From: an uncultured Flavobacteriaceae bacterium
GTDB taxonomy: Bacteria > Bacteroidota > Bacteroidia > Flavobacteriales > Flavobacteriaceae
Assembly (NCBI GenBank): GCA_947497145.1
Contig: CANMFQ010000019.1
Location: forward strand, 1 to 64,000
Length of the DNA stretch: 64,000 nucleotides
Direction: 5' to 3'
Shown: positions 1-64,000 of the stretch, in pieces
Layout of the letters: each line of letters begins with the position of its first letter
Position numbering within the stretch: position 1 is the first letter of the stretch
Notes under the pieces: generated by a model
The model's input: only the letters and a program-made list of their open reading frames with translations
Databases searched by the model: none
Told to the model about the DNA's origin: nothing
Made by a program: the position numbers and the translations under genes

Positions 1-1
1 A

Positions 2-58
2 AAAGACGTAAAAAAAGAACTCAAAAGAGCAAAATCAGAAACCAAGTCAAAATCATGA
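2..58 (+). CDS. possible 3' end of an upstream gene
   Basis: The second forward frame is open from the window edge to a TGA at 56-58 and encodes a Lys/Glu/Ser-rich tail (starts KDVKKELKRAK). Such a tail fits the C-terminus of a larger protein, but 18 codons are too few to identify anything. The first frame is also open, to 121-123, but its composition is less protein-like. No function can be given. Confidence 0.25.
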   Translation, partial: KDVKKELKRAKSETKSKS

Positions 59-189
59 GTCCTTTTGCAACGGTCTTATACTGCAAAATTGCTTTCAAAA
101 GCGATAAAAATGCCTTAAATTGACCTTATTCTCTTTAAAATACAGCCCTCAAGGGCAGGTGTACTATTGGCCGCATTAACTCAATAAAA

Positions 190-639
190 ATGAAATTAAA
201 ATTAGCCCGAATACTGACAATACTATTTTTTGTTCTTGCGATGATACATTTTTATTGGGCACTTGGTGGTCAATGGGGTTTTGAAAATTCTTTACCTAGT
301 AATGAGCAAGGAACAAAAATACTCAATCCGAAAACCATTGATAGTGTACTAGTTGGAGTAGTACTACTGCTCTTTGGATTTCTATACTTGTTTTCAATGA
401 CATTGTTGAAAAACAAAATATTAATTTTAATTCGAAATATTGGCCTTTGGGCTATTCCTATATTTTTTTTAATTAGAGCTATAGGCGATTTTAAGTACGT
501 TGGCTTTTTTAAGCAAATTAAAGGAACTTCCTTTGCGAATTTAGACACAACTTTTTATTCTCCTTTGTGTCTAATTATAGGATTGATAGGGTTTCTACTT
601 ATTAAGTTAAAAAATGAAAAATATCAGTCAAATAGCTAA
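190..639 (+). CDS. DUF3995-type small membrane protein
   Basis: The 149-residue product has four hydrophobic segments (about residues 7-27, 50-70, 78-98 and 122-142). The early HFYWALGGQWG motif and the later RAIGDFKYVGFFK segment are typical of the DUF3995 family of inner-membrane proteins. The family has no known function. The ATG at 190 is followed at once by a normal membrane anchor (MKLKLARILTILFF). It stands alone: the next sequence, ten bases downstream, is a truncated cytochrome gene in another frame. It may therefore have arrived with, or survived, the rearrangement that cut that gene. Confidence 0.75.
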   Translation: MKLKLARILTILFFVLAMIHFYWALGGQWGFENSLPSNEQGTKILNPKTIDSVLVGVVLLLFGFLYLFSMTLLKNKILILIRNIGLWAIPIFFLIRAIGDFKYVGFFKQIKGTSFANLDTTFYSPLCLIIGLIGFLLIKLKNEKYQSNS

Positions 640-659
640 AGAGAAATTTTGCTCTCTAA

Positions 660-1220
660 AACGCTCACAAAACCATACGTGATCGTCATGCATCATACAG
701 CTTATGCTCAGGTGTTATTGGGCATAAATTGTGTACTGGTGAAACTTGTTTTTTTGAAATTGATGATTTTGGAGATTTTAACAGCGCACCAATCCTCAAG
801 CCTGGTGATACCAATTATAATGATTTATGGAGTAGTCCTGCTCAAATAGCAGGAGAGTTTAATTGCGTTAATTGCCATATAGCAACGCCATTTATTCATA
901 CTCCTGCTGTTGATCAACTTACAAATCCTGTAACTACTTCAGAATTGATGATGCCAATAACGGGGTTAAACCCATATTGGGTTGTTGGGCAAGGGTGGCC
1001 ACAAACGCCTTCAACTACTACTCAAAACTCTTGCACCACATGCCACCGTCAAGCGTGTACAGAACATTTTCAAAACTACCCATTAGATGAATTAGTAATG
1101 CCAGCACCTTTTGAAAATGCTACCGATTTTGACCATAGCAATATTTCTAATGCAGATAGACAAGCCATTAGAAATTGGTGTAACACTTTAAATTTAGGTT
1201 TTGGTGTTAATGATGATTAA
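660..1220 (+). pseudogene. 5'-truncated copy of the dihaem lipoprotein gene
   Basis: From about 711 this frame matches the C-terminal half of the intact protein at 1623-2480: GVIGHK..TGETC, then CVNCH (haem motif 1), FIHTPA, CTTCH (haem motif 2) and an almost identical last 55 residues. There is no signal peptide and no credible start: the frame opens after a TAA at 657-659 and its first possible initiator is a TTG at 729. The region 660-710 does not match the parent gene, so the left junction lies there. It is most simply a remnant of a tandem duplication. Expression from an alternative start cannot be excluded, but the product would stay in the cytoplasm, where haem is not attached. Confidence 0.75.
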
Positions 1221-1235
1221 AAGTAGAAAAACTAT

Positions 1236-1268
1236 ATGAAAAAATTAACAACCACCACTCAATATTAA
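1236..1268 (+). pseudogene. remnant of the second cytochrome lipoprotein's start
   Basis: Ten codons (MKKLTTTTQY then TAA), preceded by a tagaaaaactat spacer, match the start and upstream spacer of the monohaem lipoprotein at 2522. This shows that the duplicated unit included both genes and was cut here on its right side. Confidence 0.5.
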
Positions 1269-1398
1269 AACACTGAAAAAAAGCAAATTACAAATCATCT
1301 AAGTAATATAGCTGTTCAAGTTTATCCAGTTGAACACTAATTCAATATAATATGAGTTTTTTTGATAAACAGATAAACGTATAAACTCAAAACAACTA

Positions 1399-1614
1399 AT
1401 GAAAAAGCTATCAATAATTTTTGTGTTGTTTTTGTCATTTACATCTTCAAAAAACGACAATTCTTCTGAAACAACACAAAACTATAATATAGTGGATGAT
1501 ACATTTACAGCGCTATTTACACCCAACTTTAGTGACCTTGTTTTATCTGAGGATAATGGAGGGGCTGAAATTTCAATGACAAAAAAAATACAAAATCTTA
1601 AGGAGATTAAATAA
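1399..1614 (+). CDS. small exported protein, possibly a decayed lipoprotein
   Basis: The 71-residue product starts with a good signal sequence (MKKLSIIFVLFLSFTSS) followed by an Asn/Ser/Thr-rich stretch. Where related flavobacterial lipoproteins have a lipobox Cys before Lys-Asn-Asp, this one has Ser (FTSSKND), so it could not be lipidated. The rest (NIVDDTFTALFTPNFSDLVL) has no family I recognise. It ends eight bases before the dihaem lipoprotein, so it may be the first gene of that operon or the stub of a broken gene. It has no CxxCH motif. Confidence 0.45.
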   Translation: MKKLSIIFVLFLSFTSSKNDNSSETTQNYNIVDDTFTALFTPNFSDLVLSEDNGGAEISMTKKIQNLKEIK

Positions 1615-1622
1615 CTTAAAAA

Positions 1623-2480
1623 ATGAACAGAAATTTAATTTTTTTATTAGTATTTGTTGTTGTTAGTTGCACTAGTCACGATATTACATCAAATTCTGTA
1701 CCCAGTCTAAATCGTACTGCTGAGGATCATGCATATGAATGTGAAGACGTTTTAGGACCACTTCCCAGATTTAGTTGTGCTGATGCAATTGAAGTGCCAA
1801 CCACTAAAGACGGTGTTCCTGTAACATTTCCTGAAGGAGAAGAAGGTAATGGGAGTACAAATCCTAGTGATTGTGACCATCCTTGGGCTTTTGGCATGGC
1901 ATGTCAAACAGGAAACAGGGTAGGCAGATACCAAGGCTTGAATATTGATGGAAGTGAAAATACAGATGTGGTTTTTATCACTTTTTGCAGAGATGGAGGA
2001 CTCGGGGTTATAGGCTATAAGTTTTCTACTGGAGAAACCTGTTTATTTTCTATTATTGATGGTGCCGATTCAAATAATACGCCACTTCCGGGTGAAACAG
2101 GATATAATGATTCATGGATGAGCCCACAAGTAGTGGCTGATGATCGATGTGTGAATTGTCATATGGCTGATCCTTTTATTCATACGCCGGCAATAGATCA
2201 GTTAAGAATACCAAATACAGAAGCGTTATTAGTTCCTATTACAGGTAAGGGGCAATACAGTATTATTGGAGCTGAATTTCAACAACCTTTTACAACTAAT
2301 ATTCAAAACTCTTGCACTACTTGCCACCGTCCTGCGTGTACAGAACATTTTCAAAACTATCCATTAGATGAATTAGCAATGCCCGCACCTTTTGAAAATG
2401 CTACCGATTTTGATCATAGCAATATTTCTAATGCAGATAGACAGGCCATTAGAGATTGGTGTGCAACGCTCGGATTATAA
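1623..2480 (+). CDS. dihaem c-type cytochrome-like lipoprotein
   Basis: The 285-residue product has a lipoprotein signal with lipidation Cys at residue 16 (VVVSC). Its N-terminal half is Cys-rich (residues 40, 52, 84, 94, 122, 140) and could be disulfide-bonded. It has two covalent haem motifs, CVNCH at 176-180 and CTTCH at 231-235. A nearby Met-rich stretch (LAMPAPFENA) could supply an axial ligand. I infer an electron carrier anchored on the periplasmic side of a membrane. It lies 41 bases upstream of a monohaem lipoprotein and heads a chain with YceI, OB-fold and DUF5777 genes. A half-length copy sits just upstream (660-1220). The N-terminal half matches no family I recognise. Confidence 0.8.
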   Translation: MNRNLIFLLVFVVVSCTSHDITSNSVPSLNRTAEDHAYECEDVLGPLPRFSCADAIEVPTTKDGVPVTFPEGEEGNGSTNPSDCDHPWAFGMACQTGNRVGRYQGLNIDGSENTDVVFITFCRDGGLGVIGYKFSTGETCLFSIIDGADSNNTPLPGETGYNDSWMSPQVVADDRCVNCHMADPFIHTPAIDQLRIPNTEALLVPITGKGQYSIIGAEFQQPFTTNIQNSCTTCHRPACTEHFQNYPLDELAMPAPFENATDFDHSNISNADRQAIRDWCATLGL

Positions 2481-2521
2481 GGTTTTGATAATAATGATAA
2501 TTAATAATAGAAAAACTAAAT

Positions 2522-2872
2522 ATGAAAAAATTAATAACAACCTCTAGTATTATGTTGCTAATACTATCAAGTTGCTCAAAAGGTTATATTCCTATAACAG
2601 AAACACCACCCGCACCATCAGGACCTATTAGCTATCAAACTGATATTGGTCCTGTAATTGCTTCTAGGTGTTTAGGCTGCCATAATACTAACGACCCACA
2701 AGGTAATTTAACATTAGAAAACTATAGTCAAGTGCGTAATTCGGCAGAAAACGGCACCCTTATTCAACGCATCAATGACGCCGCAAATCCTATGCCTAGA
2801 TCAGGTTTAATGCCTGCAGCTACGAGAATGCTTTTTGATGAATGGGTAAGTAATGGCTATTTAGAAAACTAA
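2522..2872 (+). CDS. monohaem c-type cytochrome lipoprotein
   Basis: The 116-residue product has a lipobox at LLILSSC (Cys18), a Pro-rich linker, and one haem motif CLGCH at 50-54 inside the usual IGPVIASRC context of small cytochrome c domains. Downstream MPRSGLMP (residues 91-98) supplies the likely distal Met ligand. It ends with the LFDEWVSNGY helix common in cytochrome domains that sense or relay electrons at the cell surface. Its stop codon overlaps the start of the YceI gene (TAATG), so the two are probably translationally coupled. Partner and substrate are unknown. The haem assignment is firm. Confidence 0.85.
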   Translation: MKKLITTSSIMLLILSSCSKGYIPITETPPAPSGPISYQTDIGPVIASRCLGCHNTNDPQGNLTLENYSQVRNSAENGTLIQRINDAANPMPRSGLMPAATRMLFDEWVSNGYLEN

Positions 2873-3423
2873 TGGATATGAAAAGTATTAGTATTATTAT
2901 TTTCTGTTTTATGACGGCATTACAACTTAATGCCCAAAAATATTTTACGCGTACGGGGGTTACTCAATTTGAAGCTTCCGAAAAAGCTTTTGAGCCTATT
3001 GCCGCAACCAATAAAAGTACAACTGTACTATTAAATACGAACACTGGTGCGATAGCGGCACAGGTGTTTATGGCAGGTTTTCAATTTAAAAATGCGCTAA
3101 TGCAAGAGCATTTTAATGAGAATTACATGGAAAGTCATAAATACCCTAAAGCGACCTTTAAAGGAGAATTACAAGATTTTTCGAATGAAAATCTAAAACG
3201 CAATAGCAGCTTTGAACTAAGTGGAACACTCAGCGTTAAAGGTGTTGAAAAAGAGATTGAAACCACCGTTACTGTAAAAGAAGAAAACAATCGAATTTAC
3301 ATATCAGGTAGTTTTTATGTAAGTCCAAATGATTTCGGCATTAAGATTCCTTCTATTGTTCGAGAAAAAATTGCCCAACAAATTCAAATTAGCATTGCAT
3401 ATGAGCTTACTGAAAAAAAATAA
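2872..3423 (+). CDS. YceI family periplasmic protein
   Basis: The 183-residue product has a signal peptide cleaved after LNAQ (about residue 21) and the YceI beta-barrel pattern: FEASEKAFEPI, FKNALMQEHFNENYMES, YPKATFKG and LSGTLSVKGVEKEI, ending with IQISIAYEL. YceI proteins bind isoprenoid or quinone-like lipids in a hydrophobic pocket, and some are linked to respiration. Next to two cytochrome lipoproteins, I infer a role in quinone or redox handling in the envelope. The start at 2872 overlaps the upstream stop. A second ATG two codons later (2878) is an equally good start. Confidence 0.88.
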   Translation: MDMKSISIIIFCFMTALQLNAQKYFTRTGVTQFEASEKAFEPIAATNKSTTVLLNTNTGAIAAQVFMAGFQFKNALMQEHFNENYMESHKYPKATFKGELQDFSNENLKRNSSFELSGTLSVKGVEKEIETTVTVKEENNRIYISGSFYVSPNDFGIKIPSIVREKIAQQIQISIAYELTEKK

Positions 3424-3796
3424 AGGGGCATTTAGTATAGCCTTACTAGCCATCATAGCAATAGGGTTATGGACTAGTTATCAATATGTGTTCGCAGCTC
3501 CCGCTAAAACAAATGAAATAACGGCAACCTATACCGGAGCGGCAGACGAATTTAAATATTTGGTTACCGAAAACCCTGCTAGTTGGTCACAAAAAATTGT
3601 TCAGTTAAAAGGAACAGTAACAGCGATAAATGAAGAAGGAATTTTACTTAATGGCACTATATATTGCCAATTTGAAAACAAGCAAAATTTACAATCAATC
3701 AGCAAAAACCAAAGTGTTGTCATCAAAGGAAAATATGTTGGTTTTGATGAATTATTAATGGAAATAAAAATAAATCAATGTATTATCATTCAATAA
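3401..3796 (+). CDS. membrane-anchored OB-fold (tRNA_anti-like) protein
   Basis: I start it at the ATG at 3401, inside the end of the YceI gene, because this puts a clean anchor directly at the N-terminus (MSLLKKNKGAFSIALLAI). The longer frame from 3329 only reads YceI codons. The 131-residue product has one membrane segment (about 10-28), then a small beta domain (IVQLKGTVTAINEEGILLNGTIYCQFE and VVIKGKYVGFD) typical of the tRNA_anti-like OB fold in Bacteroidota. Such proteins occur beside YceI and DUF5777 genes. Their function is not known. It overlaps both neighbours, so the operon is tight. Confidence 0.75.
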   Translation: MSLLKKNKGAFSIALLAIIAIGLWTSYQYVFAAPAKTNEITATYTGAADEFKYLVTENPASWSQKIVQLKGTVTAINEEGILLNGTIYCQFENKQNLQSISKNQSVVIKGKYVGFDELLMEIKINQCIIIQ

Positions 3797-4659
3797 AAAA
3801 AGCGTTTTTAATACCCGTATTATTAATAATACCTTTCTTGTGTAATGCTCAAGAAGATGATTTGCTACAAGAGTTGGATAATTTAAACCAAAATGAAACC
3901 ACATATGAACTACCTGCTTTTAAGGCGCTTCAAATCGGGAATTTACAATCTACTAAAGTCGTTGACAAAGGTGATTTATACCTTGTGGTAGCACATCGTT
4001 TTGGATACCTTAAAGAAGGAATTAAGGAGTTTTTTGGACTCGATCAAGCCAATACAAAAATTCAATTACTATATGGTCTGTTACCTAATTTACAAATAGG
4101 TGTTAGTAGAGACAGTTACGAAAAAACCTACTCAGGTACTGCTAAATACAAGCTGTACAGGCAATCGGATAAAATTCCTGTTAATGTTTCGCTTTATGGC
4201 AGTGTAGATATAAATACAGTGTTAAAAAAAAGTACCTACCCAGGCTTAAAAACATTTGATCCATTTTCATACACTACCCAAATATTGGTATCAAGGCGTT
4301 TTTCTGAAAAACTATCTTTAGAATTAGCGCCCATTTTTGTACGTCATAATCTACAAGATTTAAATTTTACCCAAACACAGACTCACAATCAAATTCTTTT
4401 AGGACTGGGTGGTCGCTATAAAATTTCTAAAAGACTAAGCATAAATGCAGATTACGCCTATAATTTTAGCAAAGACAGCAATTCATCCTATAAAAATCCA
4501 TTTACTGTTGGGGTAGATATTGAAACTGGCGGACACGTTTTTCAATTATTATTTACCAACGCAAGAGCTAGTAGCGATGCTTCATTCTTAACTGAAACAC
4601 TTGGCGACTGGTCAAAAAATGAAATTTCGTTTGGGTTTAACATCGTGCGTGTATTTTAG
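3778..4659 (+). CDS. DUF5777 family outer-membrane beta-barrel
   Basis: The 293-residue product has a signal peptide ending CNAQ (about residue 24), then KALQIGNLQSTKVVDKGDLYLVVAHRFG. That segment is the hallmark start of the DUF5777 barrel family, with alternating amphipathic strands to a C-terminal aromatic (IVRVF). Such barrels sit in the outer membrane and are often encoded beside c-type cytochromes and YceI proteins in Bacteroidota. By context I infer a porin-like partner for the cytochrome lipoproteins upstream. The start overlaps the end of the OB-fold gene by 19 bases. It is probably the last gene of the operon. Confidence 0.85.
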   Translation: MYYHSIKKAFLIPVLLIIPFLCNAQEDDLLQELDNLNQNETTYELPAFKALQIGNLQSTKVVDKGDLYLVVAHRFGYLKEGIKEFFGLDQANTKIQLLYGLLPNLQIGVSRDSYEKTYSGTAKYKLYRQSDKIPVNVSLYGSVDINTVLKKSTYPGLKTFDPFSYTTQILVSRRFSEKLSLELAPIFVRHNLQDLNFTQTQTHNQILLGLGGRYKISKRLSINADYAYNFSKDSNSSYKNPFTVGVDIETGGHVFQLLFTNARASSDASFLTETLGDWSKNEISFGFNIVRVF

Positions 4660-5070
4660 GTATATCATTGCAAATGTTTAAGTTAGTAATGCTAAAACCT
4701 TTGAAAAATGAACCACTATAGATTAGAAATCCATCGTTTTAGTTAGCAGATTAAAAGTTTGCCTCACAAAATGCACTAAATTCAATCAAATGATATGAAT
4801 CAATTAGTGGTTAAAACATGTATAGAAACTAAAGTAACTAGAATAAAATTGCAGCGTTCTAATCTCTAAAAAGAGAAAAAGAATGGAATAAGAAACAAAT
4901 TTACTTTTTGCGTATTTCCCACAACACCTTGTTTAGGTTACTGTACTTCAAAGCGCAGTATTTTTATGCTATAGATTCAAAAAAAAGTCGCATAACTATT
5001 TTCTTAACTTTTGTAAGTAATACGCCAAATTAAAGACCAACCTTTTGTAAATAAAAAAACCTACTTGATA
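4660..5070 (+). other. intergenic stretch, no gene seen
   Basis: This 411-base spacer has no convincing reading frame and no strong hairpin followed by T. A TAACTTTTG at 5005-5013 resembles the -7 box with one extra T and could serve the gene at 5071. The rest appears non-coding. Confidence 0.5.
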
Positions 5071-5931
5071 ATGAAAAATTTTAAGGCCTATTTCCTATTC
5101 GTACTAACAATGTTACTACTTTGTTTACTCCCTTATGCATCAAATGCACAAAGTGCATGGGTAAAAGAAAAAGGCAAACTATACTCGCAACTCTCTTACA
5201 GCTCTATTCCAGAATACGGCGGTATTTATAGTGACGAAAGCTACGTACCAAGTAGGCTGATCACCGATAATACCATTCAACTTTATGCAGAATATGGTTT
5301 AAGTGATAAGTTAACACTTATTGGTTCTGTTCCTATAAAAGCCATAAAAACGGGAGAAACAACAGCCAATTCAACCTTTCCATTAACAATTAACGAAAAA
5401 TCTAAAACTACCTTAGGCAACATTACTTTAGGACTTAAACACAAAATATACGATGCTAAGTTTGTTGTTTCTGGGCAATTAAATATAGCCTTGAATACCA
5501 GCAGCTTTGATAATGCATCTGGCATTCGTAGCGGTTATGACGCCTATACCTTTACTCCTACCCTAAATATAGGCCGTGGCTACTCTAAATATTACATACA
5601 AGGTTTTACAGGTTTTGATATTAGAACCAATGGGTATAGCTCTAATTTTAAAATTGGAGGCGAAGCTGGCTTTACTGGTATAAAAAATATTGTCTTAGTT
5701 GGATTTTTAGATTATGTAAAATCTTTTGAAAATGGCACTATTACTTTACCAGCAAGTTCTTTAGAAACAGGTCTTTACATTAACGATCAAGAGTATGCGG
5801 CTATTGGTTTAAAAGGATTGTATAATTTTACCCCAAATTTTGGTATTACTGCGGGTATGAATGGTGCTTTATCTGCTAACAATGTACCACGAAAAATGGC
5901 CATGAGCGCTGGAGTTTTTTACAAGCTTTAA
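5071..5931 (+). CDS. outer-membrane beta-barrel, transporter-like
   Basis: I use the ATG at 5071; a TTG two codons earlier is the longer alternative. The 286-residue product has a signal peptide ending ASNAQ (about residue 27), then AWVKEKGKLYSQLSYSSI. A series of amphipathic strands follows (LYAEYGLSDKLTLIGSVPIK, TLGNITLGLKHKIY, YSKYYIQGFTGFDIRT), ending in a Phe/Tyr/Leu terminus (GVFYKL). It resembles the broad phenol-degradation/transporter barrel group. Substrate is unknown. It is separated by over 400 bases from the cytochrome cluster, so it is probably an independent unit. Confidence 0.65.
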   Translation: MKNFKAYFLFVLTMLLLCLLPYASNAQSAWVKEKGKLYSQLSYSSIPEYGGIYSDESYVPSRLITDNTIQLYAEYGLSDKLTLIGSVPIKAIKTGETTANSTFPLTINEKSKTTLGNITLGLKHKIYDAKFVVSGQLNIALNTSSFDNASGIRSGYDAYTFTPTLNIGRGYSKYYIQGFTGFDIRTNGYSSNFKIGGEAGFTGIKNIVLVGFLDYVKSFENGTITLPASSLETGLYINDQEYAAIGLKGLYNFTPNFGITAGMNGALSANNVPRKMAMSAGVFYKL

Positions 5932-6040
5932 AATATGGTACGTTGGTAAAACGGATGGCTACTTCGTTTTTTTGAGCTAACTGCTTTACTAATACTATGG
6001 AGATTGCTTTGCGTAGACCATCGCTAAAAACAAGTCACAA

Positions 6041-6072
6041 AAAAAGGGAAGCCCAGTAGTGCTTCCCTTTTA
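6041..6072. terminator. bidirectional hairpin terminator
   Basis: AAAAAGGGAAGC and GCTTCCCTTTT form a stem around an 8-base loop, with A-tract and T-tract on opposite sides. It lies between the convergent genes ending at 5931 (+) and 6086 (-), so it can end both transcripts. Confidence 0.75.
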
Positions 6073-6085
6073 CATTGTGTATATC

Positions 6086-6256
6086 TTACATTTGCGCGGC
6101 TCTTTTTTTGTCGCGCTTTTCTTTTAAAAGTTCTCTAATATTTCCAATCAACCAATAAGGTACTACAAAAGTTAATAAAAAAATCATCAACCAGAAGCCA
6201 ATGGTCAAGATGGTGGCAAATGCTAAAAATCCTAAGTATTGGTCAAAATCAAACAT
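6086..6256 (-). CDS. small two-segment membrane protein
   Basis: From the ATG at 6256 the product is 56 residues: MFDFDQYLGFLAF, a long hydrophobic stretch (about 8-40, room for one long or two short helices), then a charged tail (RELLKEKRDKKRAAQM). The longer frame starts at 6313, but those extra residues add an unrelated hydrophobic start. I recognise no family. Similar short proteins with a basic cytoplasmic tail are common in Flavobacteriaceae. Confidence 0.55.
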   Translation of the reverse strand: MFDFDQYLGFLAFATILTIGFWLMIFLLTFVVPYWLIGNIRELLKEKRDKKRAAQM

Positions 6257-6368
6257 AAATACAAATTTTATTGCTACAAAGATACTTTGAAATGCATACA
6301 AACTGCAAATCAAAAAGAAAAAAAAATGAAAAATTTTATTCGGAATACGAAATAAAGCAGCAAACTAC

Positions 6369-6376
6369 TAACTTTG
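6369..6376 (+). promoter_or_regulatory. -7 promoter box for fumC
   Basis: TAACTTTG matches the Bacteroidota consensus TAnnTTTG exactly and lies 23 bases before the chosen fumC ATG. No clear -33 TTTG is visible at normal spacing, so the call rests on the -7 box and position. Confidence 0.4.
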
Positions 6377-6399
6377 TTGCAATTGATAAATACAAACAC

Positions 6400-7797
6400 A
6401 TGAGCTTTAGAATAGAAAAAGATACCATGGGCAAGGTTGAAGTGCCCGCTGATAAATATTGGGGCGCACAAACAGAACGCTCAAGAAACAATTTTAAAAT
6501 AGGTCCTGCTGCTTCTATGCCTTTAGATGTGGTATATGGTTTTGCTTATCTAAAAAAAGCTGCCGCTTTCGCTAATTGTGAGTTGGGGGTACTTTCTAAC
6601 GAAAAAAGAGACCTCATAGCACAGGTTTGTGATGAAATTTTAGCAGGAAAACATGATGACCAATTTCCGTTAGTAATATGGCAAACGGGTTCTGGTACGC
6701 AAAGTAATATGAATGTTAATGAAGTTATTGCCAATAGAGCTCATGAAATAGCGGGTAAGATTATTGGTGAAGGTGAAAAAACTATTCAACCCAATGATGA
6801 TGTTAACAAATCGCAATCATCAAACGATACCTTCCCTACGGGCATGCATATTGCTGCGTATAAAAAAATTGCAGAAACTACGATACCTGGTATCACACAG
6901 CTTAGAGATACACTTGCCAAAAAATCAAACGATTTTGCCAATGTAGTTAAAATTGGTCGTACGCACCTGATGGACGCCACTCCCCTCACCCTAGGTCAAG
7001 AATTCTCGGGTTATGTTTCGCAATTAGACCATGGTTTAAAAGCATTAAAAAATACGTTAGATCACCTCAGCGAACTTGCCTTAGGTGGTACAGCTGTAGG
7101 TACAGGCTTAAACACACCTGCTGGCTATGATGTTTTGGTAGCCAAATATATTGCCTCTTTTACGGGGCTTCCTTTTAAAACGGCTGATAATAAGTTTGAG
7201 GCTCTAGCTGCGCATGATGCCATTGTTGAAAGCCACGGAGCGCTAAAACAATTGGCCGTATCACTAAATAAAATTGCGAATGACATTCGTATGATGGCTT
7301 CTGGACCACGCTCTGGTATTGGCGAAATTATAATTCCCGCCAACGAACCTGGTAGTTCTATCATGCCTGGTAAGGTGAATCCAACGCAATGTGAAGCGCT
7401 TACTATGGTTTGTGCACAGGTAATGGGCAACGATGTAGCCATTAGCGTAGGTGGTACCCAAGGGCATTATGAGCTTAATGTATTTAAGCCCATGATGGCG
7501 GCTAATATATTACAGTCTGCCGAATTATTGGGTCAGGCTTGTGTAAGTTTTGATGTAAACTGTGCTGCAGGCATTGAGCCTAACCATGAAGTAATTAAAG
7601 AATTATTAAACAATTCTTTGATGCTGGTAACAGCTTTAAATACCAAAATAGGTTATTATAAAGCGGCAGAAATTGCCAATACAGCTCATAAAAACGGTAC
7701 TACCCTAAAAACGGAAGCGATAAACCTAGGCTATGTCACTGCCGAAGATTATGACGCTTGGGTTAAACCTGAAGATATGGTTGGTAGCTTAAAATAA
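6400..7797 (+). CDS. fumC: class II fumarate hydratase
   Basis: Fumarase C interconverts fumarate and (S)-malate in the TCA cycle, without an Fe-S cluster, as a cytoplasmic tetramer. From the ATG at 6400 the product is 465 residues, the usual family length ([11 protein letters not shown]). The frame open upstream to 6271 adds a Lys-rich non-conserved stretch and is rejected. Visible hallmarks are [35 protein letters not shown] and the mobile loop [11 protein letters not shown] (about residues 318-328) with the catalytic Ser. A TAnnTTTG box lies just upstream and a strong terminator follows, so it is a single-gene unit. Confidence 0.97.
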
Positions 7798-7815
7798 GCT
7801 GCAACCATAAAGCAT

Positions 7816-7853
7816 AAAAAAAGGGGCTGTCTCATTAAAGACAGCCCCTTTTT
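7816..7853. terminator. bidirectional terminator after fumC
   Basis: AAAAAGGGGCTGTCT and AGACAGCCCCTTTTT form a near-perfect stem with a short CATTAA loop, flanked by A and T tracts. It separates fumC (+) from the minus-strand gene ending at 7872 and can terminate both. Confidence 0.9.
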
Positions 7854-7871
7854 AGTATCCGATAAGGACTA

Positions 7872-8759
7872 TTATTTCATTGCAAACTGAACGTTACCTA
7901 GTAAACGTAATCCGTCATCATAGATATTTACCATATAGTTTCCTTTTTGGAAATCACCTGCTGGCTTGTTGATATAATCACAAACATCTAAGTTTCTGTT
8001 TTCGTAGTAAAAGTTAGTTCCTTTACTGTATGTAATAGAGGCACCAGTATCATTTGTTTTAGAAAAACCTTCGCCCATAACATTACCTTGAGGGTCAAGA
8101 ACTTCAATAAAAAACTCTCTGTCACCTGCAGAAGCAATAACATTATTTGCTACCGTAAAACAAATTTTAAACTTGTCTGTAGCCTTAGCTCTAGAAGTAG
8201 AAACCAATTTTCCGTTTCTACGCTCTTTAACTGCATCAACATTAAAGGTAGTTAAGCTTAAAGCAGAACCTTTTTCAACAACATCTGCTAATTGTGTATT
8301 TTGTACTACTAAAGAATCATTAAAAACAGTTTGCTTTTCTAATTCAGTGTACGTAGAATCACGTTGCATAGCTATTAAAGCATTAGACTGCTTTAAAGAA
8401 TCAACCTGTTTTATTAATTGCTCTCTTTCAGCTTTTAAAACTCTTACTTGTCTTCTGTATCGTGATAATGAAGAAATATCAGCTTTCATTGTTCTTACTG
8501 AATCAATGTACTTTGTAATATTATCTCTGGCCGCAACCAATTCTTCATTTGTAGCATTGCTCTCTAAAATAGCTTTGTCATACTCTGATCTTAGGCTATT
8601 AAGGTCTTCTACAACAAGTTCTTTTTCTTTTGCCAATACCATTTCATTGTTCTGCTTTTCCTGGTAAAGACTAAAAGTATAGATGATAACTCCTATCAGT
8701 ACAACGCCCAATAAGGCCGCTAGCACTTTTAATCCGTTGTTATTTTTTGTTTCAGTCAT
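7872..8759 (-). CDS. membrane-anchored coiled-coil protein
   Basis: The 295-residue product has a short cytoplasmic start, one membrane helix (about residues 10-28), a long heptad-rich coiled coil (about 30-160), and a C-terminal globular domain of about 120 residues with beta-rich text (FKICFTVANNVIASAGDREFFIEVLDPQGNV). Proteins of this build are widespread in Flavobacteriia and often carry a misleading chromosome-partitioning name. No ATPase motif is present here. I infer an envelope structural or scaffold role. It is transcribed alone, divergent from the acetyltransferase. Confidence 0.75.
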   Translation of the reverse strand: MTETKNNNGLKVLAALLGVVLIGVIIYTFSLYQEKQNNEMVLAKEKELVVEDLNSLRSEYDKAILESNATNEELVAARDNITKYIDSVRTMKADISSLSRYRRQVRVLKAEREQLIKQVDSLKQSNALIAMQRDSTYTELEKQTVFNDSLVVQNTQLADVVEKGSALSLTTFNVDAVKERRNGKLVSTSRAKATDKFKICFTVANNVIASAGDREFFIEVLDPQGNVMGEGFSKTNDTGASITYSKGTNFYYENRNLDVCDYINKPAGDFQKGNYMVNIYDDGLRLLGNVQFAMK

Positions 8760-8935
8760 AATTAATTTGTTAAGTACTCTTGTTAAAATTAAATAATGTA
8801 TTTGTTTGTATCAATCCTATATACGGTACTATTTTTAATTTAGATTTTTTTGATAAAAAAAATAAAAAAACATTTACGGCTAAACCCCTTTAAATGTTAA
8901 TTTTAGGATGAAATAAATTCTTTTACAAATCACCT

Positions 8936-9397
8936 ATGTCTAATAAAATAATTCCTTTTGAACCGCAATATGCAGATACATTTAAAACTTTAAATATTGC
9001 TTGGCTTGAACACTATTTTCATGTAGAACCCAAAGACACCTTTCTTTTAGACCATTGCGAACAAGCCATAATAGCACCTGGCGGATATATTTTTTTTGCA
9101 GCATACCAAGAACATATTGTGGGATGTTTTTCATATATCAAGTCTAAAAACAACGATTATGAGCTGGGAAAAATGGCTGTAGATGCAAATTATCAAGGTT
9201 TAAAAATAGGGCAACATATGCTCTCCTTTGCCATCGATTTTGCTAAAACAAAAAAATGGCACAAAGTAACCTTATATTCAAGTACAAAATTGGACGCTGC
9301 CCTGCACATCTATAAAAAGTACGGTTTTAAAGAAATACCACTTGAAGAAAATTTGCCCTATGCCCGAAGTGATATAAAAATGGAACTAAACTTATAG
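8936..9397 (+). CDS. GNAT family N-acetyltransferase
   Basis: The 153-residue product shows the GNAT core: IVGCFSYIKSKNNDYELGKMAVDANYQGLKIGQHML contains the Q-x-x-G-x-G/A acetyl-CoA loop as YQGLKIGQ, followed by the helix and KVTLYSSTKLDAALHIYKKYGFKEIPL. It transfers an acetyl group from acetyl-CoA to an amine. The substrate cannot be told from sequence. Length is normal for the family. It stands alone. Confidence 0.88.
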   Translation: MSNKIIPFEPQYADTFKTLNIAWLEHYFHVEPKDTFLLDHCEQAIIAPGGYIFFAAYQEHIVGCFSYIKSKNNDYELGKMAVDANYQGLKIGQHMLSFAIDFAKTKKWHKVTLYSSTKLDAALHIYKKYGFKEIPLEENLPYARSDIKMELNL

Positions 9398-9656
9398 CGT
9401 AGCTATTTTACTGATTTATCAAGTAATTACTTTATCGCTTTCATACCACTAATAAAGCAGAACCAACATAACATCTATTACAAAGGGTGTTTATCAAGTG
9501 CATAGTAATAATGCTTCCTTTCAAACGAATATCAACTAATCTACCACACTTATAAATCCATTTTTTACGAAATCAACTTTTGTTTTATGTTTGAGTGAAC
9601 TATTTGACATGTGTAGTTTGAATAAAAATACCATTCATTCAAATTAAATAAATCTA

Positions 9657-10592
9657 ATGAAATTAACAGGCTGGGAAATAAAAAGCGATTTAATGACTGA
9701 AATAGACAACCTAGAATTACTCTTAGATTGCTATCCTTTATGTGCGTATAGTTTTAGTTATGAAAAACTATTCGTCATCAGAAAATATGATGAAAATTTC
9801 AATTGTCCTCCACAAGATGCTCAACATTTTCGGTGGTGTATCGCATATATTACCAATGGTAGCTATACGTATTTTCAGTTACCAAAAACGCTAGAATATC
9901 AAGATATCTATTTTATAGATGATGCAACAGAAATAGACATTTGCATAAAAACCAATTTAGGAGAAGTCATTACAAACGTTACACAACTAAGTCTTAGATT
10001 GTCAAACCTTAAAGAAGGGATGACGGAAGACGATTTAGTAGCAACTTTTTTCGACTTACCCAATACCAAACCACCAACACCAAGTAAAGCCATTACACAA
10101 ACCCAAATAACATCAACGGTTTTAGGCACATTACAACAAGGCGATTTTGATAATTGGTGGCTTTCTAAACCACAAAAAATCGGATTTCTAAATCAAGTAG
10201 TGTTACCCATTACCTATATTGATTATAACCCTAATGAAGATTTAAAATTCTTAAAACAAGCCGATGAAACCGTAAAGCGTTTTTTAGCAAAAACAGCAGC
10301 AGATAAGCATAGTTATACAGATAAGGTGTATAAAAACTGTACCGATTTTATAGATATGATAGGTGATGATGACGAAGAAATTGATTGGTATAATTTAGAT
10401 CCAAATAAAATTTGGGATTATGTAACACCAACAGATATTTATGTATCTAGAGAACCTTACCAAGACAAAGGTGTTTATTTACAGCTTGTGTGTCATTGTG
10501 ATTGGGAAGAAGAACACGGACTACAGTTGGTATTTAACCAACAAGGAGAACTTGTTCGTGTTAGTTCGGCAGATGGAAATATTTTAGATTAA
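9657..10592 (+). CDS. uncharacterised protein with DUF6985-like C-terminus
   Basis: The 311-residue product is acidic, without signal peptide or membrane segments. Residues 1-150 are a beta-rich region I cannot place. The last ~110 residues (WDYVTPTDIYVSREPYQDKGVYLQLVCHCDWEEEHGLQ, split by eye) resemble the DUF6985 fold, whose members often end with a surface rich in C-D-W-E-x-E-H-G. That family is frequent in immunity-like neighbourhoods. The gene lies 11 bases before the SPFH-SHOCT gene, so the two are likely co-transcribed, and it opens the accessory island. The family call is from memory and tentative. Confidence 0.55.
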   Translation: MKLTGWEIKSDLMTEIDNLELLLDCYPLCAYSFSYEKLFVIRKYDENFNCPPQDAQHFRWCIAYITNGSYTYFQLPKTLEYQDIYFIDDATEIDICIKTNLGEVITNVTQLSLRLSNLKEGMTEDDLVATFFDLPNTKPPTPSKAITQTQITSTVLGTLQQGDFDNWWLSKPQKIGFLNQVVLPITYIDYNPNEDLKFLKQADETVKRFLAKTAADKHSYTDKVYKNCTDFIDMIGDDDEEIDWYNLDPNKIWDYVTPTDIYVSREPYQDKGVYLQLVCHCDWEEEHGLQLVFNQQGELVRVSSADGNILD

Positions 10593-10603
10593 AAAACAAC
10601 ATT

Positions 10604-11599
10604 ATGGATATTAAACAACAATTTCGCTCGGTTATTCAATGGGAACATATCCAAGAATACCAACTATTTTATAAATTCACCGACAAAGGCGATGAGATAA
10701 AAAATGCATCAAAACTTATTCTTCAAGAAGGTCAAGGTTGCATTTTCACCTACGAAGGAAAAATAGAAGGTGTTTTTGATCAAGCTGGTCTTTACGATTT
10801 AAAAACAGGAAATATTCCCTTTTTAACCACCATTACCAAAGTACTCAACGCTTTTGAAAGCGAACATAAAGTAGGATTGTGGTTTTACCGAAAAGCCGAT
10901 ATTGTAAATGTGCGCTGGGGCACACGTATTCCTATAAAATATAACGATCCTGTTTATGGCTTTCCAGTGCATTTAAGAGGTTATGGCAATTATTCCATAA
11001 AAATCACCGATGCCAAACAATTTTTCACCAATATAATTGCCGGTCAGTCCGATTATTTTGTGTCGGAATTGCAAGAAATATTCCTGTCGCGTATCACACA
11101 ACCCATTAGTAATTATTTAGCCAACGCAAAGTTTTCTTATGCCGAAATAGACAGCAATATAGTAGCTATAGCCAAAGAAGCACAAGAGAAAACCACCAGT
11201 GTGTTTAACAATTTAGGGTTTCAATTATTAGACTTTCGTATTGAAGGTACATCATTCGACGAGGAAACCAACCAACGCATTAACGAGATTAGCGATGTAC
11301 AAGCCGATGTGAAAGCAGCCAACATTGCAGGAGTAGATTTTGCCGAATTACAAAAGCTAAAAGCCATGCGCGATGCCGCAAAAAATGAAGGAGCAGCTGG
11401 AGCTTCTATGGGCATGCTTGCAGGCATGAATATGGGACAAATGGCACAACAAAATACAACGTCGCAAAACACGTCTTCATCTTCAGAAAATATTGATATT
11501 AGAGCAAAACTAAAGAACCTAAAAGATTTGTTTGATGATGGCTTAATCGATGCCGACGAATACAAGCAAAAGAAACAAGAGTGGATGGATAAGATGTGA
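10604..11599 (+). CDS. SPFH domain protein with SHOCT tail
   Basis: The 331-residue product has an SPFH (stomatin/prohibitin/flotillin) core of the YdjI/virion-core-like type: FTYEGKIEGVFDQAGLYDLKTGN, VRWGTRIPIKYNDPVYGFPVHLRGYGNYSIKI, then helices to ~residue 260. A low-complexity Gly/Met/Gln/Ser linker (about 265-297) follows, then a C-terminal SHOCT motif (AKLKNLKDLFDDGLIDADEY). There is no transmembrane segment. SPFH proteins of this type assemble on membranes, and the Bacillus relative YdjI is recruited by a PspA-like protein during membrane stress. No PspA homologue is seen here. It is probably coupled to the DUF6985-like gene upstream. Confidence 0.85.
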   Translation: MDIKQQFRSVIQWEHIQEYQLFYKFTDKGDEIKNASKLILQEGQGCIFTYEGKIEGVFDQAGLYDLKTGNIPFLTTITKVLNAFESEHKVGLWFYRKADIVNVRWGTRIPIKYNDPVYGFPVHLRGYGNYSIKITDAKQFFTNIIAGQSDYFVSELQEIFLSRITQPISNYLANAKFSYAEIDSNIVAIAKEAQEKTTSVFNNLGFQLLDFRIEGTSFDEETNQRINEISDVQADVKAANIAGVDFAELQKLKAMRDAAKNEGAAGASMGMLAGMNMGQMAQQNTTSQNTSSSSENIDIRAKLKNLKDLFDDGLIDADEYKQKKQEWMDKM

Positions 11600-11724
11600 G
11601 TATTTCTTTAGCGCTCTTCTCTTCAGTCCAGTTTCAAGTACACGATTATAACTGATATTAAAAAATGTTGATTAATACAGATTAAACACATCACCTATTC
11701 TAAGAATTAATATATTTAGGGGCT

Positions 11725-11756
11725 GCCTTTTCTATAATTAAATTGAAAAGGTAGGC
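11725..11756 (+). promoter_or_regulatory. inverted repeat in leader of the TPR kinase gene
   Basis: CCTTTTC and GAAAAGG, with extra GC/GC pairing outside, form a hairpin ending seven bases before the ATG at 11763. It has no T-run directly after it. It may be a weak terminator of the SPFH gene, an operator, or a leader structure over the start site. Confidence 0.35.
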
Positions 11757-11762
11757 TTATAA

Positions 11763-13955
11763 ATGAAAAAAAACTATCACCTTATTTCTTTCCTCTGTTT
11801 GATTTTACTTTTTCAATTAACAACAAATGCACAAACCGAAAAAGTAGACCATCTCCAAAAAGAGATTGAGCAACACAACGAGCAAGATTCTACAATGATT
11901 GGGTTGTTGCATACGTATATGTTTGAACTACATACAACTGATGTTAAAAAAGCGGATAGTATTCTTCAAATCTCCGAAAAATTAGCAGCGGCGTTAAATT
12001 ACTATACGGAAACAGCTGAAATTTCATATGTAAAAGGAAATATAAAAAAACAAACAGGTCAGTATAAAAAAGCAATTAATTACTATTCACAATCATTAAA
12101 GCAATATAAAAAACAAGAAAAGAAGGACAGTATAGCTTTGTGTTACTACGATATAGCCGTAGTAAATTATTATGATCATGATTATAATGCAGCAATTCAA
12201 AATTTTGAAAATGCTCTTACACATTATAGTTTGATAGAGAACAAAAATAAAATGGCCTCCTCGTATAATGGTTTGGCCATTTCGTATTCTGAAACAGGCA
12301 ATACAGAAAAAATGTTTGCTCATTATAATAAAGCCTTGTCATTATTTGAAGAAACAAACAATCAGAAAGGAATCATGCAATGCTATAATAATTTAGGAGT
12401 TGCATATTACGATAAGGGGAATTATCCCTTGGCAATGGATAATTATACCAAAGCTTTAAATATTGCTAAAAAAATAAATAGTACAACCGCTTTTAAAGCG
12501 TTAAACAATGTTGGACTTATTCATAAACACACAGAAAACTATGATAAAGCCTTAAATTATTATAATGAAGCATTACAAATAGCAAAAAGGTTAAATGAAA
12601 AGAGTAATGTTGCTCAGTGTCTCAATAACATTGGTGTGATCTATTTAAAAAAAGGCGACTATGATACTGCCGAAAAAAAATATCTAGAAGGGTTAGCTAT
12701 TGCTGATAGTATTGCTGACCTGCAAAGCACCTCATTATGTTATAATAATTTAGGAAACTTAAACCTTAAGAAAAAAGAATATCGTTTAGCCTTGAAGTAT
12801 TATAAAAAAGCACTTGTTTTAAAAAAAGAAGTGAACCATCTTTTTGGAATTTGTCATTCAAATATTGGCATAGCAACCGTATATGTTGAAACAAAACAAT
12901 ATTCAAAAGCTTTACTATTTGCCAAAGAAGCTCAGCTAATTGCGCAAAGCAATCATTATCTAAGCGAAGAAAGTGAAGTTTATAATTTAATGTTTCAAAT
13001 TTATGAAGGAACACAGCACTATAAAGAAGCATTATTTAATCTTAAAAAGCATAAAACATTTAGTGATAGTTTACTAAACAAAAAAAGCATTCAAAAAATT
13101 ACACAATTAGAGTACGACTACAAATACCAAACACAATTAAAATTAGCTAGTCTTAGAGAAGAAAAACTAACAAAAAAAATTAATTTATCGAGCCAAGATT
13201 TAAAAAAAGCGGAACAGAATTTTTTAATTTTTGTTATTTTCTTTTTATTGAGTTTAATCATCTTAGGAGGTGTTATTTTTTACTTAAAATTTCGAAATAT
13301 TAGCAGTACAACCCAGAATATCATAATTGAACAAAAATTATTACGCTCACAAATGACGTCTCATTTCATTTTTAATTCGCTTTCAGTATTACAAGGCATG
13401 ATTTTAAGTAAGGAAGAAAAAAAATCAGTTTCTTATTTGTCTAAATTTTCAAAGTTACTTCGTATAATTCTTGAAAATTCTAGAGATAAAATAGTATCCT
13501 TATCTGAAGAAATAAAGGCTATTGACAATTATTTAGTGCTACAAGATTTAGGTACACGTTTTCCATATAACTATTCCATATCTGTTGCTGAAAATATCGA
13601 CACAAAAAAATATAAAATACCCCCTATGTTGATACAACCCTTTGTAGAGAATGCTATTGAACATGCCTTTGGAAATATGCAAGAAAACAAAAAAATAGCT
13701 ATTAACATCACTTTCGAAAACCAAAAATTACTCTGTACTATTACAGATAACGGAATAGGTATTGAGGCACACCAAAAGCACAACAAAAAAAAATACAAAC
13801 ACTCACTAGCCACTACAATTACGTCTGAACGGATAGCAATGCTATCGAAAGACTTTAAAATGAAAGGTTGTATTTCTATTGTTGATAGAAAAATAACGAG
13901 TGAACAAGGTACATTAGTGACTATGGTAATACCTTATAAAAGAAGTGAATTATGA
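11763..13955 (+). CDS. TPR-sensor histidine kinase, LytS/His_kinase type
   Basis: The 730-residue product has a signal peptide ending TNAQ (about residue 24) and about eight tetratricopeptide repeats (residues 60-430; repeated NNLGVAYYDKGNY-like units). One membrane helix lies near 480-503, followed by a cytoplasmic His_kinase domain with phospho-acceptor near residue 535 (QMTSHFIFNSL). The ATPase region has an N box (QPFVENAIEHAF) and G box (TDNGIGI). The X-region differs from the usual N-P-H-F by having T-S-H-F. It presumably senses a periplasmic signal through the TPRs and phosphorylates the LytTR regulator, whose start overlaps its stop by four bases. It is the only two-component pair in the island. 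Confidence 0.92.
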   Translation: MKKNYHLISFLCLILLFQLTTNAQTEKVDHLQKEIEQHNEQDSTMIGLLHTYMFELHTTDVKKADSILQISEKLAAALNYYTETAEISYVKGNIKKQTGQYKKAINYYSQSLKQYKKQEKKDSIALCYYDIAVVNYYDHDYNAAIQNFENALTHYSLIENKNKMASSYNGLAISYSETGNTEKMFAHYNKALSLFEETNNQKGIMQCYNNLGVAYYDKGNYPLAMDNYTKALNIAKKINSTTAFKALNNVGLIHKHTENYDKALNYYNEALQIAKRLNEKSNVAQCLNNIGVIYLKKGDYDTAEKKYLEGLAIADSIADLQSTSLCYNNLGNLNLKKKEYRLALKYYKKALVLKKEVNHLFGICHSNIGIATVYVETKQYSKALLFAKEAQLIAQSNHYLSEESEVYNLMFQIYEGTQHYKEALFNLKKHKTFSDSLLNKKSIQKITQLEYDYKYQTQLKLASLREEKLTKKINLSSQDLKKAEQNFLIFVIFFLLSLIILGGVIFYLKFRNISSTTQNIIIEQKLLRSQMTSHFIFNSLSVLQGMILSKEEKKSVSYLSKFSKLLRIILENSRDKIVSLSEEIKAIDNYLVLQDLGTRFPYNYSISVAENIDTKKYKIPPMLIQPFVENAIEHAFGNMQENKKIAINITFENQKLLCTITDNGIGIEAHQKHNKKKYKHSLATTITSERIAMLSKDFKMKGCISIVDRKITSEQGTLVTMVIPYKRSEL

Positions 13956-14692
13956 TGAACGCCGTTATAATAGAAGACAATGAATATATTAGAAAAGCAT
14001 TAATTAGCTTACTACAATCAGAAAAAACAAACATTAATGTGGTTGCAGAATGTGAAGGTGTAAAAGAATCTGTAGTCGTTGTAAACGCCTGTAAACCCGA
14101 TTTGATTTTTTTAGATATTAAACTATCTGACGGTACTGCTTTTGATTTTTTGGACGTAACTAAAAATCTAAATTATAAAGTTATTTTTATTACGGCTTAT
14201 GAAGAATATGCTTTACAAGCTTTAAAAGTTGGCGCAGTAGATTACTTATTAAAACCTGTTGATGTAGACGAACTTAAAATAGCGTTAAAAAAAGTAAGCA
14301 AGCTATCTCTAACCGACCAAAAACAACAAATAACCAAGGTACAACAAGCGTATAATAATGACAGTGATACGCTCATTTTATCATTAAAAGATAGTTTTCA
14401 AATTATTCATATCGATAACTTGATGTTTTGCGAATCAGATAAAGGGTACACTACATTTTTTTTAGATAATGAAAAAAAATATATCGCCTCAAAACCTATT
14501 AAAGAATTTGAAAAACAGCTCTCAAAACACAATTTTACGCAACCACACCAATCCTTTTTTATAAACTTAAAATTTATTGACCGGTATGATAAATCTGGTA
14601 CTATTTACTTAACAAATGGTTATAAAATTCCGGTTTCTTCTCGAAAAAAGAAAGATTTCATTAGTACACTTTTAAATTGGAATAGGCTTTAA
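13952..14692 (+). CDS. LytTR family response regulator
   Basis: The 246-residue product has a receiver domain at 1-120 with acidic pocket (IIEDN), phospho-acceptor Asp55 (FLDIKLSDG), Thr (ITAYEEY) and Lys (LLKPVD). A C-terminal LytTR DNA-binding domain follows at about 140-245 (MFCESDKGYTTFFL, FEKQLSKHNFTQPHQSFFINLKFI). LytTR proteins bind direct repeats upstream of target genes. Its start overlaps the kinase stop (ATGA), so it is certainly the cognate partner. Targets are not visible from sequence, although the repeated leaders at 19404 and 21964 are candidates. Confidence 0.93.
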   Translation: MMNAVIIEDNEYIRKALISLLQSEKTNINVVAECEGVKESVVVVNACKPDLIFLDIKLSDGTAFDFLDVTKNLNYKVIFITAYEEYALQALKVGAVDYLLKPVDVDELKIALKKVSKLSLTDQKQQITKVQQAYNNDSDTLILSLKDSFQIIHIDNLMFCESDKGYTTFFLDNEKKYIASKPIKEFEKQLSKHNFTQPHQSFFINLKFIDRYDKSGTIYLTNGYKIPVSSRKKKDFISTLLNWNRL

Positions 14693-14980
14693 CCGTAACA
14701 ACTAACCAAATAATTAGGGTATATTATTTAAATCATGAAATACGGTTATTTAGTATAAGTACACGCTTCTAAGTTCAAATAACACGAAAATATATTTACT
14801 ATTTTATTCTTCCTATTAGTGTAGTATGTTTACACTTCACAGCAGATTTAAAAGTATACACATACCTTTAAAAAAGCGGTTTGCCCTAAAGCTCAATTTA
14901 ATAACACTATTCAATAGTCCCTACTAACAACCATCGTTATCATTTTTAACAAAACGATACTAACTAATAAACGACCAACA

Positions 14981-15616
14981 ATGAAAATCAAACAACTATT
15001 CATCGTAATCTGTATTATAGCAACCTTTAACTCCTGTGGTTCAGGCTCAGATTCCAATTCAATTAAAGATGAACAATTAAGTAGTTTTATGCTGGGAGGC
15101 ATCTATTTTTTTAATGGTTATGGTGGCGAAAGCAATGTAAAAAAAATGATGAGCGAAGCAGGATACACTACAAAATCAGAATTAATACATGGCTATAAAG
15201 AAATTTTAGAATTTCCTTTTGACAAAGCTCAAGCCAGTGGTATTAAAAGCATATTTAGTAGTATGTGGGATATCACTGACAAAGCATCATTACTAGCGAG
15301 TATCGAAGATTTAAAATCACGTGATGGCGACTTTAAATCTTGGAATTATGCTCGTATAATAAACAATGCCTGTATGGGATACGCTGCGGGGTGGCTTAGC
15401 AAACAAGAAGTTATCGATATTAACGCATCTGTGCTCCCTTTAGCAAGAAAAAATTACAAAAACTGGGACGATTACTACAGTGATTTTGAAAAAGGCAGAG
15501 AAGACTGGAATGAGAATGATCCGCAAGCAGCATCGTTTAAAAAACTTGCAAAAAATATGACTAAGGGAGAAGACTCTATCTATAACATCTTGCCGCTGAA
15601 TACCAGTACTAAATAA
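14981..15616 (+). CDS. DUF1266 domain lipoprotein
   Basis: The 211-residue product has a lipoprotein signal with lipobox at FNSC (Cys19). The body resembles DUF1266: WDITDKASLLASIEDL, then WNYARIINNACMGYAAGWLSKQEV and a NWDDYYSDFEKGREDW block that is the usual signature of the family (alpha-helical, W/Y-rich). DUF1266 proteins are uncharacterised but common in toxin-immunity and secretion-linked loci. It follows the two-component genes after a 288-base spacer with no gene. A surface-lipidated form is unusual for this family as I know it. Confidence 0.75.
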   Translation: MKIKQLFIVICIIATFNSCGSGSDSNSIKDEQLSSFMLGGIYFFNGYGGESNVKKMMSEAGYTTKSELIHGYKEILEFPFDKAQASGIKSIFSSMWDITDKASLLASIEDLKSRDGDFKSWNYARIINNACMGYAAGWLSKQEVIDINASVLPLARKNYKNWDDYYSDFEKGREDWNENDPQAASFKKLAKNMTKGEDSIYNILPLNTSTK

Positions 15617-15702
15617 ATAGAACATTGTACCACTACTTTGTGCATTTGAAGTTTATCATACATATAAATGCAAAAAGTAGCTATACATCAAAACATAGCA
15701 TT

Positions 15703-15882
15703 ATGACGGAAAAGTCAACTAAACTATAGTTAGCCATTATTGGCGTAGTTATTATTGTAGCAGCTTTTTATTTCTTTTTTTACATCAAAGAAAAAGAAGC
15801 TACTCAAGAGGTGGTACGAATGAAAAAAGCATTTCAATACATCTACGAATTTGGAGGAAAATATAATTGCTACTGTACATGA
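15703..15882 (+). pseudogene. broken small membrane protein gene
   Basis: ATG at 15703 opens MTEKSTKL, then an in-frame TAG (15727-15729). Without that stop the frame continues into a strong membrane helix (LAIIGVVIIVAAFYFFFYI) and a charged segment, ending at TGA 15880-15882. This layout (short start, helix, charged tail) looks like a real 59-residue protein broken by one substitution, though reinitiation at the TTA/GTA codons just after the stop is improbable. No family is recognised. Confidence 0.4.
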
Positions 15883-16007
15883 AAAACTTTAAAAATTACG
15901 TAGGAACACATCAACTTAATGCATCAAGGCATATGGGATATTTATCATTGTTTTACTGCTTAATATTATTGGGGATTGCCATTTGGCTATTTCTGGAAGC
16001 ATTTTAA
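15879..16007 (+). CDS. possible 42-residue membrane peptide
   Basis: ATG at 15879 overlaps the TGA of the broken gene (ATGA) and gives a 42-residue frame with one hydrophobic helix near the C-terminus (LSLFYCLILLGIAIWLFLEAF). It overlaps the start of the YwqK-like frame in another phase. It may be real, since both overlaps look translational, or it may be the displaced N-terminal anchor of that frame after a frameshift. Low confidence either way. Confidence 0.3.
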   Translation: MKNFKNYVGTHQLNASRHMGYLSLFYCLILLGIAIWLFLEAF

Positions 16008-16335
16008 ACATGTTAAAAAAGATGGATTGTATCAGCAATGCAATGAAAAAGGTATCTTCGAAAAAGAAGGTCAATTTAAAGATGGTTATAAAAACGGCGT
16101 ATGGAAATCACTAAATGCCAATGATGGTCGTTTACTTTCAGTAATAACATTTAGTAATAGTTTAAAAAACGGAATTACCAAAATATATAATGAAGCAAAC
16201 CGCGTTGCCGAAGAAGGTACATACAAAAATGACGCAAAAGACGGCGTTTGGAAAGTATACAACTTAGCAGGAAAATTAATACAAGAAATAGACTACCAAT
16301 TAGGTAAAGAGCTATCTTCTAAAACCTTTAAATAA
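15976..16335 (+). pseudogene. YwqK-like repeat protein, probably 5'-damaged
   Basis: The frame gives MORN-like repeats: KKDGLYQQCNEKGIFEKEG, YKNGVWKSLN, FSNSLKNGITKIYNE, YKNDAKDGVWKVYN and KLIQEIDYQLGKELS. These are the pattern of YwqK-family antitoxins, which in Bacillus pair with the YwqJ toxin. The frame has an ATG at 15976, but no signal peptide or anchor precedes the repeats. The sequence upstream in another phase (15879-16007) encodes a hydrophobic helix, so a frameshift may have split anchor from repeats. If expressed it would be a 119-residue soluble protein. Confidence 0.5.
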
Positions 16336-16509
16336 ATTGTATTTGGCTAAAACAAATCAATATTTATAGTTTGAACTCTCTTGATATTCTTTTGAATGAC
16401 GCCCAAGTATCATTAGATGACCTTTAGCAGATACAGCTACAAAACAAAGAAATTTCATATCGAGGTACTTCCAAAGGGGCATGCTTACACCTAAATAATA
16501 AAAACAAAA

Positions 16510-17070
16510 ATGGTTATTTACATTACAATGGGAATTCTTAGTGTTGCTATCATCGTAGGAATTAGTATCAACAACCAAATAATCGCCTTAAAAAACCAAG
16601 AGAAACAGGCTTTTGGTAACATTGAAATATATCTAAAAAAAAGGTTTGATTTAATTCCCTATTTGGTTGCCACATTAAACAACTATATAGTGGATGAAAA
16701 GGAAATTTTCTTAAAAGTCACTGCATTACGAACCAATGCGAAAAATGCAACCTATTCTAAAGAAAAAATTAAAACTTCAAACCAATTAACACAAGTAGTA
16801 AGCGACTTAAATTTACAAGTAGAAAACTACCCTAACCTTAAAGCTGACCAGCAATTTGAACAACTTAATTTTGAACTTGCAGATATTGAAGATCAAATTT
16901 CGGCAGCCGGAAGAGCCTATAATGCCAGTGTAAATAACTTTAACACCAAAATACAACTGTTTCCCGCAAGTATTGTAGCGGCTATTAGAAAGGATCAAAC
17001 AGCGGTATTATTAGACATTCCAGAAACAGCGCAAAAAGAAGTAAACGTAAATCCACTTTTTCATAACTAA
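16510..17070 (+). CDS. LemA family protein
   Basis: The 186-residue product has the LemA architecture: an N-terminal membrane helix (about 1-22, short external tail), then a helical bundle with KNQEKQAFGNIEIYLKKRFDLIPYLV, ENYPNLKADQQFEQLNFELADIEDQI and AAGRAYNASVNNFNTKIQLFP. It is anchored in the inner membrane, and its function is unknown. LemA is often followed by a TPM- or M48-domain partner, but the next 400 bases here hold only broken frames. It starts with no clear RBS. The family call is firm. Confidence 0.92.
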   Translation: MVIYITMGILSVAIIVGISINNQIIALKNQEKQAFGNIEIYLKKRFDLIPYLVATLNNYIVDEKEIFLKVTALRTNAKNATYSKEKIKTSNQLTQVVSDLNLQVENYPNLKADQQFEQLNFELADIEDQISAAGRAYNASVNNFNTKIQLFPASIVAAIRKDQTAVLLDIPETAQKEVNVNPLFHN

Positions 17071-17467
17071 GGCTATGGATGGGCTCAAAACTTACCTTGG
17101 CACTCATAGATAATACCAGGTATTATGACTATATTTCTTTATATCCCACGCCTAAACAAATGAAAATTTATTAGGTGCTTGTAAAGTAATATAAAACAGA
17201 ACTTTTTTTTAACCTTTTAGCATTACATTATAAACAACATATTGTGTTTTGTTTTAAAGTGATTTTAAAACGGAATTCGGGCTTAAACCGTTACTTCTTA
17301 TATTTTCACGAACACAGCGACAATAGTTGCTTTGATCACAATAACAATAATAGTATTGAAAATAAACATATATTTATAATCGAACACAGAAGCCTAGTAT
17401 TAAAGAGATTGAAAAACTGTTTGAGCTCCTTTTGTGAGCGTATGAAGAAAATAGCGTATTAAATAGT
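17071..17467 (+). other. gene-poor stretch with decayed-looking frames
   Basis: Two short frames are visible. One is 31 codons at 17079-17174 (its end reads YYDYISLYPTPKQMKIY). The other is 72 codons at 17244-17462, with a non-ATG start and an Asn-rich middle. Neither has a recognisable domain or good start. The region follows LemA directly, where a partner gene usually sits. I read it as debris, but cannot prove it. Confidence 0.35.
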
Positions 17468-18505
17468 ATGATCGATTTAATTTTAGGAGTCTTAATTCTT
17501 TTGGCGATTCTGTTTTATTTGTATTATATCATACGAAAATGGCTCTTAAAATTAGCAGCGCAAAAACATCCAAACAAACAACAAAGTACAAACTCGCAAG
17601 ACATGAAAATTCCCAGTAATATGCAATTAACGCAAGCCTATTTTGAAAACAAAGCGTTATGTGTTTCAAATGGGATGAATGCTATGCAGCATAAAGCATA
17701 TTTAAAAGACAACAAAAAGATATATCCAGAGGATATTTATACCAATCCAAAGTTATTAGCTAAGGCGTTTATTGAAAGTGAAGACCTAGCACTAAAATAC
17801 CAATTTCAAGGGCAATTATATCCCTTGGTGCATTATCGTATTGATAAAATATTGAAATCGAGTTTTAAGGGTTTTACAGAGGAAACTATAATTCATTTCT
17901 TTTTTCATTGTTTTAGATTAGGGAAAGCATGGCGACCAAAACCAGCGTTTTATCCTTTATATCAAAAAGCAGTTAGCGAAGCACTTTTGCTCAAAAATGA
18001 AGCTAATTATCTGGTATTTAGCCATAGTAAAGAAAATTTATATTTGTGGTTTGGTATTACAAAACAATTTGATTTTAATAAAGTACTCTTTGTTCCCTAT
18101 GACGACTATTGTAACAAACTTGCTTTTTCAACGCTCGCTAATTCCTACACTGCTTTTCCAAATATGCGAAAGAAAAAAGAGCGGTTTCGTGAATACCTAG
18201 AGAATGAAGAACTGGTAAAGCAATGCAGAACGCTCGTTCAAGAGATTTTTGATACGACGGAAGATGACAACCCACATTTTAGCTTTACACAGGCAGCAAG
18301 TTTACTCCTACTTTTATTAGGCTTAAAAACAGTCGATAAAGAGTTGCTTTTTAAACTTCATACGCAAAATTTAAACCGAAGAAAGGTTTGGTTATTAGGC
18401 AGTTTTTATAAAGATTTTCAAGAAACCGCAGACCATAAACTCCTTTTAACGGACTTATATAATACCTATTCAAAAACTTGGATAGACGAGTATAATCAAT
18501 CATGA
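17468..18505 (+). CDS. uncharacterised single-pass membrane protein
   Basis: The 345-residue product has an N-terminal anchor (MIDLILGVLILLAILFYLYYII), a short basic linker (about 30-50), and a ~290-residue helical soluble domain on the cytoplasmic side. Noticeable words are HFFFHCFRLGKAWRPKPAFYPLY (about 135-160), YLWFGITKQFDFNKVLFVPYDDYCNKL and LNRRKVWLLGSFYKDF. I recognise no family, and no catalytic motif stands out. It sits between LemA debris and the M23 lipoprotein, and shares their strand. Confidence 0.6.
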   Translation: MIDLILGVLILLAILFYLYYIIRKWLLKLAAQKHPNKQQSTNSQDMKIPSNMQLTQAYFENKALCVSNGMNAMQHKAYLKDNKKIYPEDIYTNPKLLAKAFIESEDLALKYQFQGQLYPLVHYRIDKILKSSFKGFTEETIIHFFFHCFRLGKAWRPKPAFYPLYQKAVSEALLLKNEANYLVFSHSKENLYLWFGITKQFDFNKVLFVPYDDYCNKLAFSTLANSYTAFPNMRKKKERFREYLENEELVKQCRTLVQEIFDTTEDDNPHFSFTQAASLLLLLLGLKTVDKELLFKLHTQNLNRRKVWLLGSFYKDFQETADHKLLLTDLYNTYSKTWIDEYNQS

Positions 18506-18563
18506 TAAAATGTTAATTCTGAAATTAAAACAGAAGGAAAAACAACAAAAAATAGCAATCTGA

Positions 18564-19157
18564 ATGAAAACCGAGAATTATGGCTGTGGTATTATTATAT
18601 TGACATGTATACTTATTTTAGCATGCAAAGAGAAAACTCAACTCCATAAAACAAATAAAATTGCTGTTATTGATGCTCCTGTTTTTCTAGCTACAGCTTT
18701 CGATTTTCCTGTAGGCAAGCCAGATGCTAAAGGCTACTATAATGCACAATCTTTTGGAGAAAACAGGCATTTAGGCGATGATTGGAATGGTGTTAATGGT
18801 GGGAATTCTGATCTTGGAGACCCAATTTATAATGTAGCTAATGGCATTGTTGTTGAGGCTAAAAACCATGAAGGTGGCTGGGGAAATGTGATTCGAATTA
18901 GACATACGTTGCCTTCTAACAAACAAGTAGAATCCTTGTATGCTCATTGCGACACGATACTGGTGAAAAAAGGCGATCGTGTTGCTAAAGGAACTAAAAT
19001 AGGAACGATTGGTACTGCAAATGGTATCTATTTAGCGCATTTACATTTTGAAATAAGAAGTGAAATAGGCAAGCCTTTAGGCGGCGGTTATGCTGAAAAT
19101 ACTTCTGGTTATGAAAATCCAACAGTATTTATTAAAAACCACAGGCGCATTAAATAA
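18564..19157 (+). CDS. M23 family metallopeptidase lipoprotein
   Basis: The 197-residue product has a lipoprotein signal with Cys21 (LILAC). The M23 (LytM) zinc site is intact: H69 and D73 (RHLGDDWNG), H128 (LYAHCD) and H159-L-H161 (LAHLHFE). M23 enzymes cut peptide cross-links in peptidoglycan. As a lipoprotein it would act in the periplasm or at the surface. It is short, with the catalytic domain filling nearly all of the mature chain. It is the only predicted hydrolase among the island genes from 9.6 to 25.6 kb, so it could be an effector, a wall-remodelling helper or a bystander. Confidence 0.9.
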   Translation: MKTENYGCGIIILTCILILACKEKTQLHKTNKIAVIDAPVFLATAFDFPVGKPDAKGYYNAQSFGENRHLGDDWNGVNGGNSDLGDPIYNVANGIVVEAKNHEGGWGNVIRIRHTLPSNKQVESLYAHCDTILVKKGDRVAKGTKIGTIGTANGIYLAHLHFEIRSEIGKPLGGGYAENTSGYENPTVFIKNHRRIK

Positions 19158-19179
19158 ACGGGATTAAATTAAAATTTTC

Positions 19180-19244
19180 GCATTAGGAATTGTAGCTAGT
19201 GTTTGTACTCTTTTTGAGACGTAGGAATAATAAAGGGAGTGCCC
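19180..19244 (+). repeat. intergenic repeat, copy 1
   Basis: A gcattagg-ttg-agct...ctctttttgagacg-agga pattern matches the copy at 21538 over ~65 bases with scattered changes. Both copies lie just downstream of a stop codon on the same strand. Confidence 0.7.
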
Positions 19245-19247
19245 TTG

Positions 19248-19302
19248 TGAAACTGAAACTGAAACTGAAACTGAAATTGAAGTTGAAACTGAACTTGAAC
19301 TT
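19248..19302 (+). repeat. GAAACT hexamer tandem repeat
   Basis: About eight or nine copies of a 6-base unit (TGAAAC), perfect at first then degenerating (GAAATT, GAAGTT, GAACTT). Such a run is prone to slippage. It sits about 190 bases before the next start, so it is unlikely to switch translation but could affect promoter spacing or mRNA. Confidence 0.85.
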
Positions 19303-19403
19303 AAAAAAAACACTAATTCTACAATGAGTCGGTTTTAAATTTTACGGTTTCAGAATCAATACTTTGTACTCAGTACTTAATACTAACTTCTTAATACTAA
19401 TCA

Positions 19404-19500
19404 CAAAACCCCACGAATACAAACTCCCTAACTACGAATATCAATCCTTTTTTTAAATAGCGCGTCTATGCTTTAAATTTGAGTAAAAACCAGATTATGA
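19404..19500 (+). promoter_or_regulatory. shared leader/promoter module, copy 1
   Basis: Starting at caaaacc, this ~95-base stretch matches 21964-22070 almost base for base: caaaacc-ccacgaatacaaactcc, actacgaatat-aatcc, a run of seven Ts, then TAAAAACCAG-ATG. Both copies end at an ATG. It holds a TAnnTTTG box (19474-19481) and two near-identical acgaata half-motifs about 20 bases apart. It is a likely common control region. Confidence 0.6.
19474..19481 (+). promoter_or_regulatory. -7 promoter box
   Basis: TAAATTTG is an exact TAnnTTTG match, 15 bases before the ATG at 19497. The short distance would give a very short leader. If this is the promoter, the longer TTG start at 19479 is impossible, which supports 19497. 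Confidence 0.45.
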
Positions 19501-20237
19501 GCACATCAGACAACAGAACAAGAGAAGACGTATTAGCTGATTTACAAGGGTATTCCGATTCTTTTAAAACCTTAGGCATAGGCCACGAATACAACGCCGA
19601 TGGCACTATTGAAGAACTAGAAACAGCACTAACGATTGCAAAATCCTTTTTTGGTAGCGTCGCTACAAATGTAATTGAAGAAAGAGATGAGGACTTGGAA
19701 CCAATCCCTATTACTTTAACATTGTTATCAGATTTTATTAAAGATGTAAGTCCAGAACCTAAAAAGCCAATAGCCGAATTAACAGCTATTGCGAATCATC
19801 CGCAAGATGAATTAGAGCCTTCGGAAAAATTTGAAAACGGTGGTTTGTATGCTGTTTGCGAAATATTAGGTGAACAACATTTAGCCATAAATACCAACGA
19901 TTGGGATCCGTATGATACAGAATATTGTTTAAAATTGGCTTTTGAAAAATTAAATCTCGATCCCGTACCTGAAAAATTTGCTGATGAAATTGAAGACAAA
20001 CTATTGGATTTTGATGATTTAGAAGAGCAAGAAGATTATGTGTGGCATAGTACTGTAAAATTGGTGGATAATCGTGGTTACGAATTATTAGAGTTGACGC
20101 CATTAGGAGGAATATGGAGCGATAAGGTGCTGTTTATTATTAAAAAAGAACGGGCTAGTAAATGGACAAATAAAGCTTTTGGTGACTACGGATTAGTTTC
20201 GTTAACTGCTGAGTATTTAGATATGGAATTTGAGTGA
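19497..20237 (+). CDS. acidic uncharacterised cytoplasmic protein
   Basis: Started at the ATG at 19497 (246 residues); the frame is open from a TTG at 19479. It is Asp/Glu-rich with no signal peptide or membrane segment. Readable words are LYAVCEILGEQHLAINTNDWDPYDTEYCLKLAFEKLNLD (mid) and TPLGGIWSDKVLFIIKKERASKW near the end. I recognise no family with confidence. It may belong to the small acidic immunity-like proteins common in such islands. It precedes the SUKH gene by 43 bases, and both probably share the promoter module at 19404. Confidence 0.6.
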   Translation: MSTSDNRTREDVLADLQGYSDSFKTLGIGHEYNADGTIEELETALTIAKSFFGSVATNVIEERDEDLEPIPITLTLLSDFIKDVSPEPKKPIAELTAIANHPQDELEPSEKFENGGLYAVCEILGEQHLAINTNDWDPYDTEYCLKLAFEKLNLDPVPEKFADEIEDKLLDFDDLEEQEDYVWHSTVKLVDNRGYELLELTPLGGIWSDKVLFIIKKERASKWTNKAFGDYGLVSLTAEYLDMEFE

Positions 20238-20280
20238 AACTTTACAATTAGCAACGTTTAAAAAGAAAAACAAACCAACT

Positions 20281-21336
20281 ATGGAAACACTAATACCATC
20301 ACTAAAAAAGCACATCACTACAGTATTTGAATTGCTATTAAACAAAGATGTAGAAGGCTATGCAGCACTTATTATTGATGCCGAATGGATGAAAGACACA
20401 CCTGTACCACCATCAAAATTTAAGAATACTAAAACAGAACTCACCAACGGATTCAAGGATTTAATTGACGAGTTAGACGATGCAAAGGTCTATAGTAGTG
20501 AACCCAAAATAAAAGACATTAGTATTAAAGATCTTAAAGGGTTTCTGCATTTTACCGATCATAATTATGATATGGTTATAGAAAACGATTATTTTATTTT
20601 AGAAATTAACGGCGAAGTTTTAGGAAATACAAAAACCGATGTCTACAAAGAAGCTCGTGCTTTGTCAATAACTATTGTTAAGAATAAAAAAAAGCAGAAG
20701 AAAATAAAAGCCAAAAAAAGCGAATCCTTTATAAAGTCTGTTGCGCGCTATAAAGAATTTCAAGAGGATTTAGAGTTGAATCCCAAAAGTACCATTGCTG
20801 CTATTGAAGTCACCGAAAAGAAACTGAATGTAAGTATCCCAAAAGGTTTAAAAGAAGTGTATATAAAACATTGTAATGGTTTTGGAGAATCGGAAAACGA
20901 AGAACTCGTACTGTTTAAACACGAAGAAATTACAGGTATTATGGATTTTTTTCAAGAGCAAGTCAATGAAGGCTCCGGCCATAATGTGTTTACAGAAACG
21001 CATTTGGACGAACGCAAATTGACCGATGAGGAACAACAATTGGTAAAACAGTTGAATGAAAACGTGTTTATTTTTGCTGTCAATTGGTTTGAAGACCAAA
21101 ATTTAGACCTTGTCTTATTCAATACAAAAGGGCAATTTGGAGGCATTTTATACGACCATCATAATGAATACAGTTACCTAGACGATTACCTAAAACCCTT
21201 TACAACAGAAGCCCGTTGGCATTCCGATTTTAATACTTTCTTTTCAGAATTAATTACCTGTTGTCTTGAAGAATTTGATGAGGATTACGACTACGAAAAA
21301 ACAGCACAGAATGCTTTGTTTTGGAAAGAAGATTAA
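20281..21336 (+). CDS. SUKH (SMI1/KNR4) family protein
   Basis: I use the ATG at 20281 (351 residues); the frame is open from a TTG at 20230. Residues ~1-155 are an acidic/basic helical region with a KNKKKQKKIKAKKSE linker. Residues ~175-340 show the SUKH fold: AIEVTEKKLNVSIPKGLKEVYIKHCNGFGESENEE, then VFIFAVNWFEDQNLDLVLFN and GQFGGILYDHHNEYSYLDDYL. SUKH proteins are immunity proteins for diverse polymorphic toxins and can also be regulatory. No cognate toxin is adjacent. The N-terminal extension is unusual for a lone immunity protein. Confidence 0.82.
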   Translation: METLIPSLKKHITTVFELLLNKDVEGYAALIIDAEWMKDTPVPPSKFKNTKTELTNGFKDLIDELDDAKVYSSEPKIKDISIKDLKGFLHFTDHNYDMVIENDYFILEINGEVLGNTKTDVYKEARALSITIVKNKKKQKKIKAKKSESFIKSVARYKEFQEDLELNPKSTIAAIEVTEKKLNVSIPKGLKEVYIKHCNGFGESENEELVLFKHEEITGIMDFFQEQVNEGSGHNVFTETHLDERKLTDEEQQLVKQLNENVFIFAVNWFEDQNLDLVLFNTKGQFGGILYDHHNEYSYLDDYLKPFTTEARWHSDFNTFFSELITCCLEEFDEDYDYEKTAQNALFWKED

Positions 21337-21351
21337 TCAATACCATAGGAA

Positions 21352-21519
21352 ATGGAAACAAATAAAATGCAGCAAATACAACAAGAAATAAAAGCTATAA
21401 ATAAAGATTTAGCCCAATTTAATGCTGAATTTAATTTCCAAGGAACAAATGAAAAAGAACTAGAAGAAGAATTGGTTTTGGCAAGACAAATTCACGAGAT
21501 ATATTATCCTAAGTTTTGA
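21352..21519 (+). CDS. small 55-residue helical protein
   Basis: ATG at 21352, 15 bases after the SUKH stop and preceded by AGGA, begins METNKMQQIQQEIKAINKD and ends QIHEIYYPKF. It is highly charged and probably forms two alpha helices (a coiled-coil hairpin). Composition matches the neighbouring genes rather than random sequence. No family is known. It may be co-translated with the SUKH protein. Confidence 0.5.
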   Translation: METNKMQQIQQEIKAINKDLAQFNAEFNFQGTNEKELEEELVLARQIHEIYYPKF

Positions 21520-21537
21520 TTGAAAAGCGATAACTCT

Positions 21538-21626
21538 GCATTAGGGATTGCAGCAATTGTTTGAGCTCTTTTTGAGACGCAGGAACAAAAAAGCGAGTGC
21601 GGAAAGCCCGACCGTAGGGAATGCCC
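21538..21626 (+). repeat. intergenic repeat, copy 2
   Basis: Matches the 19180-19244 element (gcattagg, agct, ctctttttgagacgcagga), and then carries an extra aagcgagtgcggaaagcccgac tail like that of a widespread Bacteroidota repeat ending in ...aaagcccgac. Confidence 0.65.
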
Positions 21627-21699
21627 AAAAAGAATATGATACGATTTTTTGTTTCAGTCATCAGTTGGCAGTTTTCAGTCATACTTCCTAAAGCGAAGC

Positions 21700-21962
21700 G
21701 GTCTTACCTCTTTATTCTCTTCTCTATATTCTCTTCCACTTTTTTAAGATTCTTCACTTCGTACCTCGTTCTGAATGACAAAAGATTTAGTTCTCAGTTA
21801 GTAGTAGGCAGTTCTCTGTATTCAGTGGGCAGTCTTCAGTCATCAGTCCTATAGCAAAGCGGTCTTACGTCTATATTCTCTTCTCTTTATTCTTACCTCT
21901 TTATTCCCACCTCTTTATTCTCTTCTCTCTTCTCTATTTTCTCTTCTCTCTCCTCTATCCCC
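21700..21962 (+). repeat. pyrimidine-rich low-complexity block
   Basis: Degenerate ttctcttctct, tttattc and cagtcat units fill this stretch. The strand is nearly pure C/T in its last 90 bases. It is not coding. It could form unusual DNA structure upstream of the ankyrin operon. Confidence 0.7.
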
Positions 21963-21963
21963 C

Positions 21964-22070
21964 CAAAACCTCACGAATACAAACTCCAACACTACGAATA
22001 TAAATCCCTTTTTTTAAGTCAGTGAATTTGCTGTATTTTCATGCTAAATTGATTAAAAACAGCACTATGA
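21964..22070 (+). promoter_or_regulatory. shared leader/promoter module, copy 2
   Basis: This is the second copy of the module at 19404. It shares acgaatacaaactcc, actacgaatat-aaatcc, the T-run, and TTGA-TAAAAAC-AG before the ATG. The -7 box is weaker here (TAAATTG). It precedes the two ankyrin genes and the DUF4034-like gene, so these are probably expressed like the genes at 19497-21519. Confidence 0.6.
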
Positions 22071-23206
22071 ATCCAATTAACTCGGCAATACTTCAAAACG
22101 ATTTTACTACTGCTCAGCAGCTTTTAGAGCAAGGCGAATCGTGGAATTTAGATAACTTTATGGCAACGCAGGCATACGAACGTTTGCTAAACAACAAGCA
22201 ATTTGATTTGTTGAATATGTTTATTGAAAACGAGCATTTGTCTTTAGATATTTTTGAATACGATAGCTTTACCAGCACCATTTTTGAAAGTTTAACACGA
22301 CTACAACTAGACGACGAACTCCTTACTTATTTAAATACGCTGCTACCGCAAGTAGAAAATATTGATGATGATTTGCAAGGCATCAACTGGCTAGGATTAG
22401 CCATAAAAAACAATGCCGATATCCAATTTATTGAAAAACTCGTAGAAAACGGTTGCGATATCAATTACAGAAATAGCAGCGAACAGACCTTGTTATTTTT
22501 AACCGAAAATATAGACCTCTGTAATTTCCTTCTGAATAGCGGCGTAGATGTAAATACCAAAGACAATGGCGGAAACACGGCATTAAAAAGAGCGGTTGCT
22601 AGTGAAAATACCGATTTAATCACGGCGTTTTTAGATTTTGGTGCCGATCCTAATAGTCAGAATATAAAAGGAGAAACAGTGTATCATACCGTAGTTTTTG
22701 AAACGATGAAACCCGAAATTTATCAATTGTTGGCACAATACGACCCGCCACGATTTGATTTGTTGAACAAAAGCGGGCAATCTTTATTTTTTCAGTTTAT
22801 AGAATCGTCTAATTTAGATTGGGAGGCACAAGTACAATTGTTCGAATTGATGTTGGCAGATGGTGCCGACTTGTTTCAGAGTGAAAAAAATAGCTATGGT
22901 GAAGAACTTACTGCAGCCGATTTGCTGAGTAAAAAATCGTTCGATTTGTTTAAAAAAGTCATCGAAATGGATGGTTTTGATGCCAATCAGCAAGACAACA
23001 AGGGTAATACGTGGTTGCATTTAGTGGCTGGCGAAAACTTAAATTTCGACCAACAGAAAGCTAAGGTTTTTTATCAGAAAATTAAAGCCTTGCTTAAACT
23101 TGGTGCCAACCCAAGCCTTAGAAACGACCAAGATAAAACACCTATCGATTTGGCATCCGACGACAATTTAAAAGCAAAAGGATTGGCCTTATTATTAAAA
23201 CAATAA
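22067..23206 (+). CDS. ankyrin-repeat protein
   Basis: Started at the ATG at 22067 (379 residues, MNPINSAILQ); the frame opens 45 bases earlier inside the shared leader. About eight ankyrin-type units are visible, clearest at GINWLGLAIKNNADIQFIEKLVENG, STDLITAFLDFGADPNSQNIKGET and NKGNTWLHLVAGENLNF-ALLKLGANPSLRNDQDKTPIDLA. Ankyrin repeats form protein-binding solenoids. There is no signal peptide, so it is cytoplasmic. It is followed by nine bases and the ankyrin-SHOCT gene. Role unknown. Ankyrin proteins of this kind often serve as immunity or adaptor proteins. Confidence 0.9.
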   Translation: MNPINSAILQNDFTTAQQLLEQGESWNLDNFMATQAYERLLNNKQFDLLNMFIENEHLSLDIFEYDSFTSTIFESLTRLQLDDELLTYLNTLLPQVENIDDDLQGINWLGLAIKNNADIQFIEKLVENGCDINYRNSSEQTLLFLTENIDLCNFLLNSGVDVNTKDNGGNTALKRAVASENTDLITAFLDFGADPNSQNIKGETVYHTVVFETMKPEIYQLLAQYDPPRFDLLNKSGQSLFFQFIESSNLDWEAQVQLFELMLADGADLFQSEKNSYGEELTAADLLSKKSFDLFKKVIEMDGFDANQQDNKGNTWLHLVAGENLNFDQQKAKVFYQKIKALLKLGANPSLRNDQDKTPIDLASDDNLKAKGLALLLKQ

Positions 23207-23215
23207 ACAGAAACT

Positions 23216-24571
23216 ATGTCATTATCATTTATACAAGCCTGCGAAGGCGGAAAACGAAAAATAGCCGAATTATTATTAGAACAAGAAGTTGCCGAAGCCA
23301 ATTATACCGACGAAAAAGGGCGAACCGCTTTGCATTATGCCGCGCATAGAGGCTATGTGGAAATTTGTAAAAAACTGATTGAAAAAGGTGCCGAAATAGA
23401 TTACGAAGACCACAATGGCGAAACGCCTTTGTATTTTGCATTTCTACAAAATCAGACGGCTACTGGCGGATTGTTATTGGAGCACGATGCTAAAATGGAC
23501 ATTAAAGATTACCAAGGCAATAGCTTATTGCATTTGGCAGCAAGCAACGGACAAATTGCACTGTGTAAATTGTTGTTAGAAAAAGGAATGGACGTGGATA
23601 TTATCAACAATAACAACGAAACGCCATTGATGATTGCTGTAGCTTGTAGAAAACTTCCTGTGGTAAAATTACTCATAGAACACAATGCCGATGCCAGTGT
23701 CACTACCAAGCAAGACGATACTTTATTGCATTTGGCAGTGAAGTCTAAAAATATGCCGTTAGTGAAATTATTCATTGAGCAAGGTGTGGAAATAGATGCC
23801 TTTAATTCGGCAGGAGAAACCGCTTTGTTGATTGCTTGTTTCGATGGAAACAGAATGTTGGTAAAAGTACTCATGGAAGCAGGAGCAGATGTGTTTGTAA
23901 CCAATTCGTCTGGGTTATCGCCAATTTATCAAGCCTGCGGAAACAACCAAAAAGAATTGGTGGCACTGTTTTTAACCAAAGGCTTAGATGTGAATTATAA
24001 ATTGCCAGAGCAAGGCAGTGCAACCTATATGGATTCGTATTTAGAATGGGTAGAAACGGCAAACAGTTTATCTATGACAAGCGCGTATTCTATTACCAAT
24101 AGCTACACTTATGGTGGTGAAAGTTTGTTGCATTTGGCAGTTAAAAACGGACATTTATATATGGTAAAAGTGTTGTTAGAACACGAAGCGGATATCAATA
24201 TTCAAGATGAATCTGAAAACACACCTCTACATTATGCGGCGGCAAATGGCAAAAAGGATATTGTAAAATTACTTTTAGAAAATGGTGCAGATGCTGAAAT
24301 AACCAACGTTAAAGAGCAAAAAGCAATTGATTATTCTAACGTAAAAGGTTTTAATGAGATTACAGAACTCATTTTAAAAAACAATCCGAATGTAACATCA
24401 AATGTCGTAGCAAAACCACAAGCAGTAGCTACGGAAACACCTTCGGAAGCAACGCTAAGCAAAGAGGAAGTGATGGCTAAACTTAAAAATTTAAAAGAAT
24501 TGCTGGATATGGATATTTTATCGCAAGCGGAATTTGATACTCAGAAGCAAGATTTATTAAAATTGTTGTAG
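23216..24571 (+). CDS. ankyrin-repeat protein with SHOCT tail
   Basis: The 451-residue product has ten or more ankyrin repeats from residue 5 to ~390 (classical units such as GRTALHYAAHRGYVEICKKLIEKGAEID, and ENTPLHYAAANGKKDIVKLLLENGADAE). A Pro/Thr/Ala linker (400-420) and a C-terminal SHOCT motif (KLKNLKELLDMDILSQAEF) follow. The SHOCT motif closely matches that of the SPFH protein at 10604 (AKLKNLK-D/E-L). SHOCT is a short helical module for oligomerisation or partner binding. The start follows the preceding ankyrin stop by nine bases, and its stop abuts the next gene's ATG. Confidence 0.9.
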   Translation: MSLSFIQACEGGKRKIAELLLEQEVAEANYTDEKGRTALHYAAHRGYVEICKKLIEKGAEIDYEDHNGETPLYFAFLQNQTATGGLLLEHDAKMDIKDYQGNSLLHLAASNGQIALCKLLLEKGMDVDIINNNNETPLMIAVACRKLPVVKLLIEHNADASVTTKQDDTLLHLAVKSKNMPLVKLFIEQGVEIDAFNSAGETALLIACFDGNRMLVKVLMEAGADVFVTNSSGLSPIYQACGNNQKELVALFLTKGLDVNYKLPEQGSATYMDSYLEWVETANSLSMTSAYSITNSYTYGGESLLHLAVKNGHLYMVKVLLEHEADINIQDESENTPLHYAAANGKKDIVKLLLENGADAEITNVKEQKAIDYSNVKGFNEITELILKNNPNVTSNVVAKPQAVATETPSEATLSKEEVMAKLKNLKELLDMDILSQAEFDTQKQDLLKLL

Positions 24572-25558
24572 ATGGGGTTTAAAAACACATTCAACGCCTT
24601 GTTTTCAAAGGGTAAGGCGTATAGCTATTATACGTTAGAGCCTTTAAATCAGTTTGTAACACTCATTAAAAGCATCAACACAACCAATGTAGAAGAGAAA
24701 ACACTGGCAGCAGAAACCTTGTTTTTAGAAGCCAATTGGGATGTGCGAAATCATTTAATCTTTGAAAATATTAGTTTTATCTCTTTTATTGAAAATTGGG
24801 AGTCGCTTGCCTCAGAATCATTTTTACCTAAACTGTTATTAGGCAGTTTGTATACGAGCAAAGGTTGGGAGATTCGTGGCGGAGATTATATCGATGCAGT
24901 TTCCGATACCCAATGGTTGGGTTTTGAAGATTATCTTACAAAAGCACACGAAAAAATAAATGAAAGCCTACTAATGAATCCTGATTTATCAGAAGCCTAT
25001 GTACTCTTGTTAACAATTTATATTGGTTTAGGTGATTCTGAAATGCAATGGGACGCTTATCACAACGCCATACAATTAACACCAGAGAACTTATTTGCAC
25101 ATAACGATATGCTTTGGGGACAAACACCAAGATGGAATTGCAACGCTAATGCGTCATTAAACGATACGGAACATTTTATGCTAAAAGCTATAGAAACCTT
25201 ATCAACGCCTTGCAAATATTACCTGTGGTTTTCTTTTATAGAAGAATGTTTAGAGGAATTAGAAAAAGACGATTACGAAGACTTTATTAATTCGGAAACC
25301 ATACGAAATCAAACCAATGAAACGATTAGTAAATTTGAATTTGATACAACGCTTTCCGTATTTAATTTTCAATATGCAAATATGGTACTTAAAATAGCTT
25401 ACGAACTGGAACTAGAGCATCCAAAGTTACCAGAAATAGCGGCTTTAGTATTGCCAAACACAATATTTGTAAACATCTGGGATGATTATGCCGACACACC
25501 AAAAGAAGCCGCAAAATGCATCAAAAAAGTATTGAAATGGAATAAGCATTGGCTTTAA
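24572..25558 (+). CDS. TPR-like protein resembling DUF4034
   Basis: The 328-residue product begins directly after the ankyrin-SHOCT stop (TAG then ATG), implying coupled translation. Residues ~85-215 (LLGSLYTSKGWEIRGGDYIDAVSD, ESLLMNPDLSEAYVLLLTIYIGLG, AIQLTPENLFAHNDMLWGQTPRW) match the DUF4034/TPR-like pattern: an aromatic-rich helical array ending in a W-G-x-x-P-R-W block. There is no signal peptide or catalytic motif. Function unknown. It is the third gene of the ankyrin operon. Confidence 0.65.
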   Translation: MGFKNTFNALFSKGKAYSYYTLEPLNQFVTLIKSINTTNVEEKTLAAETLFLEANWDVRNHLIFENISFISFIENWESLASESFLPKLLLGSLYTSKGWEIRGGDYIDAVSDTQWLGFEDYLTKAHEKINESLLMNPDLSEAYVLLLTIYIGLGDSEMQWDAYHNAIQLTPENLFAHNDMLWGQTPRWNCNANASLNDTEHFMLKAIETLSTPCKYYLWFSFIEECLEELEKDDYEDFINSETIRNQTNETISKFEFDTTLSVFNFQYANMVLKIAYELELEHPKLPEIAALVLPNTIFVNIWDDYADTPKEAAKCIKKVLKWNKHWL

Positions 25559-25601
25559 AAAATAGATTTATATCATAGAATTTTACAACATCAATTAAAA
25601 A

Positions 25602-28601
25602 ATGACCAGAAACACACTAAATAAAACCATTAAAATTAGAATTCTATCCATAGTTATAATGCTTATTGTGGGAATTGGCAATACTGTAATCGCTCAGCAA
25701 CAAGACACCATTTATTTCAATACACATTGGAATCCCACAACCAAAATAAAGGCTGTGTATTACAGACTAAAACCCGCACCTAAAGTTGGTGATTTATATC
25801 ATATTCAAGATTTTTATATCAACGGCGCATTACAAATGGATGGGTATTCTGTTAAACAAGACGAAGATGCATTTCATGGTCAGGTGATTTGGTATTATAA
25901 ACATGGTACACCAAAAAACATTCGGCATTACAATAAAGGAAAGCTAGAAGGGAAATCCCAATCCTTTTTTTCTAACGGCAGTTTACAAGCAGAAGGAGTG
26001 ATTAAAGACAATCAATATTGGAATGGAAGTTTCGAAATTTCATCTTCATCAGAGGGCTATAAAACCAAAGTGTATCAAGATGGGTGTTTAAAAGCGAAAC
26101 ATCAGTATTATAAAGACAATTTTTCAATTGCTTCAACCTTAAATTTCAATTGTAGTAATTATCATACTTCCGAAGTATTTTACGATAAAAATGGTAAAGA
26201 AATCAGTCAATTAATTTATGATAATTCTAACAATAAACCTATTCCTCTTTCTGGAACGGAGCAATTATTTATTTTAGATAACGAAGAGTTTGTGCTTAAA
26301 AGTATTGGCACTAGAAGCTTTTCGGGTAATAAAGACCTACAACATGTAAAAACAAAATTAGCGGTACTTACCGATACCCTTAGAGGCACTAACAAATCAG
26401 GCTATAGGTTTGAAGGGACCTTTTATACAAACGGAAAAATTGTAAATTTTGTAAACAAAAAGAAAGAAGGAGAAACACAATGCTGTTTTAATGCAAGCCA
26501 TATTAAAGCTAAAGGTGTTTATAAAAACAACCAAAAGCATCATGGCACATTTTATAACCCAAGAACCAACACTATTAGCAGTTATAAAAACGGTTATCGA
26601 GATGGTGCACAAATCACCTATGATGCAGCTGGAGATGTGATTAAACAAGAAACTTTTAAAGAGGGTAAACGTGATGGACTGTTTATTACACATAATCCAT
26701 TTACCAAAACAAAACACCAATGTATTTATAAAAACAATTATCCGTTTGAAGGCGAAGAATTGCAATACAATACATTAACCAACTATATGAATGGTAAACG
26801 TATTGAGATCACTGAATATGATTATGATACCCACCAACCAATTTCTAAAACACGTTACGACTTGGAAGACAAATATAAAATCACTTCTAAAACCATTTAT
26901 GACCAAGGCAATAGTTATGCGCTAGAATACAAAAATGGTATGCCTTTTAAAGGTATTGAAAAAAATAACAACGGATTTAAAACTTTTGCCAATGGAGAAG
27001 CTACTGGACCCTATGAAATTTTTGCAAAAAACTATTTAGAAACCGGGCAGTATATTGCTTATAATAAACACGGATTAATAACCATAAAACTAAAAGACCG
27101 CACATTGCAATGTGTTTACGATAATGGAAAACCCATAAACGGTGTAGACTACAATAGCTTATCAGGTCAACAAATCACCTATACTAATGGAATTAAAAAT
27201 GGTTTAAACATAGAAACACGTAAAAATATAGCAGCCTACGATTCGTTAACACGTTATTATAAAAACAATAAGCCTGTTGGTAAACTACTGTATTTTAAAA
27301 ATGGAACACTAGTCAATACCAGCAGTTATAAGAACGGAAAACCTTACAACGGAACATTTTACCAATACAATAGCACTAAAACATATAAAAAAGGCAAGCT
27401 TGTAGAATCTGTTATCAATGATGAACATTATGGATTTAAGCAACATTTCTATTATAGTAATGATGGTGTTTCCAAATTAAAGACCACTAATACAAAAGAT
27501 AGTATTACCTATACCTTAAGTTATAATAATAGAAGTCCGTTTCAGGGACATTTCTTTGGAAAGTTGCCGTCTACAATAAATTATATTCTTACACCATATG
27601 AAAAAGGAAAAAAACATGGAGAAGAAATAGTATATACACATCCGTTTAAAGATATAAGCTATACCCAAAATTACATTCAGGGCATAAAAGAAGGAACGAG
27701 TAGCTATTATTTTAAAGGACAAATTTTTGAAGGTACTTATAAAAACGATTTACCTTACGATGGTGATATCGGATTAGCCTATTCTGAAAAAGATATCCTT
27801 TGTGTTTCCCAATACATAAAAGGAAAAGCACAGCAGCAAAATTGTTTTGATAACAATAAATATGAGAGTAGAGTGGATACCATTTTCTCGGGAACATATA
27901 AAAATGGCAAGCCATATTCAGGAGTTTTCATCAATAAAAACCGTTATCATGTAGCGGCAAAAACGTATGAAGAAGGAAAGCTTCAAAAAACCTTTGTAAA
28001 TCCATTAAAATATAAATACTTAAGAGCTTCACTAAATATTAGTCACCATAAACAAACTGATTCTATTGTAAATAAACGATTGTATACTGCAGTAGTTCAT
28101 TATACTAATGATGAAAAAACGAGTGGTCATGCCATATATAAAAACAGTAAAGACGAAACTATTGGAACTATTCGTTTTAATAACGGAAGCCTTACAGATG
28201 CAGATTTATCTCTTTTAGTAGGCCAAAGTCCTGTATCACTCAAAACAAACAACGCCTCAACGGTAGTTTTACATGTTGAATCTGTTAATGGTATTCAAGC
28301 ACGAGCAGAAGCTTCTGTTCATTTAAATAAAAAGTTACATCTATTTCTATATGATGTACTGAGTTATTTTCAAAAACGACCATCGGCAAAATTGAGGTTT
28401 TATAATATAAAAACGAGCAAAAAATTGTTAGAAATAACTTTTAAAGAAGGAAAACCTTATCATGGCACCATGCCTCAACTTCAAGCATTCAACAAAGAGT
28501 TAAGTCAGAATATTGAATTAAAAACCTATGTTTCTGGAATTTTGAAAACGCGAAAAAGTATTCCTCTTGAGGATTTTTTAAAAGGGAAATTTAAACAATG
28601 A
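25602..28601 (+). CDS. giant secreted MORN/YwqK-repeat protein 1
   Basis: The 999-residue product has a signal peptide ending VIAQ (about residue 30), then repeating Y-K-N-G-K-P-F-x-G units throughout (at least nine, such as YKNGMPFKGIE, YKNGKPYNGTF, YKNGKPYSGVF) with intervening YxNGxxxG MORN-like words. Repeats of this type build beta-strand arrays. YwqK is the short namesake. The protein is predicted to be exported, with no membrane anchor visible. No enzyme domain is seen. It is translationally coupled (ATGA) to the 524-residue gene and paired with a paralogue at 30172. Confidence 0.8.
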   Translation: MTRNTLNKTIKIRILSIVIMLIVGIGNTVIAQQQDTIYFNTHWNPTTKIKAVYYRLKPAPKVGDLYHIQDFYINGALQMDGYSVKQDEDAFHGQVIWYYKHGTPKNIRHYNKGKLEGKSQSFFSNGSLQAEGVIKDNQYWNGSFEISSSSEGYKTKVYQDGCLKAKHQYYKDNFSIASTLNFNCSNYHTSEVFYDKNGKEISQLIYDNSNNKPIPLSGTEQLFILDNEEFVLKSIGTRSFSGNKDLQHVKTKLAVLTDTLRGTNKSGYRFEGTFYTNGKIVNFVNKKKEGETQCCFNASHIKAKGVYKNNQKHHGTFYNPRTNTISSYKNGYRDGAQITYDAAGDVIKQETFKEGKRDGLFITHNPFTKTKHQCIYKNNYPFEGEELQYNTLTNYMNGKRIEITEYDYDTHQPISKTRYDLEDKYKITSKTIYDQGNSYALEYKNGMPFKGIEKNNNGFKTFANGEATGPYEIFAKNYLETGQYIAYNKHGLITIKLKDRTLQCVYDNGKPINGVDYNSLSGQQITYTNGIKNGLNIETRKNIAAYDSLTRYYKNNKPVGKLLYFKNGTLVNTSSYKNGKPYNGTFYQYNSTKTYKKGKLVESVINDEHYGFKQHFYYSNDGVSKLKTTNTKDSITYTLSYNNRSPFQGHFFGKLPSTINYILTPYEKGKKHGEEIVYTHPFKDISYTQNYIQGIKEGTSSYYFKGQIFEGTYKNDLPYDGDIGLAYSEKDILCVSQYIKGKAQQQNCFDNNKYESRVDTIFSGTYKNGKPYSGVFINKNRYHVAAKTYEEGKLQKTFVNPLKYKYLRASLNISHHKQTDSIVNKRLYTAVVHYTNDEKTSGHAIYKNSKDETIGTIRFNNGSLTDADLSLLVGQSPVSLKTNNASTVVLHVESVNGIQARAEASVHLNKKLHLFLYDVLSYFQKRPSAKLRFYNIKTSKKLLEITFKEGKPYHGTMPQLQAFNKELSQNIELKTYVSGILKTRKSIPLEDFLKGKFKQ

Positions 28602-30172
28602 AAACACATCAAAACAGTTTACTAAAACCTGTCATTTTCTGTTTGCTTTGCCTGACTTCGATGGCTTATGCAAAAACCAACAAACCAATAACTATGGAAC
28701 AATCTCTAGATACAATAATCGCTACAGAAGTCATTTCAAAAGTGATCAACCATCAGATAAATGAAACCAGCCAGTTCAAGTTTAATTATAAGGTAAGTAA
28801 TAGAAATTTAGGCGTTCCCTATAGCATACAACCCGAATGGATTGGCGATATTAATAACGATAATGAAAACGATGTGGTCTTTACGTATCAGGATGTGTTT
28901 CGTATAGGTGCTATGCATCTTATATTGGTTGAAATAAAAGGTGCTAAACTACATAAGCTTCATAAAATAGTGACCTATAATATGCAGGGAAATTTTATTT
29001 TTAAACCTCAAACCATTTCAAATGCGTTGCTAAGTATTGATGTTTTAGAGCGTTCAGAAAACACAGATGTGCTATCAGAAGTAATTCAACTAGAATTTTA
29101 TATTGAAGATGGAGATCTATTAGAAAAAAGCAATTCTGCTTGTCCTGTTTCAGCTTTAGGCAAGCCACTTTTTAAAGATGAATCGGGGGTTGCTATTAAA
29201 CGTGAACAGTTTTTAAATGCTCATTTTAATACTGTTTTTGTTGAACGGTATAAATCAAAAGAAGCACCATTAGCAATGGAAGCACTTCGTACGGGATGCG
29301 AAAACACCATCTTAAATTTCACTATTATACGTCCTTTCGACGAAAACGAATTTCATTTTAAAGCTGAGGATAGTACAGCTCTTATACACGATAAATTATA
29401 CGAATTACGACAACAACAACGCCAACAACTCATTACCTATCTGTATGATAATTTAAAGGAGTTAAAACGAAAAACATATTACAATAAACTCATTAAAAAA
29501 AGCTTGAAAGCGCTTAAAAAAGCCGATTTTAATAGGCTGGTACTAACTCAAAAGGATTGTTATATTTCCCTTTCGTTAAAAAACGATTGGCGAGTAACTT
29601 TTGGTATTGGTAAAGATTCTAATCGAAATTTTAATTTAATCGCTAATCAAGGAGATGCAAAAAACGAACAAAATTGCAAGCTATTAGAAATTTTTAAACG
29701 AAAAAATAAACTTAAAAATGGCGAAAAACTAGCGCCCATTTCAATAGAAGAAACCAACGAACAACTGCAAGGTTTGTCTGCTTTTTTTAAGCAAATAAGT
29801 GAAGCTTTTCTTTCTAAAAAGAATTCTGAAATTATGGCGCTAATTGATGAAAACTACAAATTAGAACAACACGATAAGATGCTAAAAGGCAATACCAAGC
29901 AGTTTTTAAGTGAGCTTACAACAATGCCATATTACAATGCAAAAACCTATTCTATTATTGACCTGGCAACCGATATAAACCTAAAACAAATTGAAACTTT
30001 TGAGCTTTTAGATTGGGACTTCGACAAACAAAGTTCGTTTCAAAACGGATTGGGTAATGTCTTGTTTTATGTAAAAACGAAGCAAAAAAGCTATCAAATA
30101 GCGATTGCGTTTATCTATTATAAAGATGAACACGATAAGACCATATTTAAAATTTCAGGAGGAATGGGCTAA
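28598..30172 (+). CDS. uncharacterised secreted protein, GDINNDNENDV motif
   Basis: The 524-residue product has a signal peptide ending AYAK (about residue 26). Near residues 85-100 lies IGDINNDNENDVVFTYQ, a Ca-loop-like motif of FG-GAP/VCBS proteins (D-x-N-x-D-x-x-D). The rest is a charged helical region (RQQQRQQLITYLYDNLKELKR) and a C-terminal beta domain ending KISGGMG. No enzyme motif is seen. Its stop overlaps the next gene's ATG (TAATG), and its start overlaps the previous stop, so the three make one coupled unit. I could not place it in a family. Confidence 0.7.
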   Translation: MKTHQNSLLKPVIFCLLCLTSMAYAKTNKPITMEQSLDTIIATEVISKVINHQINETSQFKFNYKVSNRNLGVPYSIQPEWIGDINNDNENDVVFTYQDVFRIGAMHLILVEIKGAKLHKLHKIVTYNMQGNFIFKPQTISNALLSIDVLERSENTDVLSEVIQLEFYIEDGDLLEKSNSACPVSALGKPLFKDESGVAIKREQFLNAHFNTVFVERYKSKEAPLAMEALRTGCENTILNFTIIRPFDENEFHFKAEDSTALIHDKLYELRQQQRQQLITYLYDNLKELKRKTYYNKLIKKSLKALKKADFNRLVLTQKDCYISLSLKNDWRVTFGIGKDSNRNFNLIANQGDAKNEQNCKLLEIFKRKNKLKNGEKLAPISIEETNEQLQGLSAFFKQISEAFLSKKNSEIMALIDENYKLEQHDKMLKGNTKQFLSELTTMPYYNAKTYSIIDLATDINLKQIETFELLDWDFDKQSSFQNGLGNVLFYVKTKQKSYQIAIAFIYYKDEHDKTIFKISGGMG

Positions 30173-33100
30173 TGGGAAAACGAACACACATCATAACTCT
30201 ATTAATAATTATGGTACTTGGCAAGACATTACATTCGCAAACAGTAAAAGACACGGTGTACTTTGATGCAAATGGGTATATGGTTGATAAAGCCATTGCG
30301 CATCACTATCTTTTAATTCCTATGGAAAAAGAAAAAGAGTTGTACCGAATGACCAAAAAATACTTAAACGGAAAAACGTATAAGGATGGCTTAACCCCAA
30401 ATCCGTATCATAATTTTGAAATATATGAAGGCCTAGTAACAACGTATCATCCTAACGGAACCATTAAATCTACAGCAGAATATAAAAACTACAAGTATCA
30501 CGGACGCCTAGAATGGTTTAACGAAAGCGGACAAAACATAGCATCTGGAATTGCTGAAAGCGGAAATTTTACAGACGGCACATTCTTTATCGAAAACGAC
30601 TTTAAACACTATTTATTAACGGTTAAAAACAATCAAATTATAACTAAAATTTTCAGCTATGCCAACGGAAAAAAGGCACAGATAGATTATTTCAATAAAA
30701 GCAATGTTTGCGAAACTACCGAATATTTCAATCTGCAAGGCGATAGCTTAGGAAGTCTAGCATATCATACCAACCCCAATGCTGTTCGCGAATCTGGAAC
30801 TAAAGTCGATTTTCATTTTCAGCATAAAATGGTTGCTTTTATAAAAGCAATAAGCACTTATAACACCGTGGGTAACCTAACAGAAATACTTACTAAAACA
30901 CCAAAGGGCAAAACTTTAGCAAAAGGAACTTACAACAGAACAACGGCACAATATTCTGGAAGCATTTATGAACAAGGTAACATTACCGTTTACAAAGAAA
31001 ATACACCCACAAAGGTTACCTTTTACAAACCCAATGGCGAAGCTCTAGCAGTGGGCGTTTTTAAAGACGCGTATCCCTACAATGGCACTTTCTGCTCTGA
31101 AATCTTTCAGTTTTCAGGAAAATCGACACCACCAAAACATCAAATTGTTTGCAAAACCTACAAAAATGGAGTTCTAGAAGGAAAACAAATTACTTACAAC
31201 CCTAATTTTAAAGTAGAAGCATATACCACATATAAGGCTGGTAATATTGAAGGCGAAGCAATGTCTACGAGTATTTATACAGGAAAACAGCATAAAATAA
31301 TCTACAAAAACGGAAAGCCTTTTGAGGGAGACGAAATCAATTTAAGTATAAATAGCTATAAAGAAGGGCTTTTAGTAGAAAAAAAGGAATTCGATTTTGA
31401 CACGAATCAGTTATCTAAAATTAGTTATTACAATACTAATAAAGAATTGATAAAAGTGAAGCAAAAATATAAGCAAAACTGGTACGAAGCCATTTATAAA
31501 TCTGGAAAGCTATTTGAAGGTTATGAAGCGACTTCTAAAAATGTTACGGCCTATAAAAACGGAGAAAAAAATGGTAAATTTATACAAGAATCCTACCATT
31601 TAATCACCCAAGGCAATTACGAAAACGGAATGTTAAACGGTGTTGTAACGTATTTTAGAAAACAGCGTAAAGACACATTGTCTTGCCTATTTAAAAAGGA
31701 TAACCCTGTAGAAGGTCTCAAGGTAGAACACTTTAACCCCAATTTTATTACTACCTATAAAAACAAAGTAAAACACGGCAAGGAAGTTACGCATTTAAAA
31801 TCCTATTTTTCTAAATGCGATGCTGTAGAACGTTATTTTGAAAAAGGGTATCCAACAGGCATTAGCACTTATTTTAAAGACGAAAAACCAATAGCAACTC
31901 TAACATACAAAAACCATATACCTTATGATGGCGTTTTGCTTGGGAAACGTTTTAAGAAAGAATTTAAAAACGGACAATTGGTTTTAGAATCTAAAATAAT
32001 TTCATCATCATTTGTTGAAACCACGTATTATAAAATGAATACCATCGTGAAGCGGGAATATACACTGCCTCGATTTGACGAACCCGCTTATACTATAATT
32101 TACAAAAACGGAAAACCTTTTCAAGGTACTCTGGTATATTTTGATTCCGAAGCCAAAACCACAAGATTTTCTCAGTATAAGAATTTTAAAAAAGAAGGTA
32201 AAGAGCAACTTAAATTAAAAGTACATAAAGACACGATAAGTATAGAACAATTTTATGTGTCTGAAAAACAAGAAGGAGCATCTCATTTTATTTTTGGTGA
32301 AGAAAATGAAAATCACCGTGGCATTTATAAAAACGGTAATCCTCAAAACGGTCAGTTTTTAGAACTTTTAGACGCCGAATTAATTGCTATTGCTCAGTAT
32401 AAAAATAACGAATGCTTAAAAAAAGTATTTTATTTTCCACACAAACCTAATAAGGTTGTAGACTCCATTATCTATAAAAACAATATGCCTTTTGAAGGTG
32501 TAAATTACGCCTTTTTCAATAAAATGAAATTGAAGCAATATGTTACAAAAGGCATAAAAACCAAAACAGAGGCAAGGTATGTTTATGATTTTTCAGAGAA
32601 TGCTATAGAAATTCATCACAAACCATTAGTAGACAGTATTTATAGCAGTCGCTGTTTTTATCCTAATGCAGAGGTAGCTTTTACAGATAGTAGTCTAAAA
32701 AGTGGCCGTGTAGATTTTTCTAAAGACGACAAATCCTTAGGTTTTCTGGTGTTTAAAGACCGTGTACTTAAAGATATTCAGCTTGAATATGTTTGTAATA
32801 AGCAAACCATAAGTGTAACAATGCATTCTAATACTAGCGTTAGCATAACAGGAAATGAGCTAAATACAGCAAATTTAACCTATAAAACAATAGTGTCTTC
32901 TGCTTTCTTTATCCCCGAAGACATGCACAATTTATATGTGAATTTTCCATTTATTAATCCTTCAAAATCTGAGATAATCAGCTATGAATATTATCTAAAT
33001 GATTTGCCTAATCCCATTGCAGAAATAACAATGCAAAACGGCAAATATCATTCAGGAGATTTTATTAGCTACGATAGTTTTAATAAAACATATGTGTATC

Positions 33101-33189
33101 GCGTATATTTTAACGGTGAGAATATCATTGTAATTAAAAATTTATCTCTCGAAGATTTAGAAGCGATGTATCAAGAAAAGCAGCATTAA
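30172..33189 (+). CDS. giant secreted MORN/YwqK-repeat protein 2
   Basis: The 1005-residue product is a paralogue of the 25602 protein. It has a signal peptide ending LHSQ (about residue 23) and at least eight YKNGKPFEG-like units (YKNGKPFEGDE, YKNGKPFQGTL, YKNNMPFEGVN, FKKDNPVEGLK), with the same YxNG tandem texture. Near the C-terminus both proteins carry an NNGSL/FKDRVLKD-type beta region. The ATG overlaps the previous stop. Twin giant repeat proteins around a third secreted protein suggest a surface or secreted complex. No enzyme domain is seen. Confidence 0.8.
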   Translation: MGKRTHIITLLIIMVLGKTLHSQTVKDTVYFDANGYMVDKAIAHHYLLIPMEKEKELYRMTKKYLNGKTYKDGLTPNPYHNFEIYEGLVTTYHPNGTIKSTAEYKNYKYHGRLEWFNESGQNIASGIAESGNFTDGTFFIENDFKHYLLTVKNNQIITKIFSYANGKKAQIDYFNKSNVCETTEYFNLQGDSLGSLAYHTNPNAVRESGTKVDFHFQHKMVAFIKAISTYNTVGNLTEILTKTPKGKTLAKGTYNRTTAQYSGSIYEQGNITVYKENTPTKVTFYKPNGEALAVGVFKDAYPYNGTFCSEIFQFSGKSTPPKHQIVCKTYKNGVLEGKQITYNPNFKVEAYTTYKAGNIEGEAMSTSIYTGKQHKIIYKNGKPFEGDEINLSINSYKEGLLVEKKEFDFDTNQLSKISYYNTNKELIKVKQKYKQNWYEAIYKSGKLFEGYEATSKNVTAYKNGEKNGKFIQESYHLITQGNYENGMLNGVVTYFRKQRKDTLSCLFKKDNPVEGLKVEHFNPNFITTYKNKVKHGKEVTHLKSYFSKCDAVERYFEKGYPTGISTYFKDEKPIATLTYKNHIPYDGVLLGKRFKKEFKNGQLVLESKIISSSFVETTYYKMNTIVKREYTLPRFDEPAYTIIYKNGKPFQGTLVYFDSEAKTTRFSQYKNFKKEGKEQLKLKVHKDTISIEQFYVSEKQEGASHFIFGEENENHRGIYKNGNPQNGQFLELLDAELIAIAQYKNNECLKKVFYFPHKPNKVVDSIIYKNNMPFEGVNYAFFNKMKLKQYVTKGIKTKTEARYVYDFSENAIEIHHKPLVDSIYSSRCFYPNAEVAFTDSSLKSGRVDFSKDDKSLGFLVFKDRVLKDIQLEYVCNKQTISVTMHSNTSVSITGNELNTANLTYKTIVSSAFFIPEDMHNLYVNFPFINPSKSEIISYEYYLNDLPNPIAEITMQNGKYHSGDFISYDSFNKTYVYRVYFNGENIIVIKNLSLEDLEAMYQEKQH

Positions 33190-33191
33190 AT

Positions 33192-33725
33192 ATGAATTCG
33201 TATGCTACATCAACACGTTTAATTAAGTTTCTGTTTTGCGGATTTGCCTTGGCTCTGTTTTTTGGTATGTGTACGGCATATCTATCGGTAAACCTATTTC
33301 ATTGTTATGGGGGTATTGAATTTTTAATTGGATTAGGCTTAGGCTACGGTTTGTATCGATTAGCTAAAAAAATTAAATATTTTAAATTAGATAATATTCC
33401 AAAACTTCTTATTGTGTTTTGCATTGGTTATTTGCTACTGCATTACTTTTTTGAGTTCATTTTTATAGCATTAGATCAACATATTCGTTTTGTTACTTCA
33501 TTTTCTAAATCACTTCATTTTAATGATTTAATAGCCTTCAAACCTCAGCAAACGTTTAGTCATTTTTTAGGAAATAAAATTTCAAAAGGCTTTCGTATTT
33601 ACAGTTTTAATACAGGGATTCTGGGTTGGGTAGTTTGTTGGGTATTACAGTTTTTTATCATTTATATCCTGGCATATCGTGTACTTGTTGACTATTTATC
33701 GAAGTATATAGCAGATGAATTATAA
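33192..33725 (+). CDS. four-helix uncharacterised membrane protein
   Basis: The 177-residue product has about four hydrophobic segments (13-35, 40-58, 74-95, 143-165) and starts two bases after the MORN protein 2 stop. Segment text includes LALFFGMCTAYLSVNLFHCYGGIEFLIGLGLGYGLYRLA and WVVCWVLQFFIIYILAYRVL. No family recognised. Possibly an anchor or channel for the exported giants beside it. Confidence 0.6.
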   Translation: MNSYATSTRLIKFLFCGFALALFFGMCTAYLSVNLFHCYGGIEFLIGLGLGYGLYRLAKKIKYFKLDNIPKLLIVFCIGYLLLHYFFEFIFIALDQHIRFVTSFSKSLHFNDLIAFKPQQTFSHFLGNKISKGFRIYSFNTGILGWVVCWVLQFFIIYILAYRVLVDYLSKYIADEL

Positions 33726-33749
33726 TCAAAAAACATAATTTAAAACGGC

Positions 33750-34505
33750 ATGAAATTAATTAAATATTATATACAATTATTATCACTTATAATTCTCGTT
33801 ACCAGTTGTAGCAATATAAGTAACAAAAATATCGAGGATTTAAAAAATATGCATCAGTTAAAGGTTGAAATAGCTATTTTAAATGCACTTGAAACCAAAA
33901 CCATAGATGGTATTATGGTTACTTTATACGATGCAAATGACAAACTAGTTGGTAACGATAGTTTACAAGTTTTAATGAATGACAAACCAATGACGCTTAG
34001 TGGAAATTATGCAGGCTATTATTCATATGATCGGTATTATCTATTAAGAAAGCAAAGTCCAGAAACACAGTATCAATTTAAATTAATGTTTCCTGATAGC
34101 ACCCTTTTTAATTTAGGCAGTATTACCCCAAAACCTACCGAATTAAACAGAAGACTAACAATTGCAAAACAAATCAACAAGCCAGAAGCAATTGTCATGA
34201 CTTGGAGTGATTTGTCACATCTTACACACGTAGATTTAAAAATGTATTATGAGGATTCTACAGACGCAAGCCATTATACCTTCAAAACAGAAACTATCGA
34301 TTTGGTGACCACAAAACAACGAGAAAGGGGAAACTTTATACTTTCAAAAGAACAATTAAGAGATTCTAGTTTGGTTATAAAAAGCATTAAAAGTGTCATT
34401 TCTGAAAAGCAAAGTGGGCTTTTATTGCAAAATCTACTTGAAGGGAGTTCTTGCTATTTTACTAATTCGCTAACTCAAACCACAGACGTTATTCTAACTA
34501 AATAA
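33750..34505 (+). CDS. uncharacterised lipoprotein
   Basis: The 251-residue product has a lipobox at LVTSC (about Cys20), then a beta-rich body with TIDGIMVTLYDANDKLVGNDSLQVLMNDKPM and LFNLGSITPKPTELNRRLTIAKQINKPEAIVMTWS. It resembles the N-terminal beta-sandwich part of other surface lipoproteins, but no family is recognised. It lies between the membrane protein (24 bases) and the 34510 gene (4 bases) in the same operon. Confidence 0.6.
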   Translation: MKLIKYYIQLLSLIILVTSCSNISNKNIEDLKNMHQLKVEIAILNALETKTIDGIMVTLYDANDKLVGNDSLQVLMNDKPMTLSGNYAGYYSYDRYYLLRKQSPETQYQFKLMFPDSTLFNLGSITPKPTELNRRLTIAKQINKPEAIVMTWSDLSHLTHVDLKMYYEDSTDASHYTFKTETIDLVTTKQRERGNFILSKEQLRDSSLVIKSIKSVISEKQSGLLLQNLLEGSSCYFTNSLTQTTDVILTK

Positions 34506-34509
34506 TATT

Positions 34510-35745
34510 ATGGGAATTGTAACAGGCTTAGATCTTATTCATAATAAAACCACTTCGGGAGTATTCAAAAAAGATTCTGAAACCATGTTGCCTATTGTTA
34601 GTCAACTTCATGCAAAACCTTTTACTGTTGCCGAGTTATATCCAAAACTAGAAGAGGCTTTTAAAAACAATACGGAATACACCTTAAAACGCATTTCAGA
34701 ATCGGAGTTACAGATAGAAGAAAGGCACAACGAATTAATGACGTTGACTTATACCAATTATACGATTTCTGAAGAAAACAATTCGTTACGCATTAAAAGT
34801 CGGTTTTTAACACCATTATTCTATGAACTCCTTTCAGATTATGCTACTAAAGGACATGAAGTTGTTATTGATTGGCAAGGCAAGCATCCGTTCTTTACAA
34901 CTAAGACCATTAAAAATTATAAAGGTGGGCATTATCATTATGCCTGTAAAGTTCCAATCAAGCAATTAATCAGTTATGTTTCAGGTGTTTTTAAGGAATT
35001 TAAATCTCATAATGCATTTTGGGATATCACTATTTTTCATCAAGACTTTAGTATAGAAATAAACAATTATTCTTGTGCCATTTATGAAGATGATGCTTCT
35101 GTGCTACCAGAACATCAAGCTTTTTGTATGATAATCAATGAACCTCAAATTCAATTTAAAACGATAGATTTAGAAATATCTGAAGGTGGGAGCTATTATT
35201 TTAATGATAAATCTCCTGATGAAATAATGACGGTTTTAAAAGCGATGCTTTCAGAATTAAAAGCACAGGGAACCAAGGGGTTTTTAACCGTATTCAATCC
35301 CATTTGCCAGTCGTATTATGAGATTTCAGCAACGATTAATTCGTTAGGGATAAAAGAAGAATTGATTGATAGACTATTGTCTAGTTGTAGTTTTGTGAAT
35401 CAAAATAAAGTAACACATATTCTAAAGCGTTTGCCCGATGGCACAATAGACATCGAAGGGACTTATCAACAAAATTCAACACCAATGGGTATCACAATTA
35501 CTGATGACGATCTTTTCAAAGGCGATTGCTATTTTGATAAATTTTACAATCATCAAGTGTTTGAAACCCTTTTAACTACTATAGCCAAGCATTTTTGTGC
35601 ATGTTTTCTGAGCTGTTGGGAATTATTAGAAGAAAACGGATTAGACATCTATTATCACAACCAAGAAGATAAAAAGCGAATAGCAACTCATTTTAAGAAT
35701 CTAGAAGGTTTTGAGGACTATGAGGTGCGGTTTGTTGCCGTGTAA
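34510..35745 (+). CDS. uncharacterised 411-residue cytoplasmic protein
   Basis: It starts with MGIVTGLDLIHNKTTSGVFKKDSETML and has no signal peptide or membrane segment. Readable words: GHEVVIDWQGKHPFFTTKTIKNYKGGHYHYACKVPI, DITIFHQDFSIEINNYSCAIYEDDA, ISEGGSYYFNDKSPDEIM and EDYEVRFVAV at the end. Composition and position match the operon above. I recognise no family, and no catalytic pattern is evident. It is the last gene of the coupled unit that begins at 25602. The next gene is on the other strand. Confidence 0.6.
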   Translation: MGIVTGLDLIHNKTTSGVFKKDSETMLPIVSQLHAKPFTVAELYPKLEEAFKNNTEYTLKRISESELQIEERHNELMTLTYTNYTISEENNSLRIKSRFLTPLFYELLSDYATKGHEVVIDWQGKHPFFTTKTIKNYKGGHYHYACKVPIKQLISYVSGVFKEFKSHNAFWDITIFHQDFSIEINNYSCAIYEDDASVLPEHQAFCMIINEPQIQFKTIDLEISEGGSYYFNDKSPDEIMTVLKAMLSELKAQGTKGFLTVFNPICQSYYEISATINSLGIKEELIDRLLSSCSFVNQNKVTHILKRLPDGTIDIEGTYQQNSTPMGITITDDDLFKGDCYFDKFYNHQVFETLLTTIAKHFCACFLSCWELLEENGLDIYYHNQEDKKRIATHFKNLEGFEDYEVRFVAV

Positions 35746-35766
35746 AATAAATGATAAAACAACATT

Positions 35767-36621
35767 TTACCTCCTCCCCGCTTTAATGAATACCTTTGGC
35801 GTTTGTCCTGTAAATTTTTTAAAGGTGGTAGAAAAATATTGTGATGAGCTAAACCCTAACGCAAAAGCAACTGCGGTAATTGATGACTTTTGCATAAGCA
35901 ATGATTTTGCGAATTCTATTTTCATTCTATTGATGTATTCCTTGGGTGTAATCCCCGCATTTTTTAAAAACCATGTTTTAAAATAACCTGTTGAAAGCTG
36001 AACGCAGCTTGCTAACTCATCAATGTAAATAGGGCGATGTATATTTTCTTTAATAAATGCATCAATACGCAAGAACCTATTCTTTTCATTCGGTGCTTGC
36101 TCTGCCGTACTTTGCCGTAAGGTTTCTAACAAAATTTGAAGAATCAACTGGTTAATTTTGATTTTACTTAAAACAGTATCAGAAGTTTTCAATTCCTTCG
36201 TGAGTTGTTCCAAATAATATTTAATTTGCAAAGCACCGCTAATAATACGTCCAGATGCCTTCAAAAGTCCTCCAAGTAACACCTCAGCATGGTCATTAGG
36301 TAAATTACAAAGTAACTCTTGCTTGTTTACCAAGTCTATTTGCAACCAAAAAAGTTCTCCTTTGTCCTCAGGAAAATCCCCTGTTCCATGATTGGTATTG
36401 GGTGGTACAATTAGAATATCATTCCCACGTAGCCCAAAACGTGTCTCATTAATCACATATTGCTGTTTTCCTTTTATGCAGAAACAGAGCTCAAGAACGT
36501 CTGTATGCCTATGTGTATCGAGTTTTGGCTGAACAGCCGTATAATGATAATAGCCAAAATCTAAACCACGCGGTATACCGTGATCTGGTAAATAATGTAC
36601 TATTCTATTTGACATTTTCAT
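35767..36621 (-). CDS. AraC family transcriptional regulator
   Basis: I start at the ATG at 36621 (284 residues); the frame opens upstream to 36768, but the extra N-terminus is poorly conserved-looking. Residues ~1-140 hold a cupin-like sensing domain (HYTAVQPKLDTHRHTDVLELCFCIKG, RGNDILIVPPNTNHG). Residues ~185-284 hold two HTH AraC motifs (IDELASCVQLSTGYFKTWFLKNAGITPKEYINRMKI and ITAVAFALGFSSSQYFSTTFKKFTGQTPKVF). It binds promoter DNA in response to a small ligand. It is divergent from the PhyH and isomerase genes, its likely targets. Confidence 0.9.
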   Translation of the reverse strand: MKMSNRIVHYLPDHGIPRGLDFGYYHYTAVQPKLDTHRHTDVLELCFCIKGKQQYVINETRFGLRGNDILIVPPNTNHGTGDFPEDKGELFWLQIDLVNKQELLCNLPNDHAEVLLGGLLKASGRIISGALQIKYYLEQLTKELKTSDTVLSKIKINQLILQILLETLRQSTAEQAPNEKNRFLRIDAFIKENIHRPIYIDELASCVQLSTGYFKTWFLKNAGITPKEYINRMKIEFAKSLLMQKSSITAVAFALGFSSSQYFSTTFKKFTGQTPKVFIKAGRR

Positions 36622-36797
36622 TTTGTATAAAAAAGTAATGTAGTATAATTTTGGTAGACTAGAAGACAAATTATTATAAAATTTGCACTTCACTAAATGA
36701 TACGTCAATTTTCGTAATAAAGCAGTTTCAAAACAATGTCCTAAAATAATAAAACTTGTGTTTATCACTATTTTCTAAACCACTAAACAAATAACCA

Positions 36798-37523
36798 ATG
36801 AATGCAATAAAAAAGCAGTTTTCTGAACAAGGTTTTACCAAAGTAAGCTCTTTACTAACGTCTGAAGAGGCAAATGAGCTAAGCATCATTTACGATAATT
36901 TATTAGGTGATAAAGAAAAAACACAACATTTACGAAGTGACCTTGCAGGTGTAACTGATGAAAACGAAAAAAAAATAGAACGCATCACCCAAATTATGCG
37001 TCCTAGCCTAGTAGAAAAGTCTTTATTAGCGCATACCGCTTACAAAAAAGCACTGCAATTGGCTAAAGACCTCTTGGGAGATGATATGGAATTAGATTTT
37101 GATATGCTGATAAATAAAGCACCACATACCGAAACAGAAACTCCTTGGCATCAAGATGCTGCCTATTGGATAAACTTACCAGACAAAAGAGCGGTTAGTT
37201 GCTGGATCGCCTTAGACAAGGTTTATGAAGAAAATGGCTGTATGTGGTTTTTACCAGTATCCAAAGAGAAAGTACTTCCACACCAAAGCCTACCCAATGG
37301 AGGTGCATTGTATTGCGATGCGAATACAGAAGGTGCTGTTGCTGTACCCTTAGCAATAGGTGGTTGTACTTTTCACGATGGGTTTACCTTACACTACAGC
37401 CGTGGAAACAGTACTGACAGTCAAAGAAGAGCTTTAATATTAAATTTTAGGCCCAAAACAATGATTACCTTAGAAAGAGAACAAGGTATGGATCATACAG
37501 GAACGCGAAAAAAAAGAAGTTAA
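36798..37523 (+). CDS. phytanoyl-CoA dioxygenase (PhyH) family protein
   Basis: The 241-residue product has the PhyH 2-oxoglutarate/Fe(II) oxygenase pattern. The iron ligands are probably H118 and D120 (WHQDAAYW) and H199 (LHYSRGN). R211 (RRALILNF) fits the 2-oxoglutarate anchor. It would hydroxylate a small carbon substrate using O2. Its last base overlaps the ATG of the isomerase gene (TAATG), so they are co-translated. It lies divergent from an AraC regulator that senses the ligand. The substrate cannot be deduced; a modified sugar or osmolyte is a possibility from the partner enzyme. Confidence 0.85.
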   Translation: MNAIKKQFSEQGFTKVSSLLTSEEANELSIIYDNLLGDKEKTQHLRSDLAGVTDENEKKIERITQIMRPSLVEKSLLAHTAYKKALQLAKDLLGDDMELDFDMLINKAPHTETETPWHQDAAYWINLPDKRAVSCWIALDKVYEENGCMWFLPVSKEKVLPHQSLPNGGALYCDANTEGAVAVPLAIGGCTFHDGFTLHYSRGNSTDSQRRALILNFRPKTMITLEREQGMDHTGTRKKRS

Positions 37524-38371
37524 TGCAGCTTAAACTGATATATCCCCAATGGGGAAGTGCTCATTTAAAATGGTCTCATTTTTTAAAAAAAGTAAAAGAT
37601 GTTGGCTATGATGGTATTGAAATTCCGCTTCCTTTAGTAAAAAAAGAAAAGGAACAAATTATCAGCATGGTGGGTGATTATGGCCTAGAAATAGTAGCGC
37701 AACACTGGCAAACGAAAGCAGGTGACTTTAAAACCCATAAAACCCAATATTTAGAACAGTTAATTAACCTAGCTGAAAGCACACCATTACTTGTAAATTC
37801 ACATACGGGTATGGATTTTTTTAATTACGACCAAAATGCCGAACTAATTCAACTTGGTTTGGATGTAGAACAAGAGTATGGTATTCCCATTACCCATGAA
37901 ACCCATCGCTCTAGATTTTCATATGCGGCACATGCTTGCAAATCGTATTTAAAAGATTTCCCTAATTTAAAACTAACCGCCGATTTTGCACATTGGACTT
38001 GTGTTGCAGAAACCTTATTAGAAAACCAGACAGAAGCTGTTGCTTTGGCTATTGAACATACCTATCATATACATGCTCGGGTAGGCTCGGCTCAATCGCC
38101 GCAAGTGATTGACCCTACAGATGAACGCTATGCTGATGAACTGGCTCAATTTAAAAAGTGGTGGCGTGCAATGATAAAAAATGCAAAACAAAAAGGCCGT
38201 GATTATATAACTATAGCTCCAGAGCACGGACCGTATCCCTATGCTACTCACCTACCCCATTCAGACGTACTACTGGCAGACCAGTGGAATACAAATCAAT
38301 TTATTCGCCAAGAAATAGAAAATGATTGTCAGGATTTATGTGAATCTTCTACTAATACTTTAGGCGATTAG
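37523..38371 (+). CDS. sugar phosphate isomerase/epimerase (AP2-endonuclease type)
   Basis: The 282-residue product is a TIM-barrel of the xylose-isomerase-like family: HLKWSHFLKKVKDVGYDGIEIPLPL, HTGMDFFNYDQNAE, HETHRSRFSYA, LTADFAHWTCVAE and HARVGSAQSPQV. Metal-binding residues are likely E/D/H within HETHR and DFAHW. It probably isomerises a keto- or aldo-sugar-like compound. Overlap with the PhyH gene suggests a two-step catabolic unit. Exact reaction unknown. A terminator follows at 38474. Confidence 0.85.
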   Translation: MQLKLIYPQWGSAHLKWSHFLKKVKDVGYDGIEIPLPLVKKEKEQIISMVGDYGLEIVAQHWQTKAGDFKTHKTQYLEQLINLAESTPLLVNSHTGMDFFNYDQNAELIQLGLDVEQEYGIPITHETHRSRFSYAAHACKSYLKDFPNLKLTADFAHWTCVAETLLENQTEAVALAIEHTYHIHARVGSAQSPQVIDPTDERYADELAQFKKWWRAMIKNAKQKGRDYITIAPEHGPYPYATHLPHSDVLLADQWNTNQFIRQEIENDCQDLCESSTNTLGD

Positions 38372-38473
38372 AAAATTGCTATTAGTTAAAGTACACCAAA
38401 ACTATTCTTATAAAACACCTAAGACGAGGGTGGTACGCTCACCCCGAGGCATTTGCCACACCTCTATTAGGGC

Positions 38474-38511
38474 AAACCCTTTCCTTTATTGGAAGGGGTT
38501 TTGTTTTTTTT
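38474..38511 (+). terminator. rho-independent terminator
   Basis: AAACCCTTTCC and GGAAGGGGTTT form a stem with a TTTATT loop, then a T-run. It lies ~100 bases past the isomerase stop and points toward the plus strand. The text around it contains no accepted gene; a 106-codon frame here is read through the hairpin and rejected. Confidence 0.75.
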
Positions 38512-38656
38512 ACTTTATGTTCTATGATTCTATTATGAAGTGTAAAAGCATAACAAACCATAATTTTCATATAACCAAAAAGCATGGTAACCCTCATTTT
38601 TTAACCGTATCTACCCCTAAAAACACCAATCAAAAACCCAGCAAAGGACTAATTAT

Positions 38657-40657
<2,001 letters not shown>

Positions 40658-40700
40658 CTAGTATTGTTAATGCTGTTTTTAAGGTGTAACAAGCAGGTCT

Positions 40701-41282
40701 TTATAATTGTTCTTTTTTAATCCATTTAGGTGTCGGAAGCGGTTTGTAATTTTCCATTTGCTGCAATAGTCCACCAACCGAATCATCTACCAAAATCATA
40801 TCGTAGTTTTCTTGTTTTACAAAACCCTGCGTCACCATTTTTCGTAACATAACAAGCAATTCATCATAAAAGCCATCGGTATTTAAAACCCCAATAGGAA
40901 ACTGGTGAAGACCTAATTGCCCCCAGGTGAGCATTTCAAAAAACTCCTCTAATGTACCGTAACCACCGGGTAGCATAATAATACCATCAGATAGCTCGTG
41001 CATTTTTAATTTTCGCTCATGCATATTTTGGGTTATAATTAACTCGGTCAATTGAGAATGAAATACTTCACGTATTTTTAAAAAATCAGGAATTACGCCT
41101 ATCACCTTGCCCGATGCGTCTAGCGCTCCTTTGGCTACAGCACCCATAACACCTATTTTTGCGCCTCCATAAACTAGGGTAATCGCATGTTTGGCAAGCG
41201 TTTTACCCAACACATAGCCTTGCTCAACATACTCAGAATTAGTTCCTTCACTACTTCCACAGAATACAACAATACTTTTCAA
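40701..41282 (-). CDS. LOG family phosphoribohydrolase (TIGR00730)
   Basis: The 193-residue product is a Rossmann-fold LOG protein with the conserved PGGYGTLEE motif at 105-113 and upstream YGGAKIGVMGAVAKGAL. In plants and bacteria these hydrolyse cytokinin riboside monophosphates or related nucleotides to the base. The bacterial role is often a nucleotide salvage activity. It sits 49 bases beyond the ligA start. Confidence 0.93.
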   Translation of the reverse strand: MKSIVVFCGSSEGTNSEYVEQGYVLGKTLAKHAITLVYGGAKIGVMGAVAKGALDASGKVIGVIPDFLKIREVFHSQLTELIITQNMHERKLKMHELSDGIIMLPGGYGTLEEFFEMLTWGQLGLHQFPIGVLNTDGFYDELLVMLRKMVTQGFVKQENYDMILVDDSVGGLLQQMENYKPLPTPKWIKKEQL

Positions 41283-41339
41283 ACGTTTTTTATTTGTTAC
41301 GATTAGTTAATTCAAATTGAAAAGAGCCTTCATCACCCG

Positions 41340-42191
41340 CTACAGCAACCTGCCTTTCAGCATACGGTCGTTACCAAACATATCTTTTCGGAGTTCAATT
41401 TCAGAAAAATTATGCTCTTTAAGAAGTTGTTCTGACTCTTTTCTTAAATATTGATTGATTTCAACATACAAAAACCCGCCAGCAGTTAGGTTTTTTTGTG
41501 CAAAAACAGCAATCTGCTTATAAAAAATCAAAGGGGCTTCATTTGAAACAAACAAGGCCAAATTGGGTTCGTAAGCCAATACGTTCTGTTGCATTTCTTG
41601 TTTTTCGAGGTCTCTTACGTAGGGTGGGTTTGAAACAATCACATCAAATGTTGTTTCTAATGTAGCTAACTGCAGTATATCAGCCTCAATAATTTCAATA
41701 GCAACCCCATTAGCAATAGCATTTTCACTTGCCACTTGTAAAGCTTCTTTTGAAACATCAAGCGCGAACACCTTTGCATTGGGTACATTCTTGGCCAATG
41801 AAATAGCAATACAGCCAGAACCCGTACCGATATCCAAAATACGCACTTCTTGCTCTTTAGGTGTTATATCCTCTAAAATCCATCGGACTAACTCTTCGGT
41901 TTCAGGACGCGGTATTAACACATTACGATTAACAGCAAACACCATATCCATAAAATGCACCTCACCGAGAATGTACTGAATAGGCTCATATTCTTTTAAC
42001 CTACTCAATACGGCAAACAAAAGGGTTTCTTCCTCTTTTGAAACGATTAAATCGGGGGTCATAGCCAATGTAAAACGGGGTAATTGAAGGTAGTGCTCTA
42101 TCGATAAGTAAAAAAAACTATCCACCTCATCTTTATCATAGTGCTCATCTAATTCATTATGAAAAATACTTTTTATTTCCTTTAAATACAT
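41340..42191 (-). CDS. prmC: peptide chain release factor N5-glutamine methyltransferase
   Basis: The 283-residue product has the PrmC signature: an N-terminal helical domain, then the SAM motif ILDIGTGSGCIAISLAK and the catalytic NPPY motif (188-191). It methylates the Gln of the GGQ motif in release factors RF1 and RF2 using S-adenosylmethionine. It is divergent from ribD across a 146-base spacer. An ATG at 42191 gives the normal length. Confidence 0.95.
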   Translation of the reverse strand: MYLKEIKSIFHNELDEHYDKDEVDSFFYLSIEHYLQLPRFTLAMTPDLIVSKEEETLLFAVLSRLKEYEPIQYILGEVHFMDMVFAVNRNVLIPRPETEELVRWILEDITPKEQEVRILDIGTGSGCIAISLAKNVPNAKVFALDVSKEALQVASENAIANGVAIEIIEADILQLATLETTFDVIVSNPPYVRDLEKQEMQQNVLAYEPNLALFVSNEAPLIFYKQIAVFAQKNLTAGGFLYVEINQYLRKESEQLLKEHNFSEIELRKDMFGNDRMLKGRLL

Positions 42192-42336
42192 ACGATAAAA
42201 ATAAGTTTAATGTGTCACCTTCTGTTTGTTGAAAAAACCCGATTTTTGTGACACAAAGCCACATAAAATATTGAAAAGCGAAAATACGACACAAAGTAAA
42301 ACTAAGGCATACAAAATGTAGGTGGGTTTAAAAAAT

Positions 42337-43389
42337 ATGCACACATTCGATAACAAGTATAGTAGAAGATGTATTGAAATTGCCAAAAACGGTTTGGGTA
42401 CTACCGCCCCAAACCCCATGGTTGGTGCTGTTGTGGTGCATAACAACAAAATTATAGGTGAAGGTTTTACTAGCCCCTATGGAGGCGCTCATGCCGAAGT
42501 AAATGCAATCAACGCTGTTCAAGATGTAGCACTTTTAAAAGAAGCTACACTTTATGTTACCTTAGAACCTTGTTCGCATTATGGAAAAACACCCCCTTGC
42601 GCTGATTTAATTATAGAACATGGTATAAAGAAAGTAGTTATTGGCCTTTTAGACCCCCATGAAAAAGTTGCTGGTCAAGGTATACAAAAACTAAAAAATG
42701 CAGGTTGTGAGGTTATCGTTGGTGTTTTGGCAGCTGAATGCGAATGGCATCATAAACGATTTTTAACTTTCCATCAAAAAAAACGACCTTATATCATTTT
42801 AAAATGGGCACAAACCTTAGACGGGTTTATAGCCCCTGAGGACACAAAAAGAAAAGAAAATCCCGAACCCTTTTGGATTACCAATAGCTATTCGCGCCAA
42901 AAAGTTCATCAATTACGGGCAGAAGAGCAGGCTATTTTAGTGGGTACCAATACGGTTTTAAAAGACAATCCGAAGCTTGATGTTAGGCATTGGAACGGAA
43001 AAAACCCGTTTCGAGTGGTTTTAGATAAGACCTTAAAAATACCCAGTGATTATCATGTTTTAGACAACAAAACACCAACTTTGATATTAACGGAGATTGC
43101 TGATGCTACACAATATAGACCAGGCATCAACTACAAAGTAATCGGTTTTACTACGGCGCTTGCGCCGCAAATATGCCAAGCCCTATGGGAGCATAATATA
43201 ACGAGTGTTATCATTGAAGGAGGTGCACAAACCCTGCAAACTTTTATTGATGCGCATTTATGGGATGAAGCCTATATTTTCACCGGAAATACCTGCTTTA
43301 ATAAAGGCATTAAAGCTCCACAATTATCAGGTAGTCTGATGACTTCACAAAAAATAGACGAAGACACGCTTAACATATATAAATCATGA
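42337..43389 (+). CDS. ribD: bifunctional riboflavin biosynthesis deaminase/reductase
   Basis: RibD carries out two steps of riboflavin synthesis from GTP-derived pyrimidine: deamination, then reduction with NADPH. I start at the ATG at 42337 (350 residues); the GTG five codons earlier is unlikely. The deaminase domain has H52-x-E54 (HAEVNAI) and the zinc Cys pair (PCSHYGKTPPCAD, Cys79 and Cys88). A reductase domain follows from ~150 (KKRPYIILKWAQTLDGFI). Its stop overlaps the HAD start by four bases. Confidence 0.96.
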   Translation: MHTFDNKYSRRCIEIAKNGLGTTAPNPMVGAVVVHNNKIIGEGFTSPYGGAHAEVNAINAVQDVALLKEATLYVTLEPCSHYGKTPPCADLIIEHGIKKVVIGLLDPHEKVAGQGIQKLKNAGCEVIVGVLAAECEWHHKRFLTFHQKKRPYIILKWAQTLDGFIAPEDTKRKENPEPFWITNSYSRQKVHQLRAEEQAILVGTNTVLKDNPKLDVRHWNGKNPFRVVLDKTLKIPSDYHVLDNKTPTLILTEIADATQYRPGINYKVIGFTTALAPQICQALWEHNITSVIIEGGAQTLQTFIDAHLWDEAYIFTGNTCFNKGIKAPQLSGSLMTSQKIDEDTLNIYKS

Positions 43390-44000
43390 TACAAAACATC
43401 ATTTTCGATTTTGGCGACATTTTTATCAATCTTGATAAAGAAATTATATACCGTGAAATTGAACGTTTTGGCGGCTCAATCGACTTAAGCCCTGAAATTT
43501 TGAATATCAACTACCAATATGAAGTAGGCGCTATAAGTTCTCATGATTTTGTAAGTGCGTTGACAAAGATATATCCCAAAGCGACTCCTGAAGAAATTAT
43601 ACGCATTTGGAATGGAATGCTCCTCGATTTTCCTGATGAGCGATTAGCATTTATTGAGCAATTAGCCAAAGAAAAAAAATATCGTTTATTCTTATTGAGT
43701 AATACCAATGCCCTACATATTGAAGCTGTTGAGAAAAAAATGGGTACCGAAAAATACCTACGCTTTAAAAATAGTTTTGAGCAATTCTATCTATCACACG
43801 AAATTAATTTAAGAAAACCGAATGCCGAAATATTCAATTTCGTTTTGCAACAAAACGGACTTAAGGCCGAAGAAACTTTCTTTATTGACGACACCAAAGA
43901 AAATACTGATGCAGCTGAAAAATTAGGTGTTAAATGCTGGAACCTCCTGGTTGGCAAAGAAGATATTGTTCACTTAAACACAAAACTACCCAATGCTTGA
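43386..44000 (+). CDS. HAD family hydrolase (subfamily IA, YihX-like)
   Basis: The 204-residue product starts IIFDFGDIFINLD, the HAD nucleophile motif with Gly instead of the second Asp, as in YihX-like phosphatases. It has SNTNALH (motif II) and RKPNAEIFNF plus FIDDTKENTDAAEKLG (motifs III and IV). It likely dephosphorylates a small sugar or nucleotide; the exact substrate is unknown. In Flavobacteriaceae a HAD often sits between ribD and EamA, and the four-base overlap with ribD suggests it could be the dephosphorylation step of riboflavin synthesis (inference). Confidence 0.88.
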   Translation: MIQNIIFDFGDIFINLDKEIIYREIERFGGSIDLSPEILNINYQYEVGAISSHDFVSALTKIYPKATPEEIIRIWNGMLLDFPDERLAFIEQLAKEKKYRLFLLSNTNALHIEAVEKKMGTEKYLRFKNSFEQFYLSHEINLRKPNAEIFNFVLQQNGLKAEETFFIDDTKENTDAAEKLGVKCWNLLVGKEDIVHLNTKLPNA

Positions 44001-44856
44001 CCTCATTTTAAGTGTTCTTTTTTCGAGTTTAATCTTTGTTATTTTTAAACTTTTTAAGGTATATAAGGTAGAAACGCTCTACGCCATCATTACAAATTAT
44101 GTTGTTGCATGTACGGTTGGTTTATGCCTCTATGAAGGCCAAACGAGCATTGCTGATATTCCGCAAAAACCATGGTTTTGGGGTACGTTTGCTTTAGGGC
44201 TTCTATTTATCACTGTTTTTAATTTGATGGCGGCCACTTCACAAAAACTAGGTGTTTCGGTAGCTTCAGTCGCCACAAAAATGTCTCTAGTAATTCCTGT
44301 TTTGTTTGGGGTATTGATGTATAACGAAACCTTAGGAATACTAAAAATTATAGGGATTCTATTAGCTCTAGCAGCCGTGTACTTTGCCTCTGTAAAAGAA
44401 ACAACTGTTGCTTTTAAACTAAGTGCTTTACTATTACCTTTTCTAGTTTTCTTGGGTTCAGGTACTATAGATGTGAGTCTCAATTATTTTCAAAAAAATA
44501 GTATTGCTCCCAACGAGTCTTCGCTATTTTCTGCAACTGTATTTGCTTCTGCTGCCTTTATCGGCATTATTTTCATCCTAATAAAAGCCTTTAAAAAGCC
44601 TTTAAAAGTGAATTTTCGTAATATTTTGGGCGGTATAATTCTAGGAGTGCCTAATTATGGCTCTATCTACTTTCTATTGGCAGCGCTAGACAATGAGGCA
44701 CTAGAAAGTTCTTCAATTTTCACCATTAATAATGTGGCCATCGTTATGCTATCTACCTTATTAGGTATTCTACTTTTTAAAGAAAAAATGGAAACAAAGA
44801 ACTGGATAGGAATTGCCCTCGCGATAATCAGTATTATACTTGTAGCTCTATTTTAA
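43993..44856 (+). CDS. EamA/DMT family transporter
   Basis: The 287-residue product has about ten membrane segments in two EamA-type halves (LFSSLIFVIFKLFKVYK and VASVATKMSLVIPVLFGVLMYNETL near the repeat junction). Such proteins move small metabolites such as amino acids or nucleosides. It overlaps the HAD gene by eight bases and its stop abuts the YigZ gene ATG (TAATG). Substrate unknown. Confidence 0.88.
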   Translation: MLDLILSVLFSSLIFVIFKLFKVYKVETLYAIITNYVVACTVGLCLYEGQTSIADIPQKPWFWGTFALGLLFITVFNLMAATSQKLGVSVASVATKMSLVIPVLFGVLMYNETLGILKIIGILLALAAVYFASVKETTVAFKLSALLLPFLVFLGSGTIDVSLNYFQKNSIAPNESSLFSATVFASAAFIGIIFILIKAFKKPLKVNFRNILGGIILGVPNYGSIYFLLAALDNEALESSSIFTINNVAIVMLSTLLGILLFKEKMETKNWIGIALAIISIILVALF

Positions 44857-45473
44857 TGAGTACGGCTTCAGACACATATAAAACACTAGCAATACCATCA
44901 GAAGAAATTCTGTATAAGGAAAAAAAGAGTAAATTTTATGGCTATGCTTTTCCTATTACAAGCGAAAGCGAGGTAAAACCCCTACTAGATGCGTTAAAGA
45001 AAAAACATCATACCGCAGGGCATGTGTGTTATGCTTGGCAGTTGGGTGTAGAAAAAATAAGATACCGTGCTAATGATGATGGCGAACCTAACAATTCTGC
45101 AGGTCTACCTATCTACGGACAGATACAAGCCTTTGAAGTAACCAATGTTTTGGTTGCTGTTGCTCGAATTTTTGGAGGAACGAAATTGGGCGTTGGTGGC
45201 CTAATAAGTGCTTACCGAACGGCGGCACAAATGGCCTTAGACACCGCAAAAATTGTAGAAAAAGTAATGCAATTACAATTTGAACTACAATTTGACTACC
45301 CCGAAATGGATAAAGTTATGCGTATTATTAAACAACACCAATGGCAAATTGTTGACCAGCGTATGGAAATGGATTGCAGCATAACCATTTCAATAAGAAA
45401 AAATGATGAAGCGCAATTACAAAATATGATTACAGCAATGCATAAGGTAAAATTAAAAGCTGTTGAAGCCTAA
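44856..45473 (+). CDS. YigZ/IMPACT family protein
   Basis: The 205-residue product matches YigZ: KKKSKFYGYAFPITSE, a conserved KHHTAGHVCYAW, then RANDDGEPNNSAGLPIYGQIQ and RIFGGTKLGVGGLISAYRTAA, and a C-terminal DUF1949-type domain. YigZ relates to IMPACT, which affects translation regulation; its bacterial role is not settled. Start ATG at 44856 overlaps the transporter stop by one base. Confidence 0.94.
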   Translation: MSTASDTYKTLAIPSEEILYKEKKSKFYGYAFPITSESEVKPLLDALKKKHHTAGHVCYAWQLGVEKIRYRANDDGEPNNSAGLPIYGQIQAFEVTNVLVAVARIFGGTKLGVGGLISAYRTAAQMALDTAKIVEKVMQLQFELQFDYPEMDKVMRIIKQHQWQIVDQRMEMDCSITISIRKNDEAQLQNMITAMHKVKLKAVEA

Positions 45474-45627
45474 AAAATAGCTCCCAACATAATGGATATG
45501 AAGTAGCTATTTAATTTATTGTTAAAAATCATTGCAGTGCCATTTGGAATAAAGCTTAAATATTATGTAACTTTCGCTAATTATTTAACAACTACCTATA
45601 TTAGTTAGGAATTAACACTAAAAAAAC

Positions 45628-46227
45628 ATGAAAACAATAAAATTAATTGTATTGAGCCTTTTGATAGGAACTTCATACCAATGTAAGGATGCTAAAAAAG
45701 AAGCCGATAAGGCGGCAGATACTATGGAAAAAGCAGCCGATGATATGAAAGAAGCTGCAAAAGAAATAATGCCAACAGCCATTAGCTTTAAAATGGAACC
45801 CAAAAGTGACAGTAATGTGAGTGGTGAAGTAACTTTCACAGAAAAAGATGGAGAGGTTAAGATGATGGCCATGTTAACTGGTCTTACCCCTGGTGAGCAT
45901 GCTATTCATATTCATGACAAGGCAGATTGCACTTCGGCAGATGGTAAATCTACTGGAGGTCATTGGAATCCAACTGGTACGCCACATGGAAAATGGGGTG
46001 CTTCCGAAGGATATCACAAAGGAGACATTGGAAATTTTACGGCTGATGAAAACGGTAATGCCACCATAAATTTCACAGCAAAAGACCAATGGTGTATTGG
46101 TTGTGATGACGATACAAAAAATATCGTAGGTAAAGGGGTTATTGTACACCAAGGTGTAGATGATTATACTTCACAGCCAAGTGGCGCTGCTGGTGCACGT
46201 GTTAGTTGTACTGGTATTATTCAATAA
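45628..46227 (+). CDS. sodC: Cu/Zn superoxide dismutase lipoprotein
   Basis: The 199-residue product has a lipobox-like start (SYQC, Cys19), an alanine-rich KAAD/KEAA helix (~20-48), then the SodC barrel with copper/zinc ligands H94, H96 (AIHIHD), H112, H120, H130, D133 and H174, and the disulfide partners C101 and C194 (GAAGARVSC). It converts superoxide to H2O2 and O2 in the envelope. A CIGCDD insertion occurs in the barrel near residues 156-161. A terminator follows at once. Confidence 0.95.
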   Translation: MKTIKLIVLSLLIGTSYQCKDAKKEADKAADTMEKAADDMKEAAKEIMPTAISFKMEPKSDSNVSGEVTFTEKDGEVKMMAMLTGLTPGEHAIHIHDKADCTSADGKSTGGHWNPTGTPHGKWGASEGYHKGDIGNFTADENGNATINFTAKDQWCIGCDDDTKNIVGKGVIVHQGVDDYTSQPSGAAGARVSCTGIIQ

Positions 46228-46241
46228 ATTTTTCAACTATT

Positions 46242-46272
46242 AAAAAAAGCTGCCCTAGGGCAGCTTTTTTTA
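46242..46272 (+). terminator. rho-independent terminator after sodC
   Basis: AAAAAAGCTGCCCT and AGGGCAGCTTTTTT form a perfect stem with a T-run just after the sodC stop. Because both arms are A/T-flanked it could also serve the opposite strand. Confidence 0.92.
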
Positions 46273-46307
46273 TACCTATATTTCTCATTTCTAGCTATCT
46301 TGCAGTA

Positions 46308-46973
46308 TTGCTAGCGCTCAAAGTATACCATAAAAAACTTAGTATCGACTCAAAAATAGACCATATCGTTTACGCTGTTTCAAATTTAGACGAAGCCATA
46401 AACAGTTTTGAACAACAACTGGGTGTTCGCCCTATTTTTGGAGGACACCACAGTACGTTTGGAACAAAAAATGCACTCATTAATCTTGGTAATCAGCTAT
46501 ATTTTGAGCTATTAGCCGTAGATACTAACAATACCAAGGTAAATACCCCACGTTGGATGGGTGTTGACGTACTTAGTGAAAATAAAATCACCCGTTGGGC
46601 TTTGAAATCAGCGCATTTAGAAAAAGATAGTATAGCACTAAAAAAGTACCATAATGAAATGGGAAAAAGTGAAGCAGGTTCAAGAAATTTAACCGATGGT
46701 TCTTTACTACAATGGAAATTAACAATGCCCTTACCCACACCTGAAGTAGAAATTGCTCCCTTTGCTATCGACTGGAGTATGAGCAACAAACACCCTTCTG
46801 ACATGCTAGCACCTATGGGCTGTGAACTACTAGCATTATACGCCACCCACCCGAAACCTGAATCTTTTAAAACGCTTTTTAATGAGCTTAAATGTGATTT
46901 TAAAATAGAAAAATCGCCCATCATTGCCATAAAAGCAAAACTACAAACACCCAAAGGAGTTGTATTAATATAG
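46308..46973 (+). CDS. VOC family (glyoxalase-like) protein, start unclear
   Basis: The conserved VOC core begins IDHIVYAVSNLDEAINSFEQQLGVRPIFGGHHSTFGTKNALINLG, with metal-ligand-type His/Glu positions and FELLAVDTN. The frame is open from 46206 through the sodC terminator, where no start makes sense. No ATG lies between the hairpin and the VOC core, and the first credible initiator is TTG at 46308 (221 residues). The family includes dioxygenases and isomerases; its substrate is unknown. Possibly the sequence has lost its ATG, or it starts at TTG. Confidence 0.7.
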   Translation: MLALKVYHKKLSIDSKIDHIVYAVSNLDEAINSFEQQLGVRPIFGGHHSTFGTKNALINLGNQLYFELLAVDTNNTKVNTPRWMGVDVLSENKITRWALKSAHLEKDSIALKKYHNEMGKSEAGSRNLTDGSLLQWKLTMPLPTPEVEIAPFAIDWSMSNKHPSDMLAPMGCELLALYATHPKPESFKTLFNELKCDFKIEKSPIIAIKAKLQTPKGVVLI

Positions 46974-46998
46974 TACTCCTCTTTTGATAAAGTGATAG

Positions 46999-48060
46999 CT
47001 ACAAGTCCTTTTTAACACGATGTAGTTGCATTGCTTTTACTAGCCAACGTGGCAAGGGCTGTGTAGGGTTACGTTTTTTTAGATTAATAAAAATACCTAG
47101 TTTTTTCAAAATAGGTACTTTGTGGGTTTCTACAAATTCTAGCAATGTACCATCAGGGTCTTCAACATAACTAAAATGCCCAGCTGCATCACCCATGTCA
47201 AAACTATCAGCGCTGTCAACAGTAAACCCGTGTCCTATGCCCTTAGCATCTTCACGATGCGCATGCATACCTTGTATATCAAAACACAAATGAATATACC
47301 CCAAATCACCCCACAAACGGTTGTTATATATTTTTTGAGGCGTACTATCCAAACGTTGTACCAGTTCTAATTCACAAGGACCAAAAAGTTCTCCAAATCC
47401 GCCTACCTTATTGTTTGAACGTCTCAATAATACTCTACGATAAGATTCTTCTCCTTTTGAAAGGCCTATAAAATCGTTAAAAACAGCAGTTGTATCATAT
47501 ACCACATCATCAAAACCCAATAATTGGCGGTAAAATTGTATGGATGTATCCATCTCTGAAACTCCAATAATAGCCCCTAGTACTCCCCCTGAGTTTGATT
47601 TTGTCTGTGTAAAGCAATAGGAGTCTTCAACCATTTGTACCATATTACCCCAAGGGTCTTTAAAAAAGAAATACCTCCCCATAGCACCATCATGTATGTT
47701 GCTAAGCAAGGGTAAATGCAATTTCTTTGCTGACTCATGGGTACTTTTAATATTTTTAGAACGAAGTTTCATGGCATATATACCTAAATCGCCAAGGGCA
47801 ATATTGTGTTGTGGAGGTTGTGGTATGCGGCTTTTAAATTGCCAAATTTCGAGTCCGCCCCCGCCGATCATATTCAATGCCAAAAATGCAATTCTATCTT
47901 CAGCATTACCTTTAGTATATTTGGTCATTAAATTGGCTGTTGCCTCATCTTTAAAAACGAGAATATCAAACCCCATATACTTTCGATACCAGTTAAAAAC
48001 CTCCTCCACATTGCGAACTCCAATACCTATTTGCTGAATACCATTGACAACCTTGTTCAT
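46999..48060 (-). CDS. VOC family protein, two glyoxalase-like domains
   Basis: The 353-residue product has two VOC modules (about residues 5-150 and 165-310): IQQIGIGVRNVEEVFNWYRKYMGFDILVF, then IIGVSEMDTSIQFYRQLLGFDDVVYD, with LGYIHLCFDIQGMHAH and FSYVEDPDGTLLEFVETHKVPI supplying metal-ligand-type His and Glu. It resembles extradiol-dioxygenase/glyoxalase-type proteins of unknown substrate. It ends 25 bases after the other VOC gene's stop on the opposite strand (convergent). Confidence 0.85.
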   Translation of the reverse strand: MNKVVNGIQQIGIGVRNVEEVFNWYRKYMGFDILVFKDEATANLMTKYTKGNAEDRIAFLALNMIGGGGLEIWQFKSRIPQPPQHNIALGDLGIYAMKLRSKNIKSTHESAKKLHLPLLSNIHDGAMGRYFFFKDPWGNMVQMVEDSYCFTQTKSNSGGVLGAIIGVSEMDTSIQFYRQLLGFDDVVYDTTAVFNDFIGLSKGEESYRRVLLRRSNNKVGGFGELFGPCELELVQRLDSTPQKIYNNRLWGDLGYIHLCFDIQGMHAHREDAKGIGHGFTVDSADSFDMGDAAGHFSYVEDPDGTLLEFVETHKVPILKKLGIFINLKKRNPTQPLPRWLVKAMQLHRVKKDL

Positions 48061-48070
48061 AGCATTCTAT

Positions 48071-48769
48071 TTAATATGAAGTTCTTAAAAGTCTATTATG
48101 TACCCGTTTTAACTTATGAGAAGAAAAGCCCAGCCTATATAGTGTCAACAGTAAAAGGTTAGACATATTGACCCTTAGGTATGAATTTTTCGTGTACTTT
48201 CTTGCCGATACAATGAGGTCATTTTTAATGATTTTGTATTTCACATTATTCCTTTTCATGCGGTCAAAAAATTCAAAATCCTCCATAAGCACTTGATTTT
48301 CATCAAACATACCCAAACGCTCAAAAATGCTCTTTTTTATAAACAAACATTGGTCTCCACCCCCTGTAAAAATGCCATCTTTAGCAGTAAAGGAAGCGTT
48401 AATTTTCAAGAAAAAGTTATCGCTATCAAAACGATACGAAAAGAATCCGGCTTCATAGCCTGCTGCAATTGTTTTTTGAATATCTTGAATAAACGAATTT
48501 GGCGGTATAACATCGGCATGTAAAAAAACAAGAATATTCCCCTTTGCCATGGTAGCTGCAGTATTCATCTGAACAGCTCTACCCTGTTTTTTACAACGAA
48601 TAGATGTAACATTCAAAGCACTCAACACTGCTTCTGAACCATCATCATTTGCAGAAGACAGCGCAACTAAAATATCGCAGGGTGTATTGAGCGTTAATTG
48701 TTTTAGCTGCGGAATTAAGCTGATAAGATTCGCTTTCTCGTTATGTGCCGGTATAATAATTGTAATCAT
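48071..48769 (-). CDS. glycosyltransferase family 2 protein (TIGR04283-like)
   Basis: The 232-residue product starts MITIIIPAHNEKANLISLIPQL and has a DILVALSSANDDGSE segment, GRAVQMNTAATMAKGNILVFLHADVIPP (donor-binding DxD analogue as LHAD) and GGGDQCLFIKKSIFERLG. It is a short GT2 enzyme like the TIGR04283 group associated with rhodopsin-like or arsenosugar gene clusters. It transfers a sugar from a nucleotide-sugar; acceptor unknown. It lies 10 bases beyond the VOC gene's start, likely co-transcribed. Confidence 0.8.
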   Translation of the reverse strand: MITIIIPAHNEKANLISLIPQLKQLTLNTPCDILVALSSANDDGSEAVLSALNVTSIRCKKQGRAVQMNTAATMAKGNILVFLHADVIPPNSFIQDIQKTIAAGYEAGFFSYRFDSDNFFLKINASFTAKDGIFTGGGDQCLFIKKSIFERLGMFDENQVLMEDFEFFDRMKRNNVKYKIIKNDLIVSARKYTKNSYLRVNMSNLLLLTLYRLGFSSHKLKRVHNRLLRTSY

Positions 48770-48838
48770 AAAACGGGATATCTCATATAAGGCTATCTAA
48801 GTATTTTCTTTTAAAACTGATTAAATATTTTATATCTG

Positions 48839-48860
48839 CTTAACTTTGAACGAAGTTAAG
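48839..48860. promoter_or_regulatory. palindrome over the -7 box, possible operator
   Basis: CTTAACTT and AAGTTAAG pair exactly around TGAACG. The left arm with the loop start contains a TAACTTTG (48841-48848) -7 box for the DUF547 gene. An inverted repeat overlapping a promoter between divergent genes is the usual position of a repressor site. No regulator gene is next to it. Confidence 0.45.
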
Positions 48861-48934
48861 CTTTTGAAATATAAAACTTCACCTATTAATAGGCTGAAAA
48901 ATAGTAATTGCACAAATCTTTAAAAAAAATACAA

Positions 48935-49723
48935 ATGAGACTATCATTGCATAAAACTATAGCATTTGCAGCTATACTTTTTTTGGTTACTAATTTGGCA
49001 ATAGCACAAGAAACAAATTACGAGGCCTCGACGCTTAACGCTCTTTCTGAAAAATTTCTTGAGAATGTTAAGTCAGGTAAAGATACTCAAGATATTCAAG
49101 ACCAACTCGCAAACACCCCCTTAAAAACATTTGAAAATGGCTTGCGAACTGATGCTCAAAAACTGGCGTTTTGGGTTAATATTTACAATGCCTACATACA
49201 AGTGATATTATCTAAAAATCCTGAACTATATAACGATAGACGCGCTTTTTTTGGTGAAAACCGTATTAAAATAGCAGGAGAATTAGTCTCGTTTGCAAAA
49301 ATTGAACATGGTATTATACGAAAATCACAATGGCCACTGGGTTTGGGTAAAATTAGAAAATGGTTCCCTAACGCATTTGAGCGAAAACTACGCGTTAAAA
49401 AACGCGACTATCGGGTTCATTTTGCATTAAACTGTGGTGCTAAAGACTGCCCTCCCGTAGCTATTTACAAAGCCGAATTACTTGAAGAACAATTTAACCA
49501 AAGTACCACTATGTATTTAAAAAAGACTACTAGCTACGATGCTTCAAAAAATGAGGCTATGGTCACAGCACTTTTTAGTTGGTTTAGGGGCGATTTTGGC
49601 AATAAAAGCGGTGTGAAACATATTTTAAAAAATGAGAAACTTATACCAAGTACAAAAGGAGTGACCCTCATTTATAAAAACTATGATTGGACCCTTGACC
49701 TTGTTAGCTCTAATCCCTCATAG
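48935..49723 (+). CDS. DUF547 domain secreted protein
   Basis: I use the ATG at 48935 (262 residues, MRLSLHKTIAFAAILF) because it gives a clean signal peptide ending AIAQ. The DUF547 core follows: LRTDAQKLAFWVNIYNAYIQVILSKNPELY, ISFAKIEHGIIR-type text (FAKIEHGIIRKSQWPLG) and the Cys-containing HFALNCGAKDCPPVAIY. DUF547 proteins are periplasmic, of unknown function. Its stop region lies inside the first copy of a long direct repeat. Driven by the TAACTTTG box at 48841. Confidence 0.9.
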   Translation: MRLSLHKTIAFAAILFLVTNLAIAQETNYEASTLNALSEKFLENVKSGKDTQDIQDQLANTPLKTFENGLRTDAQKLAFWVNIYNAYIQVILSKNPELYNDRRAFFGENRIKIAGELVSFAKIEHGIIRKSQWPLGLGKIRKWFPNAFERKLRVKKRDYRVHFALNCGAKDCPPVAIYKAELLEEQFNQSTTMYLKKTTSYDASKNEAMVTALFSWFRGDFGNKSGVKHILKNEKLIPSTKGVTLIYKNYDWTLDLVSSNPS

Positions 49724-49849
49724 ACCTCAAAAACTTCAGTACGTTGGCTAACGTAAAATTGAGTAACTTGTGGTAAGAAATTTGAATAAAAAATGAGAAA
49801 TTTGACTATTTTTAAAATACTGATTTTAAGTAACTTAATTGCACGTTAG
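49712..49849 (+). repeat. long direct repeat, copy 1
   Basis: Begins inside the last codons of the DUF547 gene (aatccctcatag). Its first 77 bases match 50549-50625 except at 2 bases, and similarity resumes after a ~21-base insertion up to cgttag (copy 2 ends cattag). It has an internal near-duplication (agaaatttga twice). It contains an ACGTT-AACGT inverted repeat. Confidence 0.88.
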
Positions 49850-49854
49850 TCAGA

Positions 49855-50415
49855 ATGAAAAAACAACTCACATTTTTAATTGGAATTTCTATTTGCTTTG
49901 TTTCTTGCAATTTTTCAGAAAAGGAAAAAAAAACGGAAACAAAAATTACTGAATCAATTGTAGAGGAGAAAAATAAAAAAATTGTTGAGGAACAGAGAAA
50001 GGAAAATTATCAATTTGTAGAAAATGACAGTATAGCCCATTTCTGGCAATCTGAATTAAAATCATTGACTAAAAACTTCGCAGACTTCAAAATCAAAACC
50101 AAAATAAAACAAAACGACCACGATGAAACTCAAACCGACACAATAAAAACATTGACTTATGACAAATCTGTTATTGAGGTTTATTCAACCGATGGATTTT
50201 ATGCAGTTTGGTCAGCAAACATTAAGAATTCAGAATTGCCAATTTGGTCTTATGTTAAAGTTGGAATGAAAAAATATCAATTGGAAAAAACATTAGCCAA
50301 CCGACTAAAATCCGATACAATAAGACTTGGAAATTTAGAACAAACATCTGTTTTTGAATTCTATTTTAGTGATGGCGAACTTGACCAAGTGAAATTTGAA
50401 GGATATGTGGATTAA
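49855..50415 (+). CDS. uncharacterised lipoprotein between direct repeats
   Basis: The 186-residue product has a lipobox at FVSC (Cys18), a Lys/Glu-rich helical stretch (about 22-50) and a beta-rich body (FKIKTKIKQNDHDETQTDTIKTL, VIEVYSTDGFYAVWSANIKNSELPIWS) ending FEFYFSDGELDQVKFEGYVD. The family is not recognised, but it resembles small secreted lipoproteins of Flavobacteriaceae. The gene is bracketed by direct repeat copies (49712 and 50549), so it could be an insertion relative to neighbouring strains. Confidence 0.65.
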   Translation: MKKQLTFLIGISICFVSCNFSEKEKKTETKITESIVEEKNKKIVEEQRKENYQFVENDSIAHFWQSELKSLTKNFADFKIKTKIKQNDHDETQTDTIKTLTYDKSVIEVYSTDGFYAVWSANIKNSELPIWSYVKVGMKKYQLEKTLANRLKSDTIRLGNLEQTSVFEFYFSDGELDQVKFEGYVD

Positions 50416-50548
50416 AATACTGTAGGTAATAACAATAGCTAAACGTAATGCGGAATTTACGACAAAACCGAAAGCTTAAGCTACGTGGAAATACGGAATC
50501 GAAAAGTTTCCTTACCCCGTACTACGCTTAGACGAGATCGTTGACAGC

Positions 50549-50666
50549 AATCCCTCATAGACCTCAAAAACTTCAGTACGTTAACTAACGTAAAATTGAG
50601 TAACTTGTGGTAAGAAATTTGAATATCTTTAAAATAATGATTATCAACAACTTAACTATGCATTAG
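50549..50666 (+). repeat. long direct repeat, copy 2
   Basis: Second copy of the element at 49712, lying upstream of the glycosyltransferase. It lacks the ~21-base segment of copy 1. Its inverted repeat reads ACGTTA-AC-TAACGT, a better palindrome than in copy 1. Confidence 0.88.
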
Positions 50667-50684
50667 AATTGAGAAAAGGACTGA

Positions 50685-51956
50685 ATGAAAATAACCATTT
50701 TAACATTAGGAACTCGTGGAGATGTTCAACCTTATGCTGTTTTAGGAAAGGCTTTGCAAAAAAAAGGACACAAAGTTACGCTATCAACAGCTAAAAACTT
50801 TGAGCAACTCGTGGTGTCTTACGGAATTGATTTTGTTCCTGTTGAGGCAGATTTTCAAGCAATTTTGGATTCTGAAGAAGGTAAAAAAATGCTTAAAGGA
50901 AACCCTTTTACTATTAGAAAAAATCTTAAAACTTGGATTTATCCTTTAATTACCAATTCATTAGAGGTTTTTTATAAATTAGCTAAAGAAAGTGATTTGG
51001 TATTATACCACGTAAAAACATTAGCGGATAGTTTTGCCGACCAATTTCCTAAAAAAATGGTAAGAGCATCGGTTCTTCCAATTGTAGAGCCTACTAAAGA
51101 ATTTAAAAATCCCTCGTTTGGAGGACTATCTATTCCAAAAGCACTCAATAAATTAAGCTATACACTCTCAAATCAAAGTATTAAACTCTTATCGAAACCT
51201 ATTGGGGAATTTAGAGCAAAATTTCAATTATCTAAAAAGTTTAATGTTCCAAAAGTGAGAAACTTATACTCGTTAAGTCCTAGTTTTTTACCAATACCAA
51301 AAGACTATCCACTAAATTCTAAATTCAACGGCTTTTGGTTTGATGATGCTACCGAAGAATTGCCCAAAGAAATCACAAACTTTATTAATGACGGAGAAAA
51401 ACCATTACTATTAACTTTTGGTAGTATGCCGTCTAAAAGTAAATTTAATTTGGTAAAATCTATAGTCAAGTTAATTCAAACCATTAATGTCAGAATTATT
51501 ATTATACAAGGTTGGGGTATTGAAAATAATAGCTTACTTGAAAACAATCCAAAAATTAAAGTCATAAATGGAGTTCCCTATGAAAAACTTTTCCCTTTGG
51601 TAAAAACAGTAATACATCACGGAGGAATTGGAACAACGGCCGAATGTTTAAGAGCAGGAATACCCTTTATGGTATGTCCAATTTTATACCCTATTGGAGA
51701 CCAAAAGTTTTGGGGCAACCTTGCTTATAAAAAGGGAATAGCTGTAAAACCAATACCTTTGAGTAAAATGACCGAAGATAAATTTATCAACAGCATTTCC
51801 GAATTATTAAACAATAAAAAATTATACGAAAATGCTCAAAAACTCAAATTGGAAATAAATAACGAAAATGGAATTGAGAAAACTGTTGAAGAAATAGAAA
51901 AACTACAGCTTAGGTCTATAAGTAATAACGGTTTAAGTAATAAGACGAAAGTATAA
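50685..51956 (+). CDS. GT1-type (UDP-glycosyltransferase-like) glycosyltransferase
   Basis: The 423-residue product begins MKITILTLGTRGDVQPYAVLGKALQKKGHKV, the standard start of the GT1/sterol-glucosyltransferase group. The C-terminal donor site is readable: LLLTFGSMPSK, IIIIQGWG, then HHGGIGTTAECLRAGIPFMVCPILYPIGDQKFW. It would move a sugar from a UDP- or dTDP-sugar to a lipid or other hydrophobic acceptor. The ATG at 50685 is preceded by the repeat copy 2. No partner gene is clear. Confidence 0.92.
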   Translation: MKITILTLGTRGDVQPYAVLGKALQKKGHKVTLSTAKNFEQLVVSYGIDFVPVEADFQAILDSEEGKKMLKGNPFTIRKNLKTWIYPLITNSLEVFYKLAKESDLVLYHVKTLADSFADQFPKKMVRASVLPIVEPTKEFKNPSFGGLSIPKALNKLSYTLSNQSIKLLSKPIGEFRAKFQLSKKFNVPKVRNLYSLSPSFLPIPKDYPLNSKFNGFWFDDATEELPKEITNFINDGEKPLLLTFGSMPSKSKFNLVKSIVKLIQTINVRIIIIQGWGIENNSLLENNPKIKVINGVPYEKLFPLVKTVIHHGGIGTTAECLRAGIPFMVCPILYPIGDQKFWGNLAYKKGIAVKPIPLSKMTEDKFINSISELLNNKKLYENAQKLKLEINNENGIEKTVEEIEKLQLRSISNNGLSNKTKV

Positions 51957-52088
51957 CCACAAAACAAAGGTCAGTACAAATTCGAAAGATTAGTGCATAA
52001 AAATCCGCTGCTACTCATAAACGAGACCGATAATTGGGTTAAACTTTAGGTAGTACCAACCATTAGTTGATTTCCATAGAAATTCAAA

Positions 52089-53186
52089 TTAAAACGCCTC
52101 TTTTAAGGTTAAATAAAAATTTCCCCCTTCGTTAGAACGACCATAATCTACCCGTATGCGCGTGCCTTCAGTTTTATTAACAACATACCTTAAGCCTGCT
52201 CCAAAAGCGGGTTTATGGCTTGTAGAAAACACTGTTTTAAGATTGGGTGCAACAGTTGCCGAAGAACCAAAAAGCACCCCACCAACACGCCCTGCAATAG
52301 GAAACCGATACTCCATTGCCAAACTTAGTTCTGCATTATCTTGATATCGGCGATTATCATGACCACGTGTACGTTTTGTACCTAAATGATTTAAATCGAA
52401 AAAAGGAGTTCCACTGCTACTATTACCCAAAAACAAATTGGTTGCAAGCACATGCTTTCCTTTCAATTGCAAATAATACCGTGCATCAATATCAAATTTG
52501 CTATACGAAAATGAGGAACCTAACGCCTTAACTCCGGTAAATAAACTCCCTTGAACAAAAAAGCCTTTTGATGCATTAAAAATATTATCACGAGTATCAT
52601 ACAAAGCAACTATACCCATATTTGATAGGGTACCTCCTTCTTTCCCCTCGGTATCTAAATTTTCTAAAACACCATTTTCGGCTACTTTTATGTTATAGTA
52701 TCCATCATACTCATAACCTATACCCAATGAAAAATCAGAAAAAACTTCTCTAAATGCAGTAAAACGCACTCTGCCAAAAGTAGCGTCGTAAACCTCAAAA
52801 TCTTCTTTTTTTGAGTCATCACCAATACCATAAAAATTATAGAAATACTTGTAATACCCCAATTCACCTACAAAACGCCATTGCGCTTCTTTTGCATATA
52901 ACTCAAAAGGTGCGAAAAGTAAAATTTGTTTTTTTGTGGTGTAGGTTAATCCCAATTGCACTGTAGATGGCCTATTTTCAATAGATTCTCCTTTAGAACG
53001 AAAGGTAAGCAGCCCTAAAGCGCCAAAACCAAAACCCGTCTCAGGTAGAAAAAAAACAATAGGTAATGGCGTAAACTTTACATTTTTAACGGTATCTACT
53101 TTCGCCTGAGATACATTTTGACCAGACATTACCATTGTATTCAGTACTAATACAATTACAAGAGCACACCAAAAATTATTTTTCAT
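52089..53186 (-). CDS. BamA/TamA family outer-membrane beta-barrel
   Basis: The 365-residue product has a signal peptide (ending about NVSQ or SGQ near residue 25) and no POTRA domains. It is built of barrel strands: LTFRSKGESIENRPSTVQLGLTYTTKKQ, FVGELGYYKYFYNFYGIGDDSKK, and the family-typical LKTVFSTSHKPAFGAGLRYVVNKTEGTRIRVDYGRS with final Phe. It belongs to the bacterial surface antigen (D15) barrel set. Partner and role are unknown; a stand-alone barrel without POTRA is often a transporter- or lipase-linked member. It is divergent from the RND gene. Confidence 0.85.
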   Translation of the reverse strand: MKNNFWCALVIVLVLNTMVMSGQNVSQAKVDTVKNVKFTPLPIVFFLPETGFGFGALGLLTFRSKGESIENRPSTVQLGLTYTTKKQILLFAPFELYAKEAQWRFVGELGYYKYFYNFYGIGDDSKKEDFEVYDATFGRVRFTAFREVFSDFSLGIGYEYDGYYNIKVAENGVLENLDTEGKEGGTLSNMGIVALYDTRDNIFNASKGFFVQGSLFTGVKALGSSFSYSKFDIDARYYLQLKGKHVLATNLFLGNSSSGTPFFDLNHLGTKRTRGHDNRRYQDNAELSLAMEYRFPIAGRVGGVLFGSSATVAPNLKTVFSTSHKPAFGAGLRYVVNKTEGTRIRVDYGRSNEGGNFYLTLKEAF

Positions 53187-53541
53187 CTATTTACAATTCG
53201 TTGTTTACAGCTGACCGCTACATGATTTGAATCCATAATTACAAATAAGTTATGTCGAAGCGGCCTTTGCTGCTTCAATACAAACCACTAAAACTGCCCC
53301 CTGCGGTCTTGCCCAAACCCCCTTTATGCAATAAAACATCTATTACATCTCAATACAGCTGTAAAGTTAGACGTAATTTAAGTCATTACTTTCTAACTAC
53401 GGTCATAAGAGTTCATTTTTAGAAGAATACCATCATTTCATTTGCGATTGTTAAAATACTTTGGCTATTGGTAGTATATTTGTAAACGAAACGTTCGGTA
53501 ATAAAAATGGTATTTCGTAACCCGTATTAAGCTTGTAATAA
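53187..53541. other. intergenic spacer between divergent genes
   Basis: This 355-base spacer holds a TATATTTG (53475-53482) box and, on the other strand, TAACTTTA near 53360 as a candidate for the barrel gene. It has some G/C-rich words (gaagcggcc, ccctgcgg) but no gene. Confidence 0.45.
53475..53482 (+). promoter_or_regulatory. -7 promoter box for the RND exporter
   Basis: TATATTTG matches TAnnTTTG exactly, 59 bases before the ATG at 53542. No clear -33 box at the standard distance; several TTG words occur further upstream. Confidence 0.4.
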
Positions 53542-55782
53542 ATGCAACAGATATTAAGACAAAAAAAGGCGATTGTTTTCATCTTTTTGTGTCTTGGAAT
53601 TTTAGCCACCTTATCCTTAGGAAACCTAAAATTTTCATTTGATTTCAATCAATTTTTTCCTGAAGGCGATGAAGATTTACTCTTTTATCAAGATTTTATT
53701 GAAGAGTTTGGTACTGATGATAGCTTTTTATTGATTGCTATTGAACATGACCCCTCCGTTTTTGATAAAGACTTCTTAGCCCGTTTTCATAAATTTTCAA
53801 AGGAGGCCAAAAAATTCAAATATGTTACTGATAGCCAATCACTAACAACCCTCTTTTACCCATTAAAAACCGCTTTAGGCTACACAAGACTGCCCATCAT
53901 TCATATTGAGGATAGTACCCGTTATGCTACAGATTGGAAAAAAATAAAAGAAGACAAACTCTTTGTAAATCAATTAATTGATGAAAAATCAGGCTCTTTG
54001 GTCTTATCACTACAAACTATTGACGGTTTAGACTATGAGCAGAGTAAAGAGTTTTTATCTATCATTCGTGAAGCATTAAACAAAAACGGATTGGTTAACT
54101 ATCATTTTTTGGGGCGTGCATTTTTCTATGAAGCTATAGTTGAACTTCAACGAACCGAAATCATTCGCACCACAATTATTTCTAGCATTTTGGTGTTTTT
54201 TATTCTTTTTCTAGTCTACAGGCGTATTGTAATTGTTCTTATTTCACTTTTTTCAATCATACTATCACTATTACTTTTTTTAGGATTGTTATCGGTTTTA
54301 GGAAAACAATTAAATGCACTGGCAGCCTTTTACCCTATTTTGTTGATTATCGTAGGTACTTCTGATGTGATACATATAATGGATAACTTTTTGGGGAAGT
54401 TAAAAAAAGGGGTGGAAAAGAATATCGCTATGGTGCAATCTTTAAAAGAAGTTGGCATCTCTACCCTGCTAACCTCAGTAACTACAGCCATTGGTTTTGC
54501 CTCTCTTTTAACTTCAAAATCTAGCAGTGTTAGTGGTTTTGGAATTAATGCCTCTTTGGGGGTACTAACTGCTTTTATTACTATTGTTCTTTTTACTTGT
54601 GCTCTTTTGTTGTTGACTAAAAACAGCTATTTATTACCAAAAAAAGACAATGCTGAAAAATGGAATAGTGCACTTACAAAAGTTAATATATTTACGCAAA
54701 ACAGGTCAAAATACATCTTAATTGGAAGCTTCCTTTTTACAATTATCTGTGTATTGGGTATGCTACAAATCAATACCAACTACCAAATAAAAGAGAGTTT
54801 TCCAAAAAATAGTACAATCGCCAATGATTTTGATTTTTTCCAAAAAAACTATGCTGGTTTTAGACCTCTTGAAATAGCAGTTACAACCAAGGGCAATAGC
54901 AAGATAACGGACTTTGCTATTGCCCAAGAAATTGAAAAAGTTGTCGCCGAATTAAACACTATCAAACCCATTCAAAACATACAATCTTCGAATACCTTTT
55001 ACAAAGGATTACACAAGGCGCATCACTTAAATCAAGCAGACTTTTTTACACTACCCAAAAAACAAACAGAATTTGACAAATACACGCGAGAGATAACGAA
55101 ATTAGCCAAAAAGCCATTTAGTAAATTTGTAAATGATTCGGCAACCAAAGCTCGTATAACCTCAAAAGTACTTGATGTTGGCTTAGATTCTATCACTACG
55201 GTGTACCAGCATTTAAAAACTTTTATAAAGACAGAAACCGATACCACAAAGGTTTCATTTCGTTTAACAGGCACAGGAATTTTACTCGATAAAAATTCAT
55301 TTTATATCAAAGATAGCTTAATACAAGGGCTTTTAATGGGCTTGCTTTTGGTAGCTATCATCATGGCATTCATTTTTAAAAATCTTAAGCTACTATTAAT
55401 TTCCTTACTGCCAAACCTCTTACCGCTGCTATTTGCCGCTGCCCTTTTAGGCTTTTTAAAAATACCGTTAGAATCAACCATATCGGTAGTTTTTGCTATT
55501 GTTTTTGGTATAGCCGTTGATGATACGATTCATTTCTTGGGCAGGTACAGAATAAGTATAGGAAAAGGCTTTACAAAAGAAGAAGCTTTACAAATAACCT
55601 TTGCTGACACGGGTCGGGCTTTGATAATTACTACCCTAATTTTATTCTTCGGCTTCTTGGTATTGTTATTCTCTGTACACACCCCGAGTATAACTATTGG
55701 CTTATTGGTGGGTGTTACACTTTTGGCAGCTTTAGTATTAGATTTACTGCTACTACCTGTGTTGATACGGAAATTATTGTGA
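53542..55782 (+). CDS. RND/MMPL family exporter
   Basis: The 746-residue product has two repeated halves, each starting with a large periplasmic loop after an initial helix. An N-terminal helix is followed by a loop (FNQFFPEGDEDLLFYQDFIEEFGTDDSF) and 5 helices. A second copy begins near 395-420 with FPKNSTIANDFDFFQ. Helix-4-type motif AFYPILLIIVGTSDVIHIMDNF and, later, FAIVFGIAVDDTIHFLGRYR carry charged residues typical of proton-coupled RND proteins. About 12 helices. The MMPL-type members export lipids or drugs. No accessory adaptor or TolC gene is nearby, so the substrate is open. Confidence 0.9.
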   Translation: MQQILRQKKAIVFIFLCLGILATLSLGNLKFSFDFNQFFPEGDEDLLFYQDFIEEFGTDDSFLLIAIEHDPSVFDKDFLARFHKFSKEAKKFKYVTDSQSLTTLFYPLKTALGYTRLPIIHIEDSTRYATDWKKIKEDKLFVNQLIDEKSGSLVLSLQTIDGLDYEQSKEFLSIIREALNKNGLVNYHFLGRAFFYEAIVELQRTEIIRTTIISSILVFFILFLVYRRIVIVLISLFSIILSLLLFLGLLSVLGKQLNALAAFYPILLIIVGTSDVIHIMDNFLGKLKKGVEKNIAMVQSLKEVGISTLLTSVTTAIGFASLLTSKSSSVSGFGINASLGVLTAFITIVLFTCALLLLTKNSYLLPKKDNAEKWNSALTKVNIFTQNRSKYILIGSFLFTIICVLGMLQINTNYQIKESFPKNSTIANDFDFFQKNYAGFRPLEIAVTTKGNSKITDFAIAQEIEKVVAELNTIKPIQNIQSSNTFYKGLHKAHHLNQADFFTLPKKQTEFDKYTREITKLAKKPFSKFVNDSATKARITSKVLDVGLDSITTVYQHLKTFIKTETDTTKVSFRLTGTGILLDKNSFYIKDSLIQGLLMGLLLVAIIMAFIFKNLKLLLISLLPNLLPLLFAAALLGFLKIPLESTISVVFAIVFGIAVDDTIHFLGRYRISIGKGFTKEEALQITFADTGRALIITTLILFFGFLVLLFSVHTPSITIGLLVGVTLLAALVLDLLLLPVLIRKLL

Positions 55783-56385
55783 TATCGCTAGGAAAGAATT
55801 TTAAGCTTTCAGTAGTACTGTTTTAACAACATAATCAAACAAGCAGTTGTATTTACATTCGCATTACATGCTACCCATTTACGTTAAATTAAGCTAAACA
55901 ACTTGCGTGAGTCATGTGTAGAACATAGGAATATTACACATTGTACAGCTAATATATGTATGTTATTTTTTCGATTTAAGACTTTTTCGCAACTCGTGCC
56001 AAGCTAAAACAACTTTAAAAAAGGAAAATAACATCACAAAAATCCATAAAATAAATAAAAAATATTCCATTGTCGTGAGGGATTGGAAAATATGAATAGG
56101 TTAAAATTTTACGATATTACACCATAATACCGCAGATTCTTAAGCGAAATATAACTAATAAAAAACAATTTTCCTACATTAATAGGCCTAAATATCGCAT
56201 ACAAAAAGAAACCTTCTTCCAAAAAAATAAAAACATCTTTTATGTACTTATAGAAACCTCAAAAACATTAAGGTTTTCCCTGATAAAAATAAATAATTCA
56301 TGCTACTTTGTGATTTTCAAAACAATATAGTTACCATGTGTACATAATTTTAAACTACTTTTGATATTCTAAATCATACCCTACT
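55783..56385. other. intergenic spacer with one small minus-strand ORF
   Basis: This spacer contains the 35-codon ORF at 55963-56070 on the minus strand. The rest, with a run of A/T-rich words, has no supported gene and no obvious terminator at the end of the RND gene. Confidence 0.5.
55963..56070 (-). CDS. 35-residue single-helix membrane protein
   Basis: ATG at 56070, TAA at 55963. The frame begins MEYFLFILWIFVMLFSFF and ends LRKSLKSKK: a single hydrophobic helix followed by a positively charged tail, the standard layout of small inner-membrane proteins. It lies alone on the minus strand between two plus-strand genes, so it may be an isolated small gene. No Shine-Dalgarno is visible, which is usual here. 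Only composition and layout support it. Confidence 0.4.
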   Translation of the reverse strand: MEYFLFILWIFVMLFSFFKVVLAWHELRKSLKSKK

Positions 56386-57573
56386 ATGAACCCGTCCACT
56401 TCAGGCTGGATAAATAAATTTGGTGAAATCGTCAGTAAGAACAATGTCACTTACAACAATTTCAGTACTATTTATACTACACTAAAAAAAACAGGATTTG
56501 TGTATGGTATTAATATAGAAGTGCCTCAATATATTGAAGCCGAACACGCATTATCTGAAGACGAAAAAGCCAAAATCAATCTTCTTGCTGCACTTTACCA
56601 TACCTATGCGCTAGAGGAAAATAGTATTGATTTCAATCTCTTTTTAGAAAAAATATTTCAATTTTACCAAGACCTAGGTATAAATCAAATCTCGTTTTTT
56701 GATAAAATTTTAACGGGTTCTAAGACCTCAGCTCAGCTTGAAAAACTTATTGATTCTCGTGTATATTTAGAAGATAATATTATCAGTAAAACGTTTAACA
56801 GTGTTATTACCAATTCGCTATTGTTTATTGACGTATTAACCTTTAAAAAATACCTCGTAGACAGCGAAGACATACGTAAGCATGCGCAAGACCTAGAGTA
56901 TATCACCATTAATATCATCAATCACGCATTACAAGCAAAGGAAAAAAACAAAAACGATGAGCGTTTGGCTCAATTATTCGCCTCTTCGCTAACTTTTATT
57001 GAAAGTGACCAAGAACGTTTTGATGGTGCCTATCTTGAAAAAATAGGCCATAAATTGCGTACATGGCAAAACCAATATTTTTTAGATATTGCCTGCTTAA
57101 CTGTTTGGGAAGACAAATCATTAGAGCATCAAGAATCAGATTTAATTTTTGCTATTGGTAGAAATTTGGGCTTTCAAGATGACCAAATAACGCATTCGTT
57201 AAAAGAAATTACCGCTTTTTTTGATATCAATGCAGCCGTAATTCCTTTTTTAAAAGACAATAATCTTGCCGTTCAGTTTTATGATAGCATGTCTAAAATT
57301 GTGAATAAGCTCATTGTAAGAAACAGTAAACGTTTGCAAAAAGAGCTTTCTGAAAGTAAAGAATTGGTGGCGTTAATTTCAAAATCAACCGTGAAAGATT
57401 TGAGCGAAGAAGAGAAAAAAAAGATACAACATCAGCTCATTGATATCTTTAAAAGTATTCCTTCTTTGGCCATTTTTATACTTCCTGGCGGGGCTGTTTT
57501 ATTGCCTATTTTTATCAAACTAATCCCCAAATTACTTCCTTCTTCTTTTGATGACAATCGCATTGAAAATTAA
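56386..57573 (+). CDS. LETM1-related protein
   Basis: The 395-residue product is mostly helical, with the C-terminal motif SIPSLAIFILPGGAVLLPIFIKLIPKLLPSSFDDN. That motif is the signature of LETM1-like proteins, including the flavobacterial group described as biofilm-associated. A single membrane segment (~365-385) anchors it. Residues 1-350 form a cytoplasmic helical domain without a known motif. Role here is not known. Convergent with the LytTR regulator; 80 bases separate them. Confidence 0.85.
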   Translation: MNPSTSGWINKFGEIVSKNNVTYNNFSTIYTTLKKTGFVYGINIEVPQYIEAEHALSEDEKAKINLLAALYHTYALEENSIDFNLFLEKIFQFYQDLGINQISFFDKILTGSKTSAQLEKLIDSRVYLEDNIISKTFNSVITNSLLFIDVLTFKKYLVDSEDIRKHAQDLEYITINIINHALQAKEKNKNDERLAQLFASSLTFIESDQERFDGAYLEKIGHKLRTWQNQYFLDIACLTVWEDKSLEHQESDLIFAIGRNLGFQDDQITHSLKEITAFFDINAAVIPFLKDNNLAVQFYDSMSKIVNKLIVRNSKRLQKELSESKELVALISKSTVKDLSEEEKKKIQHQLIDIFKSIPSLAIFILPGGAVLLPIFIKLIPKLLPSSFDDNRIEN

Positions 57574-57653
57574 TTATTTTTTCACAAAAACCCTATCATA
57601 AGAAAAATCTATAGCTATAGTTAACTAATTTTTATCCAGCTAATTGAAACACG

Positions 57654-58409
57654 TTACTCTAACCATAACTTGAAGTTTTTAACACGCTCTCTACTTACAA
57701 TAAGTTCTTGTTCAGAATAGTGATTTAGCTTTATCTGTAGCCTTGAATTCGCATACCAAATAATGTCTTTAATACTATTTATATTGACATAAAATTTGCG
57801 ACTTATTCTAAAGAACATTTTGGGTTCAAGCTCAGCTTCTAAATTTTCTAAAGTAGTATCTAACAAATAATTTCTACCATCGCTAGTTGCTGCATAGGTA
57901 CCTTTGTTTTCGCTATAAAAACATTCTACCTCATCTGCATTAATGATTTTTAAGTGCTGTCCTACCCTAACGGTAAATCGCTTTTTATATTCCCGCTCTA
58001 TAGGATTAACCAACAACTTTTTGATGTCTTCAAAATCTAAAGCCAATTTCTGTGGCTGCGGTTTTAATGTCTTGTACTTTTCAACTGCCCTCGCTAACTC
58101 TTCGTCATCAATAGGTTTTAATAAATAATCAATACTATTCAACTTAAAAGCCTTCAACGCATATTCATCATAAGCACTGGTAAAAATGATAGCACTCTTC
58201 ACCTCTATCGCTTCAAAAATTTCGAAAGAAAGTCCGTCTGATAGTTGAATATCTAAAAAGATTAAGTCTGGATGCTTATTGTTTTCAAACCACTGTATCG
58301 CCTCTTCAACCGAGTGCAGCATTACAGAAACCGTAATCTCCAAGTCTGCCAAAAGCCTTGATAGTCTTCTTGCAGCAGGTTTTTCATCTTCAATTATTAT
58401 TACGTTCAT
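57654..58409 (-). CDS. LytTR family response regulator
   Basis: The 251-residue product has a receiver domain (1-120) with acidic pocket (IIIEDEK), phospho-acceptor Asp53 (FLDIQLSDG), Thr/Ser (FTSAYDEY) and Lys (LLKPID), then a LytTR DNA-binding domain (~145-250; RFTVRVGQHLKIINADEVECFYSENKGTYA and FFRISRKFYVNINSI). It probably pairs with the kinase at 59668 in the same minus-strand run. The targets are unknown. Confidence 0.93.
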   Translation of the reverse strand: MNVIIIEDEKPAARRLSRLLADLEITVSVMLHSVEEAIQWFENNKHPDLIFLDIQLSDGLSFEIFEAIEVKSAIIFTSAYDEYALKAFKLNSIDYLLKPIDDEELARAVEKYKTLKPQPQKLALDFEDIKKLLVNPIEREYKKRFTVRVGQHLKIINADEVECFYSENKGTYAATSDGRNYLLDTTLENLEAELEPKMFFRISRKFYVNINSIKDIIWYANSRLQIKLNHYSEQELIVSRERVKNFKLWLE

Positions 58410-58453
58410 AAATTTCTTCTATAAATAATTCTATGTACCACCCTATTATTAAA

Positions 58454-58788
58454 CTAATCTTGATGTTCATTCATATACTTTTCAATTTGCTTTTTCTCCC
58501 AAGCTTCGCTAAAAAATGGATTAAATGAAAAAACACAAAAAGCATGAATAATAAGTCCTAACCCCATAAAATAGGTGTTCCATAGACATTCCAATCAACA
58601 TAATTCAAAAAATCTGCCTCTCCAAAAACAGCTGAGCTGAGCAAAACAACATGTATTTTTTTTCTTGCTAGCAGTAAAACAGTACAGACTACAATATAGA
58701 CCACAAGGTGACCATAAAAACCTTTTATAGCGTCAACTCTTTTTTGCGCACGCTCATAAGGCGATAGTGTTTCATTTTTTGATTTCAC
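58454..58788 (-). pseudogene. frameshifted 2TM-domain gene
   Basis: The frame from a likely GTG at 58788 (VKSKNETLSPYERAQKRV) stops after ILWG at ~58558. The adjacent phase continues with MGLGLIIHAFCVFSFNPFFSEAWEKK to a TAG at 58454. Restoring one T near 58558-58561 joins them into a full 2TM protein of ~111 residues, with the VFSFNPFFS hallmark. So this is either a real -1 frameshift mutation or a sequence error. The longer track from 58872 uses a TTG start and is less convincing. Confidence 0.8.
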
Positions 58789-58883
58789 AATATTGAATTT
58801 TAGGTTGATCGTTTTACCTGCCTCAGAAGGCACGTATTTAGTCTGTATACATTGGATTGTACAGCACACCAATTAGTGTATTT

Positions 58884-59228
58884 TTATTTAAATTTCTCTG
58901 CTTGCTTTCGGTCTTCTTCCATAAACTTTTTAATCTGTCTTTCTTCCCATTCTTTACTAAAAAACGGATTAAAAGAAAACACTTTCACTGCATGAGAAAC
59001 CACCCCAATACCCCAAAAAAACCAAGTTGCAAATGTTCCAAAATCCCAGAAAATATCCCAAAATGCCCTGCCAGATTGCATACCAGTAATAAAAACAGTC
59101 AGTGTAAGCATTGTATTCACAAGCAGATATACCGTAAGATGAATAAAAAACCCTTTCATTTCCTTTACCCGTTTCTCAGCCCTTTCTCTCTTCTCGTTAG
59201 TTATATTTGAATATGTCATTATTTCCAT
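58884..59228 (-). CDS. 2TM-domain protein
   Basis: The 114-residue product has two membrane helices (about 28-50 and 65-90) between charged ends: RAEKRVKEMKGFFIHLTVYL and VFSFNPFFSKEWEERQIKKFM, the 2TM (PF13239-like) signature. Its start overlaps the end of the next upstream gene; an in-frame ATG three codons later (59219) would make a TAATG overlap instead. It is a small inner-membrane protein found with LytTR systems. Function unknown. Confidence 0.88.
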   Translation of the reverse strand: MEIMTYSNITNEKRERAEKRVKEMKGFFIHLTVYLLVNTMLTLTVFITGMQSGRAFWDIFWDFGTFATWFFWGIGVVSHAVKVFSFNPFFSKEWEERQIKKFMEEDRKQAEKFK

Positions 59229-59545
59229 CTTTTTTGATTTTCTTCTTCTTCTCTCATAAACTCATTAATCTTGCGCGCCTCCCAATCCTTTCCTAAAAAC
59301 GGTGATAACCCAAATATTTTTATGGCACGAAACCCTAGTCCAATACCCCAAACAAAAGCAATCCATAAGAACCACATATTACTCCATTGATTGGTGTAAT
59401 AGTTTAGCCCAGCCATAAGCGATACAAACAGTAGGTATGAAAAAAGTTTTGAATAAAATTCCTTCTCTTCTGCTAGGCGTTTCATAGCGCGCTGATATTT
59501 TATATCATCAACAGAAGACCTGTTTTGCTTTTCTAATAATTCCAT
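59219..59545 (-). CDS. 2TM-domain protein
   Basis: The 108-residue product has the same layout: KYQRAMKRLAEEKEFYSKLFSYLLFVSLMAGLNYYTN and a second helix, then IFGLSPFLGKDWEARKINEFMREEE. It is preceded by the kinase gene, 122 bases upstream, and overlaps the next 2TM gene. Probably partners of the kinase's own 2TM domain. Confidence 0.88.
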   Translation of the reverse strand: MELLEKQNRSSVDDIKYQRAMKRLAEEKEFYSKLFSYLLFVSLMAGLNYYTNQWSNMWFLWIAFVWGIGLGFRAIKIFGLSPFLGKDWEARKINEFMREEEENQKRWK

Positions 59546-59667
59546 TTGGTTCTTTTTCTTTTGTTATGAACTTATCTTGATTTTTCTACTTCAAATATCT
59601 AAAAACACGCCTCATCCTCTAAAAATTAATTTCTGAATTGTTGTTTTTGGCTGATGAATCGCTTCTT

Positions 59668-61011
59668 TTAAAAATCATCATCTTTCATATACTCTTGCAT
59701 TTTACGATGCTCCCAATTTTTACCAAAAAACGGATTATATCCATAAGCCTCTAAGCCGTTAGCTATTAGACCAAATCCCCAACCTACGGCAGGAAAAATA
59801 GCCCATGGAAAACTAGAGCTACGGTAATTGATAAAAATCAAAAAAGGAATAACCAGGCAATACGCCGCCAAGTTGCCATAAAATCCCTTAATCGCCTTTA
59901 CCTTGGCTTTTGCTTTTTCATACCGCTTGTCTTCTAAGTATACTTCCTGGGTTTCGTGTTTTGAAATTTGCTGTGTTAACACCGGTAATTTAACACTAAA
60001 ATCTGTTGCTGTTTTGCTAATTTTCACTTTCCTATCGGTCAATATACCATAGCGTTGCTGTATGTTAGTTAAACCTACCCCACTACTTTGTTTCACCACC
60101 TGCTTTTCTTGTAAATTATTGGTAACCGCCAACATTCCGGCTTCTTCAAATACTTTTATATGCAACGGTTTACTGGCAGTCACCACATTATGCTTAACAG
60201 CATTTTCTAGCAACAACTGTAATGACAGCGGTACTATTTTGGCATTAGGATCACTACATTGGTCTGGTATCTCAAAAACAATACTATCTTCAAAACGCAT
60301 TTTTAACAGCCTTACATAGGTTTTTGCAAACTGCAGCTCCTCATCTACCGTAACCAAATCTTTATTTTTTTGCTCTAAAACATAACGATATACTTTTGAT
60401 AACGAAGTAGTAAATTTTTGCGCCTGATACGGGTCTTCTTCAATTAAACTAGTAAGCACATTAAGACTATTAAACAAAAAGTGGGGGTCTAATTGATTCT
60501 TTAACGCATCAAACTTAGCAGCGGCAGTACCTGCAATAATTTTTTGTTCTTTTACCTTATTTTCTTGTCGGTATTTGTAATAATAAATAGCATAAAACAC
60601 CAAAGAAACACCCAAACCTATTAAAAGCGGTTGCCTATAACTTGCTATTTCCTCTGCCAATAGCACCTCTAAGAAAGGCTTGCCCTTAAAAACAACCAAA
60701 ATAATTAAACGCGACACAAACACCCCAATACATGACAAAACAATATTCCCAAAGATGGCAATAGTCATTCGTTTGAGGGTGTATATAAAATTGTTAAAAA
60801 AGTTGAGGAGGTAAAAAAACCAATAGGCATTAAGCATATACAGCAACAATGCAAACACCATGGTGTAATAATAGTTATGCAACGCAATGGCAAGTGTAAA
60901 ACCAGTATCAAAATCGCCCATCAAATAGTAATACACTAAAAAGCCTACATAGATTATATTACCAATAAGAAAGGCTCTTAGTAACTCCTTCAAAAAACGA
61001 TTTACACTCAT
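59668..61011 (-). CDS. LytS-type histidine kinase with C-terminal 2TM domain
   Basis: The 447-residue product has about four N-terminal membrane helices (12-145) and a His_kinase domain with phospho-acceptor H177 (QLDPHFLFNSLNVL). An ATPase domain with LQLLLENAVKHN and a degenerate end follows. Uncommonly, residues ~362-447 add a full 2TM domain (YEKAKAKVKAIKGFYGNLAAYCLVIP and GLEAYGYNPFFGKNWEHRKM). It overlaps the TPR gene's stop by four bases. It would phosphorylate the LytTR regulator at 57654. Confidence 0.93.
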   Translation of the reverse strand: MSVNRFLKELLRAFLIGNIIYVGFLVYYYLMGDFDTGFTLAIALHNYYYTMVFALLLYMLNAYWFFYLLNFFNNFIYTLKRMTIAIFGNIVLSCIGVFVSRLIILVVFKGKPFLEVLLAEEIASYRQPLLIGLGVSLVFYAIYYYKYRQENKVKEQKIIAGTAAAKFDALKNQLDPHFLFNSLNVLTSLIEEDPYQAQKFTTSLSKVYRYVLEQKNKDLVTVDEELQFAKTYVRLLKMRFEDSIVFEIPDQCSDPNAKIVPLSLQLLLENAVKHNVVTASKPLHIKVFEEAGMLAVTNNLQEKQVVKQSSGVGLTNIQQRYGILTDRKVKISKTATDFSVKLPVLTQQISKHETQEVYLEDKRYEKAKAKVKAIKGFYGNLAAYCLVIPFLIFINYRSSSFPWAIFPAVGWGFGLIANGLEAYGYNPFFGKNWEHRKMQEYMKDDDF

Positions 61012-61643
61012 TTATTACAGTTTTCAAGTAGCATTTCTGCACGATCTTTACCCCAATTGGGGTGAAATGCCGACGCTGGTTTAAAGTTAGCGAAAAGTTC
61101 TAAGGAATGCGCTACCTGTTCACAATATGGCGCTATATCTTTACCAAAATACCGAGCTGAACCTATCTCCCATTCTGCTTTAGAAAACACCACTCTAGGG
61201 TTATTAGGAGCTATAGCCATTGCTTTTTCATAGCACATTGCCGCTTTTCCTGAAAGGGTCATACCATAGGTAGCACCATCAAACACAATCCATGCGGTAT
61301 AAATCATTGCTTGCTGCACCAGTATCTCTGCATTATTGGGCGAAATAGCCTTTGCTAAATCAACAAATTCTTGTGCTTTTTCAAGCTGTTGCGTTAATTT
61401 TTGTTCATCTTTTTCACCAAACGAAACAATGGTGTTTATTTGAGCCACGTAGTAGTATGGCAACCAATCATCAACGGCTACTGCCGAAATGCGTTCAAAC
61501 ATATTAGCCGCTTCTAAAGGCTTGTTCGCACTCCATAGTTCAAATGCTTTTTTCATACCATTGGTATATTGGTCTTGAGCAAAAAAGAAGCTTGTAAAAA
61601 AAATAGCAAAAATTGTTAGCGTACTTCTCATAATTAATTTCAT
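61008..61643 (-). CDS. secreted TPR-like protein
   Basis: The 211-residue product has a signal peptide (an internal ATG at 61631 gives an equally good one, MRSTLTIFAIFFTSFFFAQ) and helical repeat text: MKKAFELWSANKPLEAANMFERISA, DLAKAISPNNAEILVQQAMIYTAW, CYEKAMAIAPNNPRVVFSKAEWEIG. The gene heads the two-component unit and overlaps the kinase start, so it may be a periplasmic sensor or helper of it. Confidence 0.8.
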   Translation of the reverse strand: MKLIMRSTLTIFAIFFTSFFFAQDQYTNGMKKAFELWSANKPLEAANMFERISAVAVDDWLPYYYVAQINTIVSFGEKDEQKLTQQLEKAQEFVDLAKAISPNNAEILVQQAMIYTAWIVFDGATYGMTLSGKAAMCYEKAMAIAPNNPRVVFSKAEWEIGSARYFGKDIAPYCEQVAHSLELFANFKPASAFHPNWGKDRAEMLLENCNK

Positions 61644-61690
61644 TTTATCCCCACTAGATGGGTTTGTTAGTGTATTGTTAAGACTTATTT

Positions 61691-62104
61691 TTATAGGCGT
61701 ATATGCTGTTTAACCAGTGTATTTTTAACCGTAAACTTGGCATCCTCCCATTTTGGTGGGCCAAATTTTGCAGGTGCATTATTAGAACTTCCTGTAGCTT
61801 CTGTAGGGATTCCCAAAAAAGTATCTAATTCCCCATCGTAATCGGCATCATGAAAAACAGAAATGGCATAAGTCCCTTCAGGGATATCCGCAAAGCGCAC
61901 CTTACTTTTTCCGTCTTCAATTTGTCCAAAAACGCCCTTAAAGGGTGCTTTTAACCAACTATCCGCTGTGGAATAAAGCCCTATCAGCATTTGACCTTCG
62001 GCACTTTCAATGCCTGTGATTTCAACTTCTATCACCCCATTATCTTGAGCATAAGCAACACTTGATAGTAAAATAAATAGCAGTAAACGAACTAAATGTA
62101 TCAT
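61691..62104 (-). CDS. DUF2141 secreted protein
   Basis: The 137-residue product has a signal peptide ending AYAQ (about residue 20), then DUF2141 text: VIEVEITGIESAEGQMLIGLYSTADSWL, FADIPEGTYAISVFHDADYDGELDTFLGIPTEATGSSNNA with conserved HDAD and a C-terminal KNTLVKQHIRL. Small exported protein of unknown role, widespread in Bacteroidota and Proteobacteria. It starts the minus-strand run; spacing to the TPR gene is 47 bases. Confidence 0.92.
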   Translation of the reverse strand: MIHLVRLLLFILLSSVAYAQDNGVIEVEITGIESAEGQMLIGLYSTADSWLKAPFKGVFGQIEDGKSKVRFADIPEGTYAISVFHDADYDGELDTFLGIPTEATGSSNNAPAKFGPPKWEDAKFTVKNTLVKQHIRL

Positions 62105-62870
62105 GTTATTTTTTTATTTGATTACATGGCAAACTTCCACTATTTACTAAACCTTAGAAAAAAACAAAAACCGAATTGTATGTATTCTATGACGAAGTGT
62201 ACTTTTTAGCCCCCAAATGCATTTCATCTAACAAGAAAGAAAAAAGACCGCTGCGCTGTTAGAATAGCGAACAGAGACTTTTTTTTGAATGGCATTTCTT
62301 TTCCTTAGTCCTGTTTCTTGGTGCTTCTCTATGGAAATCAAAGCCGATGAAAAAACCAGCCAATTAGCACTATTTTTTGCCCATGACATTAATAACTAAA
62401 AACGGTCAACTATTATCAGGGCCATTTAAAAATGAGTAGTGTGGGAAGATACAAGAATCAAGAAAACAGGACTATTAGAAATTAATACCCATAAAAAACA
62501 AGAAATTAATAACTAAAAACGGTCAACTATTATCAGGGACATTCAAAAATGAGTAGTGTGGGAAGGTACAAGAATCAAGAAACAGGACTATTAGAAATTA
62601 ATACCCATAAAAAACAAGAAATTAATAACTAAAAACGGTCAACTATATTCAGGGACATTCAGTGTGGGAAGATACAAGAATCAAGAAACAGGACTATTAG
62701 TCTTGGCTCTTGCTTCCTGATTCTTATTTCTCTTTTCTCTGCCCTCTTCTCCCTCTGCTCCGCTCTCTCCAAAATGTCATTATATGCCTATTTAGGGTTG
62801 CTTTTAAAAGCGTAAGAAGCTGGTTCGTTTTTAGGCACACAAATAGTAGAAATAATCCTAATTTTACACC
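62105..62870. other. intergenic spacer with tandem repeat
   Basis: This 766-base spacer includes aaaagaccgctgcgctgtt words near 62245, the tandem repeat at 62388-62700, and a pyrimidine-rich tail (62701-62770). No conventional gene is supported. A 62-codon frame at 62710 is rejected as repeat translation. Confidence 0.6.
62388..62700 (+). repeat. ~117-bp tandem repeat, nearly three units
   Basis: Units begin with attaataactaaaaacggtc at 62388, 62505 and 62621 (periods 117 and 116); the last is shortened (attcagtgtggg) and ends at 62700. Units 1 and 2 contain atgagtagtgtgggaag and cataaaaaacaag segments. Unit differences are few point changes and a run of As. Each unit contains a short open frame (62432-62485, 62549-62632), not accepted as genes. 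Confidence 0.9.
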
Positions 62871-64000
62871 ATGGTTAGAAATATTCAATTGCGGATAAGT
62901 TTAAAAGAAAATGGCCAAGCAGGAATGCTTAAAACCAAAACAGCTAAATATTTGGGTATTTCTGAGGAAGGGCTTCAAATAAAAGTACTACGTAAATCTA
63001 TTGACGCCCGAAAACCGAGTATTTACTTCAATTACAAATTAGCAGTATACATCAACGAGCCTATGCCCGTTGCATCTGATTATACTTTTGATTATAAAGA
63101 TGTTTCCAAAGCAAAACCCATACACATTATCGGTTTTGGTCCGGCAGGTATGTGGGCAGCACTCCGTTGCCTAGAGCTCGGTTACAAACCTATCGTTTTA
63201 GAACGTGGTAAAAACGTTCAAGATCGTAGAAGAGATTTAAAGGCCATTAATCGTGATCATATTGTTAATGAAGATTCAAATTATTGTTTTGGCGAGGGGG
63301 GAGCAGGCACTTATTCTGACGGTAAACTATACACCCGAAGCTTAAAACGCGGTGATGTTAGGCGTATTTTTGAAAGCCTAGTACACCACGGTGCTACCGA
63401 TGAAATTCTGGTTGATGCACACCCACATATTGGCACAAATAAGCTCCCAAAAATTGTTCAAAACATACGAGAAACCATCATAAAATATGGTGGAGAGGTG
63501 CATTTTAATACCAAAGTGGTTGATTTTAAAATTGACAACAATCAACTTAAATCAATCACCTTACAAAACGATAACGAACTTGAAGCATCAAAAGTAATAC
63601 TAGCCACCGGGCATTCGGCTCGGGATATCTATTACCTCTTAGATCGTAAAAAAATAGCCTTAAAAGCAAAATCTTTTGCCATGGGTGTTCGGGTAGAGCA
63701 TCCGCAGCACATAATAGATACTATTCAATACCATTGTAAAGGCCAGCGCAATGAACAGCTACCTGCCGCTGCCTACAGTCTAGTGCAACAAGTAAAAAAT
63801 AGGGGTGTTTATTCTTTTTGCATGTGTCCCGGAGGGTTCATTGTTCCTGCTGCTACTGCCCCTGGTGAGGTGGTAGTAAACGGTATGTCTCCTTCAAAAA
63901 GAAATAATCTGTATGCCAATTCGGGTATTGTTGTAGCAATTAATGTGGATGAAGATTTACCCAAGTTTGAGAAATTTGGCCCATTAAAAGGCTTGGAATA
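62871..64000 (+). CDS. FAD-dependent oxidoreductase (partial, runs off end)
   Basis: The ATG at 62871 opens a frame that reaches the window edge (376 codons seen). It has an N-terminal helical/beta segment (residues 1-80; LKTKTAKYLGISEEGLQIKVLRKSIDARK) then a dinucleotide-binding motif IIGFGPAGMWAALRCLELGYKPIVLERG and FAD-contact text FGEGGAGTYSDGKLYT, plus ATGHSARDIY and a Cys-containing SFCMCPGGFIVPAAT. It matches the large NAD(P)/FAD oxidoreductase group (COG2509-like). Substrate unknown. No stop in view, so the C-terminus is missing. Confidence 0.9.
   Translation, partial: MVRNIQLRISLKENGQAGMLKTKTAKYLGISEEGLQIKVLRKSIDARKPSIYFNYKLAVYINEPMPVASDYTFDYKDVSKAKPIHIIGFGPAGMWAALRCLELGYKPIVLERGKNVQDRRRDLKAINRDHIVNEDSNYCFGEGGAGTYSDGKLYTRSLKRGDVRRIFESLVHHGATDEILVDAHPHIGTNKLPKIVQNIRETIIKYGGEVHFNTKVVDFKIDNNQLKSITLQNDNELEASKVILATGHSARDIYYLLDRKKIALKAKSFAMGVRVEHPQHIIDTIQYHCKGQRNEQLPAAAYSLVQQVKNRGVYSFCMCPGGFIVPAATAPGEVVVNGMSPSKRNNLYANSGIVVAINVDEDLPKFEKFGPLKGLE

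Follow-up and report, generated by a model that had tools for sequence, protein, structure and literature searches.

A YceI-DUF5777 operon with an added dihaem cytochrome gene in an uncultured Flavobacteriaceae bacterium: a candidate envelope redox module

What might a flavobacterium do with a compact run of genes for two haem lipoproteins, a YceI protein, an OB-like protein and an outer-membrane barrel of the DUF5777 family? Such a run lies near the start of the 64-kb stretch of an uncultured Flavobacteriaceae contig analysed here (hereafter, the window; Table 1), and the preliminary description regarded it as five same-direction genes, four of them overlapping. Both the coordinates and the overlaps were borne out: the last four genes are chained by overlaps of 1, 23, and 19 nt, and a gap of 41 nt separates the dihaem gene from the one-haem gene. 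The start codon of the OB-like protein was picked from its homology with locus L044. An Rfam search and a search against plasmid DNA gave no match, and promoter and terminator scans of the locus stayed at chance level. Upstream of the five genes, furthermore, we noticed a truncated dihaem copy and a decayed lipocalin-like gene, both of which had been overlooked. We consider the locus to be a Bacteroidia YceI-DUF5777 operon of a subtype that has acquired a dihaem cytochrome, and that would serve as an envelope redox module; with its function read from relatives and neighbouring genes, we put the probability of this reading at about 0.5.

Table 1. Features at the start of the window, with the evidence for each
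Feature	Position	Strand	Evidence
Dihaem Cys-rich lipoprotein, unnamed family, 285 aa, two CxxCH	1623-2480	+	motif scan; 16-row alignment; profile alignment with proteobacterial cytochromes linked to molybdenum hydroxylases
One-haem c-type cytochrome lipoprotein, PSCyt1-like, 116 aa	2522-2872	+	PF07635; CxxCH; homologues beside DUF5777
Lipocalin-like protein of the YceI family, 183 aa, signal peptide present	2872-3423	+	PF04264
Membrane-anchored OB-like protein, 131 aa	3401-3796	+	PF12869, below cut-off here and above it in the homologue in L077
DUF5777 outer-membrane beta-barrel, 293 aa	3778-4659	+	PF19089
Truncated duplicate, with the C-terminal portion of another dihaem gene and the start of another one-haem gene	711-1267	+	aligns with 2004-2552
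Decayed lipocalin-like lipoprotein gene	1399-1614	+	aligned with L044:7578-7994

The two haem lipoproteins proposed earlier each have a recognizable lipobox and haem motifs, namely LSSC and one CxxCH (DNA 2669-2683) in the one-haem protein and VVSC and two CxxCH (DNA 2148-2162 and 2313-2327) in the dihaem protein. In Pfam, the one-haem protein scores 24.4 bits for PSCyt1 (PF07635; cut-off 22), and the YceI and DUF5777 identities stand with scores well above the curated cut-offs (PF04264, 59.2 bits against 23.7; PF19089, 274.5 bits against 23.1). The OB fold fares less evenly: the protein of the window reaches only 15.9 bits for the tRNA_anti-like OB fold (PF12869), under the cut-off of 23.5, whereas the homologous gene product in L077 reaches 38.6 bits.

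DUF5777 is present in 343 of 395 sampled genomes of the class Bacteroidia. Among 74 DUF5777 neighbourhoods, which were picked non-randomly from the best-scoring matches listed (75 before L167, without a DUF5777 call, was omitted), such a cytochrome was found in the same gene run as DUF5777 in 61, YceI in 55, and the OB protein in 28; YceI was thus missing from 19 and the cytochrome from 13. The core operon almost always includes a redox protein of some sort. In other lineages, the haem protein of the core is replaced or joined by other redox proteins: plastocyanin-type cupredoxins (L098, L101, L148, and L162), a Rieske protein (L081 and L138), P460 adjoining the core operon of L084, a DOMON match below the cut-off in L102, and other cytochromes. 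One-haem lipoprotein, OB-like protein, YceI, and DUF5777 make up a four-gene core, which represents one form of an ancient operon of Bacteroidia; since a cupredoxin, a Rieske protein or another haem protein is found in some of these operons, a redox role is its best reading. We found no function for DUF5777 in print and no published experiment on any DUF5777 operon, and none of the papers searched mentions the family; in particular, the literature offered no alternative function for DUF5777, which the preliminary description had named beforehand as speaking against it. Its expectation that the genes travel together holds for the core genes, which are usually neighbours, but not for the dihaem gene, which is rarely among them.

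Indeed, the dihaem gene is truly present in only four of the 395 class genomes, the own genome included, and is truncated in one of them, G063 (L006, the same gene as L058), where it covers only the N-terminal 109 residues. The search tally had been five, from which G313/L007 was removed: that match (33% over 45 residues, E 0.001) has just the signal region in common with the dihaem protein and belongs to what we take to be a thioredoxin-like lipoprotein. None of the 13 genus mates has the dihaem gene, and three of the 13 genus genomes, the own one included, have DUF5777; in a draw of 296 genomes from the phylum, the dihaem search returned the own genome alone, and the dihaem profile matched nothing when run against viral sequences. 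Nearly all DUF5777 operons lack a dihaem gene beside them, and 11 of the 17 dihaem loci lack DUF5777 nearby, some of these lying on short contigs. In the other six, the dihaem gene adjoins the core (L042-L045 and L047) or lies 2.3 kb away from it (L053). All five genes occur in the same order in four further loci (L042-L045), and with homologous cores found class-wide, the five-gene arrangement is therefore not a matter of chance.

A single clade (support 100/100) unites the DUF5777 protein of the window with those of L042-L045 and L047, and the dihaem tree is mostly unresolved, with 12 of its 15 inner branches open. The patchy distribution might suggest horizontal transfer of the dihaem operon into this genome; in the 16-row alignment, the window dihaem protein is 85, 85, 85, 75, 72, and 73% identical to those of L042, L043, L044, L045, L047, and L046, respectively, which tracks the identities of fumarase in the same genomes (87, 86, 89, 74, 72, and 79%), as descent with many losses would also give.

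The dihaem protein itself had been described as having a Cys-rich N-terminus outside known families, and this is upheld: searches of Pfam, NCBIfam, PHROG, and PDB sequences gave no match of note. In a 7-row alignment, its haem motifs and four further cysteines (C52, C84, C94, and C122) are invariant. The known dihaem families DHC (PF09626) and CCP/MauG give no match to the full-length protein; the truncated copy gives 15.2 bits for DHC, under the cut-off of 22.2. A structure model (pLDDT 48.7) shows no usable fold. The dihaem profile nonetheless aligns with that of four proteobacterial cytochromes over 207 columns (hhalign probability 99.3, E 6.9e-21), and as judged from these sequences, the protein belongs to an unnamed Cys-rich family with proteobacterial members. 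It is homologous to the third operon gene of periplasmic xanthine-dehydrogenase-family molybdenum hydroxylases in Salipiger, Burkholderia, and Rhizobium; in all four close proteobacterial loci examined (L063, L064, L065, and L091), the MoCo subunit gene comes first, the 2Fe-2S subunit gene second, and the cytochrome gene third, and one proteobacterial relative (L066) lacks an adjoining molybdenum gene. Unlike these operons, neither the window nor the Bacteroidota neighbourhoods listed have a molybdenum or 2Fe-2S subunit gene beside the dihaem gene. The large subunit of the partner finds a partial match (26-31%) in just three of 13 dihaem genomes, and the partial matches in the own genome (23-31%) are sited in operons with an FAD-type subunit. 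Our literature search on NicB-type enzymes found no paper.

How these proteins might work together can be sketched as follows. The one-haem lipoprotein would be an electron carrier, and YceI would hold an isoprenoid, possibly a quinone; the two may exchange electrons at the boundary between periplasm and outer membrane, and the OB protein would be a membrane-anchored accessory. The dihaem lipoprotein would probably relay electrons, like the proteobacterial cytochromes that receive them from a periplasmic molybdenum hydroxylase; its partner in Bacteroidota, whether donor or acceptor, would be a different one, and the dihaem protein may exchange electrons with the one-haem cytochrome. Gene content, conservation, homology, predicted barrel size, and the decay in the window were established here, whereas quinone binding, the transfer of electrons between these proteins in whichever direction, and the regulation are inferred. 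YceI proteins also bind ligands without redox activity, which counts against a redox module. As published precedent for cooperation between YceI and cytochromes, we regard by analogy two systems, each as described in the available part of its source: Cbp2D of Cellvibrio japonicus, an envelope or extracellular protein in which a ubiquinone-8-binding YceI domain is fused to two small c-type cytochrome domains (PMC8981238), and BcnA-LcoA, in which a YceI gene adjoins a gene for cytochrome b561 (PMC9113575). Cbp2D differs in being a single multidomain protein with a carbohydrate-binding module, and the available text names no DUF5777, OB or dihaem-family protein (PMC8981238); in BcnA-LcoA, the cytochrome is a membrane b561, and the operon as described in that portion contains no barrel (PMC9113575).

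The latter, a lipid-peroxyl-radical system, suggests a defensive role, in which YceI loaded with a quinone would scavenge outer-membrane radicals, with the c-type cytochrome re-reducing it, as proposed for b561 with BcnA. The pairing of YceI and a cytochrome in one operon is parallel to that system, insofar as the source at hand describes it (PMC9113575), but no cytochrome b561 was found among the scanned proteins of the window operon, and the barrel, OB protein, and dihaem protein would be left without a role. High-potential c-type cytochromes, moreover, tend to accept electrons, and we consider this defence unlikely. An outward conduit, in which DUF5777 and the cytochromes would assemble as a porin-cytochrome complex and pass periplasmic electrons to outside acceptors, would suit cytochrome lipoproteins encoded beside an outer-membrane barrel, as in MtrCAB, and DUF5777 has a weak match to the MtrB_PioB profile (17.0 bits, below the cut-off of 23). 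The structure model of DUF5777 (pLDDT 70), nevertheless, has 12 predicted strands, with FapF and KdgM as the nearest folds; MtrB, in the part of the source available, has 28 and is encoded with decahaem cytochromes (PMC5971433). The twelve strands predicted are too few for an MtrB-type conduit, the proteins of the window carry only one and two haem motifs in place of a barrel-filling multihaem cytochrome, and a cupredoxin or Rieske protein is present in some core operons; we thus hold the conduit to be quite improbable. The lack of an MtrB-like chain among the 50 matches listed in each of the two fold comparisons carries no weight. Of the electron path from periplasm to outer membrane proposed earlier, therefore, the envelope redox operon is supported, by its class-wide core and exchangeable redox protein, whereas the route through the barrel is not; within the redox module, DUF5777 would be a small channel or an anchor and no haem-filled conduit.

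The preliminary description had also proposed a haem-dependent sensor. A membrane AraC-type regulator gene lies upstream of the dihaem gene in nine of the 17 loci, in about five lineages between which the full-length regulators share 32-54% identity; the nine include L050 and L051, where no DUF5777 is near. The dihaem and lipocalin-like lipoproteins might thus signal redox state or haem to this regulator as an operon switch; the window has no such regulator, the intact dihaem genes of L046 and L049 have none near, and a gene in that upstream position is often simply the regulator of its neighbour, all of which make a sensor improbable. Rather unlikely, too, is a dedicated surface sense-and-respond unit, in which the regulator and the lipocalin-like and Cys-rich dihaem lipoproteins would recognize a compound that is redox-active or hydrophobic, and which was joined in one lineage to the YceI-DUF5777 operon, with the dihaem protein both sensing and exchanging electrons. 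Under the redox-module reading, the regulator probably just controls the dihaem gene in complete loci. The absence of the regulator also bears on whether the locus is a non-functional relic. The module in the window is partly decayed: the truncated duplicate retains an ORF for the dihaem C-terminal part (729-1220) and a one-haem ATG at 1236, with 92-95% identity to its counterpart over about 120 bp near the dihaem 3' end and 52-84% elsewhere, and the lipocalin-like gene has an internal deletion and a lipobox Cys changed to Ser. Decayed copies likewise occur in L048, L055, L056, and L058. The five main genes are, however, intact, with signal peptides and haem motifs kept, and their products remain close to those of L042-L044 (dihaem, 85%; DUF5777, 82-84%), so that a relic is very improbable.

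The envelope redox module thus remains our preferred reading of the locus. Neither Pfam nor NCBIfam has a profile for the dihaem cytochrome family, which ties DUF5777 operons to proteobacterial molybdenum enzymes. DUF5777, furthermore, occurs in most of the sampled Bacteroidia genomes, and its operon, in which one redox protein can stand in for another, provides a testable candidate for an envelope redox module.

The five genes that the preliminary description had recognized in the window, together with their coordinates, were confirmed, as was the claimed chain of four overlapping genes; those for the one-haem lipoprotein, YceI, the OB-like protein, and DUF5777 overlap by 1, 23, and 19 nt, and 41 nt separate the start of this chain from the dihaem gene preceding it. 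In the family scan, the assignments to YceI (PF04264) and DUF5777 (PF19089) both exceeded the cut-off, and the one-haem protein did so as a PSCyt1-type cytochrome (PF07635). The assignment of the OB-fold draws on homologues. The genome from which the window derives contains four YceI genes (contigs C11, C10, C2, and C19) and a single DUF5777 gene, and hence only the YceI of the window sits in a DUF5777 operon. Elsewhere in the window, recurring short motifs were observed in two long adjoining proteins, each of some 1000 residues.

The operon composed of one-haem, YceI, OB-like, and DUF5777 genes is old and class-wide. DUF5777 exceeded the cut-off in 343 of the 395 genomes of Bacteroidia, and by BLAST clustering, 18 of the first 20 DUF5777 neighbourhoods contained YceI, 18 a one-haem cytochrome, and 13 the OB-like protein. 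When the examination covered 75 neighbourhoods including those 20, of which 74 had a DUF5777 call, the gene runs around DUF5777 (same strand, gaps < 200 bp) contained the cytochrome in 61, YceI in 55, and the OB protein in 28. Also, plastocyanin-family cupredoxins accompany or replace the haem protein in four loci of other genomes, namely L098, L101, L148 (one of two above the cut-off), and L162 (both above it); Rieske proteins do so in L081 and L138, a P460 cytochrome adjoins L084 on the opposite strand, L102 has a DOMON match below the cut-off, and cbb3-type cytochromes occur in L072, L108, L146, and L166. These companions and substitutes of the haem protein are the main reason for reading the operon as redox. 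With Rieske genes as well as cupredoxin genes inside DUF5777 operons, it looks as if the redox carriers were exchangeable. We also noticed that many core cytochromes beside DUF5777 have CX3CH instead of CX2CH, a haem motif termed atypical in one published account (PMC6295460); among 104 profile hits, CxxCH was missing in 27, and 26 of these had C-X3 to 5-CH.

In MtrB, 28 strands are described as forming a barrel around a decahaem cytochrome (PMC5971433). The DUF5777 model (AlphaFold2, seven sequences; pLDDT 70) has 12 predicted strands, and its best structural matches, FapF (Z 18.9; 213 residues at rmsd 3.5) and KdgM (Z 18.0; 166 residues at rmsd 2.2), are both small barrels. The model thus makes a cytochrome within the DUF5777 barrel unlikely.

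The dihaem gene is a rare addition to the core operon. Matches were found in five of the 395 class genomes, including one spurious signal-region match and one truncated gene; among 197 relatives, only the source genome and two distant cases (36% identical) were hit, and none of 13 genus mates has the gene. A scan of a named genome collection gave 17 loci with 61-84% identity, mostly from metagenome bins of Flavobacteriales and Saprospiraceae. Two came from bins labelled Akkermansiaceae and Myxococcota, and the former copy is likely mis-binned because it is nearly identical to that of L053. The order of dihaem, one-haem, YceI, OB, and DUF5777 genes recurs in L042-L045; L047 lacks YceI and OB, and L053 has the core 2.3 kb upstream of dihaem. 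The DUF5777 proteins from the window, L042-L045, and L047 form one clade (support 100/100), with DUF5777 from the same family as its sister group, and that of L053 falls outside. Tandem dihaem genes were seen in L053 and L054, the first copy having extra N-terminal Cys-rich repeats.

A membrane AraC-type regulator is located upstream of dihaem, either adjoining it or separated from it by one small gene, in nine of the 17 loci (L042-L045 and L050-L054), which amount to about five lineages since L042-L044 and L052-L054 are closely related. HTH_18 and HTH_AraC exceeded the cut-off in L044 and L050, and whole copies have four to seven TM-like stretches. In L042-L045, L047, and L051, dihaem has in its vicinity a gene for a lipocalin-like or DUF5004-type lipoprotein; among four such proteins scanned, only those of L047 and L051 exceeded a cut-off. 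Dihaem copies are damaged by a stop in L048, a frameshift in L055, a stop together with loss of a haem His in L056, and truncation in L058, possibly through assembly error, and no damage was seen in the first dihaem copy of the nine regulator-linked loci.

Signs of decay were also evident upstream of dihaem in the window, where a truncated dihaem copy precedes the initial bases of another one-haem gene. As read in 60-column blocks of two alignments, about 120 bp near the dihaem gene end are 92-95% identical and the remainder 52-84%, and this unevenness suggests recombination between the copies. The lipocalin-like lipoprotein gene found intact in L044 persists here as a remnant ORF, its middle gone and its lipobox Cys changed to Ser. 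The membrane regulator is absent from its usual place, the contig beginning at base 1 of the window; the best match to it in the rest of the genome has 28% identity.

Coordinates of the features examined
Feature	Location	Positions	Strand
Dihaem gene	window	1623-2480	+
One-haem gene	window	2522-2872	+
YceI gene	window	2872-3423	+
OB-like gene	window	3401-3796	+
DUF5777 gene	window	3778-4659	+
Truncated dihaem copy and start of second one-haem gene	window	711-1267	
Stretch aligned with this copy	window	2004-2552	
Lipocalin-like remnant	window	1399-1614	
Two long adjoining proteins	window	25602-33189	
Tandem dihaem genes	L053	4545-6576	
Tandem dihaem genes	L054	1246-3429	
Cupredoxin	L098	4222-4797	
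Cupredoxin	L101	5007-5594	
Cupredoxin	L148	6896-7947	
Cupredoxin	L162	3404-4377	
Rieske	L081	9093-9527	
Rieske	L138	6225-6671	
CX3CH cytochrome	L076	5671-6048	
CX3CH cytochrome	L070	6879-7286	
CX3CH cytochrome	L094	7371-7763	
Molybdenum hydroxylase operon (L092)	source genome, contig C13	about 28-31 kb	
Molybdenum hydroxylase operon (L093)	source genome, contig C13	about 64-68 kb	

The Cys-rich N-terminus of the dihaem protein had been said to match no known family. Indeed, comparison of the protein with Pfam, NCBIfam, PHROGs, and PDB sequences gave nothing noteworthy; it nonetheless proved to belong to an old cytochrome family without a name. A translated plasmid search hit four records (24-27% identity, with 71-78% of the protein aligned), and a profile of 16 rows from Bacteroidota-type loci matched that of four proteobacterial rows with a probability of 99.3 (E 6.9e-21, 207 columns), a match that runs through the Cys-rich N-terminal half and includes both haem motifs. 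The N-terminus is, therefore, not an orphan. The annotation of Salipiger abyssi and Burkholderia pyrrocinia places the homologue third, behind the genes of a large, molybdopterin-binding subunit and of a 2Fe-2S subunit (Pfam-scanned), and BLAST gave the same order in B. arboris and Rhizobium sp. CCGE532; the Rhizobium leguminosarum plasmid record, the fourth match, has no such genes adjoining the homologue. Gene order and the usual layout of these enzymes suggest that the proteobacterial members would serve a periplasmic molybdenum hydroxylase as its cytochrome subunit, a partner that the Bacteroidota members lack. The source genome has two molybdenum hydroxylase operons with an FAD-type subunit, which from their gene layout we read as CO-dehydrogenase-like.

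In one open-access literature collection, we found no published description of the dihaem family and no report of a class-wide DUF5777 operon with exchangeable redox proteins. The redox pairing of YceI with cytochromes is, however, already known; Cbp2D has a YceI domain fused to two c-type cytochrome domains, one of which is described as supplying lytic polysaccharide monooxygenases with electrons in vitro (PMC8981238). YceI lipocalins of solved structure are described as mostly isoprenoid-loaded and sometimes as containing ubiquinone-8 (PMC9113575). In the simplest reading, electron exchange between YceI and the one-haem lipoprotein would take place close to the outer membrane, and the dihaem lipoprotein would be an additional relay serving some further donor or acceptor.

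Follow-up and report, generated by a model that had tools for sequence, protein, structure and literature searches.

Some Gram-negative bacteria have large numbers of exported MORN2 proteins; in Fusobacterium these have been found in outer-membrane vesicles, and their function is untested (PMC10434195). Bacterial proteins annotated as MORN repeat variants have elsewhere been tied to a hairpin 'beta-flower' fold (PMC10584680). Here we describe a locus in a 64,000-nucleotide stretch of DNA from an uncultured Flavobacteriaceae bacterium (contig CANMFQ010000019.1, hereafter the window), in which two exported proteins of about 1000 residues, g1 and g2, represent a long variant that is new to the exported family of MORN-variant repeat proteins. 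We put at about even the chance that these two giants are old paralogues within that family that act as two basic rods in the envelope, each of them multivalent.

The gene cluster and its two giants

10604 to 11599, + strand: SPFH/Band_7_1-SHOCT protein in the lineage-specific block; its close subfamily lies near MORN proteins in genomes G275 and G227
22022 to 23206, + strand: cytoplasmic Ank-repeat protein that opens the probable nine-gene unit; likely true start an ATG near 22067
23216 to 24571, + strand: cytoplasmic Ank-SHOCT protein, SHOCT C-terminal (Ank_2 6e-76; SHOCT 28.2 bits against a cut-off of 27)
24572 to 25558, + strand: TPR-like cytoplasmic protein (TPR_8 match below the cut-off)
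25602 to 28601, + strand: g1, exported giant of 999 aa with a Sec-type signal; beta-hairpin repeats of about 22 aa, with a three-hairpin super-repeat at residues 371–750; its nearest relative is the lone giant of genome G049
28598 to 30172, + strand: orf2, exported near-orphan of 524 aa with one DxNxDxxxD segment
30172 to 33189, + strand: g2, exported giant of 1005 aa, paralogous to g1 over its full length but diverged
33192 to 33725, + strand: integral membrane protein of 177 aa with about 3–4 hydrophobic segments
33750 to 34505, + strand: lipoprotein of 251 aa (lipobox LVTSC, sequence read directly)
34510 to 35745, + strand: acidic cytoplasmic protein of 411 aa, without a signal

The coordinates and lengths of the six open reading frames from g1 onward agree throughout with a preliminary description of this DNA, as do the overlaps at both junctions of the central trio, of 4 bp between g1 and orf2 (28598–28601) and 1 bp between orf2 and g2 (30172), and the succession after g2 of the membrane-protein gene (2-nt gap), the lipoprotein gene (24 nt) and the 411-aa gene (4 nt). 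The coupled operon proposed there stands as far as coupling is concerned but probably not in its six-gene extent, since the Ank, Ank-SHOCT and TPR genes adjoin upstream with gaps of 9, 0 and 43 nt leading to g1, the first base of the TPR gene being the base directly after the Ank-SHOCT stop; the transcription unit thus probably comprises nine genes. The first large gap upstream of it measures 685 bp (21337–22021), and its 3' boundary is a convergent AraC-type gene at 35767. The ends of the unit were defined neither by a promoter scan (74 sites versus 61.7, sd 6.7, in shuffles) nor by terminator-like sites, which were fewer than in shuffles. The intergenic sequence directly 5' of the unit (21540–22020) contains many short direct repeats (CAGTCTTCAGTCATCAGT-like and TCTTCTCT runs), and elsewhere in the window two adjoining cytochrome-like open reading frames (729–2480) are almost the same over a C-terminal stretch, which marks a partial gene duplication.

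The two giants had been described as twins, and BLASTP aligns them over 995 aa at 27% identity (E 9e-69), which, spanning 995 of about 1000 residues, identifies true full-length paralogues and not just similar repeats. They have in common Sec-type N-termini, YKNGxPxxG repeats and near-equal length (999 and 1005 aa), as first described, and both are basic (pI 9.4 for g1 and 9.1 for g2). The pattern [YFL]xNxxPxxG, picked after inspecting the sequences, occurs seven times in g1 and six times in g2 versus 0.00–0.01 per shuffle, at positions that match between the two (376/378, 506/507, 576/579, 641/644, 713/719 and 766/768). Tandem units of MORN_2 type, of about 22–23 residues, are present with a hairpin spacing of 20–25 residues; the Pfam MORN_2 model (PF07661) scores 19.8 bits in g1 and 20.1 in g2, both below the curated cut-off of 29.6. 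NCBIfam models matched none of g1, g2 and orf2, a plasmid collection searched with g2 returned no match, and a PDB sequence search with both giants gave nothing useful and detected no sequence relation to eukaryotic MORN proteins.

Signal-like N-termini are present in g1, g2 and orf2, and no signal is seen in the Ank, TPR or 411-aa proteins. A search of the NCBIfam library found no T9SS C-terminal sorting domain (TIGR04183 type) in g1, g2 or orf2, and TIGR04183 was found by the same search in a control protein (L024:11634). Surface exposure is thus unsupported, and sequence features make it likelier that the three proteins are periplasmic or lie against the outer membrane on its inner face.

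A predicted sheet of beta-hairpins

An AlphaFold model of g1, built from a three-sequence alignment (g1, g2 and the Algibacter homologue from genome G049), is all-beta and consists of consecutive hairpins, with a pLDDT of about 78 over residues 300–750; as a whole the model is of modest confidence (mean pLDDT 59, pTM 0.34). One hairpin starts every 20–25 residues (about 22), and the six P-type motifs between residues 371 and 750 are predicted to fall on hairpins 0, 3, 6, 9, 12 and 15. The chance of all six falling in one phase is 1.6e-4, for a motif chosen after inspection. The resulting super-repeat of about 67 aa, or three hairpins, keeps the same register in g1 and g2, and the motif spacing of 63–75 residues, or twice that distance, is seen again in g2 and the G049 giant and partly in G438. 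This moderate-quality model supports a predicted arrangement in which hairpins of about 22 residues stack into a long MORN-like sheet with a YKNGxPxxG turn at every third hairpin. The earlier assignment of YwqK/MORN-type repeats to these exported paralogues is supported.

Structural comparison places the g1 model nearest to single-layer sheets, the best VIA-align rows being MORN1 (Z 9.1), RSPH1 and OspA (Z 8.4–9.1), with junctophilin-2 lower (Z 6.7–6.8); MORN1 superposes on the model with an rmsd of about 9 Å over 179 residues. The best Foldseek E-values went instead to Rhs, teneurin and Tc shells (about 1000 columns, E 1e-11), matches that we judge generic because their TM-score is about 0.1. 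Together with the length of about 1000 aa and the three-hairpin super-repeat, they would suit a Rhs/teneurin-like hollow shell in which the string of hairpins coils into a cocoon around the product of the coupled orf2. We consider such a shell very improbable, since TM-scores this low amount to no global superposition, VIA-align puts MORN sheets above Rhs, neither giant matches the YD-repeat family (Rhs/Tc), and lone giants occur without a cargo gene. The chance is similarly slim that the giants are a new exported scaffold class, a hollow or coiled carrier of orf2 cargo switched on by the kinase–LytTR pair encoded in the surrounding block.

Distribution of the family and its neighbours

Among 98 relatives, only G049 has a full-length giant at E<=0.01 apart from the window, and a nucleotide-pattern scan of GTDB contigs likewise found a giant only in this uncultured Algibacter sp. 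When 396 genomes of the family were searched with a profile, the N-terminal unit (about 190 aa) was found in 37 genomes from 26 genera, mostly in exported MORN proteins of about 190–900 aa, and most or all of the model was matched only by the giants of the window (two), G049 (one), G275 (one) and G438 (two). A further 395 genomes spread over the phylum yielded no additional full-length giant. The Algibacter-like genome G049 and G275 each encode a complete giant alone (990 aa, L022:10086-13058, and 1090 aa, L060:6686-9958), and G438 has tandem giants of 949 and 911 aa separated by 5 nt, without the 524-aa partner (L059:7574-13164); a DKNYY-family lipoprotein gene precedes that tandem. G014, G170 and G070 each have a shorter homologue on its own. 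The long members of the family usually occur alone. In a tree with long branches, g1 groups with the G049 giant and not with g2 (80/85), and g2 and the G438 pair are not firmly placed; in a six-row tree the grouping of g1 with the G049 giant is itself weak. We infer that the second giant arose by an old duplication of a gene that works alone elsewhere.

A 190-aa exported MORN protein lies between mevalonate-pathway-like genes in two genera (L064:5799-6371 and L065:5234-5806), a conserved position without obvious reason, and several genomes of the genus encode a protein with a 1097-aa open frame that has weak similarity to the giants' MORN units (L003:1501-1788, corresponding to G000:C3:234283-234570, and also L008, L010 and L015).

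The secreted partner of the giants had been credited with a Ca-loop-like motif. Secretion is consistent with its N-terminus, which resembles a signal, and a single DxNxDxxxD segment, DINNDNENDVV, is present; a calcium-binding domain of dockerin or FG-GAP-like type is not borne out, as the loop is single rather than repeated and Pfam gives no match. Searches of NCBIfam and the PDB with orf2 were also without a match, and a structure model of orf2 alone was unusable (pLDDT 33). Its sole homologue among the 396 family genomes is a 359-aa exported protein in G420 (28.5% identity over 189 aa), a genome for which no giant is listed at E<=1e-10. That stand-alone gene (L070:8617-9696) encodes a DFNGDGINDLI loop, and close by is the gene of another exported protein, likewise small, whose loop reads DVNKDGEED. 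The 411-aa protein has no homologue among the 98 relatives.

These distributions bear on the proposal, made in the preliminary description, that the proteins look like one surface assembly, which we read as an obligate pair with its partner. Complete giants occur separately in G049 and G275, the very observation named there as contrary to the proposal, the pair in G438 is without orf2, and the T9SS tail is lacking, so the proposal is not upheld. The exported giant pair had also been called unusual, which it is to a degree, although it is not unique, since giants lie next to each other in G438 too. An obligate complex of g1, orf2 and g2, exposed at the surface with the membrane protein and the lipoprotein, would fit the overlap of the genes in one order and the export common to the three proteins; lone giants, the G438 pair, the G420 homologue of orf2 without giants and the missing sorting domain make it decidedly unlikely. 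As an innovation of this single lineage such a complex could still hold, and the tight coupling leaves room for a joint function with orf2 here that is not conserved. Still more doubtful, and in our estimate highly improbable, is a neutral or decaying family expansion in which duplicated repeat proteins are kept without a specific joint role. The patchy distribution, the two sets of neighbouring giants and their high divergence would fit it, but g1 and g2 are intact over 1000 codons and conserve the register of their motifs at 27% identity, which implies selection. The likelier reading of the giants is two binding rods of the envelope, encoded within a lineage-specific block, and not halves of one obligate machine.

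That block extends well beyond the giants. The fumC–hypothetical–GNAT segment (window 6271–9397) is common to six genus-mates, in which EttA comes next, whereas no part of 9657–35745 was found in the stretch read in those genomes and EttA lies on another contig in the window genome; the block is therefore lineage-specific and sits at a rearrangement breakpoint. Upstream of the nine-gene unit its genes are co-directional (9657–21336) and encode DUF6985, SPFH-SHOCT, a TPR-kinase with a LytTR regulator (11763/13952), a DUF1266 lipoprotein, a short MORN protein, LemA and SUKH (SMI1_KNR4); the Ank pair of the nine-gene unit also belongs to the block. The short MORN_2 open reading frame (15976–16335, 119 aa, TTG start, no signal) looks truncated or mis-started. 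Close relatives of the SPFH-SHOCT protein (>50% identity) lie 3 kb from the G275 giant and, in G227, at a distance of 15 kb from a MORN protein, and a close copy in G032 is not near a MORN protein, so that the linkage is suggestive but not proof. The copies in those two other genera (L060:3001-3984 and L081:2613-3602), 60–74% identical to window 10604–11599 and within 3–15 kb of exported MORN proteins, occur together with DUF6620-like genes. As an obligate partner this subfamily was rejected, with no close copy in G049 or G438 and the G032 copy on another contig; the family at 17468–18505 was also dismissed as a partner, being near a MORN protein only in G014.

The composition of the block raises the main rival to the envelope rods, namely that 9.6–35.7 kb is a heterogeneous immunity locus in which the giants serve in the periplasm as decoys or immunity proteins that soak up effectors delivered by competitors. 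Described polyimmunity loci are variable sets of co-directional genes, among them SUKH, Ank and LRR genes (PMC3482391), and the block is likewise co-directional, contains SUKH, two Ank genes, DUF1266 and DUF6985, and is missing from six genus-mates at a rearrangement breakpoint. Relatives lie near LRR-DUF1963, DUF5724/DUF4132 and DKNYY genes, and in Bacillus YwqK pairs with the LXG toxin YwqJ (PMC8321402). We nevertheless regard this role as possible but rather unlikely: SUKH is the only confident immunity family, Ank being generic, no toxin or secretion gene is recognised near the giants, the PADLOC defence library gives generic Ank matches only, and a text search of the immunity survey did not find MORN (PMC3482391).

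Proposed role and relation to known systems

As envelope rods, each giant would be a rigid, basic (pI 9.1–9.4), multivalent binding element, either periplasmic or on the outer membrane's inner face. The levels of g1, orf2 and g2 would be matched by translational coupling, and the membrane protein and lipoprotein encoded downstream may serve the rods as anchors or partners. Because a giant gene works alone elsewhere and was duplicated long ago, the second giant is more likely to contribute another binding specificity than to be the obligate other half of a complex. The cytoplasmic Ank, TPR and 411-aa proteins would be companions from the same locus that do not share the rods' compartment.

Several described systems resemble the locus in part. 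Heterogeneous polyimmunity loci are like the block in being co-directional, in varying between close relatives and in containing SUKH and Ank, its only known immunity families, but the block consists mostly of proteins not known as immunity proteins, with no toxin seen. The YwqK antitoxin of Bacillus (YwqJ–YwqK) is similar to the giants in repeat type, by name and motif. The giants differ in being exported, about 1000 aa long and without an NCBIfam match, and the open reading frames adjoining g1 and g2 include no toxin family comparable to the LXG partner of YwqK. Eukaryotic MORN1, RSPH1 and junctophilin have the single-layer hairpin sheet predicted for g1 but are cytoplasmic and without detected sequence relation in the PDB. 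Within the Flavobacteriaceae, exported MORN proteins of 190–900 aa (for example L064:5799-6371, L065:5234-5806 and L062:5116-7683) share with the giants a homologous N-terminal unit of about 190 aa and a signal, whereas most are without the remainder, they are single genes, and the short ones lie beside mevalonate-pathway-like genes.

The MORN_2 proteins (PF07661), including the exported MORN2 proteins of Fusobacterium, have the same hairpin repeats of about 22 residues (YxxGxxxG) and the same export, and in Fusobacterium several such genes are neighbours, as here (PMC10434195, Table 2). The giants are set apart from them by scores below the Pfam cut-off, a length of about 1000 aa, a super-repeat of three and coupling to an exported non-MORN protein. 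As giant, near-pure-repeat members with a clean three-hairpin period, occurring both alone and in pairs, they would be good objects for studying the structure and binding of a bacterial MORN rod.
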